NCBI GenBank assembly: GCA_947044365.1
Contig: OX345642.1
Location: 1,709,001-1,773,000 of the forward strand
Direction of reading: 5' to 3'
Source: Petrosia ficiformis
Lineage: Eukaryota; Porifera; Demospongiae; Haplosclerida; Petrosiidae
Length of the DNA stretch: 64,000 bases
The notes under the pieces are model-generated. The model did no database searches, had not been told where the DNA came from, and saw nothing but the letters and a program-made list of their open reading frames with translations. The translations under genes were made by a program, and so were the position numbers. This document shows, one piece after another, positions 1 through 64,000 of this stretch. Within the stretch, counting starts at the first letter, position 1, and the number at the start of each line of letters is the position of its first letter.

Positions 1-2
1 AT

Positions 3-1226
3 GATGGATGGACGGCATTAATACTTTCCAGTCACAATGGTCATCAACAGATAGTGGAACTACTACTCGAGAAACAAGTTGACCCCAATTTTCAAAATAG
101 TAAAAACGGAAGAACAGCCTTAATTCAAGCCAGTCAGAATGGTCATTACCAGGTGGTAGAAATACTACTCAAGAATGGTGCCGATCCTAATATTCACAAC
201 AATGATGGATGGACGGCATTAATACTTTCCAGTGAGAATGGTCATCAACAGATAGTGGAACTACTACTTGAGAAACAAGCTGACCCCAATGTTCAAAACA
301 GTAAAAACGGAAGAACAGCTCTTTTGTTGGCCAGTCAAAATGGTCATTACCAGGTGGTAGAAATACTACTCAAGAATAGTGCTGATCCTAATATTCATGA
401 CAATGAAGAAGTAACAGCTCTTTCACTTGCCATTTATCAAGGTCATTACCAGATAGTAGAAGTACTACTCAAGAATGGTGCTGATCCCGAAATAGGAGGC
501 CGAATAGATACAGTTTCAATCGCTGCTATACATGGTAACATTAGATGTTTAAAAATTATTGAGAAACATACCAAATTGAGTTTAAAAAGCTTATCAATGG
601 GATGGTACTATGCTTGTTGCTGTGGTCAGGTTCCAATCATTACGTTTTTGTCAAATAGGCTAGATATCGATTCTGACCAAACAGATCTTATTGTTTCTTG
701 TGCTGAAGGTGATTTAGGATCAGTAGTAGATCAGTTGATGTCTGGTAAGATATCACCAGATGTTCAGTTTATTCATGGTGTCACTCCTCTCATGATTTCA
801 TCATCTTGTGGATGCACTGATATAGTGGAGGCTCTCATTACAGCTGGTGTTAATGTTAACAAGATAGATGAGTATGGAGATACAGCACTTGACTACACTG
901 AAGAAGCTAAACAAGATAAGACTCGACATCTACTATTACAACATGGTGGACTGCATGGTATAGAGTTAGCCATCACAAGTAAAACTCCAGAGGAACCTTC
1001 AGGTGAAAGCAACATTTCAACTGAAGAAGACATTAGTAATCTACCATCACCTGATACTACAATCTTTACAAGAAGGAAAGGAAAATTAAATATTTCATCA
1101 ATTATGAAATATCTTGAAGCCTCTATTGACACTCATTTTACTAAACACCACTCTGGTTACACAAAAGATCCAATAACTAGATATACAAGTAATACAAACG
1201 ATCTTAATACATCTATCTTATCTTAA
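3..1226 (+). CDS. Death/ankyrin protein, 3' end of upstream copy (partial)
   Basis: Open in frame from position 3 to the stop at 1226; the 5' part lies outside the window. It encodes ankyrin repeats in alternating pairs (TALILSS-NGHQQIVELLLE, then GRTALIQAS-NGHYQVVEILL), then the same C-terminal stretch as the complete copy at 9851-17649: four or five degenerate ankyrin repeats, then a Ser/Thr-rich tail with a TRRKGK cluster, ending TNDLNTSILS. Downstream of about position 420 it is nearly identical to 16843-17649, differing at a handful of sites (Thr/Ser, Ser/Leu, Lys/Glu and Ile/Val among them). In the array the last dimers differ in sequence (VDPNFQ instead of IDPNVQ), so the two copies diverge most in the repeats. 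It is intact as far as visible, so it may be a functional paralogue, or an allele if the assembly split haplotypes. Confidence 0.85.
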   Translation, partial: DGWTALILSSHNGHQQIVELLLEKQVDPNFQNSKNGRTALIQASQNGHYQVVEILLKNGADPNIHNNDGWTALILSSENGHQQIVELLLEKQADPNVQNSKNGRTALLLASQNGHYQVVEILLKNSADPNIHDNEEVTALSLAIYQGHYQIVEVLLKNGADPEIGGRIDTVSIAAIHGNIRCLKIIEKHTKLSLKSLSMGWYYACCCGQVPIITFLSNRLDIDSDQTDLIVSCAEGDLGSVVDQLMSGKISPDVQFIHGVTPLMISSSCGCTDIVEALITAGVNVNKIDEYGDTALDYTEEAKQDKTRHLLLQHGGLHGIELAITSKTPEEPSGESNISTEEDISNLPSPDTTIFTRRKGKLNISSIMKYLEASIDTHFTKHHSGYTKDPITRYTSNTNDLNTSILS

Positions 1227-1574
1227 CACTTATTTTAGTAAACACGAGCCACATTACATGAAACGAAACATCCAATAACTACACACAAGTAACATGAACA
1301 ATCTTAATAAATCCACTAGAAGATATCTTGAATATTTTATTGGAACTCATTTTACTAAACACCAATTAGATTTAAAATATCCAGTAACATGAACATCGTT
1401 AATTAAAAAAGCAATTGATATCAAACACTTTTATAGTTATATACTATTCTTATTTGTACATTCATTTGTAGATCACATTCCTGTATTACAAATTGATTAA
1501 TTTAAAATTTTGATATTTAATTTGGACAAGAAAAGGATATTGCATAATAATTATAATGCTGATGAAGCACATTA
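1227..1574. other. Intergenic, 3' flank of ankyrin gene copy A
   Basis: AT-rich sequence between two converging features. Short, diverged echoes of the ankyrin gene's end (CACTAGAAGATATCTTGAAT, then TTTACTAAACACCA) follow the stop codon, so the 3' end itself was locally duplicated. No coding potential seen. Repeated almost exactly at 17650-17997. Confidence 0.5.
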
Positions 1575-2177
1575 TTATTGACTGTATGTACTATTAAACT
1601 TAATTAATTCTTTAGTAGCCATTCTACATAATATATTGAACTCAACATTTAAATGTTTTCTCCAGTACATGTACATTCTACCCCACACCTCAGCAGGGAA
1701 ACAAGGACTAGATATACCTTGTAGTATCCTAGCAACAGATCTACCAGTAAACTGTTGATCTTCATGAATACTTAACAATGATCTGATATCATTTCTCACT
1801 AGAATAGCTCTCCTCTCTGTTAATGGTTGATGAAGATGTTCATAAGGATCTATATGTAGTGTATGGAAAGTATTTTCAGTGAGCTTGTCATTAAAATACA
1901 GCTGTAATAAATCATTCAGTGAAGGGTTTGTACTGAATAGAGTCATACAAGTGATTAGACTTTCAATATAGAGTACAGCGGATACAACTTCTCTATTCTC
2001 CCCGCTCCTTTTCACTTTATCCAATACTTGTTGACATATCAAATCCTTTTCTTCATTACTAATATCTCTTGATGTAAGATGAAATGATGGGTTACTAAAT
2101 TCCACCATTACATTACTACTGGTAAGAAGCAACCAAATTACAGTACAGTACCTTGTAACGGCTATTATTCTTTGCAT
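1575..2177 (-). pseudogene. RECQL4-like C-terminal exon, orphan fragment (copy A)
   Basis: A 200-codon open frame whose last ~70 residues read like the extreme C-terminus of the RecQ4 helicase: FTGRSVARILQGISSPCFP, then WRKHLNVEFN and MATKELIKF. In animal RECQL4 this block follows the helicase and RQC-like parts, and the family is normally over 1000 residues. A plausible acceptor (TTGCTTCTTACCAG) at about 2127 suggests the true exon starts near SNVMVEFSNPS, with the first ~17 residues read from intron. I found no helicase motifs or other RECQL4 exons on this strand before junctophilin. It is therefore either a 3'-exon fragment left by rearrangement or a small gene of its own. The 200 residues are identical in the second copy at 17998-18600. 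Confidence 0.65.
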
Positions 2178-2384
2178 CTATTTAAAACCAAAACAAATGT
2201 CTACATGACACTTCTTGCATGTATGCAAAACCCAATAAAATGACATTCCTTGCATCTATTTGACAAACCCAATACAAATTGCTCATGGCATTCCTTCCAT
2301 CTAAAATTTTAACTAAAGCTCATTGTATAGTACACTGATACTTCGTCTGCGTCAACACATGGAATGATCAGTTTTAGAGAGAGC

Positions 2385-2955
2385 ATAAGAAAAGAGACTG
2401 GCCGACACTATCAGAAAGGTTTTTTACTACTATCAATATATCTTTAGTCTATTTACCTTATATGTATGTACTTTATTCTATTTATGCAGAAATTAAGTAT
2501 TAGTCCAGAATCAGAAACCATCAACTCAAACACTTCATCATCAAACCAATTGTAAATGCAAGCTCTCTGCCAATTGACTACTAACAGCAGCAAGTCATTG
2601 AATATTGCATATCCTCAGACACTTCAACTTCAACCTCCTGAAGAAAAAGAAATATATGACACTTTGCAAGTTGTTCACGAATCTTTTTTTTTAGTTTAGT
2701 CACCACAAAATACATGCACTGGGAAATGTGTAAAGATTGTGAAGACTTGAATCGGCTGTTTTCAAAACTTCATTGTTACTTTGATTTTTTAGCATGTGGA
2801 TTGATCGTAGCTATTATTCACGAGTTCATTGGAGGAAGTTGTTAACTAAGATGAAAGCTTTCAACACAGAGTGCTCTTCAACTACATTGTGAACAATCAG
2901 CAAAAAAATTTCAAAGAACATCTTCAAAAATTTATACTCAACACTTCAAGATACT
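2385..2955 (+). pseudogene. Decayed Death/ankyrin 5' fragment (copy A)
   Basis: Matches 10155-10865 of the intact Death/ankyrin gene with many substitutions, deletions and stops. Recognisable in order: the end of the Death-domain exon (AAAAGAGACTGGCCGACACT, cf. AAGAGACTATCAGATACTCT), its donor and short intron, the acceptor before AAATTAAGTATTAGTCC, the CAGAATCAGAAACCATC and ACACTTCATCATC stretch, the GACACTTTGCAAG helix, the AATACATGCACTGGGAAA block, and the TACTTCTAACATGCC stretch. Intron and exon are both kept, so it arose by DNA duplication rather than retrotransposition. It is older than the 16 kb duplication, because both copies carry the same lesions. Confidence 0.75.
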
Positions 2956-3030
2956 TCTAACATGCCTGTAATATATAGTGAAGTACACATAAAATATTTG
3001 TTTTACAATTATTGTGTAGCTAGAATAAAA

Positions 3031-4317
3031 TTAATATAAAAGAAAAATAGTGAAATGAAAAATACATAGGAAAATAAAAGTATTCTGGACAGATGAGGTA
3101 AGATAGAACTGGAGCACTGGATGAGGTACTGAAGCACCAGATGAATTAGACCTAAACTGGAGTACTGGATGAGGTAGATCTAGACTGGCATTGGAGCACT
3201 GGATGAGCCAACTATCTACATATGTTAGATAGAGATCATGTGACAATGGACAAACTTCACATTATTATAATAATCATTAGATCTATTTATGAAATTATAA
3301 TAATTATAATTATTATACACTTTTTTATGTTAGAGAGACTGTACTGCATTGCTATGACTGAGAGACAAATCTTCAGCACATGCACTCACTGCAGTGTGCC
3401 AAATGTATTGGAAATAAGTATGATGGAGTTAATCATAACTGTATGTCATGACTTCAGCTGGGTGTGATTGCTTTGTTATTAGCTATGACAAAAGTACTAG
3501 TGTTGCTACGTATGAAACTAATAGTGACTCCAGTTTGAAACACATCAACAGATTTGTTGCAAGACTAATAATGTGAGTTCTGTTTTCAGTAGAACAACTG
3601 CTTTAGAGCTATCAGGAAGCCTTATGCAATCAACCTTATACAAGGCATAATTATGATATGCTGGCACAAGAGAATTGATCAGTATCAGAAGGTCCTGCTT
3701 GGGCTCAATCCCTAGTTGGGATTCCTGATTTCTAATTTTCTCATGTCTGCATGTCATAATGAAGGCTAATATGTAAAACTTTCCCTCTGGCATTTTTACG
3801 AAAGAAAGTTTGTACAAAGTACATTTCAGTCTTTGTTCTCCTGATTCTTGAAGTATTTATGATCACTGAAGTCACTATAACTGGGTGATATACTCTAAAG
3901 GCCATTCATGACCTCAGAAAATAACTCTAATTATCGTTTTTTGTTTATGTCAAATTTCAATCCATTACTTGGGTTACAGTATAATCACTTCATGAGTATT
4001 TATAAAGTCATCACATCCTAATTTTGAGGTCATCATAAATGTGAACAGACTATAATTTTTTATATAGTTCAAATATCAAACATTTAACGAGTACTGTACA
4101 GTGTTCCAATCACAAACCCATGGAAGTGGTCAGGGCATAAGCATATGGAATATAATTCTTAATTAATGTACTAATTTTTTTTAAAAGTTACACATCAAGG
4201 AATATATTTTTGTAAAAAGAAAGATAGGAAAACATTTAGACACACATAATTATACAGCTGCTTAGACAAGTTCATTTATATCTGTTTCTTGTAATATTTC
4301 CCCATCTGTGTGAGTGG
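3031..4317. other. Intergenic with small repeats, no gene seen
   Basis: Contains a short degenerate tandem repeat around 3100-3210 (units of ACTGGATGAGGTA), an AT-rich patch at 3265-3320, a stretch at 3683-3800 related to 7085-7235 (ATTCCTGATTTCTAATTTTC, CTTTCCCTCTGGCA) that may be a decayed SINE, and a Rep-2 element at 3895-4054. No conserved open frame recognised. Duplicated at 19454-20741. Confidence 0.5.
3895..4054 (+). repeat. Rep-2 dispersed element (short form)
   Basis: Begins near AAAGGCCATTCATGACCTCA and ends GAGGTCATCATAAATGTGAA followed by CAGACTATA. The same ends and core (TCAAATTTCAATCCATT, GTTACAGTATAATCA) recur at least eight more times in the window, in both orientations. Confidence 0.75.
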
Positions 4318-4470
4318 TTATGCCATGTGTGTCATGAAATTGGCAGGATTGTTCTGAGAGATGGTCATAGATAGGAAAGCGACAACAAATACGATTAAAA
4401 CAAGAAGAAAAAGAAGAAGAATGAAATTGATGTAGGCTATTGTCTTATTCCAGTTTGCCATTTGTGTCTG

Positions 4471-4575
4471 GGAATAGAGAGAGGGAGGGAGAGAGGGAGG
4501 GAAATAGGGAGGGAGAGAGGGAGGGAGAGAAGGAAGGAGGGAGGGAGGGAGAGAGGGAGGGTGGGAGAGAGAGCA
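4471..4575 (-). repeat. Pyrimidine-rich minisatellite before junctophilin exon 5 (copy A)
   Basis: On the minus strand about 100 bases of CCCTCCCTCTCTCC units run straight into the TCTATTCCCAG acceptor of the last exon, making a polypyrimidine tract several times the usual length. The same is seen at 20895-20997. Confidence 0.85.
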
Positions 4576-4987
4576 ATATATTATAAAACATCCTTAATAC
4601 CATATTTATCCTAATTCTGTATTTTCTAATTACCAGTACATCCATGTTCATTGCTTGTTGATGTTTTGTGCCTGGATATTTTACATTATTAGTAGGTGTG
4701 GTTTCATCAAGTTGTTCATCATTGGTAGCATCAGGTGAACCAGTAACAATCTCACCTAAAGGAAACAAACAATAGGACAAGTTAGACACTTGAATGATAG
4801 TTTTATTAGTCCCTTTAGCCTTGTCCTATGGCTCTTTAGATGCATCATTTTTCAGAGAATAAAATATTTCAATTCATTATTGAGCTTCACACAAATAATG
4901 AATATATAGCTAAACTATTATTCCTATTGCCATGAGCATGAAGTAACCATGACAACCAGGCCCAATGTTGCTGAATACCATGAAATA

Positions 4988-5195
4988 GAAGCAATGCGAA
5001 CTTGATACTTTGACCTTTTGATCTGAAGAAGTCTAAGGACTGGAAATCTACTGATATTCCAATATATATATATATATATATATATATTTCTTTAGATATC
5101 TACTGAGATTCAATAACTACATTTATCTGATTCTTTCATTGAAAAACTGTATTTTCTCAATATTTATTGGTATCAAAGAGTTTTTAATGACATTA
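4988..5195. other. Segment present only in the upstream duplicate
   Basis: About 208 bases between CCATGAA and TTATTTGTTCATGC are absent from the downstream copy (junction near 21407). The segment includes an alternating TA run (5061-5087). It may be an insertion here or a deletion there; no clean target duplication or terminal inverted repeat was seen. Confidence 0.7.
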
Positions 5196-5322
5196 TTTGT
5201 TCATGCACATAACGTATATACATGATTATATTGTAACTCAATAGTGGAAGTTTCCTATGCTTTGTCGTGATAATAATGTCATTACTGAATATAATTTCCA
5301 TTTATGTTACAACCTCATACCA

Positions 5323-5592
5323 GTACTGTACCCCCTTACCTGTACTTTACCCTTATACCTGCATTTTACCCCCATACCTGTACTTTACCCCCATACCTGT
5401 ACTTTACTCTCATACCTGTACTTTACCCCCATACCTGTACTTTACCCTCATAGCTATACTTTAACCCCATACTTTATGTACTTTACCCTAATACCTATAC
5501 TTTACCCTCATACCCGTACTTTACCCTCATAATTAATGTACTTTACCCTCATACCTGTACTTTACCCCCATACCTGTACTTTTATCAACTCG
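5323..5592 (-). repeat. 19-bp minisatellite on junctophilin exon 3 donor (copy A)
   Basis: Read on the minus strand, the unit is GTACAGGTATGGGGGTAAA, repeated about 14 times. The first unit is the real exon/intron border: exon 3 ends AAAAGTACAG and the intron begins GTATGGGGG. Every later unit recreates an exon-like AAAGTACAG followed by GTATG. Two units are altered by the insertion CATAATTAATGTA or a similar change. See the matching array at 21539-21802. Confidence 0.9.
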
Positions 5593-6766
5593 AGGTATAC
5601 TCTGCTTTTGACTACTGCGTCTCTTAGTCAAACCTCCTTTTGTAAATTCTGTCTTGTCAATAGGGGGAAGAGATTTTATTTTAGATTCAGTTGGGGTCGT
5701 CATATCGCTATCGGAATCAGATGAATGTAAATCAGATGAGAAAAGAGAATCTTGTTTACTGAGTTTTGAAGTGGATTGGGACTGAGACCGCTCCATTCCA
5801 TCTCCATTTATTGTTAATACACAGTTTGGATCCATATTATAATTTATATCTTCAACTAGAAAATCGCTCTCTGAGCCATCCGATGAGGACCGATGTTTTC
5901 GTGATACCATTTGGAGATTTTCAAAACTTGGTGTTGAAGAAATACTCGGTATTGATAACAAACTCTGTGATTTAGGAACGTCAGCATCTTTGACTTCATT
6001 AAAAGGAAAAAACTTCATTTCATGTACAGGAGACTTTATGTCTTTAGTCTCGTGCACAGAGTCACTCAACAATGAAGACATTTCTTTCGCTATGTCAGCT
6101 TCCATTTTAGCAGTTTCAGAAGCTTTGATTCCTAGCTTGGCTCGACTAGCTGCAGCTGAACCACGGCTTTCAGCCAATATGGATTTAGTTCTAGCCATGT
6201 CTGCAGCTTGTAGTGCCTGTGTGTGAGCATGTTTAACTTTTGATTCCAACTGGTGTTGCTTTAACGAAAGTTTCTTACGCTTCAGAGGTACTGTTAATCT
6301 GCCTTGTTCCCAGTAGCCTTCTTCCCTTTGACCATCAGAATATATTAACACACCATGCCCTGTTCTGGTATTAGAAGACCACTCACCACAGTAAATATAA
6401 AACCCAGGAACTTTAAGGATACCATGACCTTGCCGTTTATCACTTAGCCATTGTCCTTCATATATCTGAGCATTAGGGTCTGATGGAGATGGAGAGGAGA
6501 CAGTTGAAATAGAGCGGAGACTTTTATTTGATAAGCTTTTAATATCACTATATGATGTTGTGTGATGCATATTTTTAATACCAGCACCTAATACAATCTC
6601 TGGTGACTTGGGTGACTTCATAGAACCAGTTCGTCTACTATCTGTAATATTTTGAGTTTTTTCATATACTGAGGAAGATCTTGTACCATATCCACTGCGT
6701 AAACCTTTCTTGTACTGACCTTTGTATATACCTATAAGCGATAAGATAATAGAATGCACTTATAAT

Positions 6767-6945
6767 AGTGTTGTTTTAGTATGACAATAATGACCACTTT
6801 TACTTATAGTTGTAGTATGATGATTTTATCAGTTTTATAGTTTATTAACTAAAATAATATTAGGTTTACTAAAAGGGTTTTAGTTTTAGTTAACTAAAAG
6901 TGCTCATTATTGGCCAATTTTCATTATAGTTAGTTATAGTAGGTA
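6767..6945 (+). mobile_element. Rep-1 MITE, truncated by the duplication junction
   Basis: Starts with the terminal inverted repeat AGTGTTGTTTTAGT and continues with the family core (AATAATGACCACTTTTA, CTCATTATTGGCCAATTTTC, TTAGTTATAGT). It stops abruptly at about 6945, without the right-hand terminus ACTAAAACAACACT seen in full copies (44680-44939, 52401-52668). Confidence 0.8.
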
Positions 6946-7252
6946 CCTGAATTAGGTAGTACATTGATATTAGCATTAGTCTGTAATGGGAGACATTCAC
7001 AGCATTAGGTAGTACATTGATATTAGCATTAGTCTGTAATGGGAGACATATCAGTATATTTACTTTACTGTGTATATGATCTCCTGGGTTCAATTCCTAG
7101 TCAGATTCCTGATCTCCTGGGATCAATCCCTAGTCAGATTTCAGAACTCCTGGGTTCAGATTTTCTTTATGTTTCTAATTCTCTCATGCCGCCTGCACTT
7201 TGTGCTACTATTTAAGTTACTTTCTTTCCCTCTAGCACAATACAGAGGCTGA
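6946..7252. repeat. Junction-proximal direct duplication and SINE-like stretch
   Basis: Directly after the junction a ~50-bp segment (ATTAGGTAGTACATTGATAT ... GGGAGACAT) is present twice in tandem, starting at about 6952 and 7002. It is followed by repeated CTCCTGGGTTCAATTCCTAG-like stretches with a B-box-like GGTTCAATTCC, which resemble 3683-3800 and may be a decayed tRNA-derived SINE. Confidence 0.5.
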
Positions 7253-7569
7253 AGGAAGTGGATTGATTAAAGCAATCTGTGAAGCCTATACTGGATCTGA
7301 TAAACCTATGGCTTGCAAATAATGTTTGAACCATTGCTGGGTCATTGATCCCTCTATACAGATGCTTGATTGTTTTGGTAAATTTATTATTATTTTTAAA
7401 TAACTTTCAGCTGCTTTAACATTTTGTACAAAGAAACAACACTGACTATGTATTAATTTCCAATTATTTAAATGCTTACAAAGACCACTGTAAAGTAAAA
7501 TAAACGTGGCTGCTAACGGTGGTTTCTGTATGTATGATGGGTGTCCAATCGTCAAATCGTACAATCAGC

Positions 7570-8125
7570 TCATGGAATTGCTAATACAACTAAATTGTAT
7601 GATTGTTGTCCGGATTATGTTAATGAAAGCAAGTTTATAATATAGAATGTTCTGAACATGAAGATGCTGGGAAAATGCATACTTTTGTTGATGTCTTGTC
7701 AGCTTGGAGTGCAATTGGTCATGATTAAATTAACAAAATTAACTCTAAAAGCAGCTGTTCCATTGTCGTATGCAAGGGCTATAGCAACAGACCAAGATTT
7801 TGATATGCTTGAAAATTGCAATGGTATCTTCAGCAGACCAGCTAATATTTTAACTGTGATGAGACTGGACTTCCTCTGAATCCTAAGCGTTTGAAAGTCA
7901 TTGATGAGGTTGGCTCTAAAAATCCTAGTTATTTAACTGGCACTGAATTCAAAATCTCAAATAACTTGTACAAGTGCTGCAGGTTATGCTATACCACCAT
8001 TTATAATCTTTGCAAGAAAATCAATAAATCCAGCTTTGACAAAAGGGGAAGTGCCAGGAACACTCTATGGACTCTCTAAAACTGGATGGATGAACAGAGA
8101 ACTTTTTAATCATTGGCTAATAGCA
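7570..8125 (+). pseudogene. Relic pogo/Tigger-like DDE transposase
   Basis: Pieces of a DDE-superfamily transposase lie in several frames. In order: LKAAVPLSYARAIATDQDFD (about 7745-7805), NIFNCDETGLPLNPKRLKVI (about 7847-7907, containing the catalytic Asp of CDETG), DEVGSKNPSYLTGTE, then AAGYAIPPFIIFARKSINPA and GEVPGTLYGLSKTGWMNREL (about 7975-8100), ending FNHWLI. The order and motifs fit the catalytic core of pogo-group transposases common in invertebrate genomes. At least three frameshifts or stops separate the blocks, and the second catalytic Asp region is not found, so it is dead. The match ends exactly where the inverted repeat of the next element begins, consistent with insertion of that element. 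Confidence 0.75.
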
Positions 8126-9628
8126 GGTATTACGATTGCCAAAACTTGGACAAGGACCTGAATCAATGACCCCCGTTCTAAATACTCGATACTCTATTCC
8201 ATGTGGTACTTAGTCCATTGATTTAATTGCAGTAGAATCAACTATAATATTTCTTCTGCAGGATTGGTTTGCAATAAATAAGAACAAAAGAGAATAGAGT
8301 TGTAATACTGAGACGCCATGTGCTTACATTGAATACTAACATGAAATAAAATTCAATTTCATTTGTCATAATTGAAGAAATAACTAGACTGATATTAATT
8401 TTCAATTGGTTACTTCTATTAAGAACAGAACAGAACAGGGTCTTTACACCAGATTCTAATTATACGACCTGACAAAACTTTCTATTACAAATATAGGAAA
8501 TTAAATTCAAATATCTTTGCGACTGTGAATGAAACATCACTAGAATGATGTGAAATGATGAAGGGTGGGAATCAATAACTTTGAATTAATGAACACAAAA
8601 GAATAGGGTCGTTATACCAGATTCTATTTATACGACCCAACACAAATTCTATTATATTTGTTAACAATACAGGAAATTAAATTCAAATTGCTTTATGATT
8701 GCGAATAAAGCATTACTAGAATGATATTAATTTCAATTGGTTACAATCAATAACTTGTAGTAAGAACAGAACAGAACAGGGTCATTACACCAGATTCTAA
8801 TTATACGACCCAGCAAAACTTTGGTGGGAATCAATAACTTTGAATTAATGAACACAAAAGAATATGGTCGTTATACCAAAACCTCATTGTTCGACCCAAC
8901 TTTGTAGTATAGCTGTTAACAATATTGAAAATTAATTTCAAATTTCTTTGTGATAGTGAATAAAGCATTACTAGAATGATATTAATTTCAATAGGTTACA
9001 ATCAATAACTTGTAGTAAGAACAGAACAGAACAGGGTCATTACACCAGATTCTAATTATACGACCCGACACAAATTCTATTACAAATATAGGAAATTAAA
9101 TTCAAATATGTTTGCGAGTGTGAATGAAACATCACTAGAATTATTTGAAATGATGAAGGGCGGGAATCAATAACTTAGAACAGAACAGAATAGGGTCGTT
9201 ATTCCAGAATCTGACTGTTCGACCCAACTTTGTAATACACTTGTTAACTATATTGATTTCAATGGGTTAATTAAGAACACAATAGAACAGGGTCATTATA
9301 GAAGAATCTGATTATATAACACAACTGTACATTATTACATTTGTCAGCAACATAGGGAATTAACAGAAGGTTGTTATAATTGCAATCACGAAATATATTT
9401 TGAATTGCTGTTGTTATCCATATAATTATATATTAGAATACAACAGTGTAATCATGTGACCTACATTCTTCTCTTAAGACTGGTGAAGGACGCAGCTACC
9501 AACCACAATCATCAACCAGATTACGAACTCCACTACTTTTAATATTTCGAAGGTAATGCCGTAATGGTATCGATCGAGTATTTAGAACGGGGATCCGGTC
9601 CTTGTCCAAATTTTGGCAATCGTAATAC
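8126..9628. mobile_element. ~1.5-kb element bounded by ~60-bp inverted repeats
   Basis: The stretch AGGTATTACGATTGCCAAAA + CTTGGACAAGGACC, then CCCCGTTCTAAATACTCGAT, at 8128-8190 reappears as its reverse complement at 9562-9628. The arms are roughly 85-90% alike. Between them lie seven hairpin repeats and no coding frame. It abuts the broken transposase on the left. I see no convincing target duplication, so a non-autonomous transposon is likely but not proven; a simple inverted duplication is the alternative. Confidence 0.55.
8434..9322. repeat. Seven spaced hairpin repeats (GGGTCRTTA...TACGACCC)
   Basis: Units of ~35 bp start near 8434, 8610, 8776, 8867, 9036, 9191 and 9286, each preceded by AGAACAGAACAG or a similar run. 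Within a unit GGGTCGTTATA pairs with TATACGACCC around an AGATTCTA loop. Spacers of 90-175 bp also repeat (GGAAATTAAATTCAAAT, ATGATATTAATTTCAAT). No open frame is associated. Confidence 0.7.
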
Positions 9629-9689
9629 CTCCTTAGATGGACAGTTGGACACTAATCTAGCGCAAATAACTCGCTCTATTAATTAAATG

Positions 9690-9850
9690 AAATGGTGTGA
9701 TTTCAACGATACAGCATCAAGAAGTCCAAGATTTGGAGATTTGAAGTAAGAAAGATAGGAAACCTAGAAGTTCAAGGTTTGTTACTATTCAATATCATAC
9801 TGACTATACATCATTTATTATATTCATGCAGAAATTGAGAATAAACAAAC
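9690..9850 (+). other. Probable 5' UTR intron and leader of the Death/ankyrin gene
   Basis: A probable noncoding exon ends AAGTTCAAG at 9776 before GTTTGTTACT. The acceptor ATTCATGCAG ends at 9831, and the leader AAATTGAGAATAAACAAAC runs into the ATG at 9851. The pair of splice sites and the AAATT leader closely resemble those of coding intron 1 (AAAG/GTTTGTTACG ... ATGTAG/AAATTAACATTAAAC), which points to duplication of an exon-intron module. Confidence 0.55.
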
Positions 9851-12800
9851 ATGGGGATTACTAGTTCGAAAAAATCAGATACCAGTTCAGAATCAGATAC
9901 TAGTACTAGTCCAGAACCCAGCTCAAACACTCCATCAGTAGCTAGTAGACCAACAGAAGGTGAACTAGATCTTGAGCTTGCAGAGTTAGTAAACTGGCAA
10001 AGATTTTCTACCCACTTACCAAATCTTACAAGAGCAGATATTGAAGAAATTGAAAAAAATCGTAGTGATGTTAAAAACCAGAAACTTGAGCTTTTTGGAA
10101 CATGGTTACGAAAATCTTCTGATGCAACATGGAATGATGTTATATCAGCTCTAGAGAAAGCACAAGAAAAGAGACTATCAGATACTCTCAGAAAGGTTTG
10201 TTACGCACGAATATCTTTATAATGCTCATTGACTTTACACATATTCTATCCATGTAGAAATTAACATTAAACATGATTCCGGAGTCAGAAACCATCATAT
10301 CAGATACTTCATCAGTAGCTAGCAAACCAACTGAAAGTGAACTAGTTTTTGAACAATTGAAGACACCAAGTTCTCTACCGATTGACAATACCAAACCATC
10401 AAATACTGCTGATCCTCAAACACTTCAACTTAATGAAGAAAACCAAATATTAGACACTTTGCAAGATCTTCATGAATGCTTTGTTAGCTTAGTCACAAAG
10501 GTTAAAAATGCCCTGCAAGAACGAGTTCATAGAGGTGACTTGACCATCAGAACTTTAACAGAATTCATTCAAACATACATGCACTGGGAAAATGTAGAAA
10601 AACTAAACAAAATTGAAGACTTGAATAAGCTGTTTACAAAGCTTCATCGGTACTTTGATTTTTTAGAATGTGGGTTGATTGTAGCTATTACTAAAGAGTA
10701 TATCCAAGGAGAGCTGGCAACTCAATTGAAACAACACAAAGAAAATGCTCTCAATCTTCGTCGTCACCAATCCGTTAAAAATCTTAAAAATGGACTTCGA
10801 AAATTTTATACTCCTCACTTACGAGATACTTCCAACATGCCAGAAGTATACATAAAATTAAATCATGTGTGGGAAGAAGCTCATATCGAAGGATTGTATT
10901 TACTCGTGAAGTGTTTACTACCAAAAACCAAACAACAGTCTCTACTGGAACACATAACGATAGATAGCGGATCAGTTCTTATTAAGTATCGAGTTGAAGA
11001 ATCGTACGTTGACTATCTTATAGCATATGCTGAGAATAAGCCACAATTTATGCGTCTTATTGGTATATTCGGGTTAGTTATTAGCAATATTCCTATTCTA
11101 CAAGAAGACGAAAACAAGAACTTCACTTTTGATTCAGGTCTTCTAGAATCATCACAGTCTGGTAATAATGAAGCAGTTCAGTTTCTACTAGACATGGGAG
11201 TTAATATAAACTATAGTAATAGTGAGGGAAAGACAGCGCTAATGTTAGCATGTCAGGCTGGACATGAAAAGGTTGTACAAACGCTGGTATCAGCAGAGGC
11301 TAACGTAAATCTTCAGGATAGTGCAGGGCAAACTGCACTGATGCTTGCTGATGGAAATGTTGGCGTTGTTCATCGCTTGCTCTTAGCTAAAGCTGATCCT
11401 AATCTACAGCGAAAAGATGGCAACACAGCTTTACATATTGCTTGTTACGAACGTCAGGGTACACTTGCAGAATTACTATTGAGCTTCGGTGCCGCTTTTG
11501 TCATTCCAAATACAAAGGGTGACACAGCATTTTTGGCTTCAGTTAGAGGGAATAATACTGAAATTCTTAAGCTTATGCTTAATTCAATTCCACATTCTCC
11601 TTTCATAGTATCTTTAGGAGTAGTCTATGCATGTAGATTTGGACATTCAGCTGTTTTCAATCTATTCGCAAAACAACTAGAATATACCACTCAAATAGCA
11701 AATTTTTTTATCTCTTGCACTGAAGGAGATGTTGCATCTGTTGTACAACACATCATGGAATTCAACATTGATCCTAACACTACACTAGTATCAGGTATTA
11801 CTCCTCTTATGATTGCCTCATCGTTTGGAAATGCTGACGTGTTAGATTGTCTTCTAGAGTCTAAAGCTGATGTCAACAGTACTGACCAGGATGGTTATTC
11901 ACCATTAACATATGCCATTACATGTAATACATCACTTCACATTGTGCAGTGTCTTCTTGAAGCTGGAGCAAATCCTAATATTCTAGCAGGAGGTGTAACA
12001 ATTGTGGAAAGAGCCAGAGAGAAAGGAGAACAAACAATTTGTGATCTACTTCTCAAGTATTCAGCTCTTCACTTATATAAGAGATTTATACATCTAGTAG
12101 ACAGAATACAAGAGGACATCGATACTTTAATTAATCAAAGGGGGATAGACACTATATTTCAAATTACTCAAAAGCTTGAAGTAAATTTTTATCTCACAGG
12201 ATTGACATCTGAAGTACTGACTAGCATTGCTTTACTCAATCAGTTAACTCCACATTACGATTTCCTACATTTTGAAATGCTTGTTACAATAGCGAGAGAA
12301 TTCCTTAAAGGTGATTTTGAGAATGAACTTGAAGAGTATCATGAGATGACTACAAAATTCATGGAATTGGTAGAAATACAGAAATTCAAAGATGTATTGT
12401 CACTCCTACCTCAACAAGATGTGATGTACTCCACTTCATGTTCCGAACTGACCTTTAAACTCAGCAGACAGTGGGGTAACTTAACACTAAAGAGTCTCCG
12501 TAGACTCTACTCCTACTTATTGTCTGACTATCAAACATACCTCAGTCACATGACAGTAGATGTTGTCAAAGAGGTACTACGTATCAAATTCCTGATACCA
12601 AAGTTGACACAAGTAGTAGATCTTGCATCAGAGAAAACAAAAAAAGAAAAGTTATTGTATCTTTTTGGTGTGATTGAAATAATGCTCGATGATATACTGG
12701 TTTTAACAGTAAATGAAAACAAGAATTTCACTTTTGATTCAGCTCTTCTAGAATCATCACAGTGTGGTAATAATGAAGCAGTTCAGTTTCTACTAGACTT

Positions 12801-15800
12801 GGGAGTTAATATAAACTATAGTAATAATGAGGGAAAGACAGCGCTAATGTTAGCATGTGAGGCTGGACATGAAGAGGTTGTACAAATGCTGGTATCAGCA
12901 GAGGCTAACGTAAATCTTCAGGATAGTGCAGGGCAAACTGCACTGATGCTTGCTGATGGAGATGTTGGCATTGTTCATCGCTTGCTCTTAGCTAAAGCTG
13001 ATCCTAATCTACAGCGAAAAGATGGCAACACAGCTTTACATATTGCTTGTTACGAACGCCAGAGTGCAATTGCAGAATTACTATTGAGCTTTGGTGCCGC
13101 TTTTGTCATTCCAAATGCAAAGGGTGACACAGCATTTTTGGGTTCAGTTAGAGGGAATAATACTGAAATTCTTAAGCTTATGCTTAATTCCATTCCACAT
13201 TCTCCTTTCATAGTATCTTTAGGAGTAGTCTATGCATGTAGATTTGGACATTCAGCTGTTTTCAATCTATTTACGAAACAACTAGAATATACCACTCAAA
13301 TAGCAAATTTTTTTATCTCTTGCGCTGAAGGAGATGTTGGATCTGTTGTACAACACATCATGGAAATCAACATTGATCCTAACACTACACTAATATCAGG
13401 TATTACTCCTCTTATGATTGCCTCATCGTTCGGAAATGCTGACGTGTTAGATCGTCTTCTAGAGGCTAAAGCTGATGTCAACAGTACTGACCAGGATGGT
13501 TATTCACCATTAACATATGCCATTACAGGTAGTACATCCCTTCACATTGTACAGTGTCTTCTTGAAGCTGGAGCAAATCCTAATATTCTAGCAGGAGGTG
13601 TAACAATTGTGAAAAGAGCCAGAGAGAAAGGAAAACAAACAATTTGTGATCTACTTCTCAAGTATTCAGCTCTTCACTTAAATAAGAGATTTATACATCT
13701 AGTAGACAGAATACAAGAAGGCATTGATACTTTAATCAAAAGGGGTAAAGATATCTTACTCCAAATCACTAAACAGCTTGAAACAAAGTTTCATCTCACA
13801 GGATTGACATCTAAAGTACAGACTAGCATTGCTTTACTCAATCAGTTAACACCATATTATGATTTCCTACATTTTGAAATGCTTGTTACGATAGCGAGAG
13901 AATTTCTTAAAGGTGATTTTGAGAATGAACTTGAAGAGTATCATGAGATGACTACAAAATTCATGGAAATGGTAGAAATACAGAAATTCAAAGATGTCTT
14001 GTCACTCCTACCTCAACAAGATGTGATGTCCTCCACGTCATGTTCCGAACTGACCTTTAAACTCGCCAGACAGTGGGGTAACTTAACACTAAAGAGTCTC
14101 CGTAGACTCTACTCCTACTTATTGCCTGACTATCAAACGTACCTCAGTCACATGACAGTAGATATTGTAGAAGAGGTACTACGTATCAAATTCCTGATAC
14201 CAAAGTTGACACAAGTAGTAGGTCTTGCATCAGAGAAAACAAAAAAGGAAAAGTTATTGTATCTTCTTGGTGTGATTGACATAATGCTCGATGATATACT
14301 GGTTTTAACAGTAAATGAAAACAAGAATTTCACTTTTGATTCAGCTCTTCTAGAATCATCACAGTCTGGTAATAATGAAGTAGTTCAGTTTCTACTAGAC
14401 TTGGGAGTTAATATAAACTATAGTAATAGTGAGGGAAAGACAGCAGTAATGTTAGCATGTGAGGCTGGATATGAAGAGGTTGTACAAACACTAGTACTGG
14501 TTGGGGCAAACGTTAATTTTCAGGATAACATTGGACAAACAGCATTAATGGTTTCCAAAACAAAAGAGATATTCTCATTACTTCTACAATCTAATGCAGA
14601 TATCAACATCCTCACACATAATGGATCAACACCTTTAATAATAGCTAGTGGTTTAGGACACTTATCAGTAGTTGAAACACTACTAGTAGAATACAGCAAT
14701 GATCCCAATTTTCGAAATGAAATAGGTATGACAGCTCTTTTGTTTGCCAGTGGAAATGGTCATTACCAGGTAGCAGAAATACTACTTAAGAATGGTGCTG
14801 ATCCTAATATTCGTGACAACGATGGATCGACAGCTCTTTTGTTTGCCAGTGGAAATGGTCATTACCATTTAGCAGAAATACTACTCAAGAATGGTGCTGA
14901 TCCTTATATTCAAAGCATTAGTGGATCGACCGCATTAATACTTTCCAGTCAGAATGGTCATCAACAGATAGTGGAACTACTACTCGAGAAACAAGCTGAC
15001 CCCAATGTTCAAAATAGTAAAAACGGAAGAACAGCCTTAATTCAAGCCAGTAAGAATGGTCATTACCAGGTGGTAGAAATACTACTCAAGAAAGGTGCTG
15101 ATCCTAATATTCACAACAATGATGGATGGATGGCATTAATACTTTCCAGTCACAATGGTCATCAACAAATAGTGGAACTACTACTCGAGAAACAAGCTGA
15201 CCCCAATGTTCAAAATAGTAAAAACGGAAGAACAGCCTTAATTCAAGCCAGTCAGAAAGGTCATTACCAGGTGGTAGAAATACTACTCAAGAATGGTGCT
15301 GATCCTAATATTCATGACATCGATGGATGGACAGCCTTGATATGTGCCAGTCACAATGGTCATCAACAGATAGTGGAACTACTACTCGAGAAACAAATTG
15401 ACCCCAATGTTCAAAATAGTAAAAATGGAAGAACAGCCTTAATTCAAGCCAGTCATGAAGGTCATTACCAGGTGGTAGAAATACTACTCAAGAAAGGTGC
15501 TGATCCTAATATTCATGACAATAATGGATGGACGGCATTAATACTTTCCAGTCAGAATGGTCATCAACAGATAGTGGAACTACTACTCGAGAAACAAATT
15601 GACCCCAATGTTCAAAATAGTAAAAATGGAAGAACAGCCTTAATTCAAGCCAGTCAGAAAGGTCATTACCAGGTGGTAGAAATACTACTCAAGAAAGGTG
15701 CTGATCCTAATATTCACAACAATGATGGATGGATGGCATTAATACTTTCCAGTCACAATGGTCATCAACAGATAGTGGAACTACTACTCGAGAAACAAAT

Positions 15801-17649
15801 TGACCCCAATGTTCAAAATAGTAAAAATGGAAGAACAGCCTTAATTCAAGCCAGTCATGAAGGTCATTACCAGGTGGTAGAAATACTACTCAAGAAAGGT
15901 GCTGATCCTAATATTCATGACAATGATGGATGGACAGCATTAATACTTTCCAGTCACAATGGTCATCAACAGATAGTGGAACTACTACTCGAGAAACAAA
16001 TTGACACCAATGTTCAAAATAGTAAAAATGGAAGAACAGCCTTAATTCAAGCCAGTCATGAAGGTCACTACCAGGTGGTACAAATACTACTCAAGAAAGG
16101 TGCTGATCCTAATATTCATGACAATAATGGATGGACGGCATTAATACTTTCCAGTCAGAATGGTCATCAACAGATAGTAGAACTACTACTCGAGAAACAA
16201 ATTGACCCCAATGTTCAAAATAGTAAAAATGGAAGAACAGCCTTAATTCAAGCCAGTAAGAATGGTCATTACCAGGTGGTAGAAATACTACTCAAGAAAG
16301 GTGCTGATCCTAATATTCATGACATCGATGGATGGACAGCATTAATACTTTCCAGTCACAATGGTCATCAACAGATAGTGGAACTACTATTCGAGAAACA
16401 AATTGACCCCAATGTTCAAAATAGTAAAAATGGAAGAACAGCCTTAATTCAAGCCAGTCATGAAGGTCATTACCAGGTGGTAGAAATACTACTCAAGAAT
16501 GGTGCTGATCCTAATATTCATGACATCGATGGATGGACAGCCTTGATATGTGCCAGTCAAAATGGTCACTACCAGGTGGTAGAAATACTACTCAAGAAAG
16601 GTGCTGATCCTAATATTCACAACAATGATGGATGGATGGCATTAATACTTTCCAGTCACAATGGTCATCAACAGATAGTGGAACTACTACTCGAGAAACA
16701 AATTGACCCCAATGTTCAAAATAGTAAAAATGGAAGAACAGCCTTAATTCAAGCCAGTAAGAATGGTCATTACCAGGTGGTAGAAATACTACTCAAGAAT
16801 GGTGCTGATCCTAATATTCACAGCAATGATGAAGTAACAGCTCTTTCGCTTGCCATTTATCAAGGTCATTACCAGATAGTAGAAGTACTACTCAAGAATG
16901 GTGCTGATCCCGAAATAGGAGGCCGAATAGATTCAGTTTTAATCGCTGCTATACATGGTAACATTAGATGTTTAAAAATTATCGAGAAACATACCGAATT
17001 GAGTTTAAAAAGCTTATCAATGGGATGGTACTATGCTTGTTGCTGTGGTCAGGTTCCAATCATTACGTTTTTGTCAAATAGGCTAGATATCGATTCTGAC
17101 CAAACAGATCTTATTGTTTCTTGTGCTGAAGGTGATTTAGGATCAGTAGTAGATCAGTTGATGTCTGGTAAGATATCACCAGATGTTCAGTTTATTCATG
17201 GTGTCACTCCTCTCATGATTTCATCATCTTGTGGATGCACTGATATAGTGGAGGCTCTCATTACAGCTGGTGTTAATGTTAACAAGATAGATGAGTATGG
17301 AGATACAGCACTTGACTACACTGAAGAAGCTAAACAAGATAAGACTCGACATCTACTATTACAACATGGTGGACTGCATGGTATAGAGTTAGCCATCACA
17401 AGTAAAACTCCAGAGGAACCTTCAGGTGAAAGCAACATTTCAACTGAAGAAGACATTAGTAATCTACCATCACCTGATACTACAATATTTACAAGAAGGA
17501 AAGGAAAATTAAATATTTCATCAATTATGAAATATCTTGAAGCCTCTGTTGACACTCATTTTACTAAACACCACTCTGGTTACACAAAAGATCCAATAAC
17601 TAGATATACAAGTAATACAAACGATCTTAATACATCTATCTTATCTTAA
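9851..17649 (+). CDS. Giant Death-domain / helical / ankyrin-repeat protein
   Basis: Two coding exons, 9851-10195 and 10258-17649, join in phase 0 to encode 2578 residues. Residues 2-6 (GITSS) fit the N-myristoylation pattern and are followed by KK. A Death domain spans about 33-115 (LVNWQRFSTHLPNLTRADIE, then LFGTWLRKSSDATWNDVISA). Three modules follow, each an all-helical domain of ~220 residues (FLHFEMLVTIAREFLKGDFE is typical) plus an ankyrin block: helical ~160-400, 716-934 and 1251-1468; ankyrin ~400-715, 935-1250 and 1469-2470. The last block is enlarged by nine near-identical dimers. A Ser/Thr-rich tail ends the protein. No NACHT, kinase or protease domain is visible. Death domains mediate homotypic signalling in immunity and apoptosis and ankyrin repeats bind partners, so a membrane-tethered adaptor or sensor is plausible. 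That role is inference. Confidence 0.85.
11110..14316 (+). repeat. Two tandem ~1.6-kb ankyrin-helical modules inside the gene
   Basis: GAAAACAAGAA begins a module at 11110, another at 12715 (1605 bp later) and a third at 14317 (1602 bp later). The first two modules are complete: ankyrin block starting ENKNFTFDS, then the helical domain starting SALHL-KRFIHLVDRIQ, ending DDILVLTV. They are roughly 93-95% alike by eye in DNA. The third shares only its first ~190 bp and its last part with them; its middle is replaced by the 201-bp array. Confidence 0.9.
14926..16830 (+). repeat. 201-bp ankyrin-dimer array, nine units plus one monomer
   Basis: Each 201-bp unit encodes 67 residues, two ankyrin repeats of 33 and 34: one with NGHQQIVELLLEKQ-DPNVQ, the next with GRTALIQAS and GHYQVVEILLK. 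Nine GRTALI repeats are present, plus one extra HYQ-type monomer near 16535-16640. Units differ at only a few positions, mainly at the loop residues after ASN/ASH/ASQ and in HDN/HNN/HDI. Such homogeneity implies recent unequal exchange or gene conversion. Confidence 0.9.
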
Positions 17650-17997
17650 CACTTATTTTAGTAAACACGAGCCACATTACATGAAACGAAACATCCAATA
17701 ACTACATACAAGTAACATGAACAATCTTAATAAATCCACTAGAAGATATCTTGAATATTTTATTGGAACTCATTTTACTAAACACCAATTAGATTTAAAA
17801 TATCCAGTAACATGAACATCGTTAATTAAAAAAGCAATTGATATCAAACACTTTTATAGTTATATACTATTCTTATTTGTACATTCATTTGTAGATCACA
17901 TTCCTGTATTACAAATTGATTAATTTAAAATTTTGATATTTAATTTGGACAAGAAAAGGATATTGCATAATAATTATAATGCTGATGAAGCACATTA
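17650..17997. other. Intergenic, 3' flank of ankyrin gene copy B
   Basis: Near-identical to 1227-1574 (one visible change: CTACATACAAG for CTACACACAAG). No gene or element recognised beyond the short echoes of the ankyrin 3' end. Confidence 0.5.
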
Positions 17998-18600
17998 TTA
18001 TTGACTGTATGTACTATTAAACTTAATTAATTCTTTAGTAGCCATTCTACATAATATATTGAACTCAACATTTAAATGTTTTCTCCAGTACATGTACATT
18101 CTACCCCACACCTCAGCAGGGAAACAAGGACTAGATATACCTTGTAGTATCCTAGCAACAGATCTACCAGTAAACTGTTGATCTTCATGAATACTTAACA
18201 ATGATCTGATATCATTTCTCACTAGAATAGCTCTCCTCTCTGTTAATGGTTGATGAAGATGTTCATAAGGATCTATATGTAGTGTATGGAAAGTATTTTC
18301 AGTGAGCTTGTCATTAAAATACAGCTGTAATAAATCATTCAGTGAAGGGTTTGTACTGAATAGAGTCATACAAGTGATTAGACTTTCAATATAGAGTACA
18401 GCGGATACAACTTCTCTATTCTCCCCGCTCCTTTTCACTTTATCCAATACTTGTTGACATATCAAATCCTTTTCTTCATTACTAATATCTCTTGATGTAA
18501 GATGAAATGATGGGTTACTAAATTCCACCATTACATTACTACTGGTAAGAAGCAACCAAATTACAGTACAGTACCTTGTAACGGCTATTATTCTTTGCAT
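17998..18600 (-). pseudogene. RECQL4-like C-terminal exon, orphan fragment (copy B)
   Basis: Encodes the same 200 residues as 1575-2177 with no difference, including GRSVARILQGISSPCFPAEV and the WRK-HLNVEFN block characteristic of the RecQ4 C-terminus. Neither the helicase core nor the N-terminal Sld2-like region is present between here and junctophilin. Its neighbours are the Death/ankyrin gene (converging from the left) and, on its upstream side, a decayed Death/ankyrin fragment in the opposite orientation; that insertion could have separated this exon from the rest of the helicase gene. Perfect conservation contrasts with the changes in the neighbouring junctophilin copies but may only reflect the low local divergence. 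Confidence 0.65.
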
Positions 18601-18807
18601 CTATTTAAAACCAAAACAAATGTCTACATGACACTTCTTGCATGTATGCAAAACCCAATAAAATGACATTCCTTGCATCTATTTGACAAACCCAATACAA
18701 ATTGCTCATGGCATTCCTTCCATCTAAAATTTTAACTAAAGCTCATTGTATAGTACACTGATACTTCGTCTGCGTCAACACATGGAATGATCAGTTTTAG
18801 AGAGAGC

Positions 18808-19390
18808 ATAAGAAAAGAGACTGGCCGACACTATCAGAAAGGTTTTTTACTACTATCAATATATCTTTAGTCTATTTACCTTATATGTATGTACTTTATT
18901 CTATTTATGCAGAAATTAAGTATTAGTCTAGAATCAGAAACCATCAACTCAAACACTTCATCATCAAACCAATTGTAAATGCAAGCTCTCTGCCAATTGA
19001 CTACTAACAGCAGCAAGTCATTGAATATTGCATATCCTCAGACACTTCAACTTCAACCTCCTGAAGAAAAAGAAATATATGACACTTTGCAAGTTGTTCA
19101 CGAATCTTTTTTTTTAGTTTAGTCACCACAAAATACATGCACTGGGAAATGTGTAAAGATTGTGAAGACTTGAATCGGCTGTTTTCAAAACTTCATTGTT
19201 ACTTTGATTTTTTAGCATGTGGATTGATCGTAGCTATTATTCACGAGTTCATTGGAGGAAGTTGTTAACTAAGATGAAAGCTTTCAACACAGAGTGCTCT
19301 TCAACTACATTGTGAGCAATCAGCAAAAAAATTTCAAAGAACATCTTCAAAAATTTATACTCAACACTTCAAGATACTTCTAACATGCCT
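18808..19390 (+). pseudogene. Decayed Death/ankyrin 5' fragment (copy B)
   Basis: Same relic as 2385-2955 with two visible base changes (TAGTCTAGAATC for TAGTCCAGAATC, GTGAGCAATC for GTGAACAATC) and the same stops and deletions. It keeps the exon 1 end, intron 1 and the start of exon 2 of the intact gene, up to the stretch corresponding to residues HLRDTSNMPEVY. Confidence 0.75.
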
Positions 19391-20741
19391 GTAATATATA
19401 GTGAAGTACACATAAAATATTTGTTTTACAATTATTGTGTAGCTAGAATAAAATTAATATAAAAGAAAAATAGTGAAATGAAAAATACATAGGAAAATAA
19501 AAGTATTCTGGACAGATGAGGTAAGATAGAACTGGAGCACTGGATGAGGTACTGAAGCACCAGATGAATTAGACCTAAACTGGAGTACTGGATGAGGTAG
19601 ATCTAGACTGGCATTGGAGCACTGGATGAGCCAACTATCTACATATGTTAGATAGAGATCATGTGACAATGGACAAACTTCACATTATTATAATAATCAT
19701 TAGATCTATTTATGAAATTATAATAATTATAATTATTATACACTTTTTTATGTTAGAGAGACTGTACTGCATTGCTATGACTGAGAGACAAATCTTCAGC
19801 ACATGCACTCACTGCAGTGTGCCAAATGTATTGGAAATAAGTATGATGGAGTTAATCATAACTGTATGTCATGACTTCAGCTGGGTGTGATTGCTTTGTT
19901 ATTAGCTATGACAAAAGTACTAGTGTTGCTACGTATGAAACTAATAGTGACTCCAGTTTGAAACACATCAACAGATTTGTTGCAAGACTAATAATGTGAG
20001 TTCTGTTTTCAGTAGAACAACTGCTTTAGAGCTATCAGGAAGCCTTATGCAATCAACCTTATACAAGGCATAATTATGATATGCTGGCACAAGAGAATTG
20101 ATCAGTATCAGAAGGTCCTGCTTGGGCTCAATCCCTAGTTGGGATTCCTGATTTCTAATTTTCTCATGTCTGCATGTCATAATGAAGGCTAATATGTAAA
20201 ACTTTCCCTCTGGCATTTTTACGAAAGAAAGTTTGTACAAAGTACATTTCAATCTTTGTCCTCCTGATTCTTGAAGTATTTATGATCACTGAAGTCACTA
20301 TAACTGGGTGATATACTCTAAAGGCCATTCATGACCTCAGAAAATAACTCTAATTATCGTTTTTTGTTTATGTCAAATTTCAATCCATTACTTGGGTTAC
20401 AGTATAATCACTTCATGAGTATTTATAAAGTCATCACATCCTAATTTTGAGGTCATCATAAATGTGAACAGACTATAATTTTTTATATAGTTCAAATATC
20501 AAACATTTAACGAGTACTGTACAGTGTTCCAATCACAAACCCATGGAAGTAGTCAGGGCATAAGCATATGGAATATAATTCTTAATTAATGTACTAATTT
20601 TTTTTTAAAAGTTACACATCAAGGAATATATTTTTGTAAAAAGAAAGATAGGAAAACATTTAGACACACATAATTATACAGCTGCTTAGACAAGTTCATT
20701 TATATCTGTTTCTTGTAATATTTCCCCATCTGTGTGAGTGG
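19391..20741. other. Intergenic with small repeats, no gene seen
   Basis: Duplicate of 2956-4317. Holds a degenerate ACTGGATGAGGTA repeat (about 19525-19630), a possible SINE relic (20100-20220) and a Rep-2 element (20319-20478). No conserved open frame recognised. Confidence 0.5.
20319..20478 (+). repeat. Rep-2 dispersed element (short form, copy B)
   Basis: Duplicate of 3895-4054, starting near AAAGGCCATTCATGACCTCA and ending AATGTGAACAGACTATA. Confidence 0.75.
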
Positions 20742-23700
20742 TTATGCCATGTGTGTCATGAAATTGGCAGGATTGTTCTGAGAGATGGTCGTAGATAGGA
20801 AAGCGACAACAAATACGATTAAAACAAGAAGAAAAAGAAGAAGAATGAAATTGATGTAGGCTATTGTCTTATTCCAGTTTGCCATTTGTGCCTGGGAATA
20901 GAGAGAGGGAGGGAGAGAGGGAGGGAAATAGGGAGGGAGAGAGGGAGGGAGAGAAGGAAGGAGGGAGGGAGGTAGAGAGGGAGGGTGGGAGAGAGAGCAA
21001 TATATTATAAAACATCCTTAATACCATATTTATCCTAATTCTGTATTTTCTAATTACCAGTACATCCATGTTCATTGCTTGTTGATGTTTTGTGCCTGGA
21101 TATTTTACATTATTAGTAGGTGTGGTTTCATCAAGTTGTTCATCATCGGTAGCATCAGGTGAACCAGTAACAATCTCACCTGAAGGAAACAAACAATAGG
21201 ACAAGTTAGACACTTGAATGATAGTTTTATTAGTCCCTTTAGCCTTGTCCTATGGCTCTTTAGATGCATCATTTTTCAGAGAATAAAATATTTTAATTCA
21301 TTATTGAGCTTCACACAAATAATGAATATATAGCTAAACTATTATTCCTATTGCCATGAGCATGAAGTAACCATGACAACCAGGCCCAATGTTGCTGCAT
21401 ACCATGAATTATTTGTTCATGCACATAACATATATACATGATTATATTGTAACTCAATAGTGGAAGTTTCCTATGCTTTGTCGTGATAATAATGTCATTA
21501 CTGAATACAATTTCCATTTATGTTACAACCTCATACCAGTACTGTACCCCCATACCTGTACTTTACTCTTATACCTGCATTTTACCCCCATACCTGTACT
21601 TTACCCCCATACCTGTACTTTACTCTCATACCTGTACTTTACCCCCATACCTGTACTTTACCCTCATAGCTATACTTTACCCCCATACTTTATGTACTTT
21701 ACCCTAATACCTATACTTTACCCTCATACCCGTACTTTACCCTCATAATTAATGTACTTTACCCCCATACCTGTACTTTACCCTCATACCTGTACTTTTA
21801 TCAACTCGAGGTATACTCTGCTTTTGACTACTGCGTCTCTTAGTCAAACCTCCTTTTGTAAATTCTGTCTTGTCAATAGGGGGAAGAGATTTTATTTTAG
21901 ATTCAGTTGGGGTCGTCATATCGCTATCGGAATCAGATGAATGTAAATCAGATGAGAAAAGAGAATCTTGTTTACTGAGTTTTGAAGTGGATTGGGACTG
22001 AGACTGCTCCATTCCATCTCCATTTATTGTTAATACACAGTTTGGATCCATATCATAATTTATATCTTCAACTAGAAAATTGCTCTCTGAGCCATCCGAT
22101 GAGGTCCGATGTTTTCGTGATACCATTTGGAGATTTTCAAAACTTGGTGTTGAAGAAATACTTGGTATTGATAACAAACTCTGTGATTTAGGAACGTCAG
22201 CATCTTTGACTTCATTAAAAGGAAAAAACTTCATATCATGTACAGGAGACTTTATGTCTTTAGTCTCGTGCACAGAGTCACTCAACAATGAAGACATTTC
22301 TTTTGCTATGTCAGCTTCCATTTGAGCAGTTTCAGAAGCTTTGATTCCTAGCTTGGCACGACTAGCTGCAGCTGAACCACGGCTTTCAGCCAATATGGAT
22401 TTAGTTCTAGCCATGTCTGCAGCTTGTAGTGCCTGTGTGTGAGCATGTTTAACTTTTGATTCCAACTGGTGTTGCTTTAACGAAAGTTTCTTACGCTTCA
22501 GAGGTACTGTTAATCTGCCTTGTTCCCAGTAGCCTTCTTCCCTTTGACCATCAGAATATATTAATACACCATGCCCTGTTCTGGTATTAGAAGACCACTC
22601 ACCACAGTAAATATAAAACCCAGGAACTTTAAGGATACCATGACCTTGCCGTTTATCACTTAGCCATTGTCCTTCATATATCTGAGCATTAGGGTCTGAT
22701 GGAGATGGAGAGGAGACAGTTGAAATAGAGTGGAGACTTTTATTTGATAAGCTTTTAATATCACTATATGATGTTGTGTGATGTATATTTTTAATACCAG
22801 CACCTAATACAATCTCTGGTGACTTGGGTGACTTCATAGAACCAGTTCGTCTACTATCTGTAATATTTTGAGTTTTTTCATATATTGAGGAAGATCTTGT
22901 ACCATATCCACTGCGTAAACCTTTCTTGTACTGACCTTTGTATATACCTATAAGCGATAAGATAATAGAATGCACTTGTAATAGTGTTGTTTTAGTATGA
23001 CAATAATGACCACTTTTAATTATAGTTATAGTATGTTGATTTTATCAATTTTATTGTTTATTAACTAAAATAATATTAGGTTTACTAAAAGGGTTTTAGT
23101 TTTAGTTAACTAAAAGTGCTCATTATTGGCCAATTTTCATTATAGTTAGTTATAGTTATTACAGTAGACATGTAAGCAAGTCACTGAAATAGCAAACAAA
23201 ACATGTAGACAAAACTAAGGGTTTGTTATGACCTCAGAAACATATTCATAGCTTTAGTTTGGAAGGACCAAAAATCTTTTTACCTGCACCATTTTATATA
23301 ATTATCCTTCCTGTTACTTTTTGTGTATGTCACATTTCAATCAATTGCTTCATTATTGAGTTACAGTATTAACATTATGACAGTAAAATATACACTATAT
23401 TATATATAGTCATCAAATCCTAATTTTGAGGTCATCGTCAATGTGAACAGATATTGACTGCAGTATAAATAAGTATCAGTGGAGGTCATTCATTTATAGT
23501 ATATGTATAAAAATTAGGGCTGGGACAATTAATTAATTAATCAATTGATATTGAAAAGTCTTCTGATTATCGATTATAAGTCTGTGATATCGATTATGCT
23601 AATTATTCCAAAAGACATACTTTTCAAGCATGTGATGGCAAATAATGTACAATATAGATGTGATAGGAAGCATTTTTGATCATCAAATAGGAGGTGTTTC

Positions 23701-26700
23701 CTGTATTAATTGACGTAATTGGCCTAATTCCGCTGATTTTAATCGATTATCAATCGATTTGAAGTTAGTGATAATCGATTTCAGAATCTCAGCTGATTCC
23801 CAGCCCTAATAAAAATGAATGACCTTCATTGACATTTATTTATACTACCACAGTTATCACTATAGTCAATATACTACAAGCTTTAATGTTTAATGTGTTT
23901 ATATACTACAAGTTGAAATGTTTAAGTGTTTATATAAGCAAGTTAGCACATGTAGGATGGAAACAGTGTACATACACACAACACATTAGTGGATAATTCA
24001 TAGTGACAGACTCAAATTGGATTATCTATATTGTGTATAATTACCTTTCTGAGAAAAGAAAAGTTTGAGTTTTGGCTGGACAGAAAGTTATCCTTCTGAA
24101 TATAATATACCAATTTTAATAATATTGTAGCTCTGACAACTATTATTAATATTGATAATAATTATATCCCATAATTCAATAATAAACACTTTTAAATATT
24201 ATTTCAATGTGATGCTCTGATAATAATTAGCTCTCACTACAGCTACTGTATGATGTTTTTTTTGTGTCTTGTTTGTTTTGGGTAAGCAGTTCTATTTATC
24301 AGCTACAAACTTATAAAATTATAAAATTATAAAATTATATAGTATACACACTCCAAGACATACAAGTACATGTAAAGTACGTTGTGTCTAGACCATACAT
24401 TGTGTATATATGATCTAAAAATTAATAAAGAGAAGAAAATAATTAAAAATATTTATACATCTTAATGAATAAAATTCTACCACCTACATAATTCTTATAA
24501 GAATGTTATAGTATTTATTGATAGTGAATATAATTCTAAGAATATTAGTATTTCCATTGCATATTTAATTAAGCAGAATTGCTTGGGATTCTTAGTCTCA
24601 CACGTGAATAAATAAATAAGTGATCTAAAAGCCCTCATAAACATGATGCTTACACGATGCTGCTTATAACTTATGGCTACATTCTAGCATGATGTATGCA
24701 AATGGTACACTTCTAGTGTAGAATATGAGCTGATGTTTGATGCACATATGCAGAAAAATAGATGCGAATCAGTGTTTTTGATAAGCTTATATGGTGCACC
24801 ATTGGGCCAAAGAGCTGGCACTGCACAGTTCTCTCTTTGGGCCTGTGGTGCAGTTAATTATGATTATATTGTCACTAACAGCATTAACTCTTAGTTAATT
24901 GGCTTAAGATGTATTCCCAATGGCACACACACTAACCATTATTGAGCCAATTTGGCTCATGCTTCAAAACTTAAAAACTCTGATGCGAATATATAGAAAA
25001 GTAGATGCACATATCATCAAATTTTATAGCTACACACGAATAGCATGTATACTACAGCTACACATGTGTATATTTTCATAACAGAGTGCTTTTGGAAGAG
25101 CAAAAATTTGTCCTACATGTTATTGGTACTGTACAGTAGACTTAATGTACATTTTTGTATTTCAACACACTGGTACTAATGGTTATACCCTGTGACTGAC
25201 TACACTTGTGATTATGGAATTAAAAGTTTCCATTTAAAATGCTCACTACTTGGCCATTTTGTACTCATAACTGACAAAATTTGGTACCCAGGAGGAGCAG
25301 TAATCGCGAATCAAATTCAGTTAGTTTCCTTCCAAATAATGAGTTACTATAACGGTGAAGTGGTTTAATGTTTGGCTACTCATTTCAGTTCACAAATAGT
25401 ACTGGAACACACAAAATACTTGTAAAACTGTAAACAAACACTGCAAACACAAAATCATTCATTGTTTATTATTTATCATAATATGAAGCGAATAAATTAA
25501 ATATGTCCCACACACAGGATAAGTATTAAAGGTGGGGGAGTGCATCAATGGTAAATGACGTTTGGTAAACAATGTTCAATCAGTGTTGTAAAACAGTGCA
25601 TTTTAGTATAAACTTTAAAAGTAAAGGGTGGGAGGAGTGTCACAATATTGTGATAAACACCGAGTAGAGAAAATCAACCGACCTTTGTCAGCATATACTT
25701 CAATGCCCACGCCATCTTGTAATCCATCTTCCCATGTACCCTGATAGAGGGCACCATTAGAGAGTTTTAGAACTCCATATGGACCCCTAGTGTTCTCTTG
25801 AAAATCTCCACAATATTCAGTACCATCTGGACGTACCTGAATAAAGGAATGGTACTCTTAAGTATAGCCTTTGAAACCATACTTCCTCCCATCTCTTCCT
25901 TGAGAAGTTCAAAAACATGGACACACACTCAGACACATGAACACACGCTCAGACACATGGACACACACTCAGACACATGGACACACGCTCAGACATATGG
26001 ACACACACTTAGACACATAAACACAGATGTGTAATCACAGACACATACACAATTACACACATAACTTTTATGTACAGACAGATTCACTATATACACAGAC
26101 ATAAGGTGTTTGCAATGTGATTAGCTCAGTTATTAGTTGTACTCTTTGGAATGAATTATTAATTTTGTTTTAAAGTGGTTTGTAGTTTATTTTATAAAGT
26201 GTGAAGCCTAAGGAAAGGCATTTCCTTTTACTAAATGAGGTCAACTGTATAATAAATGAATTTCAACTGCATAGCATTTGGAGAGTTACATGTATATTAA
26301 CTACGATATGACTGATGTTATTCTAATTAAAGAGCGAGCACTGTGTGATAATTATATAGATACTTCCAGACTTGGATACGGTGTGTATGTAACTGGTTCA
26401 TGGGTAGAATGAATTGGTTTTTTGGAGAATATCAAAATGATTCGTAGTTGAATTGTAATTCAAATGAATATTGCCAATAATAGTGAATTTATTTGATTTT
26501 TAATTTTAGTTTTTTTGTATTTTTTAAATAGTTTTTTAGTGAACCTAAAGGTTGTTATTTCATAGGAATCACAAAATATTGTAGTCTCATGGTATTAGGT
26601 GTATGGATGTATTTGTTCTCAAATTATTGTATTCTACAGTTCGTGTACGTCTATTTTGAATGGATAATATCCCAATATGACAACCTAATTATGGCTGTTT

Positions 26701-27491
26701 ATTTGTAGCTATAATGCCATTATACTAATACAAACCACAGAATACAAGTGGTCATACTTGAGTACAACCTGATATCATCCTAACAATGTCTATACACCTA
26801 CGTACTATAAATATCATGATTCCAAAATTGAACAATGGCTGAATTGCAATCAATACTATATATCAGTTGTCTGCAGTTATTTCCTTGTCAGTGACTGAAT
26901 CATTCTCAAGTTGTTTCCCAAATCACACTTGTGGCGAGGGTTCTACACTGCAAGTAGATTCATTGTATATTGCGATTTATATAAGTATTATACTATTTTG
27001 AATGGGTAATGATTATAGCTCCTTATATGACAATCCAATCATGGTTGCTTCTTTGTAGCTATAATGCTAATACAAACCACAGAATACAAGTAGTCATACT
27101 TGAGTACAACCTAACATGATTCTAACAATGTCTATACACCTACTTATACCATACGATACTGTAAATACAACATCACTTTACGATTCCAAAATTGAGCACT
27201 AGCTGAATTGCAACCAATACACTGTATATCTAAGTTCACATCAAAGCATACCTCTTTCCCTACACCATGTCGCATCCCATCTCTCCATGTTCCCTTGTAT
27301 TGCTGTCCATTGGACCATGTAAATACTCCACTAGACTGAATGCCATTCTCCCATCTACCCTCAAACACACCACTGTCTGATGGTCCAACACACACACCAT
27401 GGCCATTGGCTCCATCTCCATTCCATTCGCCAATGTAACGTCCACCGTCTGTAAAATCAAAGACTCCTTTATCTGGATCTTTTGCAGCCAT
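20742..27491 (-). CDS. JPH: Junctophilin
   Basis: Five exons, 27491-27252, 25836-25683, 22947-21790, 21179-21058 and 20891-20742, with GT/AG borders and matching phases, give 607 residues. Six N-terminal MORN repeats are visible (YIGEWNGDGANGHG, FEGRWENGIQSSG, YKGTWRDGMRHGVG, YCGDFQENTRGPYG, YQGTWEDGLQDGVG, YKGQYKKGLRSGYG). A Ser-rich joining region and two more MORN repeats follow (YEGQWLSDKRQGHG, YCGEWSSNTRTGHG), then an Ala-rich helix (KHAHTQALQAADMARTKSIL), a divergent Ser/Thr-rich region and a C-terminal membrane anchor (about 568-591). The 6+2 layout with helix and anchor is exactly that of junctophilins, which hold the endoplasmic reticulum close to the plasma membrane: MORN repeats touch the plasma membrane, the anchor sits in the ER. 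The gene follows eIF2S2 on the same strand, 243 bp away. The exon 2 donor (G/GTCGGT) is weak. Confidence 0.92.
20895..20997 (-). repeat. Pyrimidine-rich minisatellite before junctophilin exon 5 (copy B)
   Basis: About 100 bases of CCCTCCCTCTCTCC-type units on the minus strand end in the acceptor TCTATTCCCAG at 20892. One unit differs from copy A (CTACCTCCC). Confidence 0.85.
21539..21802 (-). repeat. 19-bp minisatellite on junctophilin exon 3 donor (copy B)
   Basis: About 14 units of GTACAGGTATGGGGGTAAA on the minus strand, beginning with the real donor (exon end at 21790, AAAAGTACAG/GTATGAGGG). Units alternate between GGGGG and GAGGG/GAGAG centres. Unit order differs slightly from copy A, so the array is still changing. 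Confidence 0.9.
22983..23168 (+). mobile_element. Rep-1 MITE in junctophilin intron 2 (right end divergent)
   Basis: Starts AGTGTTGTTTTAGT, carries the family core, and passes the point where copy A is cut (23160) for a few more bases (TATTACAGTAGAC) before losing similarity to full-length members. Confidence 0.75.
23215..23452 (+). repeat. Rep-2 dispersed element
   Basis: TTATGACCTCAGAAACATAT at the left, TTTAGTTTGGAAGGACC and TTGAGTTACAGTATTAAC inside, GAGGTCATCGTCAATGTGAA at the right: the family layout. Confidence 0.8.
23515..23808. mobile_element. hAT-type MITE with 8-bp target duplication
   Basis: Begins TAGGGCTGGGA and ends TCCCAGCCCTA, perfect inverted termini, flanked on both sides by ATAAAAAT (23507-23514 and 23809-23816). 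Internal sequence is non-coding with many ATCGATTAT palindromes. An 8-bp duplication and these ends fit hAT transposons. Confidence 0.9.
24770..24990 (+). repeat. Rep-3 dispersed element
   Basis: GTTTTTGATAAGCTTATATG, GCACTGCACAGTTCTCTCT, GATTATATTGTCACTAACAG and TTGAGCCAATTTGGCTCATG reappear, reverse-complemented and diverged, at 56690-56870. Two copies in this window; class unknown. Confidence 0.65.
25520..25655 (+). repeat. Rep-4 dispersed element
   Basis: GTATTAAAGGTGGGGGAGTG, CATCAATGGTAAATGACG and the AATGTTCA ... GTGTTGTAAAACAGTGC hairpin match 35285-35400 in the same orientation with substitutions. Confidence 0.65.
25837..27251. other. Junctophilin intron 1
   Basis: Contains a short CACACTCAGACACATGG minisatellite (about 25915-26015) and a direct duplication of ~190 bp: 26690-26870 and 27045-27225 share TACAAACCACAGAATACAAG, CATACTTGAGTACAACCT and ACAATGTCTATACACCTAC. 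The nearer copy ends about 20 bp from the exon 1 donor. No gene seen. Confidence 0.7.
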
Positions 27492-27734
27492 CTTTCACAA
27501 ATGCATGACTTCGATGCTGCAATGCTGTTATTATTATTATTGATTAATTAACCACACCCACATTGCATAATTAATTAAGCTAATTATAATAATTGTTGCT
27601 AAACATTATACATTATACAGAAAGAAAAGAAAACAGGTGAAAATGAAAAGATTTTAACAGACATTATTTATAATAGTATTATTAATGCATTATTAATTTT
27701 TTAAAATTAGTAATTATTTTTATAATTATTATCA
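27492..27734 (-). promoter_or_regulatory. Compact intergenic region, eIF2S2 3' end to junctophilin start
   Basis: Only 243 bp separate the eIF2S2 stop codon from the junctophilin ATG on the same strand, so it must hold the eIF2S2 3' end and any junctophilin core promoter. It is very AT-rich (ATTATTATTATTGATTAATT); no defined element recognised. Confidence 0.45.
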
Positions 27735-30700
27735 TTAAACTTGTTTTGATCTCATTTGTTTTCTGTTTGTCACAGCTTGGAAACCAGATTTCACACTCTG
27801 TACAGAACATTTACTTCCGCACGTTTCACATTGAAGGAAGAACAGACGATTCTCTCTTTGTAATATGGTTGCTGGGGATCTACATGTGTGACATGTTACA
27901 TACTCCTCTGAAGAAAGAGAGAGGGGGTGGGGTGGGAAGGGAAAGAGAGGAAGTAGGAAAATTAAGGCAGGAAGACAGAGAGGAAAGAGAGAATGATAAT
28001 AATGTACTATATAAATAGACTAATGCTAAGAATGCTCGGAGTCAAGGAAGTGTAAGGTGGGAGAGTAAACTAATCATTTTGTCCATCTGAGTATGTGTCT
28101 GTCTATCTTCAAAGTGTATACTAAACAAAATAAGTAGCAGACCACCATCTAATAAGGATAGGTCTAGACACAACATAAAGATACATACAAATCCTAACAA
28201 AAAGACCAGCCAAAAGGGCTTCAATAGATACCTTAAGAACAGGCCTACAAGTCAAAGTACACATTTAATTAACCAAAAACCAATTTACACAATTAATGGA
28301 ATGCTGGTGATTAGAAGAAGCTACTAAAATTACACAAGGCTTTTTCTAAAACCTTTTTTAAAGTTTGAGGTAGTGGTTGCTGTAACATATACAGCAAGGA
28401 TAATTACAAGTGACAATTTTAACCCTTCTCTTACTGATACAAGATAATCTAACCCTTCTCTTACTAATACAAGATAACTTTAACCTTCTCTTACTGATAC
28501 AAGATAATTTTAACCCTTCTCTTGCTGATTTAACCCTTCTCTTACTGATATATCTCTTTAGTACTGATTCTATCTGTTTCTGTTGAAATCTTCCTTTAAT
28601 TATGAGGTGATTATTACCATCAATAGATCCACTTGTACCTAATTCAGCTAACAGAAATGCAAACACATGTTTAGGTTGCCTGTGAAGTCTGAAAAAAAAA
28701 AAAAGAGAAAGTAAATGTAATCATAGCTTAAATTGCAATGTAGTAAGAAGGCTTAAGTGTTGGAAAGATGACAGGAGGAAGGGGGCATGAAGTTAATATC
28801 TGTACCGGTTTTGCCAATATTTGGCACATGCCCCCTGTGTCCCCCTGGTTCCTATGTCTATGTAAGGGAAAGTAATCATAAGATATCTATTTTATTGAAA
28901 TATAATCCCACACACTTGGATGCACGGCCCTTGCATTAGGGAATATAATAGACCATGTGTGCATTCTATAACTATAGCATAAAAATTATTTTGACGAGAC
29001 AAGGTTTGTGTAATTATCCACGCATTTCAAACTCACAGTTTACAGATGTCAGTGAAGTTAGCAAAGGTTGTTCTTCTGGCTCCAACACGCATAACTTGAG
29101 GAGGTTTCATAACTAATTTGGTTTTACGATCAACCATTGCAGGGTTCTTCTGCTTCATGATATTAAATACTCTATCTAAAAGCTATATAAAGATCAGAGG
29201 AAAAGAGATTCTTCGTATTTAAAATACTTATTTATATAATTATATAGTGTCTCATAAAGATGGAGGAGGGGAGGTGACGTCAGAGTTCTGTTATGGAGAA
29301 ACAATAACACAATCACACAACAACCAAAAGGTCATGGGTATGTTCTTCCCCCAGATAAATGAGATTTATTTTAGCAATCAAAACCATCTTTGTTTCAAAA
29401 ACTGAGGAGAGTGCCCCTGGATTCGATTCCTAGAGACTAACAGCATTTTTCACTTTCCTCTTTCACACTTATTAATCAAATCTAATCATTTAATTATTCT
29501 AAATGCAAGTATACACTACTCCCCACAATCACTAGTTACATCATCACATTTCACACTACAAACAGGTATCAAAATTTAGATTCACCTCTTCGTATGTATA
29601 ATCTCTATCAGTATCAGCCCATGGTGATGTTTCCATTGCTTCAATGTCCTCAACATCCCATTCCTCTTCTTCTTCAACTGCTAAAATTTCTTCAAATCCT
29701 TCAAAAACAATATTCTACAGACAAATACAAACGTCACAATATAATATGTACAATTGTACATGACAGTGATGATACCTACATGTACATGTATATGTACATC
29801 TGACATTGATGACACTTATATGTACATTGTATATGTACATCTGACATTGATGACACTTATATGTACATGTACATCTGACATTGATGACACTTATATGTAC
29901 ATTGTATATGTACATCTGACATTGATGACACTTATATGTACATGTACATCTGACATTGATGACACTTATATGTACATGTATATGTACATCAGACAATGAT
30001 GACACGCATACATGTACATGATAATGATGATACCTATATATACATGTACATGACAATGATAACACCTATATGTACATGTACATATGACAATGATGACACC
30101 TATATGTACATGTACATGTACATATGACAACGTGTACATGATAATGATGATACCTATATGTACAAGACAATGACGATACCTACTGTACATGTACGTAACA
30201 TGATAACAATGACACAGTAATTTATTACACTTCTATAAAGCTCTACAGATCATTCTATCTTATACAGATCATTCTATATAGATCATTCTATCTTATACAG
30301 ATCATTCTATATAGATCATTCTATCTTATACAGATCATTCTATATAGATCATTCTATCTTATCATTATTCAAAAAGATAAGTGAGCTACAAATATAATAC
30401 AAATGGAGTCTACAAAAGATAGTGCTTTTATGAACACCAACTGTACTTATCCCTCGCTAACTTAAAAACACACACACACACACACACACAGGTTTTCTTT
30501 TTTTCTTCTTTAGTGGTAAATCATAATCTATCGCTGGTATTTGAGGAGCTTCTTCTATAAGTTCTAGAGGATTGACTGGAATCATCTGGGGAGGTTCCAG
30601 GGACTGTCCCTGTTGAATTATATTCTGAGGTGGAACTAGGTCCAACAGCCCCTCGTCCTATATACAAGAATTATGTTTGTTAAAATACATAATCAATTGA

Positions 30701-33700
30701 ATCCTTACATACCCCGATCTTCGGTGTTTTCTTCTTTTTCTTTTTCTTTCCAGTTAAATTCAGTCCAAATTCTTTGGATACATGTATATGACAGTATATC
30801 ACATGATTATCACATGAATATCACATGTACACATAATTATAATCACGTTATAAGATGTAGATCACAACAAATCACATGTACATGTATATAACTAATTAAA
30901 AATATTTCACAACATGTACATGTACATCACATCATAAATACATGTAAATGTACATGTATATAACTAATTAAAAATATTTCACAACATGTACATGTACATC
31001 ACATCATAAATACATGTACATGTAAATGTACATGTATATAACTAATTAATAATATTTCACAACATGTACATTATTAGTGTTGTATTAGTTAACAAAAATT
31101 AAAACTAAAACCCTTTTTTAATTAGCCCATCTTAATTTTTGTTAGCTAACTAAATCTTGTGTTAGTGATTGAGGAAAACTAACCAAACTAACTAAAAGAT
31201 TTATAAAGTTTGGATCACCAGATATTGTAATTATCTCACTGAACAATTGCTGGTTGAAATAACTAATGTATTGGTTAGTACAGTTGCAAGGATTTAATAA
31301 TTAGTTGGTTGTTCAGGGTACATACATCTAATGCCATAGCTACCTTGTACTAATTATAATCAATTAGTATAATTTTAAGGTGCTGTCTACTCATATTTCA
31401 TGCCAAGAATTTAGTGTACGTTTACTATGAAAGTACATGTAATTATATCTGGCCATCTAAAGATTTGGAAAAATGCAAATACATAACTAGTGTACCCTTT
31501 ACTACTTGGTACTAATTATGCCATAGTAACATCATGTATCAACATCCTCTATCACAATTGACAAACTAAATTCCTATTGCTTGTAAACTGTACTAATCAA
31601 TGAAATGGTTATTTTCACAATTTAATTTTTGCATTGCTTTTATCACATTCCCTTGTACAAAAGATTGTTTTATCTTGTGCTGGCTATTGCTAGATGAAAT
31701 CGGCACAGGGGAGAAACTTTGGAAAATGAAGTGCTAATTAAAAGAAACAAACAATATCTTAAACTAATGAGTGGTTAAATGTAGTGGTTAATTTTGTTAA
31801 GTACGTATATATACGTATATATAAGATCACCATTGAAACTAACTATAACTAAAACTATTATTCTAGAACTAAAGTTTTAGATAACTAACTAAAAAATTAT
31901 GGGTAAAAGTACATGTATACATACATCATATCACAACTCACATGTACATGATATGTAATGTACATGATATGTAATGTATATGCATATGTATAATGTATAC
32001 ATGTAGGGTTGGAAAAAGGTTTGAATATTCATTCATTTGGTGTGTCTTCAAAGATAAATCTTTCTTATTGAAACTTCACTGCCAGCCCACTTTATGTTTG
32101 CACATACACATTTTAATATTGTGGGAGTGTTTCAGAAATATTGAGTGTGTGTCGCTTGCTGCTTATGTCTCATTTCAAAGTCTAACGATGAGAAATCCAA
32201 GTAGAAACAGCAACAGGAACAAGACTAGTACATTATAATTCAGTTTTGGAGGCTTTCTACATGTATATCCAATCAAGGTGAGAGCAACATTGATAAAAAC
32301 ATGAAAACCTTTGAATGTTGTTTTCCAACCTTTGTCCCAGCCCTAGTATAATGCATATGTACATGTGTATCACATGTACATGTGTATATCACATGTATAT
32401 CCCATGTACATAATACTTATATCACATACATGTAGGTAACTATCTTACCGTCATCCAAACTGGGTTCTAATCCTCCTGTAGTTTGCGGAATGTCCTAAGT
32501 GGATGATACACAAATGAGCTAGTGTGTTTACACTAACTGTTGTTTTATCATTCTCTAAAGATTCATACAAGGGCATATAATTGTTATAAGAATAGTTGTT
32601 AATTTCTAGCATCTCCATATTGAGTTAAGGCAGTCAACACAATTCCGTCACTCATGCATATTATGTATACTATAGTCTGTTCACATTCACAATGACCTCA
32701 AAATTTGGATACGATGACTTTATATGTACTATAGTGTATAGTTTAATGTCATAAGATTAATATATGATTATACTGTAACTCAATAATGAAGCAATGGATT
32801 GAAATTTGATAAACAGGAAGGACAGGAAGGACAGGAAGGACAGGAAGGACAATTATATGAAAACGATGCAGGTAAAAATATTGTTGGTCATTCCAAACTA
32901 AAGTTATGAATATTTTTGTGAGGTCATGGTGAACGTGAATGATTTTAATTATATAATCTTAACTAAACATAATATATAAGATTAAAAGTACAGTTGACTA
33001 TCACTTTATTAAAACATAGCTCCCATCATAGTATGTAAGCTTAATAAAGTCTGGTACTGTAGTTAATTATGTAGAAAATATGTTTCATGTAAGTGCATTA
33101 ACCCTTTTTTAACGAATGATGCGAAAACAAGTCATGGGTTAAATTATTAAAATGGCGGAAGACGCGAAAGCGCATCCTGAGAGGACAACTTGCTCCACAA
33201 ATGTTGCAGAAGAAACTAACAAGCATACACTACGAAGAAAACATTTAGTTAGTTTAAATTAGGGAAAACGTCAAATTCCAGGCCAAACAAAACTGATAAA
33301 GACGCTAAGTATGGGCGTCGCCGCTGACTACTGCAGTTTCAAACACTCGTCTTGCTGGTTTCCTGCTGCTAACGAAGCATGTTTTTGGTATCAATGGCTT
33401 TCTTAGAAGGTCTTCTGTATAACTAAGTGAGTTAAAAGTCATGGTTGCTTAAAATTCGGGCGTTATACAGACTAGACAAAAAGTGGGCATTACCTGTCGA
33501 CTACTATACTTACAAACGTTTGCTTCTTCCTCTTCCTGCTGATAGCGAAGTGTAAATTTTACATCAATGGGTTTTTTAAAGACTCTTCTTTCCACAAAGT
33601 AAGTTAGAATGTTGAGTCTTATAAAATATGATAGTTATAGTGTTGAAAAGCTATATAAATATTAAATGCTCCGCCCACACAAAATTTCTTAATTAAATTG

Positions 33701-35580
33701 GGGTTTTTAATGAAAACGTTTATTTCAATTATAGTTGGTAAAGGGTTAACTGTGCTAATGTGAATGGGGTTTAAGGCAAAGAGCAAACAGCATGGACAAC
33801 ATTGATTTACTGAATATCAGTCAGGAATAACTACCTCTCAAATAATACATACAAATGTATATAGGCTAATGAGACGGATTTAAACGTGGAAGTTAGAACC
33901 CAACCACCAATCTAAAGAACCTGAACAGAACATTATTACCAGTATTTTAAATTTAATTCCACCTACGATAATGGTTTCTTACAGTGAGGAGATATACCAC
34001 ACGACCCCCCTAGACCAAACTTATTTCCATCTCAGCTACAAGCCTTGTAGGGCCCCAGAAGCTACCTTAGAGGGCATAAAATTAAAACTTTTTCCCGGGA
34101 AGCATACACCCAGGAGCAGTGTGCTTTCTCCTCCTTAACAAGAAATCCCATTGAAACCATGACAACATACATGTAACATGTACATGTAATCCATCCAAAC
34201 ACACCCACACATGTTACTATTCACAAATAAATGTGTAAATGGTCCAGAATGACTTGTAAGTTAATTAGTTTCTCTTCATATTTAATTAGTATGACCAATT
34301 GAGGAGATAATAATCAAACGGTTTACTAGTCATCTAAGACTTTATACTCTAATAGATATATTATATACCGTAATTCGGGAAAATTTCGTACTATAAAAAT
34401 TTTCGTATAACAGTATGCGTACGAAATTTAAAAATTCGAAAATTAACGGGTATATGGAAATATGCGGTATTCGTAAATAATAACGTACGCACGTACGAAA
34501 ATTTATACATACGAAAAATAAAAATTCGAAATATTTTAGAGACGAAATATTCCCGATTTACGGTATATACACATGTATACAATTAAATTAATTTACTATT
34601 TAATGACCAAATCAGTATTGACTGGAGATAATAATAATTAGTGGTTTACCAGTATTTATCCAAGGTTTCAGACTGATCAAATACATGTATATATATACAT
34701 GTATATTGTATATACTATATACATATATGTACTATAGACATGTATATACATACAGTACACATGTATTTACATTTATCACTCTCATCAAAGGCATATTGCC
34801 TCCGAAGAAGGCCTTTACCTCAAAAAAGTGTTCACGACTTTAATTTGGAATATCCAACAATCTTTATACCTGCACTATTTTCAAATTATCCTTCCTGTTC
34901 TTTTTTGTGTATATAAAATTTCAATCTACTACTTCATTATCAAGTTACAGTATAATCATGTATTAACCTTATGACATTAAACTATACACTATATTACATC
35001 ACACCCTAATTTAGAGGTCATCATGAATGTGAACAGAGTATATATATATATATATATACTATTCATACTAACATACCACAAGTGGTGATGGTTTTTGTAT
35101 GTTTGAGGAAGTTTCTAGTGTCCCACTTCCTTGAGCGGCTATCTTATCAATCTCCGCATCTAACTGTGAGACATCAACTTTCTTCTTTCCTTTCTTCTTC
35201 TTACCCTTCAATTCAATACTCAACTGCAAATGAAATAATATATATATATATTTTTTTTTATTTTATTACGAATCTCCCCATGATAGCTATTAAGGACGGG
35301 GGAGTGCATCAGTGGTACATGATGTTTGGTCAATAATGTTCAGTGTTATAGAACACTGCTTTTCAGCATAAACTTCAGAATTAAAGGATGAGGGAGAGCC
35401 ATGGTACCACCCTTTGAGGAAAACACTGAAATATATATATATATATATAATTATTTAGCACCAGCTTATTATATATACACATTGGTTGTTAAACAGGAAT
35501 CGAGTTCTTCAAACTCTCCATTACATTCTATCAAAACTCACCAATTCTTGGTTGTCTGGATCATCATCATCCATACTCAT
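27735..35580 (-). CDS. EIF2S2: Translation initiation factor eIF2 subunit beta
   Basis: Nine exons: 35580-35542, 35223-35077, 32494-32449, 30771-30713, 30657-30490, 29714-29586, 29182-29037, 28688-28546 and 27907-27735. All have GT/AG borders and fitting phases and give 349 residues. The acidic start ([13 protein letters not shown]) is followed by three lysine blocks on separate exons ([21 protein letters not shown]), the polybasic boxes that bind eIF5 and eIF2B-epsilon in this family. The conserved core follows: [49 protein letters not shown] and [19 protein letters not shown]. The zinc ribbon has CHTC and CETC separated by 17 residues. It is a subunit of the ternary complex that brings initiator tRNA to the 40S ribosome. 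DHX35 starts 160 bp away on the other strand. Introns are unusually large (up to 2.6 kb) and full of repeats for a housekeeping gene. Confidence 0.95.
28415..28552 (-). repeat. Minisatellite reiterating the eIF2S2 exon 8 donor
   Basis: On the minus strand exon 8 ends ATATATCA and the intron begins GTAAGAGAAGGGTTAAA. The unit TCAGTAAGAGAAGG is then repeated four more times, once as TCAGCAAG and once as TTAGTAAG, with TTATCTTGTA linkers. Four of five units keep a good GT donor. Confidence 0.9.
29750..30365. repeat. Two minisatellites in eIF2S2 intron 5
   Basis: From 29750 to about 30185, units of TGATGACACTTATATGTACA + TGTACATCTGACAT (38-47 bp) repeat about ten times with variants. From 30240 to 30365, CAGATCATTCTATATAGATCATTCTATCTTATA units repeat about four times. 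Confidence 0.9.
30469..30490 (-). repeat. GT microsatellite forming the eIF2S2 exon 5 donor
   Basis: Exon 5 ends AAACCT and the intron starts with about ten GT dinucleotides, so the 5' splice site lies inside the microsatellite rather than in a standard GTAAG context. Confidence 0.85.
31074..31900 (+). repeat. Interrupted Rep-1-like sequence in eIF2S2 intron 3
   Basis: AGTGTTGTATTAGTTAAC at 31075 and CTAACTATAACTAAAACT near 31840 look like the two ends of a diverged Rep-1 element separated by ~700 bp of other sequence. Low confidence; the inner part is not recognised. Confidence 0.35.
32005..32346. mobile_element. hAT-like MITE, diverged
   Basis: Left end TAGGGTTGGAAAAAGGTTTG, right end CCAACCTTTGTCCCAGCCCTA: imperfect inverted termini of the TAGGGCTGGG type seen at 23515 and 59177. 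Flanks GTATACATG and GTATAATG are similar, not identical. Confidence 0.6.
32671..32947 (-). repeat. Rep-2 element with internal 10-bp expansion
   Basis: TATAGTCTGTTCACATTCAC to GAGGTCATGGTGAACGTGAA. The internal AGGAAGGAC stretch has expanded to four tandem copies (32816-32850), an array found in no other member. Confidence 0.85.
33102..33745. mobile_element. piggyBac-type MITE (TTAA-flanked)
   Basis: Flanked by TTAA at 33098-33101 and 33746-33749. The ends CCCTTTTTTAAC and GTTGGTAAAGGG are inverted. No transposase is encoded; internally two diverged ~200-bp halves repeat (GACTACTGCAGTTTCAAAC / GACTACTATACTTACAAAC; CTGCTGCTAACGAAG / CTGCTGATAGCGAAG). TTAA target sites with CCCTTT-type ends are the piggyBac signature. 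Confidence 0.75.
33827..33930 (+). repeat. Partial copy of the foldback element at 46510-47148
   Basis: AACTACCTCTCAAATAAT, TATATAGGCTAATGAGAC and AGTTAGAACCCAACCACCA correspond to the right arm of the foldback element in DHX35 intron 24. Confidence 0.5.
34364..34567. mobile_element. Palindromic MITE with TATACCGTAA ends
   Basis: Left TATACCGTAATTCGGGAA, right TTCCCGATTTACGGTATA; the inner halves (TTTCGTACTATAAAAATTTT against AAAATTTATACATACGAAAA) are also largely complementary, so the element can fold almost end to end. The outer TA may be the target duplication, as for Tc1/mariner elements. Confidence 0.75.
34800..35037 (+). repeat. Rep-2 dispersed element
   Basis: GTTCACGACTTTAATTTGGA inside the left end and GAGGTCATCATGAATGTGAA + CAGAGTA at the right end. 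Confidence 0.75.
35285..35400 (+). repeat. Rep-4 dispersed element
   Basis: ATTAAGGACGGGGGAGTGCA and AGCATAAACTTCAGAATTAA match 25520-25655. Confidence 0.65.
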
Positions 35581-35740
35581 AGTCCCTTAATCTACTAGTT
35601 ATAAATATAAATGATAAAGATATTTTAAAACAGATTGCATCAGCCAAAAGACTCCACGAGGACACTTCTAATTATTGCCCATAAACATTAACCCTTTCTA
35701 TTCTGAATTTCAAACCATACCTTTATCTCTCTAACTCTAA
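35581..35740. promoter_or_regulatory. Bidirectional promoter region, eIF2S2 / DHX35
   Basis: The two ATGs are divergent and 160 bp apart, so both 5' leaders and core promoters must lie here unless untranslated exons exist elsewhere. No TATA box in a clear position; a pyrimidine-rich stretch (CTTTATCTCTCTAACTC) precedes the DHX35 ATG. Confidence 0.6.
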
Positions 35741-38363
35741 ATGGCAAAATTTTGGAAACCTGGTAAACATAATATATGTATAATTCGTCTATTTTCCTAA
35801 ATAAACATTTTTGTATTCAAATTTCAATCTGCAGGAACTGCTGTTCCTGGTAGTTCAGTCGACTTAGAGAGGGTAATAGAGGGAAGCAATGGTGCTGGTT
35901 CTTGTATGAGTTTCAATACACATCTTCATTTATCAATATCTCAACAAAGACAGCGACTGCCTATTTTTAAAGTATGCACAAGACTATATAATAATTTATA
36001 TACAAACATGATCGTATTGATTGTTTGGGTGAATAGGTGAATGTACACGTGTATGAATAGATGATTGGAAGAACGAAACAAATTTACTAAACAATACATT
36101 ACCAGACCCATTACAATACTACATTACTGAGCCTATACATATACATTACTAGACCCATTACAATACTACATTACTGAGCCTATACATATACATTACTAGA
36201 CCCATTACAATACTACATTACTGAGCCTATACATTACTAGACCCATTACAATACTACATTACTGAGCCTATTACCAGACCCATTACAATACCACATTACT
36301 GAGCTTATACATATACATTACTAGACTCTATACCCAATACATTACTAGACCCATTACAATACTACATTACTGAGCCTATACATATACATTACTAGACCCA
36401 TTACAATACTACATTACTGAGCCTATACATATACATTACCAGACCCATTACAATACTACATTACTGAGCCTATACATATACATTACTAGACCCATTACAA
36501 TACTACATTACTGAGCCTATACATATACATTACTAGACCCATTACAATACTACATTACTGAGCCTATTACCAGACCCATTACAATACCACATTACTGAGC
36601 TTATACATATACATTACGACCCATTACAATACTACATTACTGAGCCTATACATATACATTACCAGACCCATTACAATACTACATTACTGAGCCTATACAT
36701 ATACATTACTAGACTCTATACCCAATACATTACCAGACCTGTTACAATACTGAGCCTATACATATACACGTACATTACTAGACCCTACACCCAATACATT
36801 ACTTGACCCTGTACATCACTAGACCCCATACATCACTAGCCCCCAAACATTACTAGACCGTATACATCACTAGACCATACACCCAATACATTACTTGACC
36901 CTGTACATCACTATGGGGCCTAGTGATGTATAGGGTCTAGTGATTCACTAGACCCTATACATCACTAGACCCCATACATTACTTGACCCTACACCCAATA
37001 CATTACTTGACCCTGTACATCACTAGTCCCTATACATCACTAGACCCCATACATCACTAGACCCTATACATCACTAGACCTTATTCATGACAGACAAGAT
37101 TAAAGCATTTGTTTCTCTTTTCAAGTAGCATCGGAATCAAATATTATATGCAGTTGAGAAATATCGAACTGTTATAATAATAGGAGAAACTGGCAGTGGT
37201 AAAACAACTCAAGTGAGCATCATATAAATATGATATATTATTCCCAATAGTTTAAATCCTCATTCCAGATTCCCCAGTATCTGCATGAGGCCGGATGGAC
37301 TGGGAATGGATTCATGGTTGGAATTACACAACCAAGGAGAGTTGCAGCTACTACAGTATGTTAATGACATTATCTGTACAACATCATTCTAATCATATTA
37401 CTATTACATGTTTAAAATGGCCAGGGAGTGAACATTGCTTGTGTCAACATTTATCAAAAGATATTTACTCCATAGAGCCATTTGTCAAATTGTCATACAC
37501 ATACTAATGTGGTTTACCATAGTACACAACTACATGTATATGCATGCCAGCTGGGACCATTCTGCTCACAGCATTTACATGTACCTTGCAGCCATATTTG
37601 TGTATATATTATGTATGCTTACACCATTTTAATGAAATGTTGATATACATACTGTGCCAAGTGTACCAGCTGGGACCAATATAATGTCCACAGCATGTCA
37701 CCTTGCAGCTGTTAATGAGATGTAACTATAACTATAACTAAATTACAAGTCTATTGCAATAACTATATCTAACTGAAATGACAATAAAAGTGGTCATTAT
37801 TGTCACACTAAAATATTCATAGCATATTCCTCTCTCTTAGGTTGCGTCTCGAGTAGCTGATGAAAAAGGAGCTGTTTTAGGTCACGAGGTAAATAATATT
37901 TATTGATACAGTCATTAAAAGTGTACTTTATGTACACACAATTTAGGTTGGTTATTGTATCCGTTTTGATGACTGTCATGATCCAAAGGCAACTAGAATA
38001 AAAGTATGTAATATATATATAAATATATCCATCTAGTGATGTATGTATATCAGTGGTTTAGCTGGACACACTTTATCAGATTTATAATCGCCAAGCACAA
38101 GGGCCGTAGGCTAAGGACAAGGTGATTATAAATCTGATATAGCACACGTAGGCGTGTTATAATTAATATATTTCCCGAAAGACAAAACCTTTGTTGATGT
38201 CTGTTGCTTCTCCTACCTTTTTGTCTGCACTTTGGAGAAGGTAAGCATTGTGTTTTGATGGCAGCTTTTATATCTGACCACAGGGTGGTATATCTAATTT
38301 ATAAACGTGTGGTATACTTTGATGTTTCGCCATATCGGGATATATATAATTATATATATTATA

Positions 38364-38401
<38 letters not shown>

Positions 38402-41400
38402 ATTATGTATATATCATTATTATATACTAATTATGTATGCCGTAGTTGAGAATTCTTTGCAGTTTAAAAAATTTTATTCCCACATCTTATCCATGAACGT
38501 TAATTAATATTCTTGAAATTGTAATATTATGCTAATTTTAATTTTGAAATTAATTCGGTTCACAAGAATTGAATTTTTCTGCCACCAAATTTTCCCATTC
38601 TATGGTATGAAGTATGAATATTTAGTTTCTTACAGATGGTATGCTAGTACGAGAAATGATGAGAGATCCTTTGTTAAAGAAATACAGGTAATTAGTAGTT
38701 ATGTTTTAGTTACAATGTATCCTATAGTAGGATTAAATCACATTTAAATTGCAATTTAAACAATAATGCACCTACATGTACATGTACCTCCCACAACAAG
38801 CAAACCTCATGCTGGTTTTCTTTTTATTTTTGTTGGATGCACTAATGGCCTGGTGGCTAAAGAGATGGCTTGGGAACATGAACTTGATGGTTCAAGCCTC
38901 ACTAGGTGCAGGCTTTTTTTAGTCCATGAATATACTCAGCTCTACCCTCAAATTGTGTTGAGGTGTTAGTCACTGCCATCCTTCGGAGAGGATGTAAAGG
39001 TGTAGGTTCCCCAGTGTTAATATTAGCAACTTGTGCTATTCCAGCCTCCCGATAAAAACACTTGATTAAAAAAAAATTATGAATTATGTCCATCAACTAT
39101 TAAGGTTACTGATTTTCTATGTGAGGCAAAATTAACAGAGTATTAGTATTGTTGGTTCACTTTTCTATAAGCTACATTTTAATCATTCGTTATTTTTTCA
39201 TGATAAGTATATTTATCATGAATTGACCCACTAAATGAGCCATGGTACTGAGTGGAATGTTGAAACTACTAGATGGCATTGTAAGCCCCTTGGCCCTTTT
39301 ATCATGAATTGACCCACTAAATGAGCCATGGTACTGAGTGGAATGTTGAAACTACTAAATGGCATTGCAAGCCCCTTGGCCCTTTTAACAAGTTCCCAGC
39401 AATGGCAAACTATGAAGACACATACTAAAGTATAATAGGATGTGTGTTTATTCTCACACACAGTGTCATTATGTTGGATGAGGCTCATGAGAGAACTATA
39501 CACACGGACATTGCTATAGGTTTATTAAAGAAGGTAATACTATTTTTACTATGAACTCTTGCCGAAACTGACACAATAGATAACTTCAAAACTTTAGCAT
39601 GCTATATGGTTTTATAGTATAAATTACGATAAGAATACTACAAGTAACTTGTTGCCTCTGAATAGAAAGGTGTTTTATTCCATTCAACATGGCACATGAA
39701 ATAATTTCATGCTACAAAGTAGCATTGTGTATCGTGGCCTTAAGACTCGTGCTGGCACTGACTTGTTATGGGACTGATTCCGAGGCTGATAAGACATTAT
39801 TTCTTTTCTATAAGACTAATCCTGACACTGACTTGTTATGGGACTGATTCCGAGACTGATAAGACATTATTCCTTTTCTATAAGACTCATGCCGGCACTG
39901 ACTTGTTATAGGACTGATTTCAAGACTGATAAGACATTATTTCTTTTCTATTAACAGATAATGAAGAAAAGAGAAGATTTGCATTTGATCATTTCATCAG
40001 CTACTCTTGATGCTGAAGTTAGTAATTCATTCTAATACTCGTGTTATCACTATACATAAAGCAGAGTCAGAAATAAGAGATCAATATTGTCTGGACAACT
40101 TGTCCGGACATACCATAATTTGACTGGTCATTTTTTAAAATTGGATGGTCAATTTAACTGTCATTGTAAAGCACTCGTGAGAGAAGTGTTTGACATATAC
40201 AGCATAACGTGAAAACGAAGTTAGCATAAGGACTGGTGAGTATGTAGACAAATCCACATGATGATCTGATGAGTGGGCATAATAATTATATTCGGCCATA
40301 ATGTCCTTGCATGCAGTAATTTGCTCGGTCATTGTCCTGACATGCACGGAAAACGGCCGATGGCCGCCTGTTATTTCTGACTCTGTAAAGAATGATATAA
40401 ATATTATAAATATAACTTGATAGTCTCATCCCCATACTGCCACGCCCTACGGGCAAAAAACAGTCTGGAACAGTTGCTTCAAATTCTTCGTCCAAGCGTC
40501 AAACATCCTTTCCACTGAAATAGGACATTGGTTATCAATGAACATCCTTTTTGAGTGGAAAGAACGTTTGACATTTTGACCAAGAATTTGAAGCAACTGC
40601 TCTAACATGATGAAACTGTGTTGGATGGGCATTAAATAGATTAATAATTATGATACAGCATATTGTTTAGTAAAGGTCATTCTGTTCACCATGGCTTCAG
40701 AAAAATGTTCATAACTTTAGTTTGGAATGACCAACAGTCTTTTTTACCTCCAATATCTACGCTTCTTGTTATTTTTTGGTCAAATTTCAATCCGTTATTG
40801 AGGTACAGTATAATCATATATTAACCTAAACTATTCACTATAACATCATCACATCCTATTTTTGAGGTCATCATGAATATGAACAGACTTTAGTCAGTAA
40901 TTGTTTTATTTCTCCTCTCTAGTTATTCAAATCTTTTTTTGAGACCAATACAACTAGAGATTCTTCCAAAGACACAGCTGTAATTATGAGTATTGAGGGA
41001 CGAGCATATGATGTGGATATATATTATGTTAAAGGGTAACTAGATGATATGTAAATAATCACAGTAGCTCACTTTACAAGATGTATAATTATCATACATA
41101 GATCTGTGCTGTCTTGTTGATAATTCAAAACACGTCCACTAGACCCAATATATCACTAGACTCAATAGACCCTAGACATCACTAGACCCAATACATTACT
41201 AGACCCTATACATCACTAGACCCTATACATCACTAGACCCAATATATTACTAGACCCAAAACATTACTAGACCCTATACATCACTAGACCCAATACATTA
41301 CTAGACCCTATTAATATACATCATTAGACCCAATACATTACTAGACCCAATACGTTACTAGAGCCTATACATCATTAGACCCAATACATTACTAGACCCT

Positions 41401-44400
41401 ATACATCACTAGACCCAATACATTACTAGACCCTATTAATATACATCATTAGACCCAATACATTACTAGACCCAATACATTACTAGACCCTATACATCAT
41501 TAGACCCAATACATTACTAGACCCTATACATCACTAGACCCAATACATTACTAGACCCTATACATTACTAGACCCTATACATCACTAGACCCAATACATT
41601 ACTAGACCCTATACATCACTAGACCCAATACATTACTAGACCCTATACATCATTAGACCCAATACATTACTAGACCCTATACATTACTAGACCCAATACA
41701 TTACTAAACCATATGCTAGGGTGTAATAGTGTCTAGTGATTTTATTGAATCTAGTAATGTATATGGTCTAGTAATGTCGTTAGACATTATATATTATATA
41801 TGTTGTAACACTAATGGTAATCTTCATTCATTATTTAGACCGGTACCAAACTACCTCACAGCTACTGTAGATACAGTACTAGCCATACATAGGGATCAAT
41901 CTGAAGGGGATGTGCTGGCCTTCCTCACAGGACAGGTAAACAATCAAACACCCACATTGACAGACCCAGTATTTTGTAATATCTTAGTAACCAGACCCAT
42001 TACTTCTAATAATCAGACCCGGCTGTTTCAATCTATAATAATATTTTTGACATTGATCACAAAAAAGTTTTGTTTTTATTGCAGGAAGAAGTTGAACATT
42101 GTGTGTCTCTGTTAAAGGAACATGCTCGACTTTCAACCAAAGGAATGCAATTAATGCCTCTTCCTTTATATGGAGGACTACCTTATTCAGAACAGGTTTG
42201 ACAAACTGGTTTGTATGTGTAATTATTATAATTATTCATAAATATCAGATACGAGTTTTCCAGAGAACTCCTAAGAATACTAGAAAGGTAGAGACATTGA
42301 AATAATAAGACATATATTCATAAATTATTACGTAATGGCTAATAATGCGTGTACATTATGTACATTGTATCTGGTTGAACACAGTAAACTTGGGTGAGGA
42401 AGCCAGCAAAAAGAAATCTTAAACTACATTTGTATTTAGGGAGCAACAATATTGTATTTAAAATGGCATGACCACTAGTGGAATCTGAGGACATAGGAAT
42501 CTTGGCTTCAAATTGTCCCCCCTCTCTTAGCTGTATGAAACACTGATTTTCGCAGGCTATAAATTTTATGTTTTTCATGAAAATTTTATTCGTGAAAATA
42601 ATGGTCACACCCACTCGCCACATGTGAGCATTTGTGGTGAGCACGAAAAGTTTATCACTAAATAGTTGAATATCATCAAAACACAAAAAAATTGAGTGAT
42701 GTCCAAGATTACCATCAGAGACTAAGATCACTTTGATACTTATTGAATCCTAACCACAAGGGAACCCTAACCCTACCCTAAATGAACCACATAATGATAT
42801 TCATGAGATTTTGATGGTAATGTTGGACATAAATAAAAAATTTTACCTGCAAACATTTAGGGCAATACCATACAGTAATCCTCTTTCACATATAATTACT
42901 AATCTAATATATATACATGTATACATGTACATGTAGGTGATAATGGCCACTAATATTGCAGAGACTTCAGTAACCATTAATGGAATAGTTTATGGTGAAT
43001 AATAAAAATTAATTATAGTTTATTAATAATTATTTCTTCCTCTAGTAATTGATTGTGGGTTTGTGAAACTCAAAGCATTTAATCCTACTACTTCTCTAGG
43101 TAAGGTTTGTTCACTCAATTAACTATCCATTAATTAATTACATAGTACAGAAGGACTCCTCATTAATTATTCATGAAGCATGTGGCCATAAGCTAAGCTA
43201 TGCCTGCTTTTGGGAACAAGTTCGATCTTGATTCAAGGGGCAATGTCTTCAATCCAATTGTTTAGGGGAGGAGGCGTTAAAACTTAAATCTATTCACAAT
43301 TACAGTAATCCATAAGTGGGTGTGGCTCATGTCCATGTGCTCCTCATGAATAGTTAATGTGATCTGTTTCTTCTCACTAGAATCTTTAGTTATTGTACCA
43401 GTATCACAATCATCATCTCAACAAAGATCAGGCAGAGCTGGAAGAGTAAGATCTGGCAAATCTTATAGATTATACACAGGTACTAGCTAGCTCTGATCTT
43501 TAAACAACTTCCAACTTTCTCATACTCTCTGTCCTACTCTCTAGCTACATGTATCTCTCTGTCTCTCTCTGTGTCTCTGTGTGTCTCTGACTCTCTGTTT
43601 CTCTCTCCATTTTAGAGGATTCATACAAAAAACTTGAGAGAGCCACAATACCTGAACTGCAGCGAAGCAACATGGCTCCTGTTGTGCTGCAGTTGAAAGC
43701 ACTAGCAGTGGATAATGTATTAAGATTCCATTATCTGTCAGTATGTGATAAACACTTTAAACAATAGATAGACAGACAAACAAATACATGTAGACAGACA
43801 TATGAATGTGTGTCTCTCTGTCTCACTCTATCTGTCTCACTCTCTCTGTCTCTCTAGACAGATTTATGGAAATAATTATAATTAAGATAAAGTATTGAAG
43901 TTTACAATTATTAAAATCCTTATAGCCTCCTCCTGCTGAATCTTTGTTACAGGGACTGGAGTTATTGTATGCCTTAGGAGGTACATGTATATGTAATACA
44001 CACACACACACACACACACACATACATATATAGTTATATACACATAAGATAAGTACATGTACATATCTTATGTGTACATGTATGTATTTTATATGTACTT
44101 GCACATGATGCATGCACATGATGTACATGATATGTATCTTATATGTACATGTACATATAGGATATGTACATATCTTATATGTACATGATATGTATCTTAT
44201 AGTACTTGCACACATAAGATATGTACATGTACACATCTTATATATACATGTACATATAACATGTACATGTAGTGTACATGTAGTATACATGTAATATATA
44301 TGTACATATACATATAATATATATGTACATATACATATCTTATGTGTACTTTTGCTTAAAGGTTTTCACTCAATTTTTTTCACACACACAAATTTAATTT

Positions 44401-47400
44401 ACCCACTCCCTACTACAATGAAATTCTATGGAGCTATTGTATGTATAATTGTGTTGTATTTGTTTCGTAGCACTAGATGATGAGGGACATCTCACATCTC
44501 CGTTGGGAGAGAGAATGGTAGAAGTCCCTTTGAATCCTATGTTTGCGAGAATGCTTCTCTTATCAGGTGAGAACAAGTTAAATGGTTTCAAGGAAAGGAT
44601 AAATACATATATTGTACATGTATGTTAATAGATACCAAAGAAACACAATATTCCTTAAAATTCCATTTCTATTCATAGTAGTGTTGTCTTAGTATGACAA
44701 TACTGACCACGGTATATCTAGTTTATCACAATTTTAGTTACTCACTATTGTATAGGGTAATTTTTATTAATTAGGTTTACTAAATGGGTTTTAACTAACT
44801 AAAAGTGGCCAATTTTCTTTTTAGATAGTTATAGTTATTGCAGTGGACCTGTAATTTAGTTATAGTTTAGTTAACTAAAAGTCACAATGCCTAACTAAAA
44901 AGGGTTTTAGTTATAGTTATAGTTAACTAAAACAACACTGATTCATATAATAGATTCTGCAACAATATTTTTGAAAAGAGTATTTCACCCCAAGGTCTGT
45001 ATAATCATTTTTTGTACTGTTTCAGATACATTTGGTTGTTCGGAAGAGATGCTGACCATTACATCGATGTTACAAGTGAGTTTTAATAACTAATAAGTAT
45101 AACATACTTTACTGAGGTATCTGTAGTGTGTCTACTGAGGCCTCTGTACCAGTCTAACTATCCAATTCTAGTAATCCTGGCTTGCAATCTCTCTACTGAG
45201 TCTTAGACGGCCTCTGTGTCTTTTCAATGTGATTATGTCTAGCACATGATATAACAATACCCTTTGGCCTTACTTACATAAGCAGGGGTTGTGAAAATGT
45301 TAACATCGTGAGATCATTTCTGGTGGCCTCTGAAACTCTTTTAATTTAGTTTTGACAATCAAGGTCTCACTTGGGAAATCCCAAATTTCCTCTGTGAAAC
45401 TCTGACAAATACAAATATATACTTGAAAGTTGGAATCAACTCATCAACTAGTTGTTATCCAATATGTCTTGTACATGTATATCTATAGGTTCAAAATGTG
45501 TTTCAGCAACCCACAAGACAGAAAAGTTCTGCAGTTAGTTGCATAAAGCACTGATTACATATCAATTCTAAATTGATTATTTTCTTCACAACTTTCTAGA
45601 TTAAAGCTAAACGTTTGTTTTGTGTATATGAGGGTGATCACTTAACTCTACTCAACGTGTATAGAGCATTCATTAAGGTTAGGGATTATAAATAGACAGT
45701 GCTGACTACCAAAAAAAACCCAGATTGATAGGCACTCTTTTTTTTTAGGGAGGCAGTGCGGCAGTGTGGTTAGAACTTGAGCCTCTTGATTGAAAGGTCA
45801 TTGGGTCTGGTTCTGCTCTCAGCATGCTGTCTCCTAAAAGGGAGAGTGTTTGTCATTCTGTGGACTTCATCAGTTCATAAACACCTTTGGGATAGTTAAT
45901 CCAACATAACTTCACTTCTATTCATAAATAAAAGATTCTTCATGAATTAACCACTTTTTCTGTATACTAGTTTGATAAAAATTCCAGATGGTGTCAACAA
46001 AATTTTTTACACTATAAAAGTAAGAAAGTGTACTTTACAATAGCTACATAATATTATATGTATAAATTAATATGTATAATAACAGGTCTTTATATACCAA
46101 ATATGGATAGACCTCATGTTTAGTATCTAAAGGTGTAAACTAGATCACATCTGAAGACACTAAAAGAAGGTCTATGTTTATTGATAGGGGAGTGTACTAT
46201 ATGAAGTACTGGTGGGTTAAAAATTGACTGGTTGTCATGGTAGCATACTAGACATGTTTATAATTTTATATCTTAAAAATTGTCATAATTATATATTATA
46301 ATTATAATAATAATAATAATATATATATATATATAGTAGTGACTCTTGCTCTGCAGGAAATTATATTTCTTGTTTTATAAACAGGTTTATGTCATGCTGT
46401 GAATATCAGAGAACAACTGAAAAAACTTCTTCACAAATACAAAATAGAAATAATCTCTTGTGAATGTGAGTTGATAACTTCACTATAGACTGTATATAGA
46501 ATGCACAAACAGTGTCTGCCCACTGCCCAGACTGTTTAGAATGGTGGTTGGATTCTAACTTGCATTTACTGCTGTTTATCCAGTATATACCTAATTCAAT
46601 CTCAGTAGCTTATATATGTATTATCTGAGAGGTGGTTAATTCATCTGAGTGGTGGTTATTCTCAACACTGGGAATGAAGTTTACAACAACATATCACCTG
46701 TACAATGTACCTGGATCATGAATGAAGATGTTATGTTGGATTGCGATATTTGGAATGAGAATGGGCAAGATGGTTGTGTATATTACATACTATCAGTGTT
46801 CTGCCCACACTGCTCGGGACACTGAGCTGAATTAACCACCACTCAGATGAATTAACCACCTCTTAGATGAATATGCGTTAATTAACTACCTCTCAGATGA
46901 GTTAACCACCTCTCCAATGAATTGACTACCTCTCAGATGAATTAACCACCTCTTAGATGAATTAACCACCTCTCAGATGAATTAACTACTCAGATGAATT
47001 AAGCACCTCTCAGATAAATTAACCACCTGACAGAGTTACCACCTCTCATATATAGGCTACTGAGACAATATTAAGTATATACTGGGTAAACAGCACTAAA
47101 TACAAGTCAGAATCCAACCACCACTCACAATAGTCTGGGCAGACACTGTAAACATGGTCTAATAATCTGTATCAAGTAATGATGATTGTACTAATTACTA
47201 CTAGTTTGTAGTGTATTTCATGCTCACTTACAGATGAGATAAGCATTATAACCACAATAGTCTCACAGCTATCTGATTATACAAGAATCTGATTGGCTTA
47301 TAAAGTCAGGTGACTTGTTCTGCTGAGTTCTACTTCTAGTTATAGCTAAACTAACTAAAGTCTGTTCACATTCATGATGATCTCATAATTAGGATGTGAT

Positions 47401-49563
47401 GACTTTATATATAATATAGTGTATAGTTTAATGTCATAAGGTTAATACATGATTATATTGTAACTCAATAATGAAGCAATGGATTGAAATTTGACATACA
47501 CAAAACAGAATGGGAAGGATAATTTTATGAAAATGGTGTTGGTAAAGAGATTATTGGACATTTAAACTAAAGTTATGAACATTTTTCTAAGGTCATGGTG
47601 AACATGAATGACCTTTATAATTATCAATAACTGACTCATTTTATAGTATACCTATAATATATATATAGTTATAGTTTTTGTAACTACTAAAATTCACTAA
47701 AAGAGGTTTTAGTTATATCACAATAGTTCAAAGGAATATTTATAAAGCTATACTTATAATATGGTTGATTGTATTTCTTCTATTCTTTTCTTTAGCTGAC
47801 CCTGTCCCTATTCAACGTTGTATATTATCTGGTTTCTTTGTTAACGCTGCAAGATTACACTACAGTGGATGTTACAGGTAAGTAAACTATCTATCTTTTG
47901 ATCTGCCATTCTGTTTGTCTGTCTGTCAAACATCTATTATTCAACTTCACAGAACTATAAGAGGAGATCATTCACTTCATATACATCCTTCCTCCATCCT
48001 CTTTGATGAAAAGTCACCACAATGGTACATGAATACATATATACATACATGACTATATAGTACCTGACTTTATTAAGTTTACATACTGTGATGGGAGTTG
48101 CACTTTAATTAATAAGGTGATAGCATAGTACTAAGGTGTAATACCATGCAATACAGTTGTGTAGTACACTTGAAGTACAGTGTACTTCACTCACAAAGTA
48201 CACTGTAGTCAATGGAATTCCTGTGATAGTATGTAAACTTAATAATGTAATGTACACACATGTACATTACATATATACATGTACACCCTATAATGGCCTA
48301 TATATACACTGTTATTATCCCAATAGCCTACTAGGAGTCTAGGACCAAGGCCAACAGTATCATCCCAATAGGCCACTAGTATCATCTCAATAGGTCACTG
48401 GTATCATCTCAATATAGGCCACCATCATTGTCCCAATAAGCCACCACTAGTATCGTCCCAATAGGCCACTGGTATCATCCCAATAGGCCACTAGTATCAT
48501 CCCAAAAGGCCACTGGCTACTATATAGTAAGTACTATGCTATTATACAGCCCTGATTTAGAATTGAGAATCCTAGACTTGATTATATGTATTACATCTTG
48601 TAGGGTTGTGTTTAATGAAGTTATTCAAACATCAAAACAATATATGAGAGATGTCACTGTAGTAAGTGTTTAATAGATAATACTATACTATCAACTACTA
48701 GTACATGTAAGTGTTTAATATATAATATTATACTATCAACTACTAGTAAGTGTTTAATATATAATACTATACTATCAACTACTAGTAAGTGTTTAGTATA
48801 TAATATTATACTATCAACTACTAGTAAGTGTTTAGTATACTGTTAACTACTACTTCACAGATTGAACCACAGTGGTTGTATGAACTTGCACCTCATTTCT
48901 ATGAATTTGGAACAGTATGTAATACTAAATTTATTTATTTACATGCTTGTATAGTTGTATAATGTATGTATGTATGTGTACGTACTATGTACTTTATCAG
49001 TACATAATTATGCATTTATGTATAACGTATGAAAGGATATACATGTATGTATGTATGTATGTATGTATGTATGTATGTATGTATGTATGTATGTATGCAT
49101 GCATGTATGTATGTATGTACGTATGTATGTATATATGTACATGTATGTATGTATGTATGTATGTATGTATGTATGTATGTACGTACGTACGTACGTACGT
49201 ACGTACGTACGTACGTATGCATGCATGCATGTATGTATGTATGTATGCATGCATGCATGCATGCATGTATGTATGTATGCATGCATGCATGCATGTATGT
49301 ATGTATGTATGTATGTATGTATGTATGTATGCATGCATGCATGTATGTATGTATGCATGCATGTATGTATGTATGTATGTATGTATGTATGTCTGTATGT
49401 GTCTATGTATGTATGTATGTATTGTATGTATGTATGTATGTATGTATGTATGTATGTATGTATGTATGTATGGTGCTTTTCAGTTATTATATATTTTTCC
49501 TTCTATATATATAAACAGGAAAGAGAGTTAGCCGAAACAAAACGGAAAAAAATCGAAAACTAG
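35741..49563 (+). CDS. DHX35: DEAH-box RNA helicase DHX35
   Basis: Twenty-nine exons with GT/AG borders and matching phases give 695 residues, close to the ~700 of human DHX35. Exons start at 35741, 35835, 37129, 37269, 37841, 37947, 38626, 39464, 39958, 40923, 41839, 42085, 42249, 42937, 43046, 43381, 43616, 43926, 44471, 45026, 45489, 45600, 45971, 46385, 47796, 47953, 48604, 48861 and 49519; stop at 49561. The start MAKFWKPG matches the family's KFWRPG. Motifs in order: [10 protein letters not shown] (I), [10 protein letters not shown] (Ia), TDGMLVRE (Ib), DEAH (II), SATLDAE (III), FLTGQEE (IV), [11 protein letters not shown] (V), QRSGRAGR (VI). WH, ratchet and OB-like C-terminal parts follow ([37 protein letters not shown]), ending in a basic KRKKIEN. 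The family acts in spliceosome-associated RNA remodelling. A small second exon set (39-62 nt) is spliced between repeat arrays. Confidence 0.96.
36095..37083. repeat. Large minisatellite in DHX35 intron 2
   Basis: Nearly 1 kb of CATTACTAGACCCATTACAA + TACTACATTACTGAGCCTATACATATA units (about 47-53 bp) grading into shorter CATCACTAGACCC(C)TATA units (15-17 bp) after 36780. A short inverted piece (GGGGCCTAGTGATGTATAGG, 36915-36940) sits inside. The array ends about 45 bp before the exon 3 acceptor. Confidence 0.95.
38074..38139. repeat. Hairpin in DHX35 intron 6
   Basis: TATCAGATTTATAATCGCC pairs with GGTGATTATAAATCTGATA around a ~28-base loop; the sequence is followed at 38165-38350 by CCCGAAAG ... 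ATATCGGGATATATA, possibly the arm of a larger MITE. AT dinucleotide runs fill 38340-38420. Confidence 0.6.
38842..39077 (+). mobile_element. tRNA-derived SINE in DHX35 intron 7
   Basis: A-box-like TGGCCTGGTGGCTAAAGAG and B-box GGTTCAAGCC about 35 bp apart, a body with CCATCCTTCGGAGAGGATGT, and a 3' end GATTAAAAAAAAATTA. This is the layout of a Pol III SINE rather than a functional tRNA gene. Confidence 0.65.
39215..39386. repeat. 85-bp tandem duplication in DHX35 intron 7
   Basis: ATCATGAATTGACCCACTAA ... CCCCTTGGCCCTTTT is present twice with three substitutions, ending about 80 bp before the exon 8 acceptor. Confidence 0.9.
39735..39957 (+). repeat. 77-bp repeat carrying the acceptor pyrimidine tract of DHX35 exon 9
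   Basis: Three units of TAAGACT...GGCACTGACTTGTTATGG ... GATAAGACATTATTTCTTTTCTAT. The last unit's TTATTTCTTTTCTATTAACAG is the functional acceptor of exon 9 (39958); earlier units end in the same pyrimidine run followed by AAG. Confidence 0.88.
40062..40385. mobile_element. MITE with CAGAGTCAGAAATAA inverted ends
   Basis: Perfect 15-bp termini CAGAGTCAGAAATAA and TTATTTCTGACTCTG bound 324 bp of non-coding sequence in DHX35 intron 9; the flanks share TAAAG, a probable 5-bp target duplication. Inner parts (TTGTCCGGACATACC; CATGCACGGAAAACGG) recall the hAT-type element at 61323. Confidence 0.75.
40671..40892 (+). repeat. Rep-2 dispersed element
   Basis: TAAAGGTCATTCTGTTCACC to GAGGTCATCATGAATATGAA + CAGACTTTA, just upstream of the exon 10 acceptor of DHX35. 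Confidence 0.85.
41150..41765. repeat. Second TAGACCC minisatellite, DHX35 intron 10
   Basis: About 35 units of ACATCACTAGACCCAATACATTACTAGACCCTAT or half-units (16-17 bp). The same unit family is in intron 2, 4 kb away. The TTACTAGACCC core resembles the exon 11 acceptor TTATTTAG/ACCGG at 41838. Confidence 0.95.
44000..44340. repeat. CA run and TGTACATATC repeats in DHX35 intron 18
   Basis: About 11 CA dinucleotides (44000-44022), followed by palindromic TATGTACATGTACATATCTT units to 44340. No gene. Confidence 0.85.
44680..44939 (+). mobile_element. Rep-1 MITE, full length
   Basis: AGTGTTGTCTTAGTATGAC at the left and GTTAACTAAAACAACACT at the right, inverted termini with the whole family core between them, in DHX35 intron 19. 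Confidence 0.85.
45735..45925 (+). mobile_element. Probable second tRNA-derived SINE
   Basis: A-box-like GCAGTGTGGTTAGAACTTG, B-box-like GGGTCTGGTTCTGC about 35 bp on, then CATGCTGTCTCCTAAAAGGG and TTCATAAACACCTTTGGGA; lies in DHX35 intron 22. Boxes are less perfect than at 38842. Confidence 0.5.
46510..47148. mobile_element. Foldback element with ~150-bp arms, DHX35 intron 24
   Basis: Left arm CAGTGTCTGCCCACTGCCC ... GGTGGTTGGATTCTAACTTG ... CTCAGTAGCTTATATATG; right arm is its reverse complement, ending GGGCAGACACTG. Inside the right half GATGAATTAACCACCTCTCA has expanded to about nine tandem copies (46835-47035). No coding frame. Confidence 0.85.
47357..47617 (-). repeat. Rep-2 element, full form
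   Basis: AAAGTCTGTTCACATTCATG at one end and GGTCATGGTGAACATGAATG + ACCTTTA at the other; DHX35 intron 24. Confidence 0.85.
48330..48515. repeat. Minisatellite in DHX35 intron 26
   Basis: About seven units of CCCAATAGGCCACTAGTATCAT or close variants (21-25 bp). Confidence 0.85.
48662..48842 (+). repeat. Minisatellite reiterating the DHX35 exon 27 donor
   Basis: Exon 27 ends at 48661 and the intron begins GTAAGTGTTTAATA. A ~39-bp unit starting GTAAGTGTTTA and ending CTATCAACTACTA is repeated five times and fills almost the whole 199-bp intron, up to the acceptor CTACTACTTCACAG. Confidence 0.92.
49048..49471. repeat. Tetranucleotide array (TGTA)n in the last DHX35 intron
   Basis: About 105 tetranucleotide units, mostly TGTA, with blocks of CGTA (49180-49215) and GCAT/ATGC (49219-49270, 49331-49361). 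Long open frames on both strands ([16 protein letters not shown]) are artefacts of the repeat. Confidence 0.95.
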
Positions 49564-49792
49564 ACACTTTGTTTATAAATTATATCCTTTATTTATATAC
49601 TGTACCACTGAAACTGTTTTCCAAGACAGGATGTGGAAAAATGATAAGATATTATTTTCACAAAATAAAGTGTAATATGATACTTTAAGAATATCATGTT
49701 ACTAATAAAATTATATTCATGATGTGGAAATATTTACTTTGCTCTGCATGGGGGGAATGGTAACTGCCACCCACGTGGTTAATGAATTAAGA
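49564..49792. other. DHX35 3' end to BtpA-family gene start
   Basis: 229 bp between two genes in the same direction; AAAATAAAGTG near 49662 could be the DHX35 polyadenylation signal. An in-frame ATG at 49724 could lengthen the next protein by 23 residues. Confidence 0.5.
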
Positions 49793-52700
49793 ATGGAGAA
49801 TTTCAGAAAGTTGTTTGGTCTTGTGAAGTCCACAAAGAGAGTAATAGTAATAGGAATGGTACATGTGAATGCTCTACCAGGTAGATATATAACATTTTGC
49901 ATGGCTTATAAATTATAATCTTTGATGTTTTAATACAAAAGGTACTCCGAAATATTCCATGTCAATTGATGAAATAGTAGAGAAAGCTTGCAAAGAAGCC
50001 CAAATCTACAAAAGACACAAGCTAGTGAGTATGTGCTTAGCATTGTTAGTTTCGTGTAGGCAACCCATTAAGATGGGAGGAGCTAATAGCTGGCCCTTCC
50101 TCCATGTGAAGGGGTAGCAATGCCAAATTAATTACAACTATCAATTATAGCACATACTTTAATTTAGTGATTTCCACAAATATTAATTTAAGCAGCTCTT
50201 AATTACTTATTTTGATAACAACTGTTTAATAACTATGTTTGTTATTATTTATGGACACAATAATTAGCGAATCTACGAAATCGAAATTATGTACGCACTA
50301 AATATCAACTGAGATGATGTAACCACAAATCACAAAACATTGATAATGTTAATGAAGTGAGGTAGCAATATTTTTACTCAGGACATCATGTCATTAATTA
50401 TATTGAGGTCAAGCATCGGAAAATTAAACAAACCACTTCCACATAAATACAGCTACTTTGTCTTGCTTGCTTTTCAACAACATAATTATGTAGGTACTTG
50501 TGTAGAGTTATATGGAGTGGTTGGTTCACTTGCTCTTTATTATACTTACATCCCAATCTTGTTAGTACTTCTTGACATCTCTACATCTTATATCATTATT
50601 ATTTTTATTAATTTTATTCATAGTTTTAAAGACGTTGATTTCATTGTTAATATTAATTCATTAATTAACACAGGATGGTGTACTAGTTGAAAACATGCAT
50701 GATGTACCCTACTTAAGAGGAAGTGTTGGACCAGAGATAGTGTCTGGTATGACTAGAATATGTAGTGAAGTAAAGAATGAAATCGGATCAATGCCAATGG
50801 GAGTACAAATTCTTGCAGGTGAATTTGAATATTGTTGAGGGAGTGCATACCAAATTCTCGTATCATAATTACTTTTACAGAAATTTTTGTCTTGTCTAAT
50901 TATTGTCATTCCTCTATCACTCCCCATTATAATTGTGTTAGTTAACTAAACTATAACAAAATTACAAATCTATTGTAATAACCATAATGAAAATTGGCCA
51001 ATAATGGGCACTTTTAGTTATGTTGCTAGTGAATGAATAGAGCATGCTTCTACTTTGTGGCAACATGTTGCTTGATGGTTGCAACCTAATACTTTGGAGC
51101 AGGCAATTTGTTGTCAACTCCAAAGTTACTTAGTGGATGGTAGGCTTTAGATATACGGTACAAATTTGTTGGTTGCCTGTACAAATTGGCCAAAACAAGC
51201 GCAATTAAAAGTTAATGTTTACTCAAACCTGTTTTGTAGCTTCAGTACCTAGTAGTCACACACACATACACATACATATATAATATCTCTTAAACTTGGC
51301 TTTGAGTTCACTTTTTGTTCCGTCTAAAGTTTATTCTTCGGTACAAACAGCTGTTTCCTTTATGTACATAAGTAAAGATGTATGTAGGTTTTGTTAGCAT
51401 ACTACAACCAAAACTAAAATAAATCATTAATTCTAGTTAAAATTCAATTCATTTAGTGATTTTCATTATGTACTGACACAAGACTATAAAGGTCATTAAC
51501 GTTCACCTTGACCTCAAACAAATATTCTTAAAATAGTTTGGAATGACCAACAATCTTTTCACCTACACCATTTTCATATAATTATCCTTCCAGTTCTTTT
51601 TTTGTGTATATAAAATTCCAATCCATTGCTACAGTATAATCATGTATTGACATCCTAATTTTGAGGTCATTGCGAATGTGAACAGACTTTAATTACGTAG
51701 CAAAAACCATGTGACATTTTCTTCATAAAATATACTTTATGTGCCATCTGACATTCCTTCTTCTATGTACTTTTGGTAATAGGGGTACCTGAAGCCAAAA
51801 TGGTGACATACAATTATGATATGTATATTTATTATATATCCAGACACAAGCAATAAAAGTAGCTCCTATGTGAGTGAAGGTTATGTGTTTAGTTGGCTTG
51901 TGAACATATATATATATACTGACAATAACTAAACATAAAGATAGAATCATCTATTAGGATATAATTACACAAACAGGAAAGATGTTCATTAGTTAGACAG
52001 TACAGTTAACTACAGTGTTACTACAGCATAATTATGCAAAAAGGTTTTTTAACTATTAACTAAAGAGTTCTACATATAATGCATAATGCAGCTTCATTGT
52101 TAATGCTGTTGTCAACAAATGTGATAACAGTAAAGACGTCCTTCTTCTCACTATGTTATATTCTATTTCCAGCTGCTAATAAAGAATCACTTGCAGTGGC
52201 TCACTGTACAAGAGCTCAGTTCATTCGTGTAGAAGGTTTCGTTTATTCTCATATTGCCGATGAAGGCTGGATAGACTCATCAGCTGGGGATATCTTAAGA
52301 TACAAACGATATATCGGTGCTGATAATACCCTTATATTTACTGACATAAAAAAGAAACACAGGTTATGATAACTAGTTGATGTTATGCAGCATACATACT
52401 AGTGTTGTTTTAGTTTGATAATAATGATCACTTTTAGTTATAGTATGACTAATTTATCTTAGTTATACTAAGGTAATATTAGGCTTACTAAAATGGTATT
52501 ATTATTTATATATTTAGTTAAACTAACCAATAAAAGTGTCCATTGTTAACCAATTTTCGTTTTAGTTAGTTATAATTAGTGGAGTAGACCTGTAATTTAG
52601 TTATAGTTTAGTTAACTGAAAGTCAAAATGCCTTACTAAAAATGGTTATAATTAACTAAAACAACACCATACAGTCATGTGATGAATTAAGTAATTACAG

Positions 52701-53118
52701 CTCTTTATAATATTACATCTATAATATGCAAGTATGTGAACACATACTTTATTCTATTGTCAAGTTTCTTTCCTGTTTACTTAATAGTTCACATGCAATA
52801 ACAGAAGACATAAGCATACAAGAAAGTGCACAAGCAGCTGAATTCTTTGGTAGTGATGGGGTAATTATCACTGGTAAACATACTGGCCATCCAGCATCAC
52901 TCACAGACATAATTCAAACCAAAGAATCAGTTTCTCTACCTGTGATAGTTGGATCTGGTGTCACTGCTGATAACATTCACAAATACTTAAAATCTGATGC
53001 AGTTATCATTGGCTCTCATTTCAAGAGAGAAGGGCTGTGGTATAACACTTTAGATGACAGATGTGTAACACTCTTCATGCATGCCTTGAACAAGTGTAAT
53101 GGTAATTATGGGATATGA
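49793..53118 (+). CDS. BtpA-family TIM-barrel protein
   Basis: Five exons, 49793-49880, 49942-50024, 50674-50818, 52173-52362 and 52788-53118, in phase, 278 residues. The BtpA/SgcQ family layout is clear: KRVIVIGMVHVNALPGTPKY at the start, DGVLVENMHDVPYL, PMGVQILAAANKESLAVAH, FIRVEGFVYSHIADEGWIDS, then SADQA-like QAAEFFGSDGVIITGKHTG and a phosphate-binding VIVGSGVTADNIHKYL, ending with FKREGLW. The family is predicted to form a TIM barrel; members include the cyanobacterial photosystem I biogenesis factor BtpA and animal proteins such as worm F13E9.13, whose biochemical role is not known to me. I chose the ATG at 49793 (MENFRKLFG) because family similarity begins there; 49724 is possible. Five introns and a Rep-1 MITE in intron 4 show it is a resident animal gene. 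Confidence 0.9.
50937..51022 (-). repeat. Partial Rep-1 element, BtpA-family intron 3
   Basis: GTTAGTTAACTAAACTATAA to GGCCAATAATGGGCACTTTT, the reverse of the Rep-1 core, without ends. Intron 3 (50819-52172) also holds a Rep-2 element. Confidence 0.65.
51487..51691 (+). repeat. Rep-2 dispersed element
   Basis: ATAAAGGTCATTAACGTTCA to GAGGTCATTGCGAATGTGAA + CAGACTTTA. Confidence 0.85.
52401..52668 (+). mobile_element. Rep-1 MITE, full length
   Basis: AGTGTTGTTTTAGTTTGATA at the left, ATAATTAACTAAAACAACAC at the right, with the core CATTGTTAACCAATTTTCG; in BtpA-family intron 4. Confidence 0.85.
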
Positions 53119-53933
53119 TAGATGACAATCAATCAATCAATACAGTGTGTATTTGTCAGTTCATTTGGTGTTTAATTCATGTGATTACAGTGAACTACAT
53201 TGTCAATATTATGATTACTGTATAATAATATTATGAATATTGTATAATATTATGAATATTGTATAAAATGATGAATATTGTGTTTCCACATGCAAAGCAT
53301 GTGCTATGTGTATGTCCGTATAATTTATTGTAAACAATCTTTAGTGGGTGAGTGTATAAGAATGCAACTACCATTATGAAACATAACAACAGATAACCAT
53401 AAGTGTATACATAACTAACATATATAACATGTATGAGAATGTGAGTGAAACCTGACACTAATATATATCATAGGTGTGGGGTGCTGTGGAGGCACATAGC
53501 TATCATTGATAGATTTAAATAAATCTCCTTTAACATGTTATGATCAATTGGTTAGTTGGGGGGAGCCCCCCTTATTCCTACATGTAAGTATAATATGTAT
53601 AAATTATACATCTGAGCTATCTTGTGTTTTAAATGTGTATTATCATTCGTTGTTTGGTACTAATACCAATAAACTCTTTAGAAAGAACTACAAAAAAGAA
53701 ATGTATTGAAAACTGAAAGTTGTAATATACCAGTTTTTTTTGTTTTTTAATCTCATAATTTCATCTTTTGTAAGAAAAGAATAATAAAGTATTCTTCCTT
53801 TATATAAATATATTATCAACTACTGGATTATAAAAAGGGGAAGTAAACAAAGAAAGCTTTGCTTATATAACCTCTACTATAAATGTTGCCTTCTTGTTAG
53901 CTTAAGTTGCTCTTGAAAGAGGGTTTGTAAATG
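53119..53933. other. Convergent intergenic region, BtpA-family / TP53INP
   Basis: Holds both 3' untranslated regions. Visible: short ATTATGAATATTGTATAA repeats (53225-53280), candidate polyadenylation signals AATAAA near 53667 and 53783, and no open frame of interest. Confidence 0.5.
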
Positions 53934-54646
53934 TTAGCAACGACGGCGTCCAGCTTTTACACCACAGTGGTGAATTTTGAAAGATTTTTTCCCTCGATTT
54001 ACTCGAATGAAGTTGGTGTTCTTTTTATTGGATTGCTTTTTATCAGCTTTCGGCTTTGTTGCAGATGCTTCAATTTGTTCTTGTTGTATTGAAGGGGTTT
54101 GGATTGGAATTCCAAGCTGAGCGGCAATTTGTCTTCTCGCATGAGTATGATAAAGAACAATCTGTCTGTTTTGGTTACGAATAGCGACTTGCATTCTTGA
54201 AGGGTCTTGTGTTTGTTCAAGGGGATTATTAGGTTCTTGACCAAGTGGTTGACATTGTTGAGCATAAACAGACATGGTAGGATGTTCAATTAGAAGATCT
54301 TCCATGGAGTGATGGTGAGAAGATGAGTTTGTGGATGGAGCACGGAATCGTGGTGGTGGGGCAACTATCCAGGAGTGGTCAGAAGTTTCTGAACAGATAG
54401 ATTCATTGTCAATTGTTTCTCCTATATTTGAGAGAATAACAAAATTTTTTTGGTTTATATATATATATATATGTTAAAAATAATATATATATAAAATTGT
54501 TATAGCCTCAGTGTCTCACCTGTACTACGATCAATAATCAACCAGTCTCCGGGTGCCTCAGATAGAGTATGATTCACAATTGTCTCATCATCGTCGTTCT
54601 TGTCTTCTTCTCCCCAGAAGAGATTCGAAACGAACGATGGCAGCAT
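53934..54646 (-). CDS. TP53INP: TP53INP/DOR-family autophagy protein
   Basis: Two exons, 54646-54520 and 54421-53934, joined in phase 1, encode 204 residues (vertebrate paralogues are ~220-240). Three conserved blocks are visible: an acidic stretch running into the LC3-interacting motif EAPGDWLIIDRS (about 34-42; core WLII); SDHSWIVAPPPRFRA; and MEDLLIEHPTMSVYA, the family signature. The C-terminus is basic (KKSFKIHHCGVKAGRRRC). In vertebrates TP53INP proteins shuttle between nucleus and autophagosomes, bind LC3/GABARAP through this motif and co-activate stress transcription. The same roles here are inference from the motifs. The start MLPSFVSNLFWGEEDKNDDD is favoured because it places the acidic region in the usual position. 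It is divergent from cyclin E. Confidence 0.9.
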
Positions 54647-55171
54647 ACTCGATCGCTTTCTTTTTGGGAGGATAATCAAACTTGATCAGGAGAGTCATAA
54701 AAAAGATTTGGGTGATGCAAGTCTCAGTGCGTTAGAATTTAGTTTTCTCGTTTCCGTGGAGTTTGTTTACATTCCAAGCATGCCAATTATTTAATCAGCT
54801 GTTGTACTCACCAATGAGATTGCTCCATGGTATGGGTGGGGTTGCGCGGCAAAATTCAAGATACCGCCAGCGCCAAATCACCTCTCTTGGTAGACGAGTT
54901 GAGGTCACTTATCTCTGTTCAAGTCTGTTGTCTCTTCCATATCGTCTCCTATCCCTCCGTCAGACAATTTGATGTCATTTACTAGGTCAGTACTAAAAGA
55001 AACGAGTGCTCCAGGCTCCCTGAACTTTCTACTTGCCCTCAGGGATTTGAGACTCACTGGTTGCCACGAAGTACACTGTGCGTGTTCTTTTAAACTACAA
55101 TAACATTCGCTCTCTTCTTTTTGCAAGAGGAAGGACCTTAGTCGAGGCAGTCACGCTGTTCTGTTCACGAA
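54647..55171. promoter_or_regulatory. Divergent promoter region, TP53INP / cyclin E, with E2F-type sites
   Basis: 525 bp between the two ATGs. It is less AT-rich than its surroundings. Two matches to the E2F consensus TTTSSCGC on the minus strand: GCGGCAAA at 54846-54853 and GCGCCAAA at 54870-54877, 17 bp apart. Cyclin E is a classical E2F target in animals. Confidence 0.6.
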
Positions 55172-58100
55172 ATGAGTTCCATCACTCTGCGACCTAGAAA
55201 CAGAAAAAGAATAAACAGTACCAATACTACTGAAGTGAGAATTCTCATAGTTCATATTATTACAAATTGACTTCATTCTTATTTAGGTGAAGCAAGTTTG
55301 TAAGCGTAGCAAGACAAAGAAACAAAATTCGAGCAAGCAAAATCAGGTAAGTTGAAAGGGCTCATGATATTCATCACTTTTGAATACTAATTTATTTGTG
55401 CATACCGCCAAATTCTTCATATTTATGTCGCCAATATCGCCCCTTAACACATTTTTGCTTTTCTACAGACTAACATTCGGAAACAAACAAAAATGCAGCA
55501 TCTATCTATTGGACTGGAGCGACTAGATCCATTCACTTTTACTCTGAACTGCAAGGAGAATTTACCTCCAACTCTCGCACCTAAGAGTCACGCCTCCAAT
55601 CAGCCTATGCAAACACCTCCTTCGTCCGGCCAAGAGAATGTTATCCCAGCTCTAACAGGTCATCAGCATCCATCAGGCAAGGCTAATAAAAAGCCCTTGG
55701 CCTTTGGTACTGGCTCTTCAATGGGCCAAGTGCTTGCTGTTTCAATGTTGGCTCAGCAACAACCTGCTGCCCAGCTGCAGCAACAATCCACCCCTTTGTC
55801 ACCCCTTCCATGTTTATCCTGGACTAACTCAGCCAGTCTCTGGCAGCAGATGAGACACAAGGACACCTGTAAACCAGCACCTGAAACAGATCTTCATCTA
55901 CGACATCCATGTATTCTTCCATCTATGAGAATGATTCTGCTGGATTGGATGCTGGAGGTATGTGTGCAATCAATGCAGCATAATATAAACTTTGTAGTAG
56001 AATTCAGTTGCTATGATATTCAATTATGAGCACACTACTACATGATCAATAATTAATAGTATAACTGTTATAGAAATCAGTATTGTACAATGATGTGTAT
56101 TTACTGGATCTGCATGTGACGATACCTGTATCAGGTTTGTAATAAATACATACAATGAAATTATGAACGGTTCAGTTTGCTAAGAGCAAGTCGCATCATA
56201 GTTTTGTATAAGTGCTGAAAATAATTATATTTATATACATTTATATGATACGTAACAGTACATATACATGTATTCATGTATTGCACATGTGCTTAGCGAA
56301 ATGGTTCGTTTGCTCGAATGATTACATACATAACCTGAATTTACTATATGCATGTACATGTACTTGTATGTATTGAAACTAAAACTGTTACACGCAGTTT
56401 CATAGTGGGTTTCTTACAACTGTATAAATCACTAAGATGTGTGTTGTTATGTATTCCACAGGTGTATCCTGTTTGTATTAACTACTCAGTAGAAACCCCT
56501 TAGAGGTGTTGACCCTACCTAGATTTATCCATCCTCCACATTTCAATTCTGAAGTGCCAAAATGTAATGTACATGTATATGTATTCCGATATAGATTTCT
56601 TTGCGTATACTAGTATATTATTAACTTCAGTAGCAATGGTAATATACAATGTACATGTACATCTGAATTTTTGATATGTTTTGATGCATGGGCCAAATTG
56701 GTTCAACAATGGTTAGTGTGTGTGCCATTTGAGAATACATCTTGAGCTAATTAACAAAAAGTTAATGCTGTTAGTGACAATCATAATTAACTGTTACTAA
56801 CAGAGAGAACTGTGCAGTGCCAAATAAGAAGCCAATGGTGGACCATATGAGCTTATCAAAAACTCTAATGTACATGTACATGCAAGTTTTAATGCATACA
56901 TGTAGATAAAGACTTTTCCAAAGCATCACTTTTTTAGAAAGGGTAAACAAGATAGTTGTAGGTTTACTACAAGTAAACTGTAATCTGATTGGCTCTCCTT
57001 GTACATATATGTGTATATATGTTATTTACACTAACGATAGTTGTAGGTTTACTACACTGTAATCTGATTGGCTCTCCTTGTACATGTACATTTATATCTG
57101 TACATGTAATTACATGTACAAGAATGTGATCACAATGGACAAGGCTTTGTAGGTTTGTCAAATGGTGGAGCAGTTTTCATAAGCTATTCTTGGCATCGTC
57201 TACCCAAGTTTACATAGACACTTCCACAATATATCACATCTCCCAACCTAGAGGCTGCCTCTAGGCTGTTCTCTCTCAACCTCTGATAGTATTGCTACAA
57301 TTGTGTGACCAAGTTTGATCTATATGACTTTATTTCTTTGATATTTTTCACACCCTTAATGTGTGTCCACTTTAAGCATCTGGTACAGTACATATGAAAT
57401 TATACTCTAATGTCTTCTCTGTCCACAGGTATGTGAAGAGTATAGATTACATAGAGAGACGTACTACTTAGCTCTAGATATGTATGACAGATTTATGGAC
57501 TCACAGATTAATATACAAAAAGAACAGCTGCAACTAGTTGGAGTAACATGTCTCTTTATAGCTTCTAAAATAGAGGTACTTACTGTAGTGTTGTTTTAGT
57601 ACAAGATTGCTGGCCACTTTTAGGTATACATTTTTTAGTTACAGAATGGCTAGATTCTCAAGTGTTTACTTCAAAAGGTTTTTAGTTTTAGTTAACTAAC
57701 TAAAAGTGCCCATTATTGCCTAGTTATAATTTTAGTTAGTTATTACAGTACACCTGCAATTTAAACTAAATGTCACACTGCCTTACTAAAAGGGGTATTA
57801 CATGTATTTATAGTTATGGTTAACTATAACAATATTAATTTACTACTTGGAATTTGTATAGTAATTACATGTGTATTCTTGTATTTCAATTTTTAATTCC
57901 AGGAAATTTACCCACCAAAACTTGCAGATTTTGCTTATGTCACAGATGGCGCTTGTTTAGCAGATGAAATTATATATACGGAATTAATAATTTGTAAGGT
58001 GAGCATTAATGCGACTTGTATTAGGCTGTGATTATTGCATTGGTACTTCATGTACAAAGTTTCATTTAGGGGGGTGGAGGGTATTTGCCTCCCTCCCCCC

Positions 58101-61100
58101 CATCTCTTGTAATGTGTTAGCCAACATGCACACCACAATAATCTTGTATGTCCCTGCCCCCCCTTTTCAAATTCAAGTTCCCCCCTCTCGACAAATTTTC
58201 TAAATGAGAGCCTGATGTTATTATATTATATGAACACATTTCTGTACATTGTACATTTGTATGTACAATGTGAGAAAGCTTACATATTTGTGTCATATTT
58301 GTGTTTTATCTCATGCTGTCAATGGGGGGGTGGGATTCCCAAAGTGACATGTACATGTGCACATGTACATGTATGTGTATTGGGCTGCTTCATTAGGATG
58401 ACAATGAGCACTTCATCAACTACTTGTACATGTACATGTATTTAATGGTGAATACATGTACTTTTCAATTGTACACATGTACATGTACATTAGTGTTGCT
58501 TTATTAGGATGATAATGAGCACTTTTATTACCCTCGCCCCAAAGCATAGCCAGAAGGGTATGGTAAACATTGTGTGTGTATGTTTGCAAAATTTTGAGAA
58601 AACTATTAACAATAGTGACTAAAATGAGCTACTGGGAGACTTTATTGTACATGTACAGGTACATGTAACTAAAGTTTCTAAACGTTTCAATTGTTAGTAA
58701 ATGTTCATTGTAATAGACCTGTATAATACATGTACATGTAATGTGTGGAATACGCTTGTGGTCTAATGTACACATAATATTTTGTTTTTTTCATGTTTCA
58801 CTTTCTCCTTTTCTTGTATCAGGCATTGAATTGGAGACTGAATCATCACATTGTAACAGTAAACACATGGATGAATATTTACATGCAATTAACCAGTAGT
58901 TATTTCAGACCACCGGGACTTAAAGCGAGAGAGTTTGAACTGCCAGCTTACTCTCCTATGGAATTCATCAGGGCTATGCAGGTATATTGATACATGTATA
59001 CTGTTAGTTCATTAACAAAAACAATTTTAGGCTTACTAAAAGATTTTTAGTTAGCTATAGTTTAGTTAACTAAATATCACAATGCCATATTTTAGTTATG
59101 GCTATAGTTAACTAAAACAACACTAATGTATATGTATACATGTAATGGCCCTTGATTTGGGTGGAATTATATTTGCCTAGGGCTGGGTGATACTGGTGAA
59201 GTGTGACTATCGTGATAGTAGACATCTGGTTACAGGCACGTGTGTTTGACACTGTCTTGTCCCACAACCACGTGAAAACAAACGTGTGGAGAACTGGAGA
59301 TGACATGTAGATCTGTTGATCTTGACAAAGAGCTGATACATGTGTAGTTTTTCTGTTGAAGGACTCTAAGAGTGGTATATGAGAATACTTAGTTTCTCTC
59401 CCAGAAATGAAAATACTCGGAATCTGTATCCAAATTTTATTTAATTTCACTATCATGATAGTATTCACTGTTATTCAACAAGTCACTATATTAGATATTG
59501 TTATAGTTACAAATTTCACAATCACCCAGCCAGCCCTAATATTTGATGATCCAGACTCCACACACAACAAATAAAAATTATATTATTGCAGTGCTTTAAC
59601 CAATCTGCCAAATTGGATTCACCAGCCATGAAGTAATAAAGATATGTATGTGTATACTGTAGCACCAGGGGCTACCTGTAACCATGGTGATTGAGTTTAT
59701 TACACTGCAATAAACAACACCACAGTTACAAGTTGCTTTAGCATGCACATGTAGTCTATTTTACTGAAATATAATTTCATTTATGTGTGTGTATGCTGCC
59801 CTCATATCATAGTTCAGCAATATGTCCATTCTTTAACTACATGTACATCTGGCTAGATATACATGTACTACATGTAATGTTGTTTCAACTAATACATGTA
59901 CACCTTTTAGTAATGCTAACTAAATTAGTCTGTAATACCACTAATATTATTTTTGTTAACAAAAAATATTTCGTTTATACATGTACATGTACAGGTATAC
60001 CTGACTATATACTGTACATGTACTATTATTAGTAATGTTATTTTTTAGCTAAATTAGTCTACTAAAACCTTTTAGTGCCTCAGCACTAGTGTTGTTTTAG
60101 TTAGACAGTAATGGCCACTTTTAGTTATACATGTACATGTAGTTACATGTACATGTATATATAGGTTTTCTCAAACTTTTAGTTTAGTTATAGTTTAATT
60201 AACTAAGGTAATATTAGGCTAACTAAAAGTGCCCATTATTGGCCAATTTTCAGTTATAGTTTTAGTAATTTAGTTATAGTTTAGTTAAGTAAAACAACAA
60301 TATTTAGTAATGACATTATGTTCGTTGATTAATTGCAACTGAAAATGATTCGTTATTATATTAATTGACAATAATTAGATAAAGTGTGATTTGTGATATA
60401 GGGTGGGGAGGACTAATTAAATAAATATTGAATTTCTGGGTACTTCTCAAAAAAGCCACATACAAAGGGGCTTTTGAATAACAATAAATACACGTACCTT
60501 TATATATTATTAATCCATTTTTTAAGATCAATAGTTTCTCTTCTTTGAATACAAGTACCACGTACACTGTGCCTTTAAATTCTCATTATAAATTATTGAT
60601 CCATTTTAGGACATACATGTATCTGAGATCAATAGTTCTCTTCTTTGAATACATGTTCCATGTAGCTTTAAACTCTCATTATCATAATAACAGGTACATA
60701 CATGTATCTGAGATCAATAGTTTCTCTTCTTGGAATACATGTTCCATGTACCTTTAATCTCTCATTATAAATTATTAATCCATTTTATATAATAAGAGGA
60801 TCAATAGGAATACATGTACATGTACATGTGCTATGAAAACAGCCTTTTACATGTTTTGATTATTAATTATATTTATACATGTACATGTAGGTACTTGATC
60901 TTTGTACACTGGATATTGCTAGTCGTCAGTTCTGTAGTAGTATATTATCAGCTTCAGCATTACATCTTGTGTCAGAGAAATGCCAGTCACACTTACATTT
61001 AATAACAGGTAAAGTGTCTTTGTTATCATGTACATGTACAATTGTACATGTGTATGTGTATATACGTACATGTGATTAAATATGTATATCATGTATTCAT

Positions 61101-62905
61101 AATTATGATTATAAACCACTATAGACATGAAAACTCATGTGCCTAGCATGCTAGCAATTAAAAGGCGTAGAAACATGTAGAAAAAATGAACAAACAAACA
61201 CAACAAACAAGCAGCCACAATGGCTTAGAAAATATTAAAACAGCCACTTGGCTTAGAAAAATAACAATCATGTACATCTACATACATGTATATTGATATG
61301 ACTATAAAGCACAATGTACATGCAGGGGTGTGGAAACAGCCAGTCATGCAGGACATTGTCCGATAAATCTAGTGAATGTCCGGTAAAACGAAACTGAACT
61401 GTATACAAAGTATATGGGGAGCAGGACAAGAGTGGCAAGAATAGGCCAAAATCTTCGGCAGTTGGCTCAATGTTTCCACACCCCTGTGTACATGTACATT
61501 ATGTGTTTTATTATGGTGGAACGAGTACAGTAATTTCATGTACATTTACATGTATAAAACATGATTACATGTAAATAAACATGTACATGTAATTTAGTGA
61601 AGCATTCTTACTCGTGCATACAACTTTCAATGAGCAATTCGTACAATAGTACAAAGTTTGGAGTACCGTCCATACACATGTACGTGTACATGTACATTGT
61701 ATCTACATGTACATGTAATTGCCTTGTATACACACACAAGTATTATGTGGTTTCCTAATCTTGATTACATAACCACAAATACTATAATTCCTTTGGTCCT
61801 CTGTAGGATTTCAACTCAGTGATATTCATTTGTGTGTCAAATGGATGCAACCATTTGTTACAGTAATTAATAGAACAGGACCATCACTACAGAAATCATT
61901 TAAAGGAGTGAGTGACTAATATACATGTTTGTAATTATTATATTTATTAGCTAAATTAATGTGGTCTCTAAAAAAGCTCACGTTGTCATGTTCATATTAT
62001 GGAGAAGTAACTAATACTATAATATATGATTACATGTACTGTAGATTAATAATATTGATGAGTGACTAATAAAATGTATTGTATGATGGAGTACATGATT
62101 AGCTTCTTGTGGTCCCTCGGGTTCGAAGAATGACTAATATAATATATTGTATGAGTATATGATTACATGGTTCATAATATTGAGGAGTGACTAATACACA
62201 TGTACATGTAGCTACATGTACATATGTAAATTAATGTGGTCTCTTAAAAAAAAAGCTCAAGTTTATATTATGGAGGAGTGACTAGTATTGTATTAGTGAA
62301 TACATGATTAGCTTCCTGTGGTAAATGCTCCTTCTCTATGTAAATCAGAACAATGGATATTAACAATGGTTTGAAACCAATTCATGGACCTAATATGACA
62401 ATGGCAACTTAAAATTGTATTTTATAGTTTAAAGCTTTGAGCCATAAATACTCTTTTAATACTAGACTCATCCCTGGACTGCCACACCTCACAGCAAAAA
62501 ACAGTCTTGTAACTTAGGCCAACATTCCCGGCACAGTGATATTTATTACCTGGATGTTGTAATGACCAATCAGATTGTCACTAATTATGACATCACTGCA
62601 CCAGGAATGTTGGGCTGAGACTGAGATGTAGCAGTCATGTGACCAGACTAATTGAATACTGTCTCAGCTCAATTTTATTTAATGTCCACCTATCTCTTTC
62701 TCCTTAGGTAATACCACAAGATGCACATAACATACAAACACACGAGGTCCTCATTCAAATGTTAGAAGAGGCAACAGAGCTTCGAAAGTACCAAGAGTAT
62801 CAAATGGCACCACCTCTACCAGTCTTCATGGACTGTTCTCTCTTAATGACTCCGCCAAAACAAGAAAGAAGATGTCTTGCTGAAATTAACAGTACTGCAG
62901 TATAA
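55172..62905 (+). CDS. CCNE: Cyclin E
   Basis: Nine exons, 55172-55234, 55287-55346, 55469-55957, 57429-57575, 57903-57998, 58823-58981, 60891-61008, 61807-61907 and 62708-62905, in phase, 476 residues. A basic N-terminus ([15 protein letters not shown]) may be a nuclear signal. [18 protein letters not shown] aligns with the cyclin E signature before the cyclin box. The box has [20 protein letters not shown] and [14 protein letters not shown], then [20 protein letters not shown], the most diagnostic E-type stretch. The second fold has FVTVINRTG and DAHNIQTH. The C-terminus contains LLMTPPKQ, the position of the Fbw7 phosphodegron. Cyclin E with Cdk2 drives S-phase entry. An extra Gln-rich insert ([14 protein letters not shown], about 129-142) lies before the box. 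TP53INP is divergent upstream. Confidence 0.95.
56690..56870 (-). repeat. Rep-3 dispersed element
   Basis: GGGCCAAATTGGTTCAACAA, CTGTTAGTGACAATCATAAT and GAGAGAACTGTGCAGTGCCA are the diverged reverse complement of 24770-24990. In cyclin E intron 3 (55958-57428), which also has a ~65-bp direct repeat (ACTGTAATCTGATTGGCTCT at 56978 and 57055). Confidence 0.65.
57587..57835 (+). mobile_element. Rep-1 MITE, cyclin E intron 4
   Basis: AGTGTTGTTTTAGTACAAG at the left, GGTTAACTATAACAATATT at the right (terminus mutated), family core between. Confidence 0.8.
59011..59124 (+). repeat. Rep-1 MITE, right half only
   Basis: TTAGGCTTACTAAAAG to GTTAACTAAAACAACACT; the left terminus is missing. A further decayed left-half piece (AGTGTTGCTTTATTAGGATG) is near 58492. 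Confidence 0.7.
59177..59538. mobile_element. hAT-like MITE, cyclin E intron 6
   Basis: Left CTAGGGCTGGGTGAT, right ATCACCCAGCCAGCCCTA; flanks ATATTTGC and ATATTTGA match at 7 of 8 bases, a probable 8-bp target duplication. Further inverted pairing inside (ACTATCGTGATAGTA / ACTATCATGATAGTA). Confidence 0.8.
60088..60299 (+). mobile_element. Rep-1 MITE, cyclin E intron 6
   Basis: AGTGTTGTTTTAGTTAGACA at the left, TAGTTAAGTAAAACAACA at the right, with an inserted TACATGTACATG run. Confidence 0.8.
60495..60810. repeat. ~105-bp tandem repeat upstream of cyclin E exon 7
   Basis: Three to four diverged units containing GATCAATAGTTTCTCTTCTT, TGGAATACATGTTCCATGTA and CTCATTATAAATTATTAATC. The array ends ~80 bp before the exon 7 acceptor. 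Confidence 0.8.
61323..61486. mobile_element. hAT-type MITE with perfect 8-bp target duplication
   Basis: CAGGGGTGTGGAAAC and GTTTCCACACCCCTG are perfect 15-bp inverted ends, flanked by TGTACATG at 61315-61322 and 61487-61494. 164 bp, non-coding, in cyclin E intron 7. Confidence 0.93.
61908..62707 (+). repeat. Cyclin E intron 8 with reiterated donor sequence
   Basis: The donor AAAGGA/GTGAGTGACTAATA starts the intron. GGAGTGACTAATA-like segments recur near 62057, 62183 and 62275, with shared flanks (TTAATGTGGTCTCTTAAAAA, GTACATGATTAGCTTC, CCTGTGGT), as a diffuse repeat of roughly 100-200 bp. The remainder to the acceptor at 62707 shows an AATGTTGG inverted pair (62520-62620) and no gene. Confidence 0.65.
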
Positions 62906-64000
62906 GGTGTAATATTGGGGTTATACAGAAGTCGCCCCTAGTGTTATTTTTAAATTGTTTCTTTTTCCTTCTCCTTTTAAACATATAAATCTTTGTTACA
63001 CATTTCACATTAGGTATTTCAAATACCTTTTAACATTTTAATTGTATTTTCTTTTCGATCATCAGGTGCTTTATTGTTTAAGTAGCTTTAATAATCCATT
63101 TTTCCCTCAACACTAACTATTTTGCTGTGTATTCATTTCTTTGGGCCCATTTCTTTACCACCACCATCATCATTTTGTGTCAAATCAATTTTTTTTGTCA
63201 TCATAGTGGATTTCAGGTCATCTTTGGCAAATTTCAGTATATTGTAGTAAAACTTAGTAGATCCATTTTCTTTAGTGTTGTGTATGTGTAGATTTATTCA
63301 GCCAAATTATTGTATAAATTGTGTTTAAAATAACAAACTGACTTTATATTATATCACATTATTATTTATTATATTATGTATATTATCATTATTCTTCAAT
63401 ATAAAGTTTCTGTTTACACATGAAGTCGTTACCAGAGTTTAGTAATTAATCATTTATAATGATAGTTAGGTGTTCTGAAATTACTGTTGTGTACCACAGT
63501 AATACTATATCTCTGTTCATATTCATGATGTCCTCGAAATTATGATGTGATGAGTTATATAGTGTATAGTTTAATGTCATAAGGTTAATTAATACATGAT
63601 TATACTGTAACTCAGTAATGAAGGAATGGATTGAAATTTGACATACACAAAAAAGAACAGGAAGGACTATTATATGAAAATGGTGCTGGTAAAAAGATTG
63701 TTAGACATTCCAAAGTAAAGTTATGAACATTTTTCTGAGGTCATGGTGGACGTGAATGACCTTTAGTATGTATATGTGAGAAATGCATTTTATAAAAACA
63801 GCAAAATGCATATATATAATATCTAACTGGACACTTTTTTAAACCTTTATTACATACACAGTGTAGTGAAGGAGTTAAAGAAATAAATAAATATCAACAG
63901 TGTTGAATTAGGTCCAGCAATTGGCCATTTTCTAGACAAATTCAAATAATTTTACCAGATAAACTTAACTGAATATCGCATACCTTATTACAGGAGTTAT
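62906..64000. other. 3' flank of cyclin E
   Basis: Likely 3' UTR followed by intergenic DNA to the window end. Several AATAAA-like or ATAAAG motifs (near 63402) but no certain polyadenylation site. Contains a Rep-2 element (63510-63765). No open frame of interest. Confidence 0.5.
63510..63765 (-). repeat. Rep-2 element, full form
   Basis: TCTCTGTTCATATTCATGAT at one end, GAGGTCATGGTGGACGTGAA + TGACCTTTA at the other. Confidence 0.85.

What the first reader, a model, noticed from the sequence alone, without database searches (positions are those of the whole stretch)
9851..17649. Giant Death-domain/ankyrin protein with three helical modules and a predicted myristoylated N-terminus
The sequence shows MGITSSKK, then a Death domain, then (helical domain + ankyrin block) x3 and a Ser/Thr-rich tail, with no NACHT or catalytic domain. 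Death domains recruit partner Death domains in immune and apoptotic signalling; G2 with S6 fits the myristoylation pattern and the following lysines would aid membrane binding. A membrane-tethered multi-module sensor or scaffold with a fast-evolving ankyrin surface would be an unusual innate-immunity design. The architecture is seen; the function is inference.
Basis: partly seen in the sequence, partly recalled or inferred. Interest (0 to 1): 0.78.

Follow-up and report, generated by a model that had tools for sequence, protein, structure and literature searches.

The report
Sponge death-domain ankyrin scaffold protein
This is a very large sponge gene, one of a big tandemly duplicated family, that appears to chain a Death domain to three copies of a death-effector-like plus TRADD-N-like unit, each followed by ankyrin repeats; the kind of protein is already known from another sponge, but the repetition in one chain is unusual.

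Summary
The observation largely holds. A 115-residue Death-domain exon (9851-10195) can splice in phase 0 over a 62-base intron into a 2463-residue exon ending at 17649. Family members elsewhere in the genome carry Death plus the module in one unbroken frame. The genome is almost certainly Petrosia ficiformis (sponge), chromosome 7.

AlphaFold models of modules 1 and 2 give a helical half whose best structural matches are death effector domains, then a beta-alpha-beta-beta-alpha-beta half matching RRM/ACT-like folds, as TRADD-N does. The window's modules hit no TRADD-N or DED profile themselves; sponge relatives of the module do hit TRADD-N profiles. Best reading: Death-(DED-like/TRADD-N-like/ankyrin)x3, a kind Kaur et al. 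2021 (PMC8195603) describe in Amphimedon.

What departs from that description: three or four TRADD-N-like copies per chain (TRADD-N is said to be mostly single-copy), and absence of the conserved beta2-beta3 serine in most internal modules but few Death-adjacent ones. Most of that contrast traces to one lineage.

The myristoylation motif is present but seen only in three recent copies. A fast-evolving ankyrin surface is not supported by substitution rates. Function is inferred.

The parts
9777..9831 (+). putative upstream intron (GT..AG), likely in the 5' untranslated region; similar by eye to the intron 10196-10257
   Evidence: read directly; only locates it, since the pattern was written from this site
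9851..10195 (+). coding exon 1, 115 aa: MGITSSKK start, S/T-rich linker, Death domain
   Evidence: Pfam Death 30.3 bits; 87% identical copies at C7:1664838 and C7:1702239
10196..10257 (+). phase-0 intron GTTTGTTAC...CATGTAG
   Evidence: conserved in L017 and L018 and in L025 before an exon with a complete second Death domain
10273..10359 (+). start of exon 2 (MIPESETIISDTSSVASKPTESELVFEQL), read as the remnant of a second Death-domain unit
   Evidence: L025 has a similar start followed by a full Death domain; L022 and L024 keep a Death exon followed by a Death-module frame
10468..10773 (+). module 1, DED-like six-helix fold
10834..11103 (+). module 1, TRADD-N-like sandwich with GS at the beta2-beta3 turn
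   Evidence: relatives hit Pfam TRADD-N families, this stretch itself does not
11134..12060 (+). ankyrin block 1
   Evidence: Pfam Ank; repeat list
12076..12372 (+). module 2, DED-like fold
12433..12708 (+). module 2, TRADD-N-like sandwich without the turn serine (VVKEV)
12739..13662 (+). ankyrin block 2, nearly identical to block 1 (dN 0.036, dS 0.037)
13681..13974 (+). module 3, DED-like half (by 89% identity of module 3 to module 2; not modelled itself)
14035..14310 (+). module 3, TRADD-N-like half without the turn serine (IVEEV); not modelled itself
14341..17412 (+). long ankyrin block 3, including an array of 201-bp (67-aa) ankyrin doublets at 14857-16599, 8.7 copies
17413..17649 (+). conserved C-terminal tail and stop
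   Evidence: tail at 79% and 85% identity in L019 and L029; dN/dS 0.28 against L017

Best explanation
A giant intracellular adaptor or scaffold of the sponge Death-TRADD-N-ankyrin expansion, with the layout Death-(DED-like/TRADD-N-like/ankyrin)x3 and a conserved tail. Most likely working: the ankyrin blocks bind a ligand (microbial or a host partner). The TRADD-N-like domains sit between the death-fold domains and the ankyrin blocks and hold the chain in a resting state until the ligand binds. The Death and DED-like domains then assemble with partners that carry the catalytic output. Shown here: open frames and splice sites, the Death domain, ankyrin repeats, module repetition, family size and tandem duplication. 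Supported by models and relatives: DED-like and TRADD-N-like identity. Inferred: splicing in vivo, ligand binding, the switch, partner assembly, role in immunity.
Confidence: 0.58

Rival explanations
1. A dampener or decoy: the protein has death-fold domains but no effector, so it soaks up partners and limits signalling rather than starting it; serine-less internal modules are non-signalling spacers.
For: No catalytic domain found; 24 of 36 internal modules lack Ser/Cys at the turn.
Against: The Death exon and first module are open and mildly constrained (dN/dS about 0.5-0.6), and the first module keeps the serine, which fits an active adaptor equally well.
Confidence: 0.2
2. Self/non-self recognition (allorecognition) rather than microbial defence: a variable ankyrin receptor array tied to cell-death signalling.
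For: Large tandem clusters and different 201-bp array lengths in three close copies: 8.7, 11.3 and 15.3 units.
Against: Exact GRTALI-type doublets do not follow that order (9, 8 and 6), so part of the difference is diverged repeats. Nothing points to the cell surface: a signal peptide was not tested, and of the ten stretches with 19-residue hydropathy over 1.6 those starting near 913 and 1447 fall where the models put strands of modules 2 and 3, while those at 378 and 1574 lie at the end of module 1 and in ankyrin block 3. No population data.
Confidence: 0.12
3. Repeat-rich tandem expansion with little function: the gene is a recent copy on its way to decay.
For: Truncated remnants with stops lie beside it at about 2368-2950 and 18791-19373; neighbouring 16-kb duplication at 98%; linker and ANK1/ANK2 comparison near dN/dS 1.
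Against: The long frame is intact here (2463 aa) and in two close copies (2529 and 2761 aa); tail dN/dS 0.28, H1 and ANK1 about 0.5; by my count of the table, 8 of 122 Death-exon matches carry internal stops.
Confidence: 0.1

Closest known systems
Amphimedon queenslandica Death-like + TRADD-N + ankyrin (or SH3-LRR) proteins, NCOA6-clade TRADD-N expansion (Kaur et al. 2021, PMC8195603)
   Same: Order Death-like domain(s), TRADD-N, ankyrin; sponge lineage-specific expansion; turn serine; the module profile matches 21 of 21 proteins named Amphimedon in the P0089 search, E 3e-32 to 1e-53 in a small set.
   Different: The module with its ankyrin block is repeated 3-4 times in one chain, whereas that paper finds TRADD-N mostly single-copy per protein; most internal copies here lack the serine.
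Cnidarian and bivalve DED-TRADD-N proteins (same paper)
   Same: DED followed by TRADD-N, then ankyrin or other domains in some.
   Different: Here the DED-like half is recognised only by fold, and a separate Death domain precedes it.
Vertebrate TRADD and DEDD2
   Same: TRADD-N coupled to a death-fold domain.
   Different: Opposite order in TRADD (from PMC8195603); no ankyrin and a single module (recalled).
NLRs (NACHT receptors)
   Same: Death-fold domain plus repeat array in some.
   Different: No NACHT detected.

Membership tests
Death domain (Pfam PF00531) | profile match above curated cut-off | tested here: met
   30.3 bits against 22.6
Death effector domain (DED) | death-fold six-helix bundle matching DED structures | tested here: inconclusive
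Death effector domain (DED) | sequence profile match to DED | tested here: not met
   no Pfam DED match for any of the three helical halves; comparison with nine sponge DED segments gives 3.1%, in a register compatible with the structural match
TRADD-N superfamily | RRM-like beta-alpha-beta-beta-alpha-beta sandwich | tested here: met
   models of modules 1 and 2; matches to RRM/ACT/S6-like folds
TRADD-N superfamily | tiny residue + Ser (or Cys) in the beta2-beta3 turn | tested here: inconclusive
   module 1 GS; modules 2 and 3 lack it
TRADD-N superfamily | sequence profile match | tested here: inconclusive
   window modules: none; relatives of the module: yes, so the link is transitive
TRADD-N superfamily | typically a single copy between other domains (a tendency, not a rule) | tested here: not met
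   three copies here, four in P0122 and P0125
NLR | NACHT domain | tested here: not met
   no NACHT in the Pfam scan of both exons
N-myristoylated protein | N-terminal MGxxx[ST] pattern | tested here: met
   pattern fits (pattern recalled); not shared by the other paralogue starts read
N-myristoylated protein | the lipid modification itself | not testable with these tools
   needs an assay

The most novel reading that the evidence does not exclude
The chain is a beads-on-a-string death-fold scaffold in which one Death-adjacent TRADD-N-like domain is a signalling switch, and internal DED/TRADD-N/ankyrin units, which have lost the switch serine, have become a repeatable sensing or spacing cassette that grows by internal duplication.
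Probability: 0.25. Interest if true: 0.62.

Novelty: new variant of a known kind. Interest (0 to 1): 0.42.

Why it matters
Kaur et al. propose that the TRADD-N turn serine is the switch of these proteins. If the domain reading is right, this sponge family offers a natural comparison inside one chain: a Death-adjacent module that keeps the serine and internal modules that lack it. It also shows a large non-NLR family whose ankyrin content changes by module and repeat duplication.

Tried and rejected
Pfam scans of the three modules, whole and in halves, gave only sub-cut-off hits, the best being DUF5713 on module 3 (E 7.5e-5, 23.5 bits against 27.3); among 26 module segments 2 hit NCOA6_TRADD-N (best E 0.014; first 25 of 43 families shown). 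The profile of the whole module and of the TRADD-N half against PDB sequences gave nothing meaningful. The Death exon against PDB gave one row, TNFR superfamily member 6, at E 0.4. Foldseek against PDB gave no match with E <= 0.001. A first DED profile comparison read minus-strand loci in the wrong orientation, so its DED rows are void; redone. A first ankyrin-doublet rate included two out-of-register units; redone with 7 units: mean dN 0.047, dS 0.079. In one search, L017's H2 and ANK2 were paired with its third module and first ankyrin block, and L018's tail was not covered; I use neither. Against L018, H2 gave dN/dS 0.21 and ANK2 0.49. Myristoylation as a family feature: rejected. Repeated independent loss of the serine: not supported. 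In a quick tree of 41 modules under 80% identical, the nine serine-less internal modules form one clade (SH-aLRT 99); four Death-following modules without the strict motif sit elsewhere, and two of those (L038) may be alignment shifts. No TRADD-N structure showed up in the structure lists, which the tool says excludes nothing.

Full report
Origin. The window lies at C7:1709001-1773000 of a 191,215,263-base genome in 29 contigs. Of nine contig lengths seen, eight agree to 0.01 Mb with Table 3 of the Petrosia ficiformis genome note, among them 63.28, 7.59 and 6.12 Mb; contig 9 is 7.01 against 7.02 (PMC12648040; listing and passages seen). The identification is inference, but a tight one.

Gene model. 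Exon 1 runs 9851-10195 (115 codons), the intron 10196-10257 (GT..AG), exon 2 10258-17649 (2463 codons plus stop); the phase is 0. A stop sits in frame just upstream of the ATG. A second, similar intron (9777-9831) seems to precede exon 1. The two closest copies keep the same donor and acceptor, and L025 keeps the same intron before an exon that carries a complete second Death domain. Of 25 loci fetched by place (chosen by me from hits), 19 carry Death domain and module in a single open frame (two of the 19, L021 and L033, overlap in one gene). This supports, though it does not prove, that the Death exon belongs to the ankyrin exon. The start of exon 2 looks like the remnant of a second Death unit lost in this copy.

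TRADD-N link. A genome search with NCOA6_TRADD-N listed 10 places at E <= 0.1, 4 over the cut-off, none of them at the module loci. The module profile, however, matched 7 of 7 such exons tested, 28-45 bits, over both halves. Three of the 7 are over the cut-off, four are near-identical to each other, and an eighth, L043, lay in the opposite orientation and was not scored. Profile-profile comparison gave 96.7% over 187 columns. Of 16 TRADD-N-half sequences, 6 match NCOA6_TRADD-N and 2 TRADD-like_N; the three from the window match neither. The module profile, which includes P0089, matched 28 of 28 proteins of the P0089 search, P0114, P0115 and P0116 clearly only in part. Three of nine of those scanned hit TRADD-like_N at E 0.002-0.034 within the module.

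Published background. Kaur et al. 2021 (PMC8195603; passages, sections 10 and 12 read) report 357 Amphimedon TRADD-N proteins, the majority of architectures with 1-3 Death-like domains, then TRADD-N, then a variable end that is often ankyrin. They also report that TRADD-N tends to be single-copy, a conserved tiny-Ser motif in the beta2-beta3 turn, and propose a switch role. My searches listed no other paper whose title or abstract start treats this architecture; I did not open the others, and supplementary files could not be read.

Turn serine. Among 147 distinct module instances (window, fetched loci and database proteins, some likely allelic), Ser or Cys is present in 107 of 111 first modules and 12 of 36 later ones. 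Restricted to this genome's fetched loci and the window, the strict motif is present in 19 of 21 modules that follow a Death domain, in 2 of 20 that follow a module-ankyrin block, and in 4 of 4 with no Death domain seen before them in the frame. These are not independent: the nine serine-less internal modules left after thinning to under 80% identity form one clade in a quick tree, so most of the contrast is probably one old change.

Family and evolution. The Death exon has 122 matches (150 of 334 candidates scored) and the module 150 (150 of 219 candidates scored, so a lower bound), in clusters mainly on C7 and C11. Twelve of the 25 fetched loci have two or more modules in one frame; P0122 and P0125 have four. 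The 201-bp array measures 8.7, 11.3 and 15.3 units in this gene, L017 and L018, at 93, 78 and 81% matches; exact GRTALI-type doublets number 9, 8 and 6, so the longer arrays hold more diverged units. Against L017 and L018, dN/dS is about 0.6 for the Death exon, about 0.5 for H1 and ANK1, 0.83 for H3, 1.0 for the linker, and 0.28 for the tail (L017 only).

Verdict. A plausible, intact gene model of a known sponge kind, in an unusual multi-module form. Mechanism is inferred from domain types. Interest is moderate. On checking I lowered confidence from 0.60 to 0.58 because the genome-wide profile searches miss the modules.

Noticed in passing
4-4987 and 16430-21411; 5187-6940 and 21404-23156: Tandem segmental duplication about 16.4 kb apart, 98.2-98.5% identical, that includes flanking frames as well as the end of the previous copy of this gene.
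   Followed up: partly
18791-19373 and 2368-2950: Truncated remnants of the same gene type (end of the Death exon, start of exon 2, part of module 1) with internal stops, one beside each duplicate.
   Followed up: yes
21749-23041 and 27144-27494, minus strand (the first also at 5533-6759): MORN-repeat coding frames (Pfam MORN for 21752-23041 and 27147-27494); the first is duplicated with the segment.
   Followed up: partly
17998-18600 and 1575-2177, minus strand: A 200-residue frame with identical translation in both duplicates; no Pfam match.
   Followed up: partly
module 1 of the window gene (10444-11136): In the quick tree module 1 groups with P0087 and P0088, not with the first modules of other C7 genes, while module 3 groups with their internal modules: a hint of module shuffling between paralogues.
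   Followed up: partly
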